A stretch of DNA of 64,000 nt from Straminergon stramineum (lineage: Eukaryota; Streptophyta; Bryopsida; Hypnales; Calliergonaceae), in the NCBI GenBank assembly GCA_963920665.1, contig OY987272.1, positions 3,043,001 through 3,107,000 on the forward strand, given 5' to 3'. This document shows, piece by piece, positions 1 through 64,000 of this stretch (position 1 is the first letter of the stretch; the number at the start of each line of letters is the position of its first letter). Below the pieces are notes generated by a model. That model saw only the letters and a program-made list of their open reading frames with translations, was not told where the DNA came from and made no database searches. The position numbers and the translations under genes are program-made.

Positions 1-929
1 TTGTGAAAAATCATCCTCACCCTACACCACACTAAAGTAGAAGCACCCAAATGCGACACTTATTTTGAATTTCTTAATATGGAGTTTGTGTATATGAAAA
101 AATGATGTATACGTGTTAGGAAATGGTTTAGGAAACCAACAGAATTGGTTTCATATTTTTTCGAGCTTGTATGAATATTATACAAATTTTTGAAAAATAC
201 TTTATAGATGCACCTACTGTTGACATTAGACTAACATCAAAGTGGGCATTGAAACACCAAAAAGCAACACTCTCTAAACTTGAATCAAGTGCTCGTGATT
301 GGTTGCTACTTGAAAGAGTGACAACTTCTTGGAACCCCACCTGTCTACTTTGGAACCCCACTTGTCTACTTTGGGTCCACAAGCGCTTGGATTTAGTTCT
401 TTTTTTGGTTGCTTCTACCTTAATTCTGCTACGAACCCTCATTCTGCAACCCACACTAATTTTTCCACCCACGCTGCTCTCCCGTCGTCTCTCCGCGCCA
501 ATCCCCGCACATCCGCAACCTTCCCCATTGAATTCGAGCTCCAGATTCAACTCCAGCTTTAGAATTTAAAAAAAACATACAATTCGCAATCCACGATTTC
601 CCCTCAGCACCATAGATCTCAATTACTCTCTACCCCTTCTCTCGAAATTCACAATCTAGTTTTCGTTAGTTTTCGATAGTTCCATATCTAGACTGCTGGA
701 TCCAGATTTGGGAATTTCCAGTGTGTCTGCATTCTGTTTGAAGTTTTGAGTTTGTGTGTCTCTGTTTCAATTAACCTCGATCTCGAACAAAGTAATTGTT
801 ACTGGAAGTGAGTTCCACTGCTCGTGAGCTCTTTGTAAAGTTTTAAATGTGGAATTGTCACCACCTATTGATTGTTGGGGTGAATTGAGGATTGAGGTTT
901 AGGGTTTGGCGCTCTGTGATTTGATTTAT
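1..929 (+). other. 5' flank and leader of the fucokinase gene
   Basis: No coding region is supported here. Open frames at 128-569 overlap one another on both strands and resemble nothing recognisable. The last ~300 bases are CT-rich and lack the poly-A/T runs of the distal part, as expected for a plant 5' leader. The start codon at 930 is the first ATG in the frame that encodes the conserved FKGP N-terminus. No convincing TATA box was seen. Confidence 0.4.
331..372. repeat. 21-bp direct tandem duplication
   Basis: Two adjacent copies of a 21-bp unit beginning GGAACCCCAC differ at a single base (331-351 and 352-372). It lies ~560 bp upstream of the FKGP start codon, so it could affect the promoter, but nothing in the sequence shows this. 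Confidence 0.8.
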
Positions 930-3900
930 ATGGCGAAGAAGGATCCGCTGGATTACTTGTCGGAAGCGTGGCGGGTACTGCGCTTGTCCGTGCGGTGTCC
1001 GACGCGAGTGGCTACATGGGATGCGGTGGTGGTGACGGCCGCCAGTCCTGCGCAAGCGGAGCTTTATCAAAGGCATCTGGAGCAAGCGCAGGGGAATGGG
1101 ACGATCGCCGAACAGACGGTGGTCTTGGCGGTGCCGGACCCGGATGGGCGACGCATCGGATCCGGAGCTGCTACTGTGAATGCACTGCGAGCGCTTGCGC
1201 AGCATTTGCATGTAAGCGAAATCCTCACCATGTCCCTTACTCCATGATTTGAATACTAGTGTCACCAAATGATTTGGATACTGCATTTCGCCAGTACTTG
1301 AGTGTAGCATGGAAACAATGCTGAATCGTTTATTATGGAGTCCAATCTTAGTTCGATTATGGAGATTAGATTGTGGAGTCCAATTTTAAACCAGTAATCA
1401 ATATAGAAACGAGATCATACCCGAGGTCGAATCTAGATATGAACCAAGATAGAAGCGAGATGAGTATCAACCTAGAATCGAGATGATCAACATGTAATCG
1501 AGAGAAGCAAAGATGAATTGCAATTGTCGAAGGACACCCAAAGCATGTTGAAATCAGGATGTTGTTGAAGGAACGATTTTAGAATATCTACACCCAAAAA
1601 CTTCGACTCGTCGTAATTTTTGTTTACGGTTTCCAAAGGATACATTCTTTCGTGCATTGAAACCTCCTTACATTTGTCAACCAGAAAATATAAAATCTGA
1701 CCAGTCTCATAATAGAAACTGTGCGTACTAGAAGAAGTGATGGTTTTAGGTATTCCTACCTTAGAATGCTTCTGTCAACTGGGATATAGCAACTTGAAAT
1801 ATATATCTTTGGAGATGGATTTCAATGTCCATTTCAATATTGTTTCATGCTAGGGTTGTTTCAATATAGTATTAAGTTTGAAGGCAATATCAAACTGGAT
1901 TTCGATGTTGTTTCAATGTCTATTCGAGAAGCTTGTACTTCAGTGATGAGTATTCAAGTCAGATTCTATTTCGATTAGCGATGATGAAGTTCACTGATCA
2001 AACCATTTTTTTATTAGGACCGAGAGAGTAATGCATCTGGTCAAGGTTTGACTGCGATGACGCCGCGATTGGCTTGCGATCACAGGAAGCGGGTACTGCT
2101 GTTGCACACAGGTGGTGACTCGAAGCGAGTGCCATGGGCGAATCCTATTGGCAAAGCGTTTATTCCGTTACCGTTTTTGGCTGGGGATGATCCCGACGCG
2201 CACATCTTCACGCTATTTGATCACATTCTTGCCATCTCTGCTTCTGTACTCCAATCCTTTTCCAGCCAAGGTAAGAATTTTAGTGTAAAGGATTCTTTTT
2301 TCTTCCCACTGTATGCATATTAGCCAGTGTATATGAGTGTGGCTTCATTTGGAGATTAGTATAGAGCTCCGGAGAGAAAAAATTGGGTACAAGAGCTAAA
2401 CTTTTTTGATATGAATTTTTTTGTGAATTTCTTATGCAATCATCAAAGTGGGTGGTTGTCGACCTCTGTTGAAGGGATAGTAGACAGCCCCATTTCCACT
2501 CAAAGATCAGTGGTCATACACATTTAGCCAACTCATGCTTACACTCAACTTGCTAATTGAAAGCCAAACAAGTGTATGAATAGATGAGTTGCTGTTGGTA
2601 GCACGGATCAGGCAATTTGGAGACGGGTCAGGTTTTAGTATCCTCTACCTTAGTTCTGACTAAAAGTTATTCTGCCAAAAATCACATGCTGGGCATGTTT
2701 ATACCCTCCGTTTTTCACATAATCTCACTTGGGAGGACGTTCTATTTGGGGGGCAGGCGGATTGCTGATCATGACCGGCGACGTCCTCCCATGTTTTGAT
2801 GGTTCATCGATAGCGCTCCCTGAACATGGTGCTGTTGTAATCACAGTCCCCGCCTCGTTGGCTACAGCAGCAAAGCATGGTGTGATCTTGGGTTCTCAGG
2901 TTGGGACTGCTATTTGATTTTCTATTAGTCTCCTCTATTAGTTAGCTTGTATTGTCTGCTCAGTCTGCAGTAGAATTTTTCCGAGAAGCTCTATCTGATA
3001 ATTTTCCTCCTTTTTGTGGACAGGTACATGAAAAGGCAACGAGCGACCTACCTCTAGTGATGGACCTGCTTCAGAAGCCAAACGCGAAGCAGATGGTTGA
3101 GAGGGGGGCGGTTTTGGCAGATGGGAAAGCTTTTTTGGATACGGGTATTTTTGTTGTACGGGGAGCTGCATTTAGCGACTTGCTTGAATTTTCACTTTGG
3201 GATCCAAACCCAGTGGCAGACATTCTTGTAACAGGGGACGAAGTGGGTGGGCTCCCTGTCTTTGTTCCTTACTTGAAATCAGTCCACAGTGATTTTCGAA
3301 GGTTTCACCTGTAAATGTCATTTATGGGAAACCAATTAAGGATGATCTGGTATTAATAAATAATGCTTTATTTGTGATGCACTGCAGGTGAGTTTGTACG
3401 AAGAGATTGCAGGGGCGTGGGTACCAGCAAGGCATGGATGGCTTGCATCTCGGCCGCTTGGCAAGAAACTCATCGATGCATTGGGGTCTAGTCGATTGTA
3501 CCATCATTGTGCTGGTGTGACTCCAGCTCTTTAATTCCCACTCGCATTTTTACAATGTGATTTGCGTTCTGTTAGGAACATCTGCTTATGATACAGGTAT
3601 ATTAACTTCTGGGGAGATTGAACTGTGAGCTGCAGTTTTTAGGTGTTTGTTTCACTTGACATTCGGGTTGAGGAACTCTGTGCCAACGCTTCCATTAATT
3701 TTTCCTTATCTATCTTTGTACGTGTCATGGATCTAGAGGAGTTGGAGTTCCTTCATTTCGGTACATCCAGCGAAGTATTGGATCACCTGTCGGAGAATCA
3801 CAAGGGCCGCATCTTACGAAACCAGTTCAGTGCTATTTCTGGCTCAATGATGTGCGACGTGTCACCATCGGCGTGTGTTATAGGTTGTGACGTACACCCG

Positions 3901-6475
3901 AATGTCTCGGTGGGCGAGGGCAGCTTGGTCTTCAATTGCACGCTGGTGGAGGGTGTAAGAATTGGAAGTCGGTGCGTGGCGGTGGGTCTGATATCACAGT
4001 CTCCAAATTCAAAGTTTGCTCTTCTGGACCGCCATTGTTTGTGGCGGGTTCCTGTTTCAAGTCAAACGCTGTCAAGCGCTCAAGTTGTACTTTGCTGTGG
4101 CCTGGATGATGACCCAAAGGTCCCTTCTGCATCTCGAGGGACGTTTTGCGGTGGACACTGGAGTGAATTTCTCAGCGACCGAGGAATTGTGGAACGCGAT
4201 CTTTGGGGTCCCAATGTGGAAGCAAAGAATCTCTGGAATGCGAAGCTATTCCCAGTCGTGACAGCTCAGGATGTTGGTCTCGGTTTTGCCATGTGGTTAA
4301 TGGGCATCAACTTGGACGGAACCCCCTTTATACTTCCCGAATGGCGTTCCAGCCATCGCCTCAGCCTCGGCGATCTTCACAGTTGTATCAATTTTAACGA
4401 GCTGAATCGTGAAGTTGGTGAGCACATTGCGACTCTAGCAGGTGGTTTTCTGAAGGCGAGCATCGTTTGTGGATCCCTGAGTCGCAATATCGCGCAGTTG
4501 TGTCGCAACATTACGCTCGGAAGGACTAAAGAAAACCTTGCGATGACACTAGAAGATTCGATGTTGCTAGTTGCGGGATTGGCGAAGAAAGGGGCGAGGA
4601 ATGCAATTCTCATACCGTCAAGCAGGGTATACCAGGCATTGACTGACATATATGAAGCCTCTGGCGACGCCCACCCAGCCTCTGCTGCCTGGGTCTGGAA
4701 TGCTGTAGCCCAGGAGACTTCTGATGCCGTCTTTAAAATTCGCCTAGGTGAGCGACTTTTTATTTATTTATAGCAAGCTGAATTGCAGTAGCATGAGAAT
4801 CTATTGGTTTTGAATGTACATACTGACGAGGATCAACACGGCTCAACGTATTTCTACATACTACTACAATTCTCACTGATGAAATTGTAAATTGTAAATT
4901 GAGTATGCATGATTACTGCCGCTTTTATAGAAATGTGAGATAAAGCTCTCTGCACACTTGTAAATACTGCTGCAATTTCTGGGACATGATTTTATTGTCT
5001 ACTTGGCTACTTCCAGCAGAAGAAGAGGTGAATTGCAATTTGAGCTCAAAGGATTCAAGCTCTGCAGCAGTCATTCGCTCTAGGATTGAGCTGCCTGTGC
5101 GCGTTGACTTCGTTGGTGGATGGAGTGACACTCCACCCTGGAGTCTGGAAAGAATTGGCTGCGTGCTGAACATGGCTGTGCAACTGGACGGCCGCTCGCC
5201 ATTGTGCGCTGAAGTGACACTCCATCCTCGTGGCACGGGAGTTACGATTTCGGACGAGACTGCAAATACAATCACAATTGACGACAGAAGGACCATCCAA
5301 CCGCCTTTTGATTCCGAGGACAGGTTTCGTCTAGTGAAAGCTGCCTTGGTTGTCACAGGGTTCACTGGTAGCCAAAGCTCTACTGGAATGCTCGAGATTT
5401 CGACATGCTCGAATGTGCCTCGCGGGAGTGGATTGGGAGTGTCGAGTATCCTGGCAGCGGCAGTCGTGAAGGGGCTTCTCGAAGTGAAGCAGGACGACTC
5501 TGGTGCTGATAACGTCGCACGGCTTGTTTTGGTTCTGGAACAGATCATGGGTACTGGAGGCGGTTGGCAAGACCAAATTGGAGGGGTGTACCCTGGTATC
5601 AAGTACACCACGAGTAAACCTGGGCGACCCATGTCTCTCCAAGTGGAATCGGTGCCTGTGACTGATGCCTTGAGAGTAGAACTCCAGTCTCGAATGTTGG
5701 TCGTTTTTACAGGACAGGTAAGGAAACATCATTCAACATCTCTTTAATTTCTAGAACATTCATTACAGTCCTGGCTGCTAGTTTTGTGTTCGGGGTAACT
5801 CCGAAGGACCAATAATTCCAAATTGGTGTTTTGAGTGGGTCTTATCGGGACTTTTTATTGTTCAATCTTTCAACAATATATGCTTTGTTCTTCAGTGATT
5901 CTGGTGGTATAAAATGTGGTCCTGCCTGGATTATTGATTTTTCACAAAAAACCCTATCAAATTGATCATTATTTTAAACCATGAACTCTTGGCTAATATA
6001 TTTGTTACGAGATTTTTGCCTTGGAGGTGTAGTGACCCTTTGTGACGATGGGGTTTAATTTGCGCAGGTGAGATTGGCGCATACAGTACTACAAATAGTG
6101 GTACGGCGCTACTTACAACGTGACGCCCGCCTCATAGCGGCTATTAAGCGGCTGGTCGCTCTTGCCAAGCTGGGGGAAGCCGCGTTTGCGGCCAACGACT
6201 TGAACACCATAGGCAGCATCATGACGGAAGCCTGGCTGTTGCACCAAGAGCTCGACCCCAATTGCAGCAACCCTTTTGTGGATTCCCTGTTTCACAAAGT
6301 GAAACATCTCAGCTGCGGTCAGAAGCTCGTTGGAGCGGGCGGAGGAGGATTTGCCATCTTCATTGGCAAGAACAAGGAGGCGACTCAGGAGATGAAGGCC
6401 CTGCTGCAGAGCGTCGGTCCTCCCGTGGTAGTTTACAATTGGAACTTGCTTGAAAATACTGAATTGCTGGAGTGA
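930..6475 (+). CDS. FKGP: Bifunctional L-fucokinase / GDP-L-fucose pyrophosphorylase
   Basis: This enzyme salvages free L-fucose in the cytosol: the C-terminal kinase makes L-fucose-1-phosphate and the N-terminal pyrophosphorylase converts it with GTP to GDP-L-fucose. Eight exons fit with consistent phases: 930-1211, 2018-2270, 2757-2899, 3024-3242, 3388-3514, 3737-4747, 5017-5717, 6068-6475. They give 1047 residues, close to the ~1055 of Arabidopsis FKGP. The pyrophosphorylase half shows GSGAATVNAL (~77) and LHTGGDSKRVPWAN (~123), then hexapeptide-like turns at ~389-419 and FLHFGTSSEVLDHL. The GHMP-kinase half starts with LPVRVDFVGGWSDTPPW (~704), has the ATP-binding loop VPRGSGLGVSS (~812) and the third GHMP motif LVGAGGGGF (~1001). 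No stop or frameshift interrupts it. The exon 4 donor (GAA|GTGGGT) was chosen because it aligns best with the family; the exon 6 acceptor is similarly inferred. Confidence 0.96.
1212..2017 (+). other. FKGP intron 1 (806 bp)
   Basis: This is the longest intron of the gene, bounded by GTAAGC and TTATTAG. Around 1405-1510 it holds degenerate short repeats of an AATCGAGATGA-like unit. There is no sign of a nested gene. Confidence 0.85.
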
Positions 6476-8257
6476 AAGAACGATCATTCTCTTAAATTAG
6501 TTAGTTGATTGATACAATATGTAGTCGAATATAATTATTGTCATCCTGCTGGAAAAGCAATGGTTGATGTAGTTCTGGTCAAGCAAATTTGATGAAAGTT
6601 TCTGAATCAGATTTTTGCAACTACGTTGTAAAATCTCAAGGCTGGCATCTATTGATCTTCATACTATCTAGCCGTAAGTAGTTTACTGAAGAGAAATCGA
6701 CTCTCTTTGCTTTGTATTGACTTGGTTTTCTTCGTGGACACTCGGACCGTACATGGAGTTCTTCTATGTACTATGAATGGCCCCGGTGAACTTTACTGAA
6801 TTTTGAGCGTAAAGAAGCTAAGTATATCAGTCAATATCAAGCCAAGTCTATCACAACGTCAAACAACCCTTCTAAGAATTTCAACAGTAATTAGTGTGGG
6901 GTGCATATTCGTACGACCGATTGTTAAACCGTTCACTTGTCCTCGCCCATAATTGACAGCAACTCTAATCCATCCTTTTAATAAATATGAAAATGATAAT
7001 CTACCCTGACATAGTCCGGTCTATGCGTCCACACCTCAATCGTCCTAATGAAAAAACTTGGATACTTCAAAGTGAGCACACAAACTTGACATTTGTAGTA
7101 CAATTTATACCCATGAAATTTAAGCACAGGCAGCTGCTATAGAAGATTTTGGGTCCGGAGGACATGGAGTGCTATCCTAACAATAGTTACAATTGGAGAA
7201 TTTCAAGAAACTCCTCTAGAACTTCAGATAGATTCCAGTCCTAGAATTTAATTGAGTTTTGTGTACTTGAAAAAAAAAATTTTGCTCTAAAATTATGTAA
7301 GCCAATTGAATACATAGGCAATTTGTTAGACTGTCTGATTTAAGTGAAATCGGGAGTCTCAATTGCCAATTGAAACCTCAGATCTGTACTGGTCCTAGTT
7401 TCTAGAGCTCTGGACATTTGAATATCACAATTTTGGAGCATTAAAACAACGATATTTTAACAAGGATGGTCTAACATTTTCTACTTGAATAAGGGCACCA
7501 GAAAAGCAGTTATTAGAGTGCAACAGGTGCAGTTGGAATAATCTTTTGCTTCTTGGTAAGTTACTAAGCTTGGGTCTTGGCAGAATGATACTGCTACTGA
7601 AATCGTTATTGTGCCAGATTCTGTAATCACTACAGAAAATTAGTCATTGTGACATCCCAAACGTAGCCATTTAATCCATTGATTCAGATCAGATTACAAG
7701 TGACGGTCTCCATGTGATATTGCCAAGAAATAAACAGTGTCGACAATGTCTTAGTTTCTGGGATTGAAATTTTAGAACCAACATATTTGAATGATGTGGT
7801 TCGCCTTACACTAATTAATATTATGCTACAATTTAAACTCCAACTTTCTACGGCACATATCTTCTCACATCTTGAATTCCAGATTGCAATCACATCGGTG
7901 CTCCATCGATTATAATTATAGGCAAACACAGTTACTAGCTATAGAGTAGTACCAACAAAAATTATGGATTCTTACCATGAAGATTGGCCATATACATTAT
8001 GCTCTTCTATAAGCTTGCATCCCCAGGTTAAAATAGCAGTGTGCAAACCTTGCAAGCTCGAAAAATGGCGGCTCTCTCGAAGTCTCCCCTACGGACTCCC
8101 TTTCTGAACTGGCAAAGTTCGGACACCGGTGTCTCTACCAAATAGTAACGTTTAGCCCTGTCTTCTGTTTTACGAGTGTATGTGGTATACTCTCGATCAT
8201 TTAGATTACACTGAGCTTTGTTTGCATTTGATGCTATTTTTTATGCCGGTGGCAATG

Positions 8258-8357
8258 CTAGATTGAATATTGCTTGCAGTGGGCTACAGCTTGTACTTGG
8301 TACGTGGGAACAGACCCACTACAAGCCGTAGCACACCGCATGCAATACTCTATCTAG
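8258..8357 (-). ncRNA. Candidate miRNA-like hairpin
   Basis: The 100-nt stretch folds on itself. The left arm (8258-8303) starts CTAGATTGAATATTGC and the right arm (8312-8357) ends GCAATACTCTATCTAG. About 36 of 46 positions pair, mismatches are scattered singly, and the loop is only ~8 nt. Several mismatches are A-C on the plus strand and become G-U pairs on the minus strand, so a minus-strand transcript would fold better. Size and shape suit a plant miRNA precursor or a tiny fold-back element. I do not recognise a known mature miRNA in either arm. Confidence 0.35.
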
Positions 8358-9847
8358 ACTATTAATAGAGTGCTTCAGTTCAACGTATACTAATATCATT
8401 CGAACATGTTGCAACGACATTATGAACGTCATTTCGACATCATATATACAGCGACGAGGTTCTCACAACAGCCCAAATGAATGTCGATTCCGAGCGTTGT
8501 TCGAAGCTACACTCCATTCTAGTGCAAGTCAAGCTAGTTGTTGCGATTCTACGCTCTCAGAAGTTCCTTGCTTGTGGTGGAAACGAGGACCAGGCACGCA
8601 AGTTGACAGACTACGTGTTCATGAGTGGACATATACTGATGTACTGTAAGTGGACAGAAATGAAGAACTTTCCTCAGTTGGTTTATTTTTATAGCCTGAA
8701 TCCGTAGGTTGATCGAATTGGCAAAGCTTTAATATTTAATTACTTATGTGGACTGGATGATATTCTAGCTAGAGCTGGAAGGTTTGAGTACGGAATCAGA
8801 CATAACATTTGTCGAGCCTTTCCAGCCTTTGTCAAGTGTGATTTGAACGTCTACATCTATATTTTTTTTGGTTGATCAGAGATCTCACTTTCAGTACGTT
8901 AAGTTGGCGTATGATTTACGGAGTATTACCATCTTTAGAGAAGAAAGTTTCGTGGTTGACTCTTGACAATATGAAAGAGACATTGTCGATGTAAGAGTTT
9001 CATTACCACGACCCGCAAGTGAGGTCATAAAGAATGTGCTTGTAGGTCAGCTAGATCAATTCGCATCATTCGTGACGTCGATCACTTGATTTATATTAAA
9101 CAACACTTTGAACTTTCATTACTTATTCAAATGTTGTCCAAATAATGGATGCTAAATTGCGTTGGAAACCTCTTTCTCTTTGCATATAAGATCCAATAAG
9201 TTTTATAATAGTAAATATGATTAGATCCTATTAGTGTTGATTATCGCTGCACTTACCTTACTAGATTTTCTACACTGTCTATCTGAATCTCCTTGCTACT
9301 ACACCTTTCTCCCGTAATTCAGGGAAGAGCATCACTTATAAATGTCGTTGCTGCTCTAAGTTACTGCTAATTACTGTTACTGAATATTGTTGTAGCTTCA
9401 GATGCATAAAAAAATTGAGGTCCCGAGCGTTTTTAGAAACAAGTTACTGACTTTCTGATTACTCGTCGGGGTGCAGAAGTTACATTGGATTGTCAGATGT
9501 TACGGAAGAAAAGAGATGGCACAAGTTGTGGAGATGAGTTGATGGACTTCAGCAGGACTGACGGAGATAGACAGATGAGCTAACACACTCCACTGGTGTC
9601 GATCATTTGTCATGCAGAAAGGTGAATAGATGTTGCAACTTGCAAGGCCAAATATCTAGGCAAAATTCAAAGAAATTGACAGACAGGCTCACAAGGTCCA
9701 ATCTTTACTGAGCTAAATTAAAAATCTAGTCATTGTCCAGAACTTTAACTTGAAATTACTTGACTGATTTGATATTGCGACATTGAAGCTCCACCGCTGC
9801 TGTCTATGTCTTGCCAGATTGAAGACTAGACTCTGTCGAAGACTGTC

Positions 9848-9926
9848 AACTACTGTCAAAGATTGTTAGACTATCAACTACTGTCAAAGATTATTAGACT
9901 ATCAACGACTGTCAAAGATTGTCAGA
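9848..9926. repeat. 28-bp tandem repeat, about 3 copies
   Basis: The unit contains CTACTGTCAAAGATTGTTAG followed by ACTATCAA. Three nearly identical copies lie head to tail, and the last one is truncated. Confidence 0.8.
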
Positions 9927-10021
9927 GACCATAAATTCTGGACTTAAACACTTGCTCTGTGCATACTTGTGGCGTAGTATGTTGAACCAATTAAGTTACC
10001 TCAATCGGTTACTCCTTCAAC

Positions 10022-10335
10022 GCTTGTCAAAGACTCTAGGTAGCTTTCAGGTGAGTAGTCATTATCTATCTTTACATGGAGTAGGACTGACCGGAACAAT
10101 TTTCCTGTCACAGTTTGCTAAGGGCTAGTTTTTTGAAGCAAGTAGTCACTATCTATATTTATATGGTGTAGTTCGTAGAAATATCCTACTTAGTCAAAGC
10201 TTGCCAAAGACTACAATTTTTTTGGACAAATCTATTCTCTATCTATATTCATATAATGTAGTTAGTAGGAATATAACAACATGCCTCTCTCAAAGCTTGC
10301 AAAAGACTACAGTTTTGTGAAGTTGGTAGTGATTT
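10022..10335. repeat. Degenerate ~90-100-bp tandem repeat, 3-4 copies
   Basis: Copies start near 10022, 10113, 10199 and 10298 with GCTTGYCAAAGACT-like sequence. They share a TAGTCACTATCTATATT-like core and a GTAGTTAGTAGGAATAT-like segment. Divergence between copies suggests an old array. Confidence 0.6.
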
Positions 10336-11597
10336 TGGACATTCAAGTGGCGGGGAATTGTCTCCAATAAAGTTTTTATTTGTGTTGATCTAATCAAGAC
10401 CAAAGTATTTCTTCTTTTTGTTCTTCTTGACAAAAAATCATACTTTAGGCTTTTCTTAAGATAGTTGGGGGTCAAGCTATGGTGGAGTGTCACAATGGAG
10501 TAATACCCAAGTTATATATGTATGGATATTAAGTCTTAAACTATTCCTATTAATAAATTCAAATATTTTATGCATTTTCATCAATGGTTCAACATAGTGT
10601 ATATGCAAAAATATTAATTTTTTAATATTACTTTTATTAAAGAATACTTAACCTATAAAATTCAGTAGATAAAAAAATTAGGAATTATTGTCAAAATTGT
10701 GAGTATTTAAGCATAAGTAGATATCCTACAATATACATCCTTACATTATATTCATGGAATGTTTGTAGGGAAATAAATCACCATTTGCAAGGGCTTTTGT
10801 CCTCTAAAAGCTTGGAGTGCCTAAACTACTTCAATTCTCTACTTCTTGAATCTAATTCAATGTTTGAGAGACTAAATTGCACTCACAAGTACATGCAAAA
10901 GGTCTTGGCTTTAGAAACAATAGTTAGTAGTTCCTAATAGAAGAGTCCATTTAGCTTTAGATATAATTGTAGTCAATCCATCTAGCATTAGAAAAAGAAG
11001 GCCATGGGAGGTTTATTTTAAGGTTGTTCCCCAAGTTGTGAGCCATCATAGTATATGCCAAAATTTTATATGATTAAAAATATTAATTAATTAATTAAAT
11101 TTTACATTTAAAAAAATACTTTAGGCACCCATTAGGAATTTGAAATCAAATATACTAAGACCCCGGTTGTACTTGGTTTATCCTAAGGGTAGGAATTATC
11201 TACTCACAATGTTATTGTACAAATGTAATCCAAGCTTAGGTCTAAGACCCTATGAATATTTGTTACATTTTCAAAAGAATCATTTTTTGTTTTCTTCATT
11301 GAATGCAATAGAAATGACAATTATAAATGTTTTTGGAAGAAAAACATGCCTTAGTCCTTTAGAAGTTTAACAAGATATTGAAATATTAAATTTCATATAG
11401 ACTATCCAAAAAAATTATAAAGAGGCTTCTATAAGTTGTCTTTGAAGCAATTTAGTTTGTTTTGGAGTCACAAAAAACTATCCTTTTCACCAATTGAACT
11501 CTATAAAATATTATGGATACAAAATACTTTAATATTTGCAAGATTTGTTGAACCCTATATTTTACTCTATAACTTGCCTAATTTGTGAGTTACCATA

Positions 11598-11607
11598 GTA
11601 CATACAA
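11598..11607. repeat. Left target-site duplication of the large MULE
   Basis: GTACATACAA directly precedes the left terminal inverted repeat. The same ten bases directly follow the right end at 27972-27981. A perfect 9-11-bp duplication is characteristic of Mutator-like elements. Confidence 0.88.
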
Positions 11608-11677
11608 CAACGGTGCTAGTTTGTGAGCCTGCGAGCACGAGCCTACAAGTAGTGAGCAGGGACTATGTGAGCGTTGA
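11608..11677 (+). repeat. Left terminal inverted repeat of the MULE
   Basis: It begins CAACGGTGCTAG and continues with several spaced GTGAGC/GCGAGC/GTGAGCG words. It matches the inverted right end closely over the first ~21 bp (17 of 21) and then through the repeated GTGAGC pattern. A diverged copy of this left end and ~150 bp inward of it also lies inverted at 49598-49809. Confidence 0.8.
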
Positions 11678-12082
11678 GTTCTAACATTTAGAAAATTTTA
11701 AGAAAAAAGTCAATAAGATTTCTAAAAAGAAAAAGCATTATAAAAATTAGGATAAAATTTTCTATTTTTAGTAAATTATAGTGCCTATTACCGTAAAGAT
11801 ATTCCCGTGGACCTATTACCACGGACCTATTATTGTTGTTATGTACAATTTGTGTAAAATGTTTTATTTTCATAACATACTAAACATCAAAGGTATATAT
11901 TTTAATGGTAAATAACTGAACTATAATACAATACAAATTGAAATTGAAAAAAGATTGTATTGAATACTTTGGCAAATTACAATATTTGTCTAGATAGAAA
12001 ACAATACTCTTGAAGCTACATATCTAATTTCAATCTATAACCTTCCAATCTGAAATGTAAACACTCAAAGATTCTTAGTCAT

Positions 12083-15000
12083 CTAGGTATGATGAAGATT
12101 CTCATTTGAAAGCTTGATGATACTAGCCCTACTGAGAAGGAGCTTTACTTCATTGAAGCTGAAGCTTGGAGAATGTATAAACTTATCGTCTACTGGATTC
12201 ATTTTGCAAAAATAACAAAACAAGTAATAAAGGTGTTTGCAATTCACATATTGATGGCGGCCACCAATTGCTGAGACGGCCATGTCTACAAAATCTGGAC
12301 AAGTGCACTCCAAGTACATGCCAAGTGTAATTCGATAAACCTTTTCCGTAGGTTGAGTTCCAGATTGGAGAGAGATTATGGCTCCAAGCCCAGAGAAGGG
12401 CAATATAGTTACTCCCAAGATCAATCCTTTGACATTTCCAGCACTCTCCCATTTATTGCAATGTTCTATAGTAGGAGCATTTACAATACAGCGAATAGCT
12501 TTGCTCCTTCTTGTTGTTGGATACGTGTTCACATGCAAAGGACTAGGCTGATCGTAGAAGACCACTTCAAAAATGTTGGACATTCTGAATAATCCTCAAG
12601 GTGACATAGGTGGTCGCTTTTGGAGTTGGAAGCCAACATCTTGCAGTAGTAGGGTTTCTTGGCGACTCAATCTAGTGTTAGATAGAATAAGCCACACATC
12701 AGGTACTTGGAGCCAATCAATTACCCAAGGATGTTTAGAGCCTCGTACACATTGGTCAATATCATCTGGACAAAACCAAAAGTCAATCATGATCTCCTTG
12801 TTTCCTCCATATTGTTTTTTTCTACCATGATACGTCAGAGCTGGAGTGCCTTTAGATCCCTTTGCAATTTTGGCAATGCAACGAATGTTTGATCCCCTCT
12901 ATTGGGCATGACATTTGCAACTTGATTTTTGTGAAATCCTTGCAATATGCCATTGCGAAGTGTCACAATCACTCTCCATCGCAATTGTGACATGTAGTAT
13001 ATTCATAAAGGTAGACAAAGTTTTTGCTTCATTGGAGGCCACTATTGGTGTACATGTAGATCGTGTTTATACTCGTGGCTAAGAGAAGTTGACCTTGTCT
13101 GGACAATGAGAGTCACCATCTGAACCAATGGGAAGGTCAAGTTTGTGCTTACTACTACCAAACACCTCTTCACCTTCCAAATGTGGAATACGTGTTCCAA
13201 CACCAACTACTCCAGGAAGGCCATTCAAAGCCTCTGCAATCTTCTATGGATCGCCACTTTGTCTAGCGCCTTTTAACTTCAGCTCTTCTTTGGATGGCCC
13301 TGATCTTGATGTTGTGCCATTCAAGAATGCTCGGTAATTTGTCATTTGCATAAAGGCGCGAATGCAGTCATCACAAGTGGCGGCAAATAAGTCATCACCT
13401 CGATTGCCTGATTGCTGCATTTGTTATGCACTGTTTTTGATAAATTGCATGATGGCATGTCTACCATTTCGTCGAGACTCAACCCCTAAAAAGAGAAAAA
13501 GGGTTTTTTTTAGCCCAAAATACAATGACTGAAAAAAAAAAACATGCCACACCTTTCGCTAAGGTATACTACTATAATTTTTTGATCACTCCATTGTGAG
13601 GCAAAGGTTCCCCTCAGCCCCAAGGGGAAGTCAATCATTACCTTTGGTAATCAGAATTCTATCAAAAGTAGTGGTTTAGTTTGTAGGGAACAAAATTGGA
13701 ATGCAAGTAGTTCTATAGGAAAGACATTATGAAATGAAAATGGTTGTACAAGCAAGACATTATTAAAAAAATGACATCGAATAACGTACCATTTGCATGA
13801 ACCTGCCCCATTGGCGATATTGAAAGTGCCAAAATGCAAGCCACAACTCCAATTCACGCAAACTTCTTCTGAAGCTGCTCCAGATGATAGCCACCAAGAA
13901 CGAATCGCTGAGTACTGTGTCTCGACTTCCTCCATGGTCTTGGAATCTTTATATTGGGAGTACAAACGAGTATGTTGGTATTGCATATCCGATTTAATGA
14001 GCTTTTGGGTATGTTGATGCATCGAAGTACTCCAATGCAAGAGACATGTACGCTCCCGGTTAACAAGCTCCTCTTTGGTATTCCCCGTGCCGTATATAAT
14101 GCGAATAGCATTCCAATTTGCTTGTGCATTATCTGCCATGAAACCCTTGAAATAAGGACTCATCATGCCATTGCGTCTCACAACATCATTTGGTAAGCTC
14201 CACATGATGCATTGCACTTTTGTATCTTCAGATTGCATGTCACAAATGGCGATTGTCATGACCTTCCTGCATCTTGTGTCATATACATGGCATGCCATGG
14301 TTGTCCAATCTTTAACACGTTTTACGTGGTCAAACATAAGCTACGCGTTCTCTAAATCTCCTTCGGGTTGCATGTGCTTCACCAAGTCCACTCCACGACC
14401 AGGTCCTTCAACTAACATTTTAAACAAGTATACCTTCTCTTTTCCTTGTCCGGGAAAGACACTGTCTTGAATGTATTCAAACTTCAAATTCCGTTTCATA
14501 TTCATGATGCTATCTATGACCCCACCTTTACCAATGCTACGGAATGAAGTAATAATGTTGCAGATGTTAGGAGAACTTAGTATTTGGAACCTATCCATAA
14601 CATCGTCTAACAACTTTCCTTGCAACATCTCCTTAGGACCATCACCATTGTGAATAAGGTGGTTGTCTAGAAATTGCTTACTAGCTCCAAGAGCAATGGC
14701 TGAGTTAGTGGCAGTTGGAGTCTTGGCAACCTCGCTTGCAATGAGACCGGAAATAGTATCTAAAGACTCTCTACATGTTCCCGAAGCCACAGGATGCATG
14801 TGATTACCTAAATGAATGCATGCTCTCGTCATCAATGTAGTGTCACTGAAAACATAATATATTCTAGCATCACAAATAGTAACACAATGAGGTGGATATT
14901 TGCATATCTTGCAAATAATACTTGAATCCTTTGGAGGAGTTGAGCCAATATGGAATGGAGCAATAGTAGAACCAGACCACTCTGTCTCATTGCGTTTAGA

Positions 15001-15984
15001 GGACTGCTTCAAGTAATCACACTCGGAGTTGTTACATACCAAATGGCCTGCACAAGAGGACTTTCTGAACTTCTTGCCATCTTGGTTGTGGATATTGGAT
15101 GTCATGGTGTGACACCAAGCATGACCATCATATCGTTTATCCATGCCCTGTAGATTTCCACCAATGGATGATGAAGATGAAACACGAAGTGAAGGCAACT
15201 CAAATACTATGTCTCCATCAAAGTTTGCGGGGAGATATTATACTTTGTGATGAATCAGCGAATCATAGTCTAATGCAGCAACTTCATTCCTAGATCCACG
15301 AATTGATGCCAAATTCCTTAAGCACCCAACAATACTGGTTGTGTCTACACTATTTGGATAAGTTGGTGGGCGAGAGTGAGTCGACAGAGCAAGACTACTT
15401 GATGGCGTGTGGTATGTACTGGAAGTTGTCCTAAGCATATCTTCAAGGACTCTAACAGGAAGCGGTGCTTGGATACTTGGTTGGCTAGAGGACTCTCCTT
15501 CTGACTCACTAGATATATCTATAACAGGGTGAAGGACTTCTTGTTTCACACGAAGAAATTGAATTGTATTACTCGCCTTTGTCATGTGTTGACCCTCCAT
15601 AGAATTCCTAATATTATGTCGAGCAGGAGGCATATCTACAATGGAAGGATCTGATTGGCAAGGTAAAATCTCGGTGGAAGCTCCCATCATGAGAGACAAC
15701 AACCCATAAGCTCTATAGCGACCTAGACGAAGGTGCCAGGCATGACCATCCTCAAGTTCTAACTTCATCATGTGGACATACTCCTTCAAGCTTCCAGAAT
15801 CAGACATGACCTCTTCTTCAACATATATACTGGATTGGAGAAAATCAAATCGGACATGAAGAAGGTGTGAAGACACTACAACATATCCTTCTTCTACAAG
15901 AGGGAGAACAAGGGGAATCTCATGGCCATCCACTCGAATGGAGGCCATTGATAGCATACGAAAAAACAACGAGAATGAGAACAA
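12083..15984 (-). pseudogene. Degenerate Mutator-like transposase with SWIM zinc finger
   Basis: Reading from 15984 downward, one frame encodes a protein broken by TAA at 15238-15240 and TAG at 14341-14343. A frameshift follows near 13860-13870, after which LWLAFWHFQYRQWGRF reads in another frame up to a donor at 13790|13789. Later parts carry TAA 13424-13426, TAG 13244-13246, a probable frameshift near 12840 and TGA 12596-12598. A Cys-rich segment (CKICKYPPHC with HLGNHMHP) suggests a zinc-binding DNA-recognition region. ACHVYDTRCRKVMTIAICD and GFMADNAQANWNAIR are candidate sites of the first two catalytic Asp residues, and the third acid is not assigned. The C-terminal SWIM finger, CxC-x19-CxH, lies at 12233-12307. 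Family assignment rests on the SWIM finger, the order of these parts and the enclosing MULE ends. Confidence 0.8.
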
Positions 15985-17109
15985 TATCCAATGAAAACTT
16001 GTTAGAGATTAGAGACTAACTTACTATGTGTATGAGGTTCTATTGTATACATTATGTAAGCATGAGGTATACAATTAAATGGACATGATTAGGAAAAAAT
16101 GTAATTGTATTACTAGTTAATAAACAATAATATTGTCAGAGGTCTCCAATCTCATATATCTAGAATTGCCACTCAAATTGAAGGAGAATCTTTAAGGGGA
16201 AGTTGATTATCTTACTTAACTCAAAGAAAATTAATGCAAAATTCCAAGAACATGCTACATGTTTGTAGAGAGAGGACGGATTTAGATTGTGCTTAAATAA
16301 TGGGCAACAGAAGAGTAAAAACATCCATTCAATTCCTTTTGGTAGTCATGTACCTTGATTTTCCATTAAACATTCAAATAGTTTATAGACTTCTAATTAA
16401 TTCTCCATAGACTATCTCCGTATTTAAATGTGATTGGGTATAAATAGGCTTAGTTATGTAGATATAAGTCCCATAAATTGATATGACAATTTTACTAGTC
16501 TAGGAGCCTCCACTTTGAAAAATCATAGAAATTACTAATATACTATTTCTAGAATGTCTAGTAGTTTTAAGAAATTCAAAATTGTCTACGGCCAATACTA
16601 GAGAACTAATATTGTATAGGATAGGTACCTTGAACTATGCATAATTGCTTATGATGATGGCTTTTGGTGCTTACACTGTAACTAATTACCCAAGTTCAAA
16701 TTCAAAACCACTTTCCCACAATTCCAATTAAAGTATGGCCATCATGACATTTAATATGTTCCACAAATTTGTGGATGCCAATGAATTTGAAACTATTTGT
16801 CTACCTACATGTAGATAAGCTTTGGTACTAATTTTTAAATTAGACAAAACCCAAGGCTAATAGTATAGTTCGTTCCTAGGGAGGCTAGTTAAATAGGATT
16901 ACTTCTAAATGACTCTTATTAGGTCATTGCAATTGTAGAATATTATAGGAAATTTGTTCTTTAACCACATAAGCAAATGTTTTTCCTCACGCAATATGAC
17001 TAATTACTAGATTTGCCACTCCACTCTTAAAGGCCACAAGGGTTAAGAAGCTCCTAAATTATTGAGGATCTTTTAATTAATCTTTTTCTTTTTACTATCT
17101 TTAATCCTT
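15985..17109. other. Upstream region of the transposase, no gene seen
   Basis: AT-rich DNA upstream of the minus-strand transposase start. It presumably holds the transposase promoter, but no clear TATA box or coding frame was identified. Confidence 0.5.
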
Positions 17110-18555
17110 TTATCCCCACTTGGAATTCTTTATTCTTTATTTCTTTAATTTCCTTTATTCCAAATCACTTCCAGATCTCCAACTTGGCACATCAGACCAG
17201 ATACAGCAACTCCAAATTGGCTTTGAAACTTCATACAGGTTCTAAATTAGCCTTAACATCAGTACAATCAGGCACTTCCAACCTCCAACTTGGGCTAGAT
17301 TCTCATTTCTAAATCCTTGTCTACCAAATGGGAACCACAACCTCAAATCTCACCAACTTGGAAGATTACATGATACTCTCAACTGATTACTACAAATTGA
17401 TCATTCTTACAATTTGATTTACTCAAAACACACTTCCACAATTGATATGAATTTCTAAACTTATTCTCCACTTGGACACACACACACCATACTACAATGA
17501 CATACACATCCAATTTGGTTTATTTAATATAACACACATCAACACTTAACCCACTAGGAATGAAATAAACTTAAGATGCATCCAAGATTTCCAACTTGGC
17601 CTTACAACATCCATCAACATCATTCAACAAATTCATTCATAATATAATTTCTCAATTTAAATCATCACACATTCAACCTACTTCTATTACAGCACACCAA
17701 TTCGGCAAGAATATTTATTTTATTTAACACTGAATTGGTGATCAAATCACCAGTACACAATTAGCAATAAAGTTCAACATTTCCACTATTTGATTTTCCA
17801 CATAAAATATCTTCATATCAATTCCACTTCTCCAACCAGGCTACTAAAAATTCTACTTTAAACTGCTTGCCTTTACTTAATCTAAATCTTTAGCGCTCAG
17901 ACTTCCACAGATTTCATAATAATTCACATTCTTCCAAAAATCTCCCAACTTGGAAACTCCACTTAAATTCTTCATACTTCTGCACATTAACAACCACTCC
18001 GCCATACACTGGCACACACACATCCCGACTAGGACACAGACACACACTGATCCAAACTTGGATCAACACAAACATAACACCCAACTAGGCAATTACACAA
18101 GCACACACACAACAATCACAACACAAATTCCAAAAAAACAAATACACAGCCTGAGTGACTGGGACACGCACTGGAATTCACTCAACAATTGGTAAAAGGA
18201 AAAGAAAACCAACTTGGACTTAAGAGACAACTCCAAAACAGTTACCAACTCGGTAGAGTCAACCAACTGACAACAACCACCCATTTGAATCCCATTCGGC
18301 CCACATTCATCAGACTACCATCATCCAATTCGGTTGACATGCCCAACACTTAGTCACCAACCACCTAATTGGAACCTTAACTAGGACTTTAAACATACAA
18401 CCCTCCACTTAGACAACCAAACAACCCCATTTGGAATAAAACCAATGACTAAACCCCTATTTGGACAACACAAAACACCAAATAATACTAAAAACCTTCA
18501 CATTTTACTCAAAATATTTCAAAAATTACAACAGTGGTTACCCTATTCGGTTATC
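17110..18555. promoter_or_regulatory. Array of >20 CCAACTTGG-like palindromic motifs
   Basis: Across ~1.4 kb a short near-palindromic word, roughly CCWAHYTNGG, recurs every 30-100 bp. Good copies lie near 17179, 17283, 17352, 17590, 17944 and 18209 (CCAACTTGG); variants lie near 17467, 17510, 17695, 18051, 18081, 18245, 18292, 18324, 18364, 18425, 18457 and 18539. The tract is CA-rich on the plus strand. The spacing is irregular, so it is not a simple tandem repeat. Clustered short motifs in the non-coding part of a MULE are the type of site that a transposase or a MULE-encoded anti-silencing factor binds. That role is inferred. Confidence 0.5.
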
Positions 18556-18861
18556 TACACTACATGAGGTTGCCATAAATGGAATACTTAGTAGTGAAGA
18601 GTTGTACAGTATGTGGTGACATAATTCCAAAGATTGCCGTAGAAATTTGAAAATTTTAATCCCATTACTATAAACGTGAAATAATCCTTTAACATGAAAG
18701 CTGAAGTCATTGTCTACCCATTCTAGTGAACACCATAGGATTTGAACTTACGTGATGTATTGAGAATAGTGTGAAGTCCATACTGGAATATGCATTCCTG
18801 CCGTTGCTTAAATCTTGTTGTATTTCTTCAAATTCATTCCACATTATGATCTACTAGTCTC

Positions 18862-19236
18862 ATGCATGCTACAAAAGATAGAATCGATAGTGTTTCCCAA
18901 TGTTGTTTTAGAAAGAGGAAGAAGAGAGGGAAAATCTTGTTCTCATCGCGAAAGGAATTGCAACGATCACGGAGAAGAGGGAAGGTTGCTATAGAGGAAA
19001 ATTTGTCAGCTCCGACTTCAAATTTTCACTTTCATATAGAAGAGGAGAAACAAAATTTCCATGCAAATGAAGGAAGTGTACATGAGGTATCAAATATTAA
19101 GGTGGAGCAACTCAAGTTCTATTGTAGGAGAGCAATGTCAATCTCGGGCGTAAGTATATTCACTTTTGCACGGACACATATATATTCTTCATATGTTTTG
19201 AGTATTCCAACAACCTACAGATTAGAATTAAAATAA
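18862..19236 (+). CDS. Hypothetical basic ORF inside the MULE
   Basis: The frame from the ATG at 18862 is rich in Arg and Lys at its start (FRKRKKRGK, QRSRRRGK) and then acidic, with IEEEKQNFHANEG. A plausible splice donor (GGGC|GTAAGT) at about 19149 would end it early. I do not recognise the product. It could be a small accessory protein of the element, a captured host exon, or chance. Confidence 0.25.
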   Translation: MHATKDRIDSVSQCCFRKRKKRGKILFSSRKELQRSRRRGKVAIEENLSAPTSNFHFHIEEEKQNFHANEGSVHEVSNIKVEQLKFYCRRAMSISGVSIFTFARTHIYSSYVLSIPTTYRLELK

Positions 19237-19682
19237 CCTTGACGTGCACCAATGTCCAAAAAGAAAATGACAAATTGTTTGAAACTAAAGTATCTTTTGT
19301 ATATAACTTAGAGAGAAGTCATTCTACTTTCTAGATATAATGCATGATGTGTTTGTCCTCTTGAAATGTTAAATTTCATGTTACAAGTGTACATATTTTT
19401 TTTAAATTTCAAATCTGCAAGTTTGTCATGTAGTTGACCAAAACTAAATTGCAAAGACTAGAGCTCAAGACGAGATTAGCCACAATGGTGTTGTAGATTC
19501 TAAGAATCCAAAAATTTCAAAAAATCACCATGTGAAGAGAACCTCATTTCAAACACATTCTAACAAATTTTAAACAAAATTGATAATATTCAGAACAAAA
19601 ATATTGATGATAGCATAGGAAAATCTAATCATCAAGAAGGAATCTTAAACTCGCATTCTGTAATTGTTTTTGTATGTCAATT

Positions 19683-20747
19683 CTACAATTGAATTTTCAA
19701 ATTGTGATCCCATACCATTTGATATGCACCACTTTCAATACATGGATAACCGGCTATTGAGGGTAACCGATCGATCGACCTGTTGGAAAGGTAACCGATC
19801 GGGTGACCTACTGCAAAAGTAACCACTGCGGAGCTATTGGGAGCCGCTAGTTCGTCCCTAGAGACCATTGTCCTCCTCTTCCAACCATTTCATTCCTTCT
19901 CTGCAATCAAGTTTGCACTGTAATCAACTGATTGTAAGCAGTAATTCTCGTGATTCCCTTGGTAACAATCTAGGTGTAGACATGGTTTAGAAAATATTTA
20001 GCTTACGCATTACCTCAAGCTTGAATATGATGATTGCTAAATTAGGTTTCCGTAATCTTTTTGAAGGAAATGCGAGAAGTGGCAAGGAAGCTTGCAACCA
20101 GAAATGCATCAGCTAGAGGATTCCAAAGTGAGGGTGATGGCAATAATGGGGATGTCGGCCCAGAAATTATAGTTGGCATTGAAACCGCCAAGACTTCTAC
20201 TCCAGGTGCAGCCACTATAAGTCTCGGCCCCCTTTTTTCAATTTCATCCTTCATGCATAGTTTGTAGACTTCTTTCCGAGTAATCTGTTTCACTACTACA
20301 TCTTTCACCTTGGTTATCTCTTGCATCTCATAGCTAGTCGATGGAAGAGTTTGAGTTCGTGAAGGAAAAAATTAAATTCATTGCTTGAACGAGGTAAGAG
20401 AAATGTATGATAGACTCAGTTAGAACAGTTTAGATCTTTGGATCATACCCATTGTAGTTTATCTTCTTGTGAATCTAGAAACATATTTGATGGGAAATGA
20501 GTGGGCAAATTCTTGTGCTCATAGTCAGAGCTGGAAATCTGCAAACTACGAAATTAGGGTTAGAGAACGGAAGCTCAACATATTGGCACATAATTAAGTA
20601 GAAAATATTCCTCAGTACGAAACCATTTGCATTGTATGAATTCGAAAGGAATTCTGCAAATGAAATTTTACCTAGACAGCTCTTCCGATCATTCTCCAGA
20701 TAGGCAAGGAATCCCTCGGCCCTGAGGGCAAGATTCAGTTCTTCCAT
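19683..20747 (-). pseudogene. Possible third, small multi-exon gene of the MULE
   Basis: On the minus strand an ATG at 20747 opens MEELNLALRAEGFLAYLEND, followed by a donor (CTAG|GTAAAA). A further segment near 20450-20545, after a TTTGCAG acceptor, reads SSSDYEHKNLPTHF and ends before GTATGA. A third (20042-20326) contains EITKVKDVVVKQITRK and GPRLIVAAPGVEV. A fourth, after TGATTGCAG near 19910, reads GMKWLEEEDNGL and then meets a stop. The phases between these pieces do not all join, so this is either a broken gene or a chance alignment of exon-like stretches. No family is recognised. Confidence 0.25.
19755..19835. repeat. 28-bp tandem repeat, ~3 copies
   Basis: GTAACC recurs at 19763, 19791 and 19819. 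The first two copies share GGTAACCGATCG, and the third is degenerate. Confidence 0.7.
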
Positions 20748-22545
20748 TTCAGGTCATGGAAACCAGCAAGGCACAAAGAACATACAGAGCACTCTATCTC
20801 ATGATACTGATTTGAATAGATAAGAAAAACCCTATAGAAATTAAATACCCAAGATTCAAAGTTTACGGTTGGGGAAATTTCACAGAGGCTGACTATATCG
20901 ACCTTGCATAAATTCCAAACTCCAAAGTGATTAGGAGTGTCGAAGCAGCTTTCTCGATAGTCTCTGTTGATTTTGAGATGAGTTGATTAAGGTCTGTCGA
21001 TTTAGAAATTTGATAACAGGGTTTGCCGATTCAAAAATCTAATCAACAAGGTCTGCTAATTTAGAAATCTGATCAGCAAGGCCTGCCGATTAAAAAATCT
21101 GATCAGCCTGGTTTGTCGACTGAGAAGCCTTGGCCCTGATGGAACTGTCCTCCCTTGGATGTTGTGATCAATAAGTACTATCATTGGCTTTACCGAATTA
21201 GATACTAATTAGATGATGAAGTCCATTATGATAGAACTTGGACTTCTGCTTTTCTCTCTTAAATTTCCTTTTGGCTGAGACATAATCGTTAATCCATCAT
21301 TTGCAGGAAACATGTGATGTGGCACAAGATCGACTGATCTTGCAGTTGGATGCATAGTTGCGGAATTGCGGATGTGATCCATTTCTTTATTAGGATATTA
21401 TAGTTGCCACTTAGCTTCTTTTCTTGCTATGATTTGTTTTGGACTGGCTTCAGGAGAAGTTTCTGGATTAACTTATTGATCCGTATTGCTAGCCTTGGGG
21501 CCAATGATAGTCAATTGGTGGTTATTCATTGATCTCACTTTTCCACACCCGAGACATAGAAGTTCGGGCCCGAAGTAGTTTTGGTTGGGCTTCTGGGTTG
21601 GCTTGTCTTCTAAGGATAAACATATCGGCAATTTATGAGCCACCGTCGAGTTTGAATCTATTAGTTTATTAGCATATTAGTATGTATCCACAAATCAAAT
21701 CCTTACCTGGGAGGTTAGTTTGTTGGTCAAAAATTATTTTATTAAAAAAATTATGCTTGCTATTTTTCCAATTTGGATTCGGTTGATTCTTTATCAATCA
21801 AATTGATGTGCATTATAGGAAGGCTCGGTCCCGATGGACACATTCTCCACTTTCAGTCTTAATCAGAATATTGAACTATGTGAGCTAAGTATTATGATCC
21901 ATATGTTATTTGAATAATTATTAAGGAACTATCCTGAAGTTGGTTCTCATATTAGCTCTTGGGTTTTTATAGACTAAATTTAAAGAAGGTGTTGTTATTA
22001 TTTACTGATAATTAAGGATAAATAAAAAAATTATAATATGGTTTAGATTAACTAGCCTAGTAATTTCATGACATGACATAAGAGTGATAGTGATTCTAGT
22101 ATTTAAATTAGTTAGATAGTGGGAAGCCTCAGCGCCGAGGCCTAGTCTTGTCATTGAGTTCTTGATCTCTCTAAATCAATTGGACCAACATTAAATATCA
22201 TCAAATTCATTGATTTCTCGAAACACTTTTTTTTTAAATCAATTTGTTCATCCTCGTAGTCATCCTTCGGCATCGAGGGATAGTTTTTCTAGAGATTTTT
22301 TGATCTTATCAGATATATCTTACTTGTTTAGGGTTAAGATAAATTCACTGATTTCATGTTTCACTGGTTGCTTTGATCAATTGGTTTACCCTATTTGGCA
22401 TCCCCTGGCATCGAGGGGATAAATAGTTTCCTATGAATTGATGTTTTTAGGGTTTTGGTCATATCGACTTCTTGAATTGTATATTTACCTAGATTAGAAT
22501 TATCCTTTGGCATGGGTGGCCTTGGTGCTGAGGGCACTATGTTTG
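20708..22545. promoter_or_regulatory. Dispersed GGCAYCGAGG-like GC-rich motif series upstream of the methylase-like gene
   Basis: A GC-rich word stands out from AT-rich surroundings. Examples are CTCGGCCCTGAGGGC (20711), CTTGGCCCTGATGG (21126), CTCGGTCCCGATGG (21824), CTCAGCGCCGAGG (22128), TTCGGCATCGAGGG (22266), CTGGCATCGAGGGG (22403) and CTTGGTGCTGAGGGC (22520). The last few are spaced at ~115-145 bp and sit in a weak longer repeat beginning AAATTCAYTGATTTC. The motif is nearly palindromic. The series ends just before the first exon at 22754, so a promoter-binding role is possible. Confidence 0.35.
20989..21128. repeat. 30-bp tandem repeat, ~4.7 copies
   Basis: The unit reads approximately AAGGYCTGCCGATTTAGAAA followed by TCTGATCAGC. 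Copies are 70-90% alike and lie head to tail inside the MULE. Confidence 0.8.
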
Positions 22546-22753
22546 TTGGGCACTAGCGAGAGTATAATGGAGAAATGTTTGGTTTTTTATTGGTTCGATT
22601 TAAGGATTTTTAAAGATCTCGTGGTCCCTATTAATTGGGCTTCCTTCTTTCAGAGTTGTTTTTCAACTCCTATTCTTTGTGTTCATTTATCTGATTGCAT
22701 CCATTTGTCAATACTACATGATTCCTTCTAATGATTTGGTGTTTTTGCAGGAG

Positions 22754-25700
22754 ATGGGTTCTGATTCTAATCCTTTGTAAACTCTAGGTTTGCTGGATCA
22801 AAATATTAATGAAGATGAAGACGAGGCTGTGGAGAAGACGAGCATGGAATTCACCACCGAGGATGCCCTCCAGAGAGCCCAGAAAGTTAATTTTGTGGCT
22901 TCCATTGCTAACTTGAGATTGAAACCTCATTCAATTTCACGTTTGCGGATACCACTGTGTCTCCTTGCTGTGATGCCTATGGTGCGTCCAACATTAGTAT
23001 GTGATCTTACCAGATTGGAGCAGGAGTTTGTGCACAGATACAGAGATGGGTCATGTGTGTTTTATGTGTCACTAACTAACGAGCAAGGAGAGACAGAGCA
23101 AGTGTCTGACGTTGATAAATGTGCTTGGGGCCCAATGTGGAATGCTGAGAATGACCTCTTCAATGCCAAACTCAATGCAACACCAAGCTTGGAGCGTTTT
23201 CAAGACTCAAAATTTTTTATATGCGATGGTAACCATAGGCTGCTTGCATAGTCTTTATATATATCCAAACATCATGGCCATGACTGAGATTGGCACGTTT
23301 CGGTGGATTCAATCATTCTTGAGACGAAGGGTAGAATTGGTGATGTGATGCATGCCATGCACGACATCAACAAGTAAGTGCCTTACCTCATGTAGTTTAC
23401 ATTTTGGTTTGGTATGTATCTTAATTTGTGTTTCATATAACATCTACATTTTTCCTTGCAGACATACAGAGAATTCATTTATCAAAACCAATCTCATACA
23501 CACGCTCTATCGTGTTAAAAAATATGGAGTTCTTCCACTAGACAAGTTCTACAAGCATTTGAGTACCTCTGAGATGACACAATGCCAACAGAGCCATCGA
23601 AAGAGTTGGTATTCTATGTCACTCGAAGTATTTATTTCGTTCATTTTTCGGGTAACATTTCTCACTAAACTAATCATGTCATTCTTATATTCTTTGGGTT
23701 TATGTTACAATAGTGCTCATAGCTATATTCTTGTGTAGTACGAGATTGCAGCAGCAGTTGATATTGCAATTCGACTATATAAAGAAGAAACACCAGGGGA
23801 AGAGTAGTTAGAGGAAGGCATCTTAGCTGCCATGAGATTGGATACAAGAGAGAAGACATCCAAGTTAATCCAGAAGTTGGGGAAGTTAACAGCCGTGGCT
23901 AATTCCAACCTTGGGAGTGAATGGCTTCGAGAGTTAAAATGAAATTGCATATGTCCTCTTATCTTATGTTCTTTTCTTGTCATGCCATCTTTCTGAGTCT
24001 AAATTCCATGTGATACAGATTGAGCGCCATTGGAGCTCAAATATCACCTTCGAAATGACTCTCGAGAAGTTGCAGTTGATTGCAACTTGCAATGTCAGTA
24101 GTGAGCAAAAGGTGAAGTGGTTGTGATGATGGAATTCTTCAATTCAAACAAGAGAGGCTAGAAAATTCCCATTGAAGCCAGTTGGAGAGAATGAATTAAA
24201 ATCATTCTTGGCAAAGGCCTGCTGGTATGCAGGGGTAAGTGCTTCTCAATGCCTTACAATTGTGTTATTTAGCAGATAACATTATCATTTGGATTCCAAA
24301 GATATCTATATGTGACAATTTTTCTTTTTCTATTCTGCAGATTAAAGAGGTGGGAAATGAAATGTTTGAAAACATTGTCAAGAAGAACGAGCTATCGTTG
24401 TCCATGGATTCTCCCCAAGAACCAGAGAGTTTTCCAGATTATGTGGAGGGATGGCGAATCCGAGTTTGGGACCATGCATTCTTAATGCATTTTGGGGGGC
24501 ATGATGTCTTTAGGAAGTCAGATGACTTCAAGAAGCACAAGGGCAGTGATCTAGTTGTAAAATGTGTGATTTACAGGTATGTATTCTACTTTCATGTTTT
24601 CATTGTTTTATGGTTAAGTGAATTATTGATTTCTTGGTTGCCTGCAATTTTTCTTAATAACATTCTTTATTTCTACAGGTATTTCAGGTACAAGCTGTTG
24701 CCAAAGGGAGCAATCGCGAAGCGTGATCTTCCTCCTTTTCTAGGAACATGGTTGGATGTCTCCTCTAAGCATTGCATGTTCTCAACATCTCACTTGAGGT
24801 GGTGGACCAGTTTGCATCTCAAATCAGGTGCATGGTATTTGGATTACCCACCGGAGTTCACATCGTTACCAAAGGAGCACCTCAAGCGCTCTATCAATTC
24901 TCATGAGGTTGTGGAAGAAATTGACGAGTTTGCTGGTCTTGATGAGGATGCAAAAGCAAAAGCGATGAAGAAGAGGGATGAAGCTGACAAGAAGAAAGCA
25001 TTGAAAAACTCGGAGGCTGTAGACAAGGCTAAGGAGAGAATCACAAAAAAGGCTATGAAACTAGTTGATATTGAAGAGGCTTTAGCAGCTAAGAAGACTA
25101 GGGGCAAAATTATGAAGCAAAAAATTCCACCTTCATCTACTAGAGATGAAGGATCCCAACACGTGCAATCTTTCTTACGAGGCATCAAACATGATGGTGA
25201 TTATGTTTCACTCAACGATGATGGGATGGTGCATGGTCCATCAGCTATGGAGTTTTTGAATGACTCACACATTTCTATCGATGAGTTCATTCTTAATCAT
25301 TCTCTTGTACATGTTTTGGCTGATCCTCTACCCCAAGTATACCACGACATCATCAAATTTATTGATGAGGTTAGCAACTTCACTTGCCTTGATAAATTTG
25401 CCATGATTTTATTTTTTGACTTTATTTCTTTGTTTTACTAACTATCATAATTCTATTGCAGCACAAAGGGGTGAAGCAACGCTTCTTCAAAGGAGTTACA
25501 AGTGAGAAACCACGCATTGATCTTATTATTGCCAATGTTCCAGAGGGTTTGCCTATCCCTGATTTGTCAATACCTACGACCAACATGCCTAAGTGGAACA
25601 TGGACAACCCTCTAGGGCTAGAGGCAGTTTTTGAGTTCGATGATGGTCATTTGCATGATGATGGAGCTCTTATCATTATTTATCCTTTGAAGGCTGTTAC

Positions 25701-27048
25701 AAAAGCCACCATTCGCACATATGCAACTACATATTATTTTGAGAAGATGAAGGATTGGTGGGAAATGAATTGGTTACATTTGGCCTCACCTATTTCTCCT
25801 TCCAGAACGGTATATTCATTTGTCCTTTTGGTTTAGAATGTAGTTAGTTTTTTATATACAATTTTTTGTTGAATATTTCACTTTTAATTCTAAGCAAGGT
25901 GTTGTATGTTTATATTGGTTTTCAATTGTATGATGTGAGATCTTTCTATTTGTTTTATGTTTCAAATAATCTAAGAGTATCCAATTATGCTTACATTATA
26001 GACTAACTATCTTCATATCTCTTCATTTTTGTAGACTCAGCGCTTCGGTATTTCATTGTTTGTGAGGAACTTGCCTGGCATTGGTCCTTCAAAGTTTCAA
26101 TTTCAACCATGCCCAAGCTTGAAGAAATTGGGGGTGGATGTTGTCCTAGACGACGTCCTTCAGAATTTCACCAAATTGGAGACTTTGACCATGGACCACA
26201 ATTCCAAGCCTTGGAGAGGGGCACGAGAAAAGGATCCACGATTCTTGCAGATGTTGATAGAAGCATCATCACTTCCAAATGACGTTGTTCTAGACTGTAC
26301 TGCAGGAACTGGTAAATTCAATTGCCTTCCCCATCTATTTTGGTAATCTTCATTTACATTTCCTCCTCCAACTCTCCTACCATTTTTCTAACAATTGATG
26401 TTGTGGTGATCTTGTTATTAGGGGCCTCCATCCATGCATGCAGGATTGTGAGTAGATATGTAGTTGCACTTGAAGAAAACAAGGCCATTTTTGAGGTAGT
26501 TCTAGCTCCAATGATTTGTTCTCTTCTGGATGTTCCAATACCACTCGTGACAGTCATTTTGCAGTCTGACGATGAAGATGCAGTGGAAGTTGAAGTTCCC
26601 CATATTATTAAGAAATCTCGTTTCAATAAGTAAGTCTATCTTTGTTTAGAATTTTTTTCAATTTGTAAGTGTACATCTAAAACATTGTTTAAATTTTGTT
26701 TACATTTACATCGCTTATTTGTTTCATCAGGAATTTAATATTTAAATCATTTCTAATCCTTTGTTATGTATTTGCAGCATGATTTCTAATGGGGTAGTTC
26801 ATCGACCTTTTTTCACTTTACCTCAGTTTTTCCCAAGCCCAAAGAAGTCCTATGTATTGCCATCATATGTAGAGGCTTTGGCTTCAACATTTGCATCTAC
26901 TCAAAATTTTCCTATGCATGAAAAGTTGAGTTCTTTAGATCCTTTGGTTATGCAGTTTGTAGATGTGACAGCCTTAGAATCAGACATAGAGTCATCATCA
27001 ACTACTAGCAGTGGCCACTCTCAATCTATGTCTACATTTTCTATATAA
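22754..27048 (+). pseudogene. ParB-like / beta-class DNA methyltransferase-like gene carried by the MULE
   Basis: Ten exons can be traced: 22754-23373, 23462-23651, 23739-~23935, 24019-24234, 24341-24576, 24688-25369 (or from 24679), 25462-25809, 26035-26311, 26422-26629, 26778-27048. The end of exon 3 is uncertain. Exon 1 contains FFICDGNHRLLA, like the DGxHR loop of ParB/sulfiredoxin-fold proteins. Exon 6 has a Lys/Glu-rich, probably helical insert. Exon 7 holds RIDLIIANVPEGLP, at the place of motif IV (normally D/N/S-PP-Y/W). Exons 8-9 give PNDVVLDCTAGTGASIHACR (SAM-binding motif I) and YVVALEENKAIF (motif II). Motif IV before motif I is beta-class order. In-frame stops: TAA 22778, TAG 23249, TGA 23285, TAG 23805, TGA 24124 and 24127. 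Exons 5-10 have none. NVPE departs from the catalytic consensus, so activity is doubtful. Confidence 0.7.
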
Positions 27049-27898
27049 GTCTATTTTTAGTTACACTGCATCTGTTGGATTTTATTTTATCGGCCATTAT
27101 ATATTGTTTTGGTACTTCAATAAGTAGTATTCTATGTATCTAAAGTTGTTATATTTAAAGCTTCCTTTGTTTTCAAAAATTTAAGGGATTATAAATGATA
27201 TTTAATTCACAATAACATGGTGTTGCTAAATGTGAAGTTCACTTATCATTTATCCTTGCTAGGAGGAATTAATGACCAATGATTCAAAGGCTCATTGATT
27301 ATCACTTTATTTCCTACCATTAGACTACTACAAATGAGTAAAATAATTTTGTTTATGATTTGGAAATGATGTCATATGTCAACAACAAGTAGTGATATTT
27401 TTGCACGCCTCAGAATTCAAAATTATTATGTATTCTAAACAAAGAAAATAAAGATAATTCGCCCTGCATATAATTCTATTGTCAAATGTCATAGGATGCA
27501 ACCAAGTCTACTTCTCTTTGGCAGCATTTCAATTTCAAATTTTTTTAGGCCACATGAATTGGAGTCAAAATTGTATTTCTAAAGCTATATTTCATTAGAT
27601 GCTAAATAAAATTAAAAGGCATCATTTTAATGGACGAAATTATCATCAATAAATAGTAAAAAATGGCCGAAATGCACTACAATAGTGATTTATGGATTAA
27701 GTATCTTTTTTTTATGAATATCCTCAACTATAACAAGAGAATTTGCAATAAATTTCACTATAAATGAACTAAATTACCATGAAGATAAAAAAAATTTAAT
27801 GACCATTTGTTTTCTTCATCCTGCACTATAAGGTGAAGTCTTTATCTTGAAGTCCACGATCATAGGTACCTCATCAATTTTTAATACAAGAAAATCTA
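27049..27898. other. MULE DNA between the methylase-like gene and the right terminus
   Basis: AT-rich, with no coding frame. It should contain the 3' UTR of the methylase-like gene, but no canonical AATAAA signal stands out close to the stop. Confidence 0.5.
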
Positions 27899-27971
27899 CG
27901 CTCGCAACTCACACTCTTATGCTCATAAGCTCACAGGCTCACGCTCACAAGCTCACAAAATAGCAACCCTG
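27899..27971 (-). repeat. Right terminal inverted repeat of the MULE
   Basis: It consists of reiterated GCTCAC/GCTCAT words and ends AAAATAGCAACCCTG, the inverse of CAGGGTTGCTATTTT. It matches the left end at 11608 in inverted orientation. Confidence 0.8.
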
Positions 27972-27981
27972 GTACATACAA
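27972..27981. repeat. Right target-site duplication of the large MULE
   Basis: GTACATACAA is identical to 11598-11607 and abuts the right TIR. Removing the element and one copy restores a continuous AT-rich sequence. Confidence 0.88.
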
Positions 27982-28091
27982 CATTTCTTTTCACTATATA
28001 TTATAATCTGTGTAAACTATGTTACTTCCGTGTTTGAACAATTAAGTGCATTATCATGCTTGTACAAAAATCAAATGCCTTGAAGTCATCC

Positions 28092-28415
28092 ATTAGGAAA
28101 ATTTTGAGCTGTAAACAAGGCTACTAGTATTACATTTTCGGCACCCTCGTGGTGCAAGTACAGAAAAAATTTAAGAAATATTTTTTTTGAAAAAAAATAT
28201 ATTAAAAAATAAAAGATATATTAAAAAAACAGTCAATCTGTTGTGGCACTGATGTGGCACTAGTAGTGCCACATCAAATTCCAAATTTTACAAAATAAAA
28301 AATTATATATATATTATATTATATTATTTTATTTTATTTATTTATTTATTTTCTGTAATTGCACCATGGGGGTGCAAAATTCGCAGCCTTATTTACAGCT
28401 CAGAATTTTCCTAAT
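28092..28415. mobile_element. 324-bp MITE-like element with ~31-bp TIRs
   Basis: The left end reads ATTAGGAAAATTTTGAGCTG and the inverted right end reads ATTAGGAAAATTCTGAGCTG. Pairing continues through GTAAACAAGGCT and again at GGCACCCTCGTGGTGCAA against TTGCACCATGGGGGTGCAA. Internal DNA is extremely AT-rich (28160-28350) apart from a 27-bp palindrome around GGCACTAGTAGTGCC at 28250-28276. A clear target duplication beyond AT was not seen, so the superfamily is open. Confidence 0.7.
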
Positions 28416-31400
28416 GAAAATTTAAATCAATAGAATACTTTGTAAATACCTTCTCAAATTTTGACCAACACCCCATTTTATGAGTGCATATGACAATTCT
28501 TAGCAAAAATAAGAGTCAATCCCATTTAATCATATGTAAACTTTTGAGGGACAAGAACCCAATTTGTCAATCATTCCAAAATCCAAGTAGAAGTGAAATT
28601 ATTAGCTTTGCATATAATAAAATACAAGCACCACAAAAAGAAGGGTATCTGAACACTATAGGAGGTGTTTTAAAAATATAAACTCACCAAGAGTCCAACA
28701 ATGGAGACAGTTTGTAAAGACAACTCTTCAATCAAAAGATTTTCAAATCGCTTAACTCATGTAGGATCAAGGCCTTTTTTCTACCAAATAACACTCAAAA
28801 CTACCAATTCTATTGCAAAGAGTAAAACAAATTTGAAAATTGTTTATTTTAGCACATCTAACCAAAGGATGTTACGTTAAACTAATATGAGAATGTGTAG
28901 AAAAAATTTCAGAAATTTTGACCTTACAAATTGCAAGACATCTATGTTTAAAGTGAAAAAACAAGTTTTTCATCACATTGTGGAACTAGATTATTTGACT
29001 TTGAACCTTCTTAACTTTAATTTTTTGCACTAAAAATTTTTCAACTTTAAATCTTTATGGTGGAGAATTGAGTTGAAAGTCTAGGCAAAAAGATATATAT
29101 ACAAAAAAATTTAATTTTTATTCTTTAAAAATATATTAAGTAGAAATAGGTACAAGATAGAAGGAAAATCTCAAAATCTAAATTATTAATATCTCTATGA
29201 TGGAATTAAAATGCACTAATCCCAATGGTGAGATTTTTCTAATAAGAAAATTCAACCATTTGGACCTTTATTTTTTTGAAATTGTCAAAATTGCATTAAG
29301 AAATGAATTCTACAAGTTATTTATTATTTCAAGAAGATGCTCTAATTGCGTGAAGAACAAGATTGTCTATAACTTTCTCATAACAAATCCAAATGGAATG
29401 AGTCAATGCTTTCCATATAGAAAAATATAATCTTTGAGTGAAAAAAATAAAAATAAAATAAAATTCAAATTTTTGAATTTTTTTGCTAACCCCTCTCCTT
29501 GTCTTGTGCTTATTTGGGCATAATTTTTATTCCTGAGCATTGAATGAAAAAAATAGATTCCCACAAAGCTAATCAATTTTTCTATCTTCATAAAAAGTTT
29601 CAAAAAAACAAGACAAAAATTGAGATTGTAGGTACCTACCCGAAATCCCATTTATCCCCCAAAGGTACATGGTCCTTGAGGGGTTAAATATGTAGAAGAT
29701 AATAAATTATAAGCCTTCTTGAAAAATATGCAAAGTAATAATGTGAGCGTGTACTAAGTGTATAGGACCCTCTAGAAGTCAACCGTCAAGTTTTGGATTC
29801 CTTTTAAATAGTAGAAGTATGGATTTCAAAAGGTGTGAGTAGATATTTACCCACCCTTAGGAAATACACAAGCACAATCAGGTTCTTCTATTTGGGGGGG
29901 GATTCTATTCTAATGGGTACCTAACGTCAATCCATTGTGCCTTTCAAGCAATGGATCTTTTCTAAGCTTACTCAGTCCTATAATTCACCAATGAACCTCC
30001 AAACTAGCCTAAGTGTAGAAGTTACTACCTTGATCCCTCGACTGTTGTGGTCTCCTAGTATAACTAAACGTAATCTAAATCTATCACTTCTCATTTGTAG
30101 GTCAGGTCATGCCATTTCTAGAAACCTAAAATGTGTAGGATGTGGATGTTCCCTCAAAGAGCCATGGCCGGATCAAGTTTAGTCCTTGAAGAGGCTATCT
30201 CCCAGGGAAATCACTCCTTGTAATTTAAGGTATACACTTGAGTTAAGAGGGTATTTGATGTGGGGCTATTTACCTTCATTATTGTATTTTAGATGATCCT
30301 ATTTTTACATAAAAAGCTACCAAGGGCATATTTCCAATGCCCTATGATTTTTTATAAATTCTTTCATGCGGATTTTATAGTTAGGCTATCTTATATATAA
30401 AACTTATGTATCAAATTTTTTCATACATATATACAATATACACCATAAAACCAATGTCTTACATTTTTACTTAATTTTTTTGATATATGCAATACTAGTA
30501 CTCTGATACAATTTCAAATGATAATAAATAAGAATGTGCAATTCAACCTTAGTTTTGGTAATTTCTAAATTCCATGCCATGTATTCTAAACAACCTAGTA
30601 CGAAGAGGAACAAGCATCAAATATAAAAGCTTAAAAACATCAAACAACATCTTGACATTCAAACTATAAAAAGCACTAGCGCTAGCAATACAATATGAAA
30701 ACATGAAAAATTGGCATTCTAAAAACACTACAAATTCACAAGAGAACATAATCTTCACTATAGCATGGAGGGCATATATTTAATTTGTACACATGTATTC
30801 GCAATGATTTAGAATTTACGATCAAAAAATAAAAGAGTGTTCATAAAACACTAGTATATAGAAGTTGATTCCAAACATTTACAAGTAAATGTAAAAAAAG
30901 TTTAGGCAAATCTAGAGTTTAGAGTGTCAAAGACTCAAAGCATGGAGAAGATGGAACAAATAATAACATCAATGCAATGAAGAGGTCATCTAATGACAAT
31001 CGGGTACATGCAAAGTTAGGTCTTCACTCTTTATTACAGTCAATCTCCATGCAACTGCTAGAGATTAGCAGCTTGACCAAATATGACAATTGCAAATCAA
31101 ATAATTCCTTGAATGGCATCTTGCTACATTGTTTTGTAAATAGAGGCTCTACCCTCTTCCAACCAACAACATTAGAAGCATTAGAAGCAACAAATCATTA
31201 CCTTTGTGAGATCTAGGCTAAAAAATCAACTTGTAATTAAATCTACATCCAAGCTTTGGCATGCCAAATCAAAGACAAATTTGACCCAAAAAACAAGGTG
31301 AGAAAAGAACCAAACTACAAACTACTTATCTCCTTTGCATGAATCATTTTTTCAAATAGACAGTTTCTTCTCAATCACTATAGGAATCCCCTACACATGA

Positions 31401-34400
31401 TCTATCAAATATTCACCAATTCATTCCACCAAAAGATACAACTTCCACAATTAGCTTCAAAATAAGAAACAACATCCCTCAAACTACATGAAGCCAAACT
31501 TCTTGGAAAAAATTCACAATTGACTTTGTCAAGTTAGTGATATAAGAACTATTTCAACACTAACAATAATTAAGACCTACACAATGCACAAGATTCCTCC
31601 CCACCCCCAAAAAAATTCTAGAACAACCTCTAGCTAAATCACTCTTCTCAAATAACTCTATTATCATACAATAATGAGGGCAAAGTTTGATGAATAAGAA
31701 GTAAGGTACACCAACCCATTACCATTTGGCAACCCAATTCAATGAATAGACTAGCCCAATTCCATCACCCACTTTTTGCCCCAATTCCACCTAAAATCCA
31801 CCCCAATTCCAAATCAGGGTAGTAATAGATTGGTTTACCTTAAACAAAAAATTAACTTACAAACTAGTAGGCTACGAAGGACAACCAAGAAAGGTTTTTG
31901 GATGGTAATGAGGCCAACTTTTCTTGCATTTGCCAATTCCTTGGGTCCCTCCTTCTCAAAAATACCTAGTCAGAATACAAAAGTGCTCACCATCATTAAA
32001 CAAGCTTGTTTCAAAGCACCAAAATTGCAAAGTCCAAATGTTGAGAGTTATAAAAACTAAGAATAAATATTGTTTTGTTCAAGTAAATAAAATTGATTGA
32101 TGTCACTGAAATCTTCTACATTAATAAATATGAACTTACCACCAAAGCAAATATCCAAGACCATCTAAAAACATATACTTGGTTTCTTTTATTACAAACC
32201 ATTCAAGAGGTAAGCCAAATTTTGATGACTTGTTGCCTTTGACTTATCAACAACAACATCTAATCTAAAGCAATTTTCCTTAACCACAAGAATTCTCCAC
32301 ATGCTCAATGATAAAATCATTCACTCATTCCAGCACAAAATCAAACACTTTTATAATCCAACTTTCAAAACAGAAAAACAAACTTCTCTAACTACTTCAA
32401 AGCACTTTCAAAACTAATTATTTTCACACATCATTCTTGTACAACAAGATCAAATTGGTAACATAATCCAACTTTACATGCACTAAAATGAAAATAGCAC
32501 AGAGTAATGTAGCACACAAGAATCCTTTCACAAAGAACAACAAAATGTCAGAAAAATCCACTATGTCCAAGCATCATCATAGGAATTCACAAATTAAGCA
32601 AGTACTACTAGATAAAAATATTCACAATATAATATCCTCTTTTCTTTCAAAATCAAACACACATAAACCAAACCAAAGACATTTTCAGACAAGGAAACTT
32701 AGAGATGAAGTATGTGATCCTGCCATAGCCATCCATAGAACAACACTACCAAATTTATCAAGCAAGTACTACCAGATGAGGTATGGAAACCCATTTAAAC
32801 AAAGGCAAAGTAGTAGGTCAAAATCTAAATCACAAGAATTTAATCTTTGAAGCACAAAAAAGGCTACCAAATAGACAACAAAATTATTATAATAGAATGA
32901 ATATTGTGTAGAATGGTACAAGTTATCGCTCAATTAGTGTTGCTACCATCATGCATGCAACACTTCCAAAGCACAAATTTAGCAACATTAGGAAAGCCAC
33001 CACCATAGGGGTTCAAACCACGAGATGAGCATATTGAGACTACTATTAGTTGACAGATTTCTATCTTATTGTAAGAAATTGATTAAGAGTAATATATTGG
33101 TCTCCAAAAGAATGTTTAGACTCTTGAACAATACATTACTAAACATCCCAGGCTAAGTTGGCCTAGAGAGCCCAACTAATTGTCTCCCCCTTCCAGGTTT
33201 TATATTTAATATAATGGTCACCATCTCTTCCTAAAAAGATACATTACTAAATGTAAAAACAGGTTAGTAGAGGAAACTATACTTAATCTACATGTGGTGA
33301 AGTAGTTAGTTAGATCACCCACCAGCTAATCACTATGACCATCAATCAAATTACAGAAGAAAAATAAATCAACATATAAGTCTCACTTAAAAAATTAAAA
33401 GTTGATTTCTCTATGCTTGTATTCAATGCTCATGGCTTCACATAGTTTGATTAGCCATAAGCACTTCCCCAAATGAAACAACAATTTTCAAACACATCCA
33501 ATAAGAGTTAAATTAGGATTAATGAGTGATCAGATTAGTGCCTTCAATTGGAGTTTGCCTTGGGCATCAACAAACCATTGTAGCTAGTAGTACTTTGTCC
33601 TTGATGCTCAAGCTCTCTAGAGTTGTCAACATCAAAGTGCTACCAAATTTATGATTTCCACATTAACAAATTATTTGATTAGATCCACGACAAAATGCAA
33701 CTTTTAAGGCCATATTCATCATATTGAGACTTCTTGCAGATTTTGAGACAGAATGCTAGTTATTGGAAAATTCATTTAAAAAAATAGTAATTCAAACCAA
33801 AAATATAATGCTCAAATAGTGCTCCTATAATAAAATTATAAAAGTTGGTGTTGTTACTACTTTATAAAAAAATAACTAGTAAAGAGATAAAGTGGTTTAT
33901 CTTCAAGGATAAAAATGAAACTGCGAAAAGTTTCAATATAATGAATATGGACTTTTTTGTAATTAGCTAATGACAAATCTAAAAATCCAAAGAGCCATTT
34001 ATCATTACAAATTTACACACACCTATTCATGGACAATCAATATACAATGCCAAATCAATAAAACAACATGTTATCAAGAACACACCTATTTCAAATTCAA
34101 ATTTCCACAATTGACCATAGTTTGTCTTGTAACGCACTTCAAACCCTAAACCACTGCAAAAACTTGAAGAAATTTCACTGCAGTACATGTCAACGATCTT
34201 GGCAAGCTCCAAACTGATCCAACAATCAATAGTATAGCATGGAATCACACAAAAGTAACATGTCATCTCCAAATTTGATACAAGAAAGAATCGTATACTT
34301 AAAATAACATCAACAATATGTCAAACAACAACCAAATACGGTAATAAAGTCAAATCAAATTCTTCTTAAACAAATGCATAATACTCACCTATATTGCTTG

Positions 34401-34478
34401 TTGTGTAATCCTGAGATCTCAATTTCTTTGGTAGCTTGTCCTTGTAGGTGGTTGTTGTGCACCTCTAAAACCAAATCA
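28416..34478. other. Gene-free AT-rich intergenic tract
   Basis: No supported gene or complete transposon was found in about 6 kb. Open frames such as 29197-29430, 30977-31216, 31776-32060 and 32488-32850 are isolated, of low complexity or Asn/Lys/Ser-rich as expected for AT-rich DNA, and have no recognisable domain. Confidence 0.55.
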
Positions 34479-34632
34479 CAACAAACCCTATATGTCTTGT
34501 ACTAAAGCACAGTAAAGAAAATATGTGCAACAAACCCTATCTGCTTAAGTTGCATTGAAGCACAACAAGGGAAAAACTTGCAACAAACCCTATCTACCTA
34601 AATTGCATTGAAGCACAACAAAGGAGTGAGAC
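34479..34632. repeat. ~50-bp tandem repeat, 3 copies
   Basis: CAACAAACCCTAT recurs at 34479, 34528 and 34581. In the last two copies it is followed by TTGCATTGAAGCACAACAA. Confidence 0.75.
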
Positions 34633-36085
34633 AATAGTCTACCATCCTCACTAACCCCAACTACGTAGCCATGAAAGTACCCAAAACCCTAAAACAATTC
34701 CTTAAACTAATGGGTCTTTCATGAACACAAACCCCATCATATTTCCTTCATTGTACTATACATTAATACCTGAATGCTTTTTTTTGGAATAATAAATTCT
34801 TGCATACCCACATTGTTGATGCACTTATGGGAAAATTGATCTAGATAGGCTGGACTAGAGTGACAAATCTTTAAAAAAAATTCCCTTTATTTATTTGATT
34901 GTATACATTTTATCATCTATGCAAAATTATTTTCTTACATCTAAACTCACTGTAATTTAAAAATTTAAAAGGACCCTATTTGTCAAGGCTAACTTATTAA
35001 TAAAAATTCCTACTAAATGATGTTTTAATATAGCCTAATTTACATATAATAGAGTATTTAGTATTTCATGGACTCTATATTAGTCCTAATAATTATATAA
35101 AAATTTTCCCCCTTGAATTAAATGGACCCTATCTTTTAATTCATGTAGTTTTTTAAAAAACCAACAGTGATCTCCTTCGGGGCTATCTACCTTTAATCCA
35201 TCCTTTTGGACCCCTTCCCTAATTCAACTAACCCTGAGTTTTGGATCCTAACTCTCTCCTACCAACTAATATGTAAGTTCTAAATTTGGTCTTGGATGGA
35301 TGAATTTCACCCGACTTCATCCATTTAAAATCTCAAACGTCATTCGCTCCTATCTCCCTCGTTATGAGTTGGATCGGGGTGTATTTTATACTCATGGAAT
35401 TCCCTTGGCATCTACTCTATGATTCCAATGCTAAACCTAACCTGACCTTCTATCCTAGAGGTGCTATCCTACTTTAGGCCTCGTCCCTATTCTATATTTA
35501 TGGAAGAAAGCGAACTACAATGGAAAGGAGAGTGTTAGTACCCTACCTTGGCTCGGGGCTCCTCCACTAGGTGACCGGGACTTCCCTTCAACACGTCCCT
35601 CACTACCATGTCACCTTTGTGGAGTTGGATGATTGCTTGGATGAATCCCAAATGTCAGATTTAGATGCAATTGGTAGGTCTCCTATCCTTGGCTACCCCC
35701 CCCATCTTTTCCTTTCTTTCTTTCCCTTTCTCTTTTCTCTCCTGGCCCTCATTTCATGTAGAGATTGGTAGTTGGGGTGATCACATACCTTTCTAAAAGC
35801 CCTAATCCAAGTGGTTAATGGCCACTCACACCTACCTCATTACCTTAACCCCACTAACCTAGACTTCTGAGGATTAATGACCTCTATTCTTTATACTCTC
35901 CTACAACTCCAATTAATTCCTATCCCACCTAACCTACCTCCTAAGGTTGGTGGACCCCTTCTAACTCCTCCTACTAAGTCATCTTCTCCTTCTCTCCTTC
36001 CATCACTTGTTAGGTTGTCTTAGCTCTTAGAGGGAGTTGAAGGCTTGTACAGAGCATAGGCTCGTAAAATGATGCTCTTGCTAAT
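34633..36085. other. Intergenic tract, nothing identified
   Basis: No gene is seen. From ~35160 composition is richer in C and T, with pyrimidine runs near 35697-35750, but no coding or TIR structure was found. Confidence 0.5.
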
Positions 36086-36088
36086 GTT

Positions 36089-37287
36089 CACTACAAGGGA
36101 AATTGTGTCTCATTTGACAGAAAATTGATCAAAGTTTGTCAATTGCTTTGTTAGTGGGAACTTGTAGATTTGGCCAATAATTTAACAAAATTCTATCAAC
36201 TATTTTGTCATTTTGCTAGAATTTTTGTCAACTTCTATTCCCTAATACCCTCCTTTGTTAATTGTTCCATTGCCATACTAGCCTAATCAATGGTTATAAG
36301 AGTTCCCAATTTTTGCAAAAGACAAAATGTCAAAATCAAAATTGCTTTAAATTTGAACCTTCATATATTGAACAAAAATGCAAGTACACACAACCAATTG
36401 CCATTCTTACATTGCACTCCATGATTCATTTGTGTTGTGTGGATTGGAGAGGAGAAGAGAGCTCTCTATATACACATGGGGTGGTAGGAGCTAAAACAAC
36501 CTATATGGGATATGTCATTTAGAAGTTGCAAGAGCTCAATCGCTCATAGTTAAGTTTGAAATAGGAATTGTATTAAAACTAAAATTTCAAACCTCATTTA
36601 GGCATAGTAGAATAACTTTTCAAAAAAAACTTTGAACTAAAAAAAATTGGAAAATCAATTCAAGTTTCATGTCCGAAAATCCATTTGATCTTTTGATGAT
36701 TTAATCAAAAGTTATGAACAAATTTCAAAGAGGCGGTGGAAGGAAATTTTTTTTTAACCTTTTCAAACATCCTCTCTAAAATTTGTCCATAACTTTTGAT
36801 TGGAGGATCAAAATATCAAAAGGATTTTTGAATATAAAACTTGAATTAATTTTCAACTTTTCTAAATTCAAAGTTTCTTTTGAAAAGTTATTCTACTATG
36901 CCTAAATGAGGTTTGAAATTTTAGTTTTAATACAATTCTTATTTCAAACTTAAATATAAGCAGTTGAGCTCTTGCAACTTCTAAATGACATATCTCACAT
37001 GGGTTGTTCTACCTCCTACCACTCCATCTATATAAAGAGAGATTGACTTCTACACATAACTCAAACGAAGATATTTATGGCAATTGATGAAAAGGTAAAT
37101 GTAAAAAAAACTAATGGAATCATTGCATTTTTGGCAAATAGGGAGAAGAGAACCAAACATCAACTACAAATTTGACAACAACTTGACAAAAAATGAACAA
37201 CATGAGGTAACAATAATATAGCTATTGTCATTTCAAACAATTCTTTATAAAAAAACAAATCATCTTGGATTGCATTTCCTTGTAGTG
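36089..37287. mobile_element. 1.2-kb non-autonomous CACTA transposon
   Basis: The left end is CACTACAAGGGAAAT and the inverted right end is CACTACAAGGAAAT. GTT flanks both sides (36086-36088 and 37288-37290), the 3-bp duplication expected of the CACTA (En/Spm) superfamily. Subterminal TTTGTCAA/TTGACAAA words recur at both ends, as in transposase-binding regions of CACTA elements. No transposase is encoded. The middle holds a long inverted repeat. Confidence 0.9.
36462..37041. repeat. ~285-bp inverted repeat inside the CACTA element
   Basis: The arms 36462-36748 and 36757-37041 are nearly perfect inverted copies around a centre at ~36752. Shared blocks include GTCATTTAGAAGTTGCAAGA and CCTCATTTAGGCATAGTAGA, so the sequence can form a very long hairpin. 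A transcript of it would be a good Dicer substrate. Confidence 0.88.
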
Positions 37288-37290
37288 GTT

Positions 37291-37959
37291 CTATGTTTGA
37301 GTCCCTTTTTTCTCCAAGTTCTTTCCAATCTATTTCAATTCCTTTTATCCTATTGTCTCCCTATTTTCTTCCTCCTAATTCATTTATATTCTATCCTACC
37401 TCTATTCTTTATATTGTTGTTGGTTGTTTTTTCTTTTGTCCCTTTGGCATGGGTACCAGTTGCTTCACTCCTAGCCTAGCCCCCCAAGGGCTAGCTCAAC
37501 CCCTGTGATTGAACCCAACCCCAATGACTACTATACCCAACCTAGTGATTGACCTAAACCCAACGATTGAACTCAACTCCGACAACTAACCCACCTCCAC
37601 GACTGAACCCAAACTAGCGCTATTATACTCTACTCTGTTGACTAAATCCAACCGTGTGACTAAACTCCACCCAGAGATTGTTATACCCACCTTGCTAGCC
37701 CTCCCTAATACCCAGGTCTAGCTCGACACTCGACTAGGCCGACCCCCGATGCCTACTAGATTGTTAGCTGCTAAGGAGGTCTATGGGTGCTAGAGGTTGC
37801 TAACTGCTGGATGGGATGATTTGGTTGACGAAGAATTGACACTTTTCCACACCAAGACGTAGGATTACTAAATGTTTGGTTACCTATGACTTGGGGATAG
37901 CTTAGACGAAAATGACTCAAAATGGGCCTAGAAGGGGGTCTAGAACTCGTTTTCTAGGC
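37291..37959. other. Spacer with degenerate short repeats
   Basis: Between ~37500 and 37690 a CCCAACGATTGAACT-like word recurs irregularly every 20-30 bp with much variation. No gene is seen. Confidence 0.45.
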
Positions 37960-39250
37960 CTATCACCTAATTTTGGGTACTAAACTTTGATTCGTTTCCA
38001 AAATATTTTGGAAACTAAACTTTGGAAGTGAACACTAGGTAAATCCAAAGCTCTACCGTTAGTAGGACTTTAATACACAATCTAAGACTCTAGGGACCTA
38101 GGGGGTCTAAAGCTTTGCCGTCCCGGTGGAACCCACAATGACACTTGCAAAAACAAGACAAGGTGAGTAGATTATAGGGACTTAGGACACCCTCAAAAAA
38201 CTCATGAGAAGTGTTAGTAGAGCAAAGGTTAGTACAAGACTCAAAGCAAACTAGAGGCCCTTTAAAGCAGCATTGTCAAGGTATGGTGGGGGGGGTGGCT
38301 CCAAGATTAATGCGAGGGATTAGTGGACACTCAAAATAATTTCCAAGGAGGTGACAAGATCCAAAGGAAGAAGGTAACACACCTTCTCCAAGGTTAATAA
38401 GATTAGGTGCTCAAACTTGAGCAACTTGACACAAAATGACCACAAAAGAACACAAAACTTTAGAAACAACAAAAAAAAAAGACACAAAGTGCACAAGGAC
38501 CCCAAGACCTCTACAACTTCCAAATAGACTAGCAAAGGAGAGTAAAAAAAAAGAGAAGACAAACACCTCCAAGGATTATGGCTAAACACCAAAAGTTTCA
38601 ATAAAGTAGACCCAACAGACCCAAATACAAAATAGGGGTGGTTTGAGAGGAGAAGGGTGCCATTTTTATAAGTAGCTGAGCACCCTTCTTCCTCTCTAAG
38701 TTACAAGCTGAGAACTCGGTTTTCATGAATAGGAAACCTAAACCCTAGATCTCCTCGAGATTTTTACCTATACTAGGGCATTGACCTCCTAGCCTCTACA
38801 TAAATCACAAGCCGGGAACCCCTCCCCAAGATGGAAACCATAAACCCTAAATCTTCACAAGATCTCCGCCCATAACTAGAACATTGACTTCCTAGCTTTT
38901 CTGCTAGTCCACTTTCTAATTTTTGGAGTTTAACTCTCATTTGCAAACGAATTGCACTGTTGGCTCTAGATGGCCATTTTTTCTATTGCAGTACTACACA
39001 CTCTTTTTTCCTTTGCAAAAAATCCATCGAAACCCAACACCAACTTTAGTCAAAAAAGGGTTGAAAATCTAACTTTCGGGGGTTGCCTTTTCCAAAGAAG
39101 GTGACTGGTCAAGATGATTTGGAAGGTCTTAGGGGGTAAGAAATGACCCTTCATTGACTTCATTTCAAATCTCCTTGGGATGCTAATCAACTCCCCACAC
39201 GCATTGCCACATCGTTTAAAATGGAGGGAACTTTCTGGTTCGGGTACCTC
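37960..39250 (-). mobile_element. LTR-like copy A (solo LTR or fragment), minus strand
   Basis: Read on the minus strand it matches copy B (41520-42900) through ~1.2 kb. Both have TATAAAA (here 38664-38670) followed within ~10 bp by CTCCTCTCAAACCACCCCTA. The shared promoter-plus-leader organisation and lack of coding sequence suit a retrotransposon LTR. Ends with TG...CA and a target duplication were not established. Confidence 0.5.
38664..38670 (-). promoter_or_regulatory. TATA box of LTR-like copy A
   Basis: TATAAAA on the minus strand, followed by the block CTCCTCTCAAACCACCCC that is conserved in copy B at the same spacing. Confidence 0.5.
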
Positions 39251-40222
39251 TCGCTATCAGAAAGTTGTGAAACTTATTGGAGCGTGTTATTAACATAAAA
39301 GAACCTATCCTAATTTTTAGTGAGATTTTACCATTCTCCGGAAAAAATTTAGAAATTTCCCATCATGGGTTTTGGTATTTGACCATCCAGAAAGAATATT
39401 TCTGTAAGTCAGAAAATTTCAAGACTTTTTGTGAAACCTCTCAAAGAATCTTACAATGGTTATGCATACTCATATTCTTACTTTGCACATATAGGGATGG
39501 GGAGGATAAATCCTATCCTCCACTAAATACGTAGAAAATAGGGCATCTTTTGCATACGAGGGAATTTTGGCACATGGAATTTTCTTCCAACCCCAATGCA
39601 TGCTCCAGATCCTAGATCTACATACAAGGCTTGTAGATTCCTCTATAAGCTTGTCTTGGCATAGTAACCCTTGCAATACTGACAATTGGAGCTCTACGGT
39701 TTCAATGGTGGAATGGAGAAACAAAAACCTACATTGGGATCTCACGGACTTCTCTCAACTCAATTCTAGCCAAATCGGGCTACCAACCTAGTAGATTTGA
39801 CAACTTCACTCAAACCTCCTAACTTCCACTATTTTGGGATTCTAACCTACGTACAAGTGGGCATCCGAGGCACAACTAGACCTAAAACCCTAAATGAGAC
39901 CAAATACCTATTTTGATATGTTACAACCTATTTTGGCCTTACACTCTACTCTAGATTTTTTACATCTAATTACCTTTGAAATTGCAAAATTTAAAAGAAA
40001 AATAAGTTATGAGTCCCAAGTGACGAATTGGAGGCTCACAAAAGGTCAATAGATTAAGTTTGCCTTTGTAAATTTTTAGAGAATATCTTGAATTGTGATA
40101 AAATTCTAATAAAAACCAGGGCACCATTTGGGATGATGATAACATACCTCAAAAAGTTTCAAGGCATTCCAACATTGACAAGTATCCAAATTAACAATTA
40201 TCTCGAATTCGGGCGGAATTTA
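39251..40222. other. Spacer, no gene seen
   Basis: Open frames at 39277-39534 and 39470-39791 overlap on opposite strands and match no recognised family. Confidence 0.5.
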
Positions 40223-40954
40223 GGGTGATTGCAAGAAACACCTATACTATTTGTTGCATTTTCAATAGTACTCATGATTTTTTCAGGAATACTTTAAAAT
40301 TAGAAAACTAATTTTTCTTTAATTCTAAAAATTGAAATAATGCATATACCCTTAAGATGAAGGTACCCATGGAAGGAATTGCATAGAAGAATTCTCTAAG
40401 TAGGAGAACTAGAAACATGCCAAATCTTAAGAAAATACATACCTTGATGTTTTAGTTAGGGAAAAATAGTAAAAATAAAAAAATACACAAAATAAAAACT
40501 GGCCATTTGTAACAACTCTATGGAGATGGCCATTCACCAAAAGAACCACCAAAACAATATTTTATATGTTTCAAAATGCAAGCAAAAAGAAGCTCACTTT
40601 GTAGACTTCTACACCACATAAAATTATTTATTTTTAAAATTCCTTCAGCCATTAACTATAAGTCTACTAGAAGACCATCTCTTCAAAATTTCAGCTCAAA
40701 ATTCATTTATTTGGGTTCAAAATAGTACTGAAAACCTCAAAATTGGCAAGTGTGACATTGAATCGGGCTCTATTTTTGGATAGTATATTATTTTTGAAAA
40801 TTATGAAAAAATTATGCAAGGTCTATCATAGTCATGAGTACCTTTCCTATAAATCTTAAGTCATTTGGAGTCAAAATACAAAACTTATGACCAAAAATCA
40901 TATCTATATGCAATGTGTGATGCAAAATAGGACAGGTGTTTCTTGCAATCACCC
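40223..40954. mobile_element. 732-bp element with GGGTGATTGCAAG terminal inverted repeats
   Basis: The left end is GGGTGATTGCAAGAAACACC, and the inverted right end is the same 20 bases followed by related sequence. TTTA flanks both sides (40219-40222 and 40955-40958). Weaker inverted similarity (CGAATT) continues outside, so the true boundary may lie a little further out. No coding capacity; superfamily unassigned. Confidence 0.6.
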
Positions 40955-42110
40955 TTTAAACAAATTCGATGCATTGACCAACATACCAAGAGCTTGCGAC
41001 ATTCAAACAAAACCAAAGACGAGTATTTTCCTATGTCTACAAACCTTCCAAACCTTCTAGGAGAGTCAAAATCTTTGAAAAGTTCAAATTTCATCATCAA
41101 TGATTTTTCAATTCTTAATTTTGGCAATGAACAACTTTTATGTGTCCAAATTAAATGACTTTTAGAATTGAAGGTCGCAAGTGTTGATTTGGTCCTTTTA
41201 AAGCCAATGGCACAATCCAATTGTCATTGGAGTTGTTTTCCAAGAGTTAAAAATAAGTGCATCAATAAATATCATTTATTTTAATAAGTAGTGGTTAGTT
41301 GCAAAAACTTTTGGGGTGAAAGGAGAAGGGAAGGCCTTTGAAAATACATAATCTCTCCACACCACCTTTTTTTTGGCGTTACCTAGTCTTTAGGGCTCAT
41401 GTTAGTAGATTTGGGCCAATTTAGCCAACTTCTATCAACTTGATGTTTTTAAAGTCATTATATTCATTTGTTGTTATTTTTAGAGCCTGTCAAGAGATGC
41501 TCTTCTAGACGGGAAATGTCAACCGCTAAAACCTATGACTTGAAATTCCTAAAAATAATTGATGTAGCATTAAAATCTCACTAAAAATTAGACTAACTTC
41601 TTTTATGTTAATAAGATGCCTTGACAAGTTTTAGGACATTCTAATAGTCAAAGGTATCCAAACTTGCGAGATTCTCCAACAACCGACATAAATTAAAGAT
41701 TACAGCGGAGTTGATCAATAGAGCGGGAGCATACAGAAGTGGAATGAGGTCAAAGATAGGTCTTTTTTTACTCCCCCATACCTACTTAATAGCTTAGGTT
41801 AGTCACTTTTGTCAGAAAAGTCAAACTCCAAAAATTGAATTTTTAGTCGATTTTGGCATTAAGTTGGCTCTTGGTTTCGTTGAGATTTGAAGTTAGGAAA
41901 AGGTGCAAGGTTTCTATACATTGGAATTATGATCTTTTAAAGCCAATGGCGCAATCTGTTTGTGATTTGGAGTTAATCTCCAAAAGTTAGGTTTATAGAT
42001 CAATATAGAAGTGAAAACCCTTGAAGATGAGGATGAGGATGAAAATCCGAAGTAATACTGTAATAGGGTTACCTGAAATAAATGAGAGGAGGTGGGTGCC
42101 CGAGAAAGAG

Positions 42111-42118
42111 TATAAAAA
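42111..42118 (+). promoter_or_regulatory. TATA box of LTR-like copy B
   Basis: TATAAAAA is followed by GGCCCC and the conserved CTCCTCTCAAACCACCCC block, at the same spacing as in copy A. Confidence 0.55.
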
Positions 42119-42528
42119 GGCCCCTTTCTCCTCTCAAACCACCCCTATTTGTTGTATTTGGGTTCGTTGGATTCAACTTATATTGAAATTGTGGCGTACT
42201 AAGCCACAAACTTTGGAATGGTGTTTTGGGGGCACTTTTGGCCCAATATTTTTCTTTTTCGAGATTTTTGAGGTCTTGTGGGTCCTTTGCACTTTGAATC
42301 CTTCGCACATACTACCTTGAGTCTTTTAGAACTTAATGGGTTCGCTCCTATTAGCCTTCTAGGAGTTTGTGGTGGTGTATTATCCTTTGAAGGGTGCTTT
42401 TGGTCTCCCACCATGTCTTGTCCTTGTACTGATCCTAGAGTAACCCCCCATATGACCTAGCGATGCAGCTTTGGGGGGGCCTTTAGTTTGAACGTTTGAT
42501 GCATGCTAACACTAATTCTACTAAGCCT

Positions 42529-42634
42529 CACTAAAAACTGCGTTTTGGCCAACACAAAAACTGCGTCTTCTGGCAAAAAATGAAATTTCGCATCACCTGA
42601 ATTTTGTTCAAGTGAACACTAATTTCTTCTAGTG
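42529..42634. mobile_element. 106-bp CACTA-like insertion in LTR-like copy B
   Basis: It starts CACTAAAAACTGCG and ends AATTTCTTCTAGTG (inverse CACTAGAAGAAATT, like the element at 47671). CCT flanks both sides (42526-42528 and 42635-42637). Sequence homologous to copy A resumes on either side. The TIRs match poorly beyond CACTA. Confidence 0.6.
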
Positions 42635-42900
42635 CCTTGGCCTTGAAGTAGTCCTTTTGTCTCTCACATGAAGCTTGGTTGTCTACTAGTTGGCCCTGAA
42701 TGTGTGTGAGGCTTGGTGGATCTCGTTAGGATGACGAAGCTTTGAACCCTTCAAGGCTCTAAGAATCTTAGATGTGTGTTAAGGTCACCTTAGGGCAGAA
42801 CCTCATCACCGTGTTGCTTCCACGTTTAAAGCTTAGTTTCCAAAAATCGTTGGAAACTATTTAAAGTTTAGCCTTCAAAATATTAGAAGTGTTCAACATG

Positions 42901-45900
42901 TAGGAAGTAGGAGATAAAGATCCTCTATAGCATAGAAGCCATTAGGGAGGTAGGGCTCAATTAGGTGTAATTATTTTGATATTAGAAGTCTTTCTTTAGT
43001 CCCGAAAAGAAGGAATACTCAAGAACCTAGTCCAAAAAGCAAACCAGATTAGTAGTCACTAAAAAATGCAAACCAATCTAGTAGTTGTCCAGGTGCAAGT
43101 CCGGAAACCTAGCCCGAGACCTCACATCAGGGCTACCTGTGTATTGGAATTGTTGGGTACCGAGACCGCTAGTCTATTATACTGCATGTGCGTTGGGAAG
43201 CTAGTGTATCGGATTGGCAAGTATAGGCGTCAATTTATTAGACTACTAGTGTATAGGCACCGGTGTATCGGGGAGCGCGGGTATCAAAGCGACTAGGTCT
43301 CAAGGAGCTAGGATATCGGGGCTACTAGGTGGTTGGCTATTAGAGGTCCTGACTAGGTAATTCTTATAGACAATAGCTTTACCTTGGAGTCCAAGAAAAA
43401 GAAGGAGTCCTGGTTTGGCTAAGAAAAAAAAAGGGCAAACAAGAAGGAAGAGACACCTCCAAATGAAATAAGGACCAATGAAACACCTAAGCATGTATAA
43501 AAGAAAAGGAGTAGTCAATATTGGCCTATGGGGTGACATTGGAGAAGAGGAGGAGAATTGCAAAGTTACCTAAGACATGGTGATTTCACTTTTTCTAGCA
43601 CAAATGCAAGAAGAGGGAAAAAGTGTGGCAAGTAGAGAAGAGGGAGTAGAATAGATAGGGAAGAAACAAGAGAGAAAGGATTGACGGGGGAATCCCCTCG
43701 ACTAATGGAATAGTGGTAGTGAAATAGTCTTGGGAAGAGTGGTCAGAAGAGGTAGTTCAACATTGTAAAAAGGAATGACATATCCTTAATTAGTCTTGTA
43801 AGTAGAAACAAGGATAGTTAGACCACTTTAGGACACATGAAGAATAGTATAGAAGGAAAGAAAGAAGAAGAAAAAGAAATAGAAGTAAGTGGACAAGCAA
43901 ACCGTGTATTAACTTACCACTTCATTAAAATGGCCATTCACTGCCTTACTTCACAGGAATTCATGGTAGAGGGGAAAGAACATCCAAAAGGCATGGGTAA
44001 CTACATCTACCATGAGGTATGATGTTGTTCTTGTTTCTTTTCAATCCAAACCATTTAGTTAGTAAATCCTAAGCCTGGCTGAGGCTTGGCTACAAGTCAA
44101 ACTATTAGGATTGGAAGTCGGGTAATTTTTGAATTTAGAATCTTAGAGAAGAACTTTAGATCTCTCCAAAAATATAATATACGTCAAAATCTAAGTCAAA
44201 ACGAGAAAGTTAACGATGGATGAAGTTTAGGACTTAGTATGGATGAAATGTTTATAAAAGCGTCCAATTAAAGCCAAACTCTAGATTTAGGTAGAACCAA
44301 ACCTTTTAATCACGTCCATTAAGTTTCAAGTTAGTTTGAAATAAGAAACTAAATTTAAGTCATGGATGAAGTTTGATGAACCGATTAGTGGTCAAACTTT
44401 ATCCACCCATAACTTTTGCTAGGAAGCTCAGATAAGGTCGAATTTTATGCTTTTAGAAAGTGAGAAGAATTCTCTAGAAGTTGTTGCTATTAGTTTTTTC
44501 TAACATATCTTGCACCAAAAATTACCGTGACCTAATCTAGTTGGCTAAATCCCATTAATAGTGGTCGCATTAGGGGGGTAGACTTTGGTGATTTTTGCGC
44601 ATTTAGGTACACTTAGGCACTTAGAAGAAGATCCATTTCTTGAAAGGCACAATGGAACACATTTAGACACTCAAAAGTCGAAATCATTTAATCAAAACTC
44701 AAAGAACCTAATTGTACTCATGAATTACGAAAGGTGGGTAAATCGGTGCTTGCAGTGGTGCATTTAGATGTGGTCCACCGTAGTACTAGTGGCAACTTGG
44801 CATGAGCATTTTAGTATGAGCTTTTAGTTTGCAACTCATTGCAAAGGAAACAAACAAAAATTGCAACTTGTAGGTTGTTTTGAAGAAAGTTGCAAAAAAC
44901 TTAAGAATTACTAGAATTGTGCAAAATTTAGTGTGAGATCTTCTTAATTTTGTATTTATAGTTTTCAAGAGCATAAAAACTATCTAAGAACAAAAAAATT
45001 GTTAAAAATTGACAAACTGCAATTATTGAGAAACTCCAATTATTGTTCTAGAAAGGTAATTTAGTCTTCTATAGCATAGAATATCCAAAAATAGAAAATA
45101 TTAACTCTAATTTGAAAAATTTAGCATATACTACAAACTAGGAGCTCAAGTCAATCTCGCAAAAGATTTTTAAACCACAAATTTGAATTTGGATTTCTAT
45201 GCAAAATCTTTGGAGTTTTTCAAAACTAGTTCACAATTCAAATTTGTATAGAAATGAAAAGAATTAGAGTAGGATGAAGTTTAGTCCTTGAAAAGCTTAG
45301 TTTTGGATGAAAAGAACTTAGGTCCATTCAATTAGATTGAAACAAGAACCTCTAAATCTCCCCTACAATCTAGGACAAAACCTCGAAGTGAAAAATTAGT
45401 TTGGACACAAGAGGTCGTAGTATTGGTGGATGAAGTTTTCTTGGTCCTTTGAGAGTTAAAACTTCATTTGCCCATAACTTTTGGTAGGAATGTTTGATTC
45501 TTAAGTTTTTGTATTATTTTGAAATGGGTAAACCATACTCTACATTTTGGGATAGTTAAAACTTGATTGTAAGTAATTTTTATTTTTGAAGTTAAGAGTT
45601 TTATGGTTTGGATTGGCCAAAACACCTTAAATCACTTTTTTTTGCAATTTGTAACGATTTTTGTTGGGATTTGTAATATTTAGGACTTGTAGGTAAGAAA
45701 TACTTATTCATTTCTTGGAAGGCTAATGGGACAATGCTTGGACACCCAATTTAGGATTCGTAAGTTAGAACACGCTTCTATTATCTCAAGGGTGGAGATA
45801 AAAACACTCACCTCCTTTCAAATGTTGGACACAATCAAGCCTTGGCATAAACTTCAAAGAGTTCATGGAACTTGTATTTCAAAATACATTTTTTTTACAA

Positions 45901-47667
45901 CCCCATGGGGCTTCAAATGTTAAAACAACCAAAGAAATTTAAGGATTGATAATAGTAAACAGTGTTTAGATGCTTGCTTGGTTTCTTTTAATCAAATGTG
46001 GTTACATGAATATTTATTGCATATATTATGTTAAATTAAGAAAACTCAGGATGACTAAACCTCTACAATACTAAGGTCTTACTTTGTTTAAAAACACTCA
46101 ATAGAATCATTTCTAGTGCCTTGAAATAAAATTTATAAATTTAGTTTTTGCACATATAATCATAAAATAGATTTTTGTGCATGCATTAGACTAGTAAAAG
46201 AATATATAGAAGTTTTTTTTTTAAAAATTAACTGTATAAAACTATATTCATGAATAATTTGACACTTTTCAAATCCTTGAATTGCCTCTTTTTAAACCTA
46301 ATTGGAATCTCTTTAATATAAATGTAATGTATACGTATATTTATATCACATTTAGTTTATGTGTAAGCCTATATAAGCTTTTAATAGTGTAAAATTTGCT
46401 AAATATTATATTTAAGGTGTTTTATGGTTGGTCATCCTAAAGTCCTAAATTCATGCAAAATTTCCTATAAAACAAATATAGTGTTCCATATATAATTTCA
46501 TCTCTACCTTTATCAAACTAAATTATAAAATTTTGAACCTTCTTTACTTAAAACTTTGCACTATTAGTTTATCTTTGAATATTTTAAATTGTTATAAAAA
46601 AATTGAATTGAAATTCTGAATTCTAAAATAAAAATAAAACATACTTTGTATTCTTTAGAAATTTATAAAATAGAAGTTGTTACAAGTAAGAGAGCAAGGA
46701 AAACTAAATCACTGATAATTATAAGATGGAATTGAAACACTCTAATTCTAAAAAAATAGATTATTCTTGCAAATTAAATCTTTCGTACGTAAGTATTTTT
46801 GTTTTAGAATAAATAATACTAGGTTCAAAACAAATGTAATATGTTATTTTTGTGAAAAGAATTTCTTACTAGTTATTTGCAAAAGAAGAACTTCCATTAT
46901 TTCCTCATCACAAAACCACATATAGTGAATCAAATCTTTCCAAATAGATTAAAATATGTTCTATAAGAAATAAGAAGATTTAAATTTTATTTAAAAAAAT
47001 TCCTACCTAGGCTCAAGTACTTTGAGCTTAGTGTGGCATAACTCTTGCTCTTAGGCATCAATTGTGAGAGATTATATTCCTAAAAAGCTCGTTTGTTTTT
47101 TTATTTTTTTATAAATTCTACAGGTCATACTAAAAATTGAGAACATTCTCATTTGTAATTTAGATTTGTAACTGCTAGAGGGTAGTCCAAATTTTCGAAA
47201 TTGTAAAGATTTATTTTAAGATACAACTCAAAATAATAATTTAAAGATGAATTTCAAAGAAAAGTTGAGAAATATGATCCACAAATCATATCTATATAAA
47301 AAGATCTACAACCAATATTGAAAATTACTTTTACAAATGATTTTTTATTTCAATTTGAATATATATAATTTTCACAAGAATTTTTTTCTTTAAGTTCAAA
47401 TTATTCAATTTTAATTTTGTTGATTTTTAAAGATTTTTATTTTTTATTTGCTCAAGCCATTTTTGAAGGATCATCTATTGCACAAAAAAATACTTTTGAG
47501 GTTAAATACATGTGTCCCCCTTGATTGATAGTGTATTTGCTGAGAAAAGTTTTGAAAATCTATACTATATAAATGTATCAGAATTCATACAAGAATGTAT
47601 AAACATTTAGATGGATAATGAAACCAAGATTTTCTTCACTTAAGTCATGTTTGTGTTCATTCCTCGC
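42901..47667. other. Gene-free tract with diverged retroelement-like fragments
   Basis: No gene is supported. The minus strand around 43300-43560 resembles the leader part of the LTR-like copies (ATTTGGAGGTGTCTCTTCC). Sequences ending CCCATAACTTTTGCTAGGA and CCCATAACTTTTGGTAGGA (~44405 and ~45472) are another diverged repeat pair. Confidence 0.45.
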
Positions 47668-47670
47668 TCT

Positions 47671-47854
47671 CACTAGAAGAAATACTCGTTAATTGAGCGG
47701 ATGTGTTTTTGTTAGAAAACACAAAACTATGTTGGAAAAATCGCAGTTTTGCAATTTTATAGTCCCAAAACTCCAAAACTACATTTTTTTCAACACAATT
47801 TTGTATTTTCTAACAAAAACACATCCGCTCAATTAACGAGTATTTCCCCTAGTG
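47671..47854. mobile_element. 184-bp fold-back CACTA MITE
   Basis: It starts CACTAGAAGAAATACTCG and ends CGAGTATTTCCCCTAGTG. The arms stay complementary for ~75 bp, including ATTGAGCGGATGTGTTTTTG. TCT is duplicated on both sides (47668-47670 and 47855-47857). No coding capacity. Confidence 0.92.
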
Positions 47855-47867
47855 TCTAAATTAAAAT

Positions 47868-48712
47868 ATTTCATCCTTAACTCCTAACTACCCAATTGAT
47901 CATATACGATCAATTTGAAATTTCAAGCTTATTTTGATCTGGGCAATTCAATTCCTTTCACTATTTAAGAAAATTTTATGAGTAGTTTTAAAGGTTAGCG
48001 ATTGAAAACTTTTATTTTTCACTAAAAATAAGAAATATTTGATTTTTGAGAGTCTTTGAACAAAGGTATATTTGTACCATTAGTGGAAGAGTAAAGCTTG
48101 CTAATTCTACTTCATTAATTTCTTGACTTTGAGCAAAATTTACTGATTTCACTTGATTTGAGATCTAAAAAATTATACTTATCCATTTGCTTTGAAAAAT
48201 GGTTCCCCATGGAAAGAGTAAAGTGTTTTCATGATTTTCACCATTGAAAATTTAAACATACAAATGTTGATTTGGAGTTAATTGTGATTTCTACTTATAG
48301 ATAAATTGCATTTCATCAATTGCAAGGTGGATTGTGTAATGAGTTTGATAGCTCTTCATTTGAACTTAAGGTTTTTGGAAGTGCATTTTAGTTTGTTAAT
48401 ACAATTTTTCGTTGTTTATGTCACCTTCAGTCCCAAAAACTCTTATACAAAAAATTTTGAAACAATGTGGGGAGGGGCAACATATTAAAAATAGAAAATG
48501 AAAATTTCTCTTGTTCTAATCTCACAACTTCTATGCAATTTTGCACTCAAATTGGTTTGCATACTAGTAAGCAAGCTTTTTAGACATCCATGTGGTTAGA
48601 TTTTGAAAAAAACACAATTTGCTTCATTGGAGATAACTATAAGTCCATATCCTTTTTTCATAGTCAAAATACACTTGGAAAGGCTTGGACATTCAAGGGT
48701 TAAGGGGTTAAG
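47868..48712 (+). repeat. Dispersed direct repeat, copy 1
   Basis: Homologous in the same orientation to 55748-56540. Shared blocks include GTACCATTAGTGGAAGAGTA, TTGCATTTCATCAATTGCAA and ACACTTGGAAAGGCTTGG. No coding frame is conserved. The CACTA MITE lies directly upstream. Confidence 0.85.
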
Positions 48713-49597
48713 AAGTTAAAGATGATGAAAAAATCTTAAAGAATATGCTATAGGTCACACAAAATTTTCATTGGAAGAAAAATCTTTGTAAGGCAAAAGT
48801 AAGTAGACACAAATTTTTCCAATATGAATTTTTATGATCTTTTGAAATTTCAAACTTGACTTATTAAAAAATGCAAGTGAAACCATCCATAGGTAAGACT
48901 TATGAGTATAGATTCCAAAGGAATTTTTCATCATACTATTTGACTTGTAGCTCACAATATTCCTAAACTTTTGAGAATAACTATGAAATCAATAATCAAT
49001 GTAAACAATCAATTTCATGTGATAATATACAAATTACTCAACCAACTCTAAACAAATATATTACTATCCTTTGAAAATTGAGAGTGAAAGGGCTTCTATC
49101 CAAAAACACTTTTTGTGGACTAAAATGGGACTTTGCATTTGTAAGTAGCTTCTAGAGTGACTTCATAATCATTAATTTATTTGTAGCATTTTTATTGTAC
49201 TTCATATTCATCTTCTTCTTCAAGTCAAACTTTGTCTTTTGAGATTTTAATAACTTTAAAAAGGTTATAGAAACAAACTTGAGTGGTCTATGCAACAAAA
49301 ATGAAACTTGGTATAGCTAAGTTTTTTCCACACATATAATGAAATCTTATCAACAATTTTTTTTTCTAAAAACTAAATAAATCCGATAACAATATATCAA
49401 CAAAAAATTATCAGTGCCTTCCCATTGACCCCAAGAAGGTCAATGCTATTATAGGACAATGATCAACTAATATTCTAAACAAACTTATTTCCATCTCCAT
49501 TCATCTTTCACATCAATTGGATTCTTCATCAATCTTCATAGTGTATACTTCTAGACAAGATTGAAATTTGAATTTTCATTGGAATTCTACATATCCA
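48713..49597. other. Spacer, no gene seen
   Basis: AT-rich DNA without supported coding, TIR or tandem structure. Confidence 0.5.
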
Positions 49598-49809
49598 CAA
49601 TAATAGGTAAATGGTAATAGGTCCATGGTAGTAGGTACTAAAATTTACTAAAAATAATAAATTTTGATCCAAATTTTAAGATGGATTCTATTTTTTAAAA
49701 TATTATTCAGTTTTCTAATGCTTTTTCAAATTTTTGAGCTCAATGCTCACATAATCCCTGCTCAACACTCATAGGCTCATGCTTGTACACTTATAAAATA
49801 GCACCACTG
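49598..49809 (-). mobile_element. Isolated terminus of a second MULE of the same family
   Basis: The inverse of this segment starts CAGTGGTGCTATTTTATAAG and continues through GTGAGC-type words. It then matches 11680-11840 of the large element, including TTTACTAAAAATAATAAATT-like and GGTCCATGGTAATAGG-like blocks. No matching opposite end or duplication of the flanking GATTGCCTAC was found in the window. Confidence 0.7.
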
Positions 49810-52800
49810 GATTGCCTACTAGGACATTTGACTACTATAATTCAAAATTTTCTATTGAATTTTGAGTGATTAGAAATCTAAAATTTATTTATTTATTTTT
49901 ATTTATTTAATTTAATATGGTTTGTTTGAAACACTAAGATCTAAGAAATTGTGAGTCCCTTGGATGTATTCATGGAAGTGCTTGGAGCTCTTTGTAAGGA
50001 GTGGTGAACAGACTTTGTTTTGTGACCTTTGGACCTACTATTTGAAAGTTATTGAATTTGAAAGTTTTTATGAATTAGAAAATTGAATTAAATTACATTT
50101 TCTTTTGAAAGAATCATAACTTTCAAATTGCATGTCTATTGCCACAAAACAAAGCCCTTGCACTCCTTTGTGCATAGAAGATATTGAATTTCAAATTTTT
50201 TTATAAATAAAATAATAAAATAATATTTTTAATTTTAATTTTACTATAGAAAAACCATAAGGCACACTAATTAGTACTCCAGAGTATGTATTTGTATCCA
50301 TCCAATCCATCCGGCAAAAGGTAGATTTCAAAAATAAATATGAAATTTTTATTGTTGAATTGTTTTTTATGTATTGTCAACTTATTTCTACAACTCAAAA
50401 AAACTCCTTTCAAGTTGAGACACTCCTAAATTTATTTAATGATTTTCTTGAAATATAAAACTCAAACTCCTCCATCAATGAGTTCGAAAAAAACTCCTAA
50501 TCTAACAATTGGTGAGATTCTTCATTCCTAATTATTGGAAGATATGACTCAACATATTCAATTGTTCACTAAGAAATCATGTGATTGAATTTACCAATTT
50601 TCTGAAAGACAAAGAAAATGATATTGTCTTAGAAGTAGGTCACTTGGGAACTTTTTTGGTTTGAAAGATTCAATGAATTATTCATATGAGTTAATTGTAC
50701 CCAATTTCCACCCCACCTAAACTTATGCATTTCATTATTACTTTCAACAAAAATGTGAATAAGGTGGAATTGGAGTTGTTTTCAAAGTGGAAAATTAGGC
50801 TTGAATAGAGTTCACTTGGATATATCACTACTTTATGCTTGGTACTGGTAGTTATCATTAAGATAAGTGCATCTAAAATCATGAAGAAGAAATCAAGCTT
50901 GATTTTCATTATGAAATTATTGAAATTATTGTTGGATATTATTGCTCCACAAATGAGGATTTCACAATCCCTTTGCATGCAGCTTTGAGACAATGTATGA
51001 ATAAACTATGAATTTTCTAATGTTAAAAATAGGTGAATCCAAAATTAACCTTACACTCTTGAACAAATTTGCATTTCAAGACAAAACCTAGATGGTCAAA
51101 TATTGCAAATGGATCACTTTCATGTATGATTACCTTTCATTCAATCCAAAGTTGATACAAACCATAGTTGTTCCAAATCATCAAGATTTTGCAAGAAAAA
51201 TGAAAAAAATACACAAATATTGATGACTTTCAATACCATTCAACTTCATTCTAATTTCATACCTTTTCCTGAATAAAAACATGTACTCATTGAGTCCCAA
51301 GTCCTAGTTCAATGCCAAATTCCAACTTTCTTGGGTTGTAGGAAGTGAATAAAAGATATTGTAAGTAGAATTTGGAGCTTCATAGTGTGAAGACAAAATT
51401 AAGGAACAATTCAAAGTCCATGTTTTTTCATGCATAGAATTTCATGGCAAATATCTATGTCCTCAAATTGGTCAAAAAACTTAAAATAAGATTTTTTTAG
51501 GCACTTTTTGCAAATAATTTGTAGTGAACATATTCCTAAATAAAACTATCTTGAGTGAATGTTTGATTTAGCATTTTTTTTCTCATATTATATACAAAAC
51601 CAAAATTGAGATTTTTTTAAAAGTGGTGTTATATAGGCAATTTTGAGTACTTTAGGCCTCAAGATGTGGTGTCAAGCCTTGAGTTCCAATTTTCAACTCT
51701 CAACCAATCAAATTTTGAGAAATTAGTTGAACTTGGAATGTGATGAGAACTAATCCTACATTATTATTGTACACCAATAAATTGGAAAAATAATCTTTGA
51801 TAATTCATATATGCCCTGTTTATCTCTTAGTTCAACATTAGAGCAATCAATTTGAATTTGACATTGTCTAGAATGAGCCCTAAAATTAAGAACTTAACCT
51901 ATAAAATGTTAAGTGATCCAATATGCATTACTTGTTTTTGTAGATATCTTGTTATTGTTAGAGTCTTTTGTATTTTTTTAATGAATTTTTTGGAGAAGGT
52001 TTAATAAATCGCATGTGATGGGAGGCAAAATTGAATGGAAATTCTAAATGTGAGTCAAAAGTTACTGAACCTATTTTAAGATTATAATTTATTCGATCCA
52101 TATCTAATTTTAAAAATCTAATTCATCCCATCTTCATTAGTGAGATGAAAGATATGACAATTTTTAGAATATCAGCAATTATAATATCACCTAACAAAAA
52201 CACACATGATTTTCATTTGTAAGCTCAATTTTTAAAATTTTGAGAATAAAAAATTTCCTAGGGTTTAGGATCCTTGCTAAAACATTCTCAGTAATATTAT
52301 AATTAAAAATATATTCAATTCTATGAAAAATTATTTACAATTTAGTTTTATCAATAATCAAGTATCCTTACTTAATAAATGACTATTTTTCAAAATGTTG
52401 AGAACTGGAGTTATTTTTAAACTTTTGGGCTCTCTAACTAAATTATGTATACTTCAATAAATGAATAATAAAAATTGTTAATATTGAGAATTTTTTCCTT
52501 ATTTGGTATTTAATATTAAATTCAAATTTTATGGTCAAAGAAGACAAAGAAATTTGATATCTATTCAAAATTGGAATTCAAATGTTATATTAATCTTCTA
52601 TTCTATAATGTTGATTTCATGCAAATATCTAGTATTGACATATTTGACTTAAGAATAAGGTCCTATGGTTGAAATTTAGAAGTTTAAGAAAAGTGAAGGT
52701 TTTGGATTGATTGCACATATTCCTTGTGAAGAGTATTTTTAAGGAGAATCTAATGTGCTCACTAAATTTTAGGAATAAAAAATTAGTCAATTTGCGAATT

Positions 52801-52853
52801 TGAATTTATATTGTGATACTAAGGTAGCAACATCTAAAAGTGGGTCTAAAAGA
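49810..52853. other. Gene-free AT-rich tract
   Basis: Nothing is supported beyond AT-rich spacer. The frame at 50691-50993 is isolated and unrecognised. Confidence 0.5.
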
Positions 52854-52855
52854 TA

Positions 52856-53353
52856 CTCCCTCCGTCCCAACATGATCTTCATCTTTGACAAAATCTTATG
52901 GATTAAGGCTAAAAATAACATTCAAAAAAATCCTTTCGCGTTGTAAATAGAGTTTATTGCAGAATGCTTTTCAAAGTGCAATTTTCGAATATTGAAAAAT
53001 GGATTTTTTGGAGCATTTTCAAGGAGCACCAGTGGACACTTAAATTTTGAGTGCAAGGTTATCATTTTATAGGCAACTACTATGGACTGAAGACCATATG
53101 TGGAACTTTGTTTTGCCTCCCAAAGCTTCATCTTTTTCAACTATGCAACACTCAAAGAGGTGCAAAAAATAAGAATGAATAGTGTTGATTGACCCCTTTT
53201 GTCATTTCATTTGTTTTTTGATTGATGATTGCATGGATGTAAGAGAAACAATTGCTTAGAGTTTTTTTGCTAGTCCCAAATAGCAATTCAAATTCAAATC
53301 TGACAAATTTGCAATGTCACAAAGTGCAACAAGTAGATCGTTTTGGGACAGAG
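52856..53353. mobile_element. ~500-bp Stowaway/mariner-like element
   Basis: The left end CTCCCTCCGTCCCAACATGATC-like sequence matches the Stowaway consensus start. The right end, inverted, is CTCTGTCCCAAAACGATC, a shortened version. TA flanks both ends (52854-52855 and 53354-53355), the Tc1/mariner duplication. A 72-codon minus-strand frame inside is not recognisable as a transposase. Confidence 0.75.
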
Positions 53354-53355
53354 TA

Positions 53356-54659
53356 CATTCTTTGTTCTTCAATATCTAAAAGTGGCCTTGAATGAACAAT
53401 TCCAAGATTCAAAACCACAACAACTTTTGAGAAGCACTCTATGAAAGTTGAAGAGTTTTTTTAAGCAACCAATGAAAAATGAGACATTTTGTGCTTCAAT
53501 GGTGCCCATTCAAGGTGAATAGTGTTAAGTATAGGCTCTTCTATGTTTTCAAATTTTCAAATTTGTAAAGGATTATGAAAGTGTAGAAAAATTATGAAAC
53601 CTCTTGGGTTGCATTTCTATAGAATTTGCTAATAACCTCATCAAATCTTTTTTGGTCATTCAACCTTTGAAGAAGTGAAAGTAGAAAAATTGTCTTCTAT
53701 AGGTGTCACTATTTTATACTCTATTAAAACCAACCAATAGGCTTTGAAAAGGCTTTAAAAATGATTGTTTGTTGTTCCAAATATTGGGTTGGTCTATGCT
53801 TTAAGACATTCATTTGAAGGAAATTGTTACTTTAGAGACCAAATTAATGAGATTTTAAAGAATTCAAAATGTATAAATTTGAAGTTTTTCTCTAAGACTA
53901 AAGAAATCTTTTCCTAAAAAATTGTAAGATCTTTTGAATATATATAACAGTTTCACAAGGTTAGATTACTTAAAAGCTTAATTAATATCTATAACTTTCT
54001 GAAATCATTGATGATTTTTTATTTTATTATTTCATCAAAATTTATCAAATATATATGATGGTATTTATCATCATGATGTTATTTATCATCATGATGTTAT
54101 TTGCATGATATGATTTTTAATAATAGATATGTAAGAAATTTCATATTGTTTAGCTTGTAGTGATATGATGCTAGTACTGAAACTATATGTGTAAAATTCA
54201 AGATTGTAGGGCATCATAATTGTGATACAATATTGCAAATTATGTCTCATAAAAGGAAGATTTCATTTATGTAAATTGTACAAATTAAAAAATTATAATC
54301 CAATATCAACCATTATGCATTGAGAAGGAAATACATAAATATATTCAAGATTGTGAGAATCATGGGTATACCACTTTGTTGCAAATTATGATTCACAAAG
54401 GCACATTAATTTATGAGTATGATCCATCATGGATGGAAAACTAAATGTACAATCATAAAATGATTTAACTCTTCAAGGACTAGGCAACCATTGTTTCGTT
54501 GCAAGAAGGACAATAAGAACCACTCCAATTGGGCCATTTGAAAGCCACGGAAACAACCATGCCATATTGGAATTCATCATAGAATTTGAAAAGAGCCTTA
54601 ATGAGCCCAACTACTTTTGACATGTATTACTAGCCTACAACTTTTTATTCTAAACAAGG
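53356..54659. other. Spacer, no gene seen
   Basis: AT-rich. A short duplication of TTATTTATCATCATGATG lies at ~54062-54100. Confidence 0.5.
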
Positions 54660-55450
54660 ATTTTGTGGTTGTGCATTCTAATGACTCTACCTAAAGCACA
54701 TTTGCATTAAAAGGTCACTACTGAGCTTCATCATTAGCCTGCAACACTTTACATCTTGACTACTTTGACTGTGCATTCTATTTGACTCTACTCTTGACCA
54801 CTTTTGAACTGCATTATTAGCGTAGGCCTGCATAATTGTACGCCAAACAAAGGATTCTTTGACTAGGCATTCTATTGACTCTGTACTTCTGACCATATTT
54901 GCATCAAAAGGTTACTTTTGAGTTGTATTATTAGCTTGCAACACTTTACATCCTGACTACGTTGACTGTGCATTCTATTGACTCTGTACTTCTAACCATA
55001 TTTGCATCAAAAGGTTACTTTTGAGTTGTATTATTAGCCTGCAACACTTTACATCCGAACTACGTTGACTATGCATTCTATTGTCTCTATTCTTGACCAC
55101 TTTTGAATTGCATTATTAGCTTAGGCTTGCATAATTGTAAGCCATACTAAGGATTCTTTGACAGTGCATTCTATTGACTCTACTCTTGACCATATTTGCA
55201 TCAAAAGGTTACTTTTGAGTTGTACTATTAGCCTATGTCTATATAACTTTACACCAAACTTTACGCCAAACAAAGGGTTCTTTGACTATGCATTATAATT
55301 ACTCTACTCTTGACCACATTTGCATCGAAAGGACACTTGCGAGTTGTATTATTAGCCTAGGCTTGCATAACTTTACGTCAAACAAATTTTTTTTGACTAT
55401 GCATTTCAATGACTATACTTCACCACATTTGCATCAAAAGGTTACAAGGT
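54660..55450. repeat. Minisatellite-like array, ~100-bp unit, ~8 copies
   Basis: The phrase TGCATTCTATTGACTCT, or a variant, recurs near 54672, 54772, 54868, 54970, 55073, 55165, 55290 and 55400. Each is followed by TTTGCATCAAAAGGTTACTT- and TTATTAGCCT-like blocks. Unit length varies from ~92 to 125 bp, and adjacent copies (54868, 54970) are the most alike. Confidence 0.88.
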
Positions 55451-55747
55451 CTTGTCTTCAACTAAATTTAGGATTTGGTGAAGCAACCTTGCATTGGGAT
55501 GGCTTCAACTCGGCCATTTCAAAGCCATTAAGCCTCCTTACCAATTCAATTGAGTCAACCTTTAGAAAAGTTAACGATAGTGAGATTGATAATGAATTTG
55601 GTTTGGAGCGATAAAGAATAAGTTTATGCATGGAAATTGTACATCTAATGGGAGAAGAATACTATGATTTAGATCAATAATCAAGGAGCTAGGAAGCTTT
55701 ACATGGCTAAAATAGAAGGCACTTACACCATTATTTGGTAAAAGATA

Positions 55748-56540
55748 AAGTACTTAACCCCTAACTTCCCAATTGCAACCGACCATATTAATCAATATGA
55801 AATTTCATGCTTGTTCAATTTGTTTGGCCATTTAAAGAAAATTACGAGGAATTTTGAAGTTTAACTATTGAAAAAAAAAATTCATTAAAAAAGGAAATAT
55901 TTGATTTTTGAGAGGTCTTCAAAGGCATATATGTACCATTAGTGGAAGAGTAAAGCTTGCTAATTATACTTTATTTCCCGGCTTGGAGCAAAATTTGCTA
56001 ATTTTACTTGATTTGAGATCTAAAAAATTGTACTTATCCATTTGCTTTGAAAACAATTCCAATGGAAAGTATCCAATGTTTTCATATTATTTACTATTGA
56101 AAATTTAAACATGTAAGTGTTGATATGGAGTCATCTACTTATAAAAAAAATTGCATTTCATCAATTGCAAGGTGGATTGTATAATTAGTTTGATAGCTCT
56201 TCATTTGAATTAAAGGTTTTTGAAAGTGCATTTCAATGTGCTAACACAATATTTAGTTGTTCATGTCACCTCTAAGCCCAAAAAATTCTTATATGTAAAT
56301 TTCTAAAACATTGTGGGGGGAGGGCAACATACTAAATATAGAAAATGAAAATTTCTCTTGTTATAATCTCACTACTCCTATGCCATTTTGCACTCAAAAT
56401 TTGAAAGCATATTAATAAGCAAGCTCTTTAAACATTTGTATGGTTGAATTTCTTTTTTGCTTCATTAGGGATAACTATAAGCCCATGCTCTTTTTTCATA
56501 GTCAAAACACACTTGGAAAGGCTTGGGCATTTAAGAGTTA
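55748..56540 (+). repeat. Dispersed direct repeat, copy 2
   Basis: Second copy of the 47868-48712 sequence, in the same orientation and ~7.9 kb downstream. Similarity is roughly 80% by eye with small indels. Confidence 0.85.
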
Positions 56541-57824
56541 AGTAAGGTGAACACTACTTCTTGGAACTTACAAAGTCTTTGTAGTTTGTAGAAAACTCCA
56601 ACCTAAATGATTACCTAAAAATAATACCAAATGACAACTTCATATGTACAACAAAATCTAGAATATCTTCTAATATATGGTACAAAAATGTGTAATTGAT
56701 TATCTAAATAAATACATACAATTTTGATCTATTTCTCAAGAGTTGCATACTTGGTCAGTTGGACTTATTTTTCATGATTTAGCTAGTACTATTATGCCTT
56801 GTATTGTTGCTATGGTCAAAATAAAAGTTAAAAGTAATTTTCTAATTTTTTAATTCAATAAAAACTTCAAACTTCAATAACTTTCACACTGCAAGTTCAA
56901 ACATCATCAAACAAATCATGTACACCCCTCCTTGCAAAGAGCTTTTCAACAGTATAAAGAACATAACCAAAGTACACATAGTCTAAGAGATATCACTATA
57001 ACAAACAATATAAAACAAAACAAAATAAACAATGGAATTTAAGGTATGGATTCCTTATAACAATAACATCTGTAAATACATTCAAATTTGCCATGTTTTC
57101 ATCATTTTGCAAGGGTTCTAAGTTTCAATTCTTGAACAATGTTATTTTGATACCACATGTATTAAAAGCTCTTCCTAGACATCCTTCTACATTTATGTGG
57201 TGTTGAAAGAGACATGCTCAAATACATCTACAATCATCTATGATGTGGATTTATTCTTAAGAATGGTAGTTATAATCATTAGAAAAGAATGAGGCCTTTA
57301 GAGGACTTGTTTACTCTAGTGAGCAATACAAATACAAGGAAATAAAAACATTTTCTTAAAATACTATTTTTAATTTTTCTATATTTGCACTATTGGCCAA
57401 GTCAAATGACCCTCCAAAAGTATCTATTTTTTTCTAATGTCTTACACCTTCATCTATCAATGAAAATATAATATCTCAATTTAAACAAAAGATCCTCCTC
57501 AAATATTTTTTGAAAGGCAAACAACTATATTTTCTATCCATTTCTATAGTTGGATTCCCAAATACAACACTCTTTACAAGCCTTCCACTTTTGTGACCCT
57601 CAATTTATCAATCTATTAGTTTTGTTAAACCCCAAACCTCACTAATGTACAAATTAAAAGGAATAGCCAAGGTTATATCACATTAGATCTTGTAGTTGGT
57701 AGAATTTACTATCAATCATGTGTAGATCACATCCAATCTTGTGCATGGTAGTATTTACTATATATGTCTCTATAACACATCTTTGTAAATTACCCTCGAC
57801 AAACTCTTCATTCATTTTGATAAG
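56541..57824. other. Spacer, no gene seen
   Basis: AT-rich, without recognised coding or repeat structure. Confidence 0.5.
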
Positions 57825-57827
57825 AAT

Positions 57828-57906
57828 CACTAGTAGAAAATTGTGTTGTAGTGAACAAAAATGTCACCTCACTTTTGTTCACTACAAACATTGTTTTCTT
57901 TTAGTG
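57828..57906. mobile_element. 79-bp fold-back CACTA MITE
   Basis: It starts CACTAGTAGAAAATTGTG and ends CATTGTTTTCTTTTAGTG. Inner arms TGTAGTGAACAAAA (57847-57860) and TTTTGTTCACTACA (57873-57886) pair perfectly. AAT is duplicated on both sides (57825-57827 and 57907-57909). The whole element is little more than a hairpin. Confidence 0.85.
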
Positions 57907-57909
57907 AAT

Positions 57910-60710
57910 AGATTCTAAGTCGCTATTTTTGGTCTTGTGGACTTGAGATATACAAACTCTAAAGTTTTTACCACTTACTATCTATGTCTCCATAAAATAG
58001 CTATAGAGAATTACTATAACAAAATCACATTCAATTTTGTTGTTGATAGCATTTACTCTCTATGTGTTAGTAATATAGCTTTAGAATATTATCATGACTA
58101 GATTACATCTGATCTTGTGGGTTGGTAGCCCTCACCATCTTTGTCTTCATAATGTATCCAACAAAACTCCTTCTCATAGATTCTTCATTTATTCGTTGGT
58201 GTGAGTAGACCAAAATTCTTCTCCTCAATGTTGTAGGCTCGAGATGTACAAATCCTAATTTTCACCATTATGCATGAATGTAAACCCTATCCCCCTAGAG
58301 TTGGTTCATTTTATAGTGCATTACCTTTCGAAGCTAATTTGGGGTCTTTGATTCCAATTGTGAATTTAGTGTTGATTTTATTCATGAAAAAGAATATTTT
58401 TTTGTAGTCAAATTTGATCATCCAATCATCAATATTCGTTTTCCAAGTTTTTGTACAAGTAAAAAAACCACATGACTAGATGTACTGAAGTGTCGGCCTA
58501 AAAAGAGATTTTAAACTAATAATAATCAGATTCTACCTTGCCTCAATGTTTGTGTTCAAATTTGAGTGAAAGTTCAACACCTAAATATAACATGTTTTGA
58601 AAATTTCCCCCTATAGATTCTTGCCTAAATATACAATCACTCTTCATAAGAACCTAGAGTTGATTCTGGATATATCTAATTTTAGCCCTTTGAAAATTTC
58701 GAGTGCATTTATAGGGTGTCCAAGAAATGCATTTTATGAGAATCTACACCCCTTATGACAATGATCCCAACCCCAACTTACTAGTAAGTTAATGACAACC
58801 CCCTCTCTCTCCTCTGTGCAAAACCTCCCATCACCCCCCCCCCAACCCCCCACATTATTGAACGGACTTCTTAAAATCTCCATTCACACCGTCAGCGGGA
58901 CGGAGACTCCCTCGCCAGCAGGCACCAACTTATAATATCTTATTACTGTAGCGCGAAAGCCTCACGCAGTAAAGACGCCGCAAAGTTCCCAATGCCGCAT
59001 CTCCTCTTCGATCGCATCGTCAAGAATCTCCAATTCTACTGCAATCCAACAGACGACACTTCTGAATTCCTGAACTGCAACGGAATTGTCACGGCTTTTA
59101 CCGAAACTATTTGGTGCACAAACGGCTTTTACTTCATACATTGCGCGTGATGATGGTGTTGTAGAGGGGTTGAATTTGGTGCTCTGATGATGCGCGATTT
59201 TCATGGAGTTCGTGGTGGTTGGCATGCATTTGGATGGCACGGGGAAGGCAAAGGGTTATTAGTAGGCACGGGGAAGATAAGACAAGGGTGATGGCGATGG
59301 CACGTCGTTGCAGCCAATTCTGTGTTGGTGATGATTCGTGATGGTTTCGGGTACTGACTCTCATCTGGTGTGAGCTTTCCTTGAGTGTTAGGTTTGTTGG
59401 TGAAGGCGTGAGGAGAGTTTCGGTCGGTGGGGTATGGAGAATTAGGTTTTTAGGGTTGCGAGGTTTGGGCGAAGGAGGGAGGAAAGAAGATGACGGTTGC
59501 GGGTGTGTTCATTTGGAAGAGGAGTTTGTTCTAACATTTTCGTTTAGAGTCAATTTGAACTTCTTTCCAACGACTTTGAGGTGCTTCGGAGAGGTTAGAG
59601 CTCAAGAACACAGGTTGTGGAAAAAGCGTTGAGAAAATTGCAGAACTTAGTTAGCAAGAGCGTCTTTCAAAATCTTATCGAGTGTAGAATTTATGACCGT
59701 AGAATAATCGTAACGATGAGGTTGCGGGATCGGTTCGAGTGGCGGTGGCGATGTTTCTGCGTTAGGGCTGCTGGTTGGGTGGTGTGATGGAGTGCACTAT
59801 GTGTGGGGTGAATTTAGTGTCGTTATTGATTTTGTACCTGTTTTGGTTTTCTCTGCATTGAATTTTTGTGAGCACCTTCTTGCGAGAGCCTTCGACAATT
59901 CCGCTGTGCCCTACTCCCTTTTCTTTCTAATCTTTTTTCTTTGTCTTTGTCTTGGCACTGCTTGTAATGAATGTTTTGCGTTTGTGGAAGGCTCGAGCTT
60001 CTCTAGGATTCCGCGCTTGTCTTTTAGTGTGCTGTTCTGTGTCGCTGGCCTCGCGGCATATAGTGGAGAACTTTTTTTTAAAAATCTCATGGAATTCTTC
60101 TTTTGTAACGTAACACTAATTCGTCGATCCTGGCATTTCGCCTTGGCCCAAAGTTGAACATGCTGCCAATATGAACTTCGTAGGACGTATGGAGTAATGT
60201 CGAACTCCGCAGTGGTCCCCGTTTATTCCCTGCGGGAGTGCCCTTGGATTCTCCGCGTTGCCACATTCTTACGAACCCCGTTTTAACGGCAATTGTGGGA
60301 ATCAGCCACGTTACGGTCGTTTTCTCGTCTCGGTGTTGTATGAGCGGTGCTGATGGTTTTGACAAGTCTTTACAGGCTACATTAGCAGAATAGGCAGATT
60401 GCTTGTCAATGTTTACACGAATGTCTGCTTATGAGATCTTAGTCTTTGGGGATTGTATTCTCTGTGAACCTTTGGGATCTTATCATAATATAGACTCTGT
60501 TCATCTTGATGCATTTTGAGAGATGAGCTTCAGTTGCTTCCGTAATTAGGTTGTGCTCAGACTTATCGTTCTTTTGTAAAGAGTGCGCTTGGCGACGAAT
60601 TTAAACGACTCATCTCCAGTTTTTTGCTTGTGCCTTTTACTGGGAGTTTGAAGTCTCAGTCGTAACTGATTTGCGTGTTATCCTACAGGTGCTGTCTAAT
60701 GTTTGATTAG
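57910..60710 (+). other. Spacer, then promoter and leader region of the CW/PWWP gene
   Basis: Composition shifts from AT-rich to gene-like at about 58860, just after a poly-C run (58835-58850). Frames at 58962-59364, 59381-59632, 59792-60157 and 60087-60365 overlap on both strands and show no domain, so I do not call them. TATCCTACAG just before 60690 looks like the acceptor of a leader intron, so a non-coding first exon probably lies in 59000-60600. Confidence 0.5.
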
Positions 60711-63700
60711 ATGGATGTCGGTCATTTGCGGAAGGCCCGCAGTGGCTCGGCTTTTCTTGCCTATGGGACTGGAGACGTGCGGATCAAGATTTTGGGGGAC
60801 CAGGATGAAGACGTGGACATTGACGATGGAGACACTGATACGGCTCCTTATATTGACGCATCTTTGGCAGGTGGTTCTCTTTTCTCACAGTTCCGAAAGG
60901 AATGTCGGTTTGAATGCTGCATCGTTCCGTCTCTCACGCTTTTGCAAGTGTCCTGATTTCAGGTGTTAGTGAAGGCGGAACTGGGGTTGGTACTGGAGCG
61001 AAGTCAATGGCTGGAAGTACACTTGCCCCTCGGGTAGGTGTAGCGAATGTGGTTTCGAGTACGTCGTCACATGGACGGAGAGAGCCACACACTGCAGGGT
61101 CACAAGCGTCAATTGGACGTCAAACTCTGCCACAGTTGACTGCAGACGAGGATGGCTCTTCGAAATATTCGGATGTGTCGGTTCCGAAGGTCTCTACGGA
61201 AGGAACTTCGAAGCGGGTGCATGCAGATGAATTTCGGATTCGGATTTCGGAATCCAGCGGTCGTGTTCGAAGGCTGTCAAGTGTGCAGGTCTGTGAATGT
61301 TTGGTGCATAAACCTGAAAATATGTGAGTGTGATTCAACTTCATACTAACGCTTAAGTTTCCAAACAAAATACAAAGTTCACTTGGGGAGCTGATAGACG
61401 ATTAAAGTGATTTTTCAGACTATATTTCTATTATTTGAAAATGTAGGGTATGATTTTCTCCTTTTTATTTGTACATGGTGTTTCTTTCGCTGAAATTTCC
61501 TTAATGATTTATTCAAGTTATATATTCGACTCCTATAGATGTTGAAGCACTTTCGGCCATTCGGGCAAATAGGGTTTAATCAATTCCAGGTTTGAGACTC
61601 AGGAGTGCAACATCCCTGTCTTGCGATATTGCAGACCCTCTCGAAAAGAAAAGCATTGGAAACGGGGCCTTCGACGTCGACACCTACTAAGCGTGCTAAG
61701 TTGCATAGTAATTCCTGCGACTCCAGTGACATCGTTCGAAAGAATACCAAGACTGAAGAGGGTCAGCCCAGGGAAACCGCTCTTCGCACGAGGAAAGAAG
61801 ACTTGCCATTGAAGAGGAAAGAGATTATCAAGGACGACGACGGAGAGGGGAGTGATAAGTGCCCCAGAGCCAGTGAAATGGTCAGAGAGAAACGCCCTCG
61901 GATGCTTGTCCTTGGGGATGAATCGGACGAGGACATGCTCGAACGAGATGAAGCACCAGCAAGTCCGAAATCTGATGGAGAGGGAAAGAAAATGTCAGGG
62001 GTCAAGGTTGCTGCAGAAATGTCCTTGAAGAACGATTCTCATGCTGTTGGTTTTGCAAAGACGGGACTAGCAGGTAGTGGGAAAAAAGTCGTGGGAAAAC
62101 AGCCACTACTACTTGCAGGTATGAGTCTACACTGCTTCACAGCTTTTATAGTTGTTTTTGGTGAAAGGTAGTGCCTGAGGAATTTCCAGTTCTTTGATGC
62201 TCAACTGAAGCTGTAAAGTTTACTGTTGGTTCTCTTTGTGATGTGTAAAGAAAATTAGTTGCTTCTTGGCATGGCTGTTTGTCAGAACGAAATTCTTGCT
62301 TTGCTGAAGTATTGCTCTGGGAATTCATTCGTTCCTAACCACATGTTGCAATCGACCTCCAAAGTTTTAGGCATGTACGTGCTTGCATCGAGTAACTTCG
62401 GTAGCAGGCTGAACTCGAGGTCTTATCGAGCTGTATTGGAAGCAGGCATTGTATGTAGTAGATGAATTAACGTCTGCTGCCTTCATACATAGGCCTCAGA
62501 AATGATCAATATTGTTTAATGCAAAGCATCGACCTTTGCAGGTGAGAATAATCTCGTACCCTTGCGAAGTGCCTTTCCCTTACACGCGAAGAAAAAGGTG
62601 CATCCTCCAGTTCCTGGCGACAGCAAATCAAATACCGGGTCTGGATTTGCAGCTCACATCACAGATGAAATCAGCCCTCGGAAATGGATCCCTTGTACAA
62701 AGTGCAAAAAGAAACGAATGTAAGTACTCTCCTCCCTTTTTGACATGAAGTACCTGTAGACATGATGTTAAGTGCTGCTCAACTGAAGGTCTACTATGAG
62801 GAGTTCTAGGAGTTGCAGGAGAGCTGCAAAGTCCCCTATCGCCACGAACATTTTTAATCAATCACTCATAGCATACACAATTTAGATGAGAATTAGAAGT
62901 TGGGGTATGGTCTCATCGGAGTTGGTTCACAATAATCTAGGTTTGATATTGAACTCAGATCGTTTGGTTCTATGTTGAGCACAAAATTGCTCCAAAACTT
63001 AATAGAGTTGGATGAGAGCTGCGGCACTTCAATGCTTGCGGTAAGAAAATGATTGAGAATTAGAGGACAAGCTTAGGCTCTTTTGGAAAGCGAAAACAAT
63101 TTCTTCCAAGATTTAATAGTGATTTGGTTGAGTTTTTTTATGGAAGATATTGAAGGTCGAAATATTACCTTTCTCCCATTTGTCTGAAGTTGAAGCTTGA
63201 ATGAGGTCTCATATCTTATACCTATTCTATTCTTGGACAGGGTCAATGCAGATGAAGATCTGAAGACTCCAACTTGTTGTTGTGAAAGGAACACTCGAAA
63301 CCCTAAATACTCGAGTCTCTCAGCGTCTCAGGTTTGTAATGCGTGTACTATTTTTAGCTGGTGGGCTAACTATCTCAATACTTTCATCGTTCTTGTACCC
63401 TCCAAGTGCGAACTTCTGAATTTTTCCAACTTCTTTGGGCGGTTTAGTCGCAGTCTCTAAGGTGTGAGTTATGTTGCTCGCAGGAACTTAACGATCATTG
63501 CGAAGGAGAAGAGATCCATGATAGCAAACTGAAATTACGATCAGAAATGGACGCTGGAAAAGAGGGGCAAGAGATATTGGATCAGAAGAGTCAGCTTGCC
63601 AAGGAAAAGATCCAACGGAATATGGTTTGGGTGAAGGTACCTGTTGTCAAGCGACTGATGCTACATTATTTTGCTTGTTTGTGTATAGCATTTGGTCGCC

Positions 63701-64000
63701 ATGAAACCTCCATTGCTTATGGAAAATTCACGAAGGAATTTGGGATCGCTTCTCCATTTCTCAAGAAAGGTGTTTCGATTTTCTCGTGCTGTAAGTTTTG
63801 TTGACCATTACGTATGTGAAACGAGTACTGGTCTAATAGTCTTTGCTGAACCAGTTGCAGGTAGGTGGGAAGGACTTTTGGTGGCCTGGGTTGATAGTGA
63901 CAGTAGTTCCTCCAGCAATACAGAAGAAAATTGACGAGTCAGTGGATACACCTAAAGCTGTGCGGCTTTTTCACCCTCGAAAAGATGTGGAGGAATACCA
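60711..64000 (+). CDS. CW-like zinc finger and PWWP-domain nuclear protein (5' part)
   Basis: Seven exons fit with consistent phases: 60711-60870, 60963-61288, 61635-62118, 62542-62719, 63241-63331, 63484-63636, and 63861 to beyond the window. They give ~510 residues so far. The N-terminal ~330 residues are low-complexity, Ser/Thr/Lys/Glu-rich with basic nuclear-localisation-like runs (KRKALE, TPTKRAKL, LPLKRKE, REKRPR). KWIPCTKCKKKRMV followed by TCCCERNTRNPKYSSLSASQEL resembles a CW-type zinc finger (WxxCxxC...CxxN), which binds methylated histone H3K4 in other proteins. MVWVK|VGGKDFWWPGLIV across the last intron is the core of a PWWP domain, a chromatin and methyl-lysine reader. The order CW then PWWP recalls animal ZCWPW1, but I cannot name a plant orthologue. 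The C-terminus is missing. Confidence 0.8.

Follow-up and report, generated by a model that had tools for sequence, protein, structure and literature searches.

The question raised by this locus is why a large Mutator-like transposon of the moss Straminergon stramineum carries, in addition to its transposase, a gene that resembles a ParB-DNA-methyltransferase. The window (the entire stretch of 64,000 nucleotides that was analysed) contains a two-gene Mutator-like transposon that is dead in this copy, hereafter element A; the transposase and the second gene are co-inherited and are transcribed outward from a shared core (Table 1).

Table 1. Features of the Mutator-like element in the window (positions are those of the window)
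Feature	Positions	Strand	Remarks
Left target-site duplication, GTACATACAA	11598..11607	.	
Mutator-like element (element A, the window copy)	11608-27971		10-bp target duplication on either side
Transposase-side terminal inverted repeat	11608..11687	+	Starts with CAACGGTGCTA; GAGC repeats; element B has the same end form on the transposase side
Mutator-like transposase relic	12083..16008	-	Two exons, with stops and frameshifts
Core between the divergent genes	16009..22753	.	Palindromes; tandem repeats of 28 bp (x2.2) and 30 bp (x3.9)
Nested insertion, likely solo LTR	16810..18559	.	TGTAGATAA...TTATCTACA; not the element's own; missing from element B
Palindrome-like site CCTCGGCCCTGAGG, relative of CCTCGGCGCCGAGG	20714..20727	.	
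Palindrome-like site CCTCAGCGCCGAGG	22127..22140	.	
Palindrome-like site CTTCGGCATCGAGG	22265..22278	.	
Palindrome-like site CCTTGGTGCTGAGG	22520..22533	.	
ParB/DNA-methyltransferase-like gene	22754..27048	+	About 10 exons, decayed
Methyltransferase-side terminal inverted repeat	27892..27971	-	Starts with CAGGGTTGCTA; GAGC repeats; element B has the same end form on that side
Right target-site duplication, GTACATACAA	27972..27981	.	

The boundaries of the element are sharply defined. The 10-mer GTACATACAA occurs at two places in the window, 11598 and 27972, both flush with the element ends, and an ungapped comparison of the ends reveals identity of 31 of the first 42 bases, against 23 for the best place that is not a family end and a mean of 10. 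These results confirm the preliminary description, according to which terminal inverted repeats abut a perfect 10-bp duplication. The inverted repeat spans approximately 60-80 bp and is made of GAGC repeats, with 5 and 6 GAGC in 80 nt at the two ends compared to 0.18 expected; because a gapped alignment of 600 bases per end (score 122) barely exceeds the highest score among 300 shuffles (120; mean 85), the repeat of the window element is short. Related ends are present in other copies, the end pattern being found at 150 places in the genome and at none with the reversed control. The duplication is perfect and 10 bp long in element A and in elements B, C, D, E and F (10 or 11 bp in F), which is within the 8-11-bp range of Mutator/MULE transposons. 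Perfect 10-bp duplications, each different, flank five of the seven end pairings tested outside the window; a duplication was looked for and not found at two end pairings at C2:13.11 Mb, and a tblastn search of a 29-kb end pairing on contig C4 detected neither the transposase nor the second gene.

The two main pieces of the transposase relic align with the transposase of a relative (about 1150 aa) at 41% and 44% identity, and the relic contains a SWIM-like motif, CxC...CKH, read by eye near 12225-12310. The protein is an RNase-H-like DDE transposase related to IS256/MULE, and the fold of one of its relatives matches ISCth4; a search against the Pfam MULE and SWIM profiles produced no match, and only a weak one to Transposase_mut (E = 0.034-0.038) was detected. 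A scan of genome contigs identified a relative, L002, on a 4.1-kb contig filed under a cyanobacterial bin title, which is probably plant contamination.

In the window copy of the second gene, the exon borders are mostly GT-AG, the six stops are located in the first four exons, and one frameshift is inferred. Exons 7-9 match Pfam N6_N4_Mtase (PF01555) with E=1.8e-6 (28.5 bits, cut-off 26.7), and the whole conceptual protein scores 25.8 bits, slightly below the same cut-off. This N6/N4-type DNA-methyltransferase match is C-terminal and motif I is present (DCTAGTG, spanning the 26311/26422 splice), with NVPE at the motif-IV position near 25530. The putative ParB-like assignment rests on the motif DGNHRL near 23230, which is retained in elements A, B and C and is followed by xAW in B and C and by a stop at the place of the W in A; no ParB profile match was found, and a single-sequence structure model was unusable (pLDDT 33). 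A database search with the full-length spliced protein identified no homolog, probably because introns fragment the gene in the database; a query with one exon gave a single relative, P0121 (64% identity over 78%). Scans of viral contigs revealed no relative, and alignments of the second protein to phage methylases are weak (the best among the matches listed has E 6e-4). Thus, both genes of the preliminary description, a minus-strand MULE transposase relic and a plus-strand ParB/methyltransferase-like gene, are borne out, with SWIM as a motif read by eye.

Analysis of the window's own 326-Mb genome reveals a consistent association of the two genes. Among transposase loci of at least 75% identity, 28 of 29 (including that of the window) have a divergent second gene 7.3-10.6 kb away. 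In the opposite direction, 90 of the 150 second-gene exon matches listed have a divergent transposase, compared to a mean of 0.7-0.75 and a maximum of 5 of 300 under random placement, in which the sizes of contigs C6-C9 and C11 are rough values; 60 of the 150 have no listed divergent transposase, and 7 of the 36 most similar lack it. In the more distant sets among the matches listed, 51 of 103 and 30 of 62 are paired. Because only part of the candidates was scored (62 of 1297, 132 of 937 and 150 of 722), a locus that is listed as unpaired may still have a partner. The same layout is found in element C, with a second protein only 28-38% identical, which shows that the gene pair is old, and the deleted derivatives D, E and F still hold pieces of both gene regions. 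The identity ranks of the transposase and the second protein agree (rho 0.85, 27 pairs). The two genes almost certainly form an integral module, as initially proposed. A one-off capture of a host gene by the window element (a Pack-MULE) is scarcely credible: the approximately ten exons of the second gene are host-like and the 60 unpaired places might include a host paralogue, but Pack-MULE cargo is missing from most copies of a family, and here it is paired at nearly all close loci and in element C.

The fourth, aromatic residue of the DPPY motif holds the flipped base in N6/N4-type enzymes. None of the 23 second-gene copies read contains DPPY or [DNS]PP[YFW] at motif IV or an aromatic residue in its fourth place; most have D-x-[P/Q]-E instead. 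The first residue at this position is D in 21 of the 23 copies, E in element C and N in the window copy. The catalytic site is very probably altered throughout the family. The PF01555 match, the retained motif I and order of motifs (IV, then I), the prevalence of D at the first position and a dN/dS below 1 (0.42 for exons 6-8, pooled over the 28 pairs of 8 copies) would be compatible with an enzyme that still methylates adenine at N6 or cytosine at N4 and thereby marks the element encoding it. Given that DPPY is missing from all copies read, however, base methylation is doubtful; such an enzyme is quite improbable, and the earlier suggestion of self-marking by methylation is weakened.

The core of 6.8 kb between the outward-facing genes is present as initially described, except that it is not entirely the element's own, the nested 1750-bp insertion (TG..CA ends, 5-bp duplication CTACA) being foreign to it. 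An array of CCAAYTNGG within the core, considered as a VANC-type array (22 CC-N5-GG sites, 2.2 expected), was dropped because it belongs to this likely solo LTR, which element B lacks. Tandem repeats were found in all six cores examined, with unit and copy number differing between cores.

Each of six element cores carries a palindrome that is specific to its subfamily, either CTCGGCGCCGAG or GCCGTTAACGGC; the two differ in sequence and are similar in length and position. One has 4, 7, 5 and 4 sites in cores A, B, D and E, respectively (shuffle means of at most 0.02); the other has 6 and 3 sites in C and F and, among the six cores, only there. The palindromes were chosen after inspection of the repeats; as a check on this choice, all perfect 12-bp palindromes were ranked in each core, and the subfamily palindrome headed the list in B, C and E; in D it was second, behind an A/T run, and A and F have no perfect copy. 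Across the genome, CTCGGCGCCGAG has 73 sites compared to 5 for the reversed control. Of the 50 of these 73 sites that were listed, 37 have an element feature no more than 12 kb away (the null gave 1.05 on average and at most 5) and 13 have no listed element feature within this distance; the first 100 of the 150 end-pattern places were used, and the limits of 12 kb and 20 kb are the analyst's choice. The palindrome sites of the window copy are decayed, as are both its genes.

The location of the palindromes bears on another possible role of the second protein, that of a MURB-like cofactor of transposition, which would aid transposase assembly or integration and have no link to silencing. Most of the sites lie upstream of the second gene, within the core, rather than at the ends, which carry GAGC (elements A and B each have one site in the transposase gene region, outside the core); moreover, over the exons compared, divergence seems to be more rapid in the second protein than in the transposase. 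Both observations argue against a cofactor, which we consider unlikely, even with the near-strict pairing in the close clade, the second genes of MULEs with an integration or unknown role on record in the available text of PMC6446971, and the capacity of ParB domains to act as nicking nucleases, as described in part of PMC5512222. A rather doubtful, but not negligible, possibility is that the second protein has another role and that the palindromes either arise as by-products of tandem repetition or serve the transposase or a host factor as sites. Many sites are indeed inside TRF arrays and, because much of the multiplicity in C, D and E and in part of B stems from tandem repeats, sites need not be individually selected; the 13 sites distant from known element features point the same way. 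Conversely, several A and B sites are outside arrays, and both the similar length and position of the two palindromes and their high rank among perfect 12-bp palindromes are at odds with this explanation.

The best explanation of the whole, for and against which we consider the case evenly balanced, is that the remodelled second protein is a sequence-specific factor recognising the palindromes that its own subfamily carries in the core. Under this hypothesis, the protein would have kept the SAM-methyltransferase scaffold, lost the canonical base-methylating site and become a sequence-specific DNA-binding factor; recognition of the palindromes would keep the core open or active, through anti-silencing or promoter control, and only close kin would be served, which amounts to VANC-like logic on a different protein. 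Binding of the palindromes, predicted from sequence patterns, might equally well prove right or wrong. That the role is anti-silencing or expression control, and not that of a transposition cofactor, is plausible by analogy, with somewhat less assurance: the subfamily-specific palindromes in six cores suggest self-recognition resembling VANC-target arrays, and together with the copy-variable tandem repeats they lend the counter-silencing idea of the preliminary description support by analogy. More tentatively still, a ParB-DNA-methyltransferase might have become a non-catalytic, fast-diversifying self-recognition factor that co-evolves with subfamily palindromic arrays.

Among known systems, bacterial and phage ParB-methylases, such as Bce_0392 (described in part of PMC5512222), similarly combine a ParB-type domain with an adenine-methylase fold, whereas the plant gene is interrupted by introns and its middle region is long; the methylase of phage 9184, for which a ParB domain is not established, has the DPPY that the moss protein lacks. 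Charophyte and dinoflagellate retrotransposons also encode proteins of the DNA-methyltransferase type, but those are C5 cytosine enzymes (available text of PMC5890265), in contrast to the N6/N4-type fold in a DNA transposon found here. A search of the literature outside subscription papers identified a matching architecture only in Ectocarpus, where the Sola1-1_Ec32 transposon carries a ParB-methyltransferase accessory gene (PMC12477816), for whose product a role as an active self-marking methyltransferase has been suggested; the same paper cites similar proteins encoded by transposons of green and red algae (Iyer 2011; Petroll 2025). Judging by that description, the resemblance extends to the size (about 1100 aa), the ParB-like and N4C/N6A-type methyltransferase domains, the strand opposite the transposase and the DNA transposon setting. 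An accessory gene of this type is thus already known from Sola1; what differs here is that the transposase is Mutator-like, motif IV is altered in all 23 copies read, the palindromes are subfamily-specific and pairing was counted genome-wide. ParB-methyltransferase accessory genes, previously noted in algal transposons, also recur in a large land-plant Mutator-like lineage, in which every copy read has a remodelled catalytic motif, and the palindromes allow the role of these proteins to be tested directly through binding assays and methylomes. VANDAL21/Hiun with VANC21 is likewise a Mutator-like element of plants that encodes a protein other than the transposase (PMC5735166, PMC10398659). The targets of VANC are short motifs of non-coding DNA, specific to each subfamily and arranged in tandem repeats that differ among related copies. 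The VANC motif, YAGTATTAY, is unlike the palindromes described here. If a non-catalytic self-recognition factor of this kind has indeed evolved, it would be a second, independent answer to VANC's problem, and transposons would repeatedly evolve kin-specific anti-silencing.

The ends of element A (the window's Mutator-like transposon), its perfect 10-bp duplication and two outward-facing genes are all found where the preliminary description placed them. The inverted repeats are short, with 31 of the first 42 bases agreeing between the ends, and both ends consist of GAGC repeats. Most of the transposase relic can be aligned to a relative, and the sequence family of this transposase has 134 protein database matches. 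Profile searches with Pfam give no match to the MULE profile; the predicted structure of one family member has its closest fold in the ISCth4 transposase. The IS256 family, to which ISCth4 belongs, comprises bacterial relatives of MULEs. The window also contains a further end belonging to this transposon family (73% identity over 240 bp); within 15 kb of it, neither a matching second end nor a duplication was found. Fucose pyrophosphorylase and GHMP kinase exons next to element A point to a land plant as the host.

Transposon family features and neighbouring host DNA (C3, C4, C5 and C10, contigs of the 326-Mb host genome; the window is C10:3043001-3107000)
Feature	Location	Size	Duplication	Remarks
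Element A	window 11608-27971		10 bp	transposase minus strand, second gene plus strand
Element B	C4:9.83 Mb	15.6 kb	ATTTTGCATG	both genes, divergent as in A
Element C	C5:7.81 Mb	11.8 kb	TTTCTCAACC	both genes, divergent as in A
Element D	C4:7.89 Mb			internally deleted derivative
Element E	C3:17.44 Mb			internally deleted derivative
Likely solo LTR nested in A	window 16810-18559	1750 bp
Further transposon end	window 49583-49809, minus strand
Host gene exons	window 3643-5747			upstream of A; fucose pyrophosphorylase and GHMP kinase matches

Elements B and C provide what the preliminary description expected of an integral module, namely both genes between different duplications. The second protein of C is only 28-38% identical, with the layout still divergent. 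Fragments of both genes remain detectable by tblastn in D and E; element F retains one transposase piece and some DNA with 73% identity to a stretch of C in which the first part of the second gene lies. Across the genome, pairing figures cover the matches scored (62 of 1297, 132 of 937 and 150 of 722 candidates). Among listed transposase loci with at least 75% identity, 28 of 29 (the window's own included) have a divergent partner exon 7.3-10.6 kb away, the exception (C8:23.03 Mb) having none within 20 kb; 51 of the remaining 103 loci of this search are paired, as are 30 of 62 in a further listing. Of the second-gene places listed, 90 of 150 are paired and 2 more have a non-divergent transposase within 20 kb; a divergent transposase accompanies 29 of the 36 listed places most like the window's. 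Random placement predicts 0.75, with a maximum of 5 of 300. Identities to the window's transposase and second protein correlate (rho 0.85, 27 pairs). The 28/29 and 90/150 pairing contradicts the alternative raised previously, one-off capture of a host gene. Thus, the duplications, shared layout, genome-wide pairing and correlated identities identify the second gene as an integral module of this transposon lineage.

The second gene of element A comprises about 10 exons, with six stops in the first four and one inferred frameshift. Exons 7-9 match N6_N4_Mtase (E 1.8e-6), whereas a profile search yields no ParB match; a ParB nature is suggested by the DGNHRL motif in A, B and C. The exon compared apparently diverges faster than the transposase (e.g., ~58% partner vs ~79% transposase identity). 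At the motif-IV position, phage methylase DPPYG aligns opposite the window's NVPEG (the phage match itself has E 0.03). None of the 23 copies read there (8 close copies, A and B among them, C, and 14 of 14 further) contains DPPY or, at the fourth position, any aromatic residue; the usual forms are DVPE, DMPE, DCPE and DCQE, with EYPD in C and single-copy variants including DVPK, DVLE and DCHK. Canonical base methylation is probably not the role of this protein. Given dN/dS of 0.42 for the second gene (exons 6-8, 8 close copies) and 0.55 for transposase pieces (A vs B), both genes were probably under constraint while the elements were active, and we read the second protein as retained for function.

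The cores between the divergent genes, compared with the nested likely solo LTR of A left out, all carry palindrome-like sites, which differ between two subfamilies. Allowing up to 3 mismatches, A, B, D and E have 4, 7, 5 and 4 matches to CCTCGGCGCCGAGG; allowing up to 2, C and F have 6 and 3 matches to GCCGTTAACGGC; no core contains the other subfamily's palindrome, and shuffled cores (60 per core) never have more than one site. One additional site lies in the transposase gene region of both A and B; the window outside the element has 0 sites of the first palindrome and 2 of the second. Genome-wide, CTCGGCGCCGAG occurs at 73 sites vs 5 for the reversed control, and of the 50 sites listed, 37 have a listed element feature no more than 12 kb away (1.05 expected). 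All six cores contain tandem repeats differing in unit and number; in D and E, the palindrome lies inside 187-189-bp tandem arrays of 5.5-7.5 copies. The likely solo LTR nested in A shows strong strand asymmetry (GC skew ~-0.34) and 22 CC-N5-GG sites vs 2.2 expected, mostly CCAAYTNGG-like.

Among database relatives, CADCWO010000080.1, filed as a Synechococcales cyanobacterial bin, encodes a transposase relative with introns, so this contig is probably plant contamination. A JGI metagenome protein shares 89% identity with one transposase in the window's genome, which suggests that metagenome sequencing caught a relative of the host.

VANC targets are reported (PMC5735166) to be subfamily-specific motifs and tandem repeats varying in unit and number; the same description fits the present cores, a likeness in logic, not homology. 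Since a ParB-methyltransferase transposon gene is known from Ectocarpus Sola1 (PMC12477816), the present case is a variant, not the first of its kind. Compared with Sola1, it belongs to another transposon superfamily, apparently resides in a land plant and has a remodelled active site, with palindromes particular to each subfamily and a pairing that has been counted.
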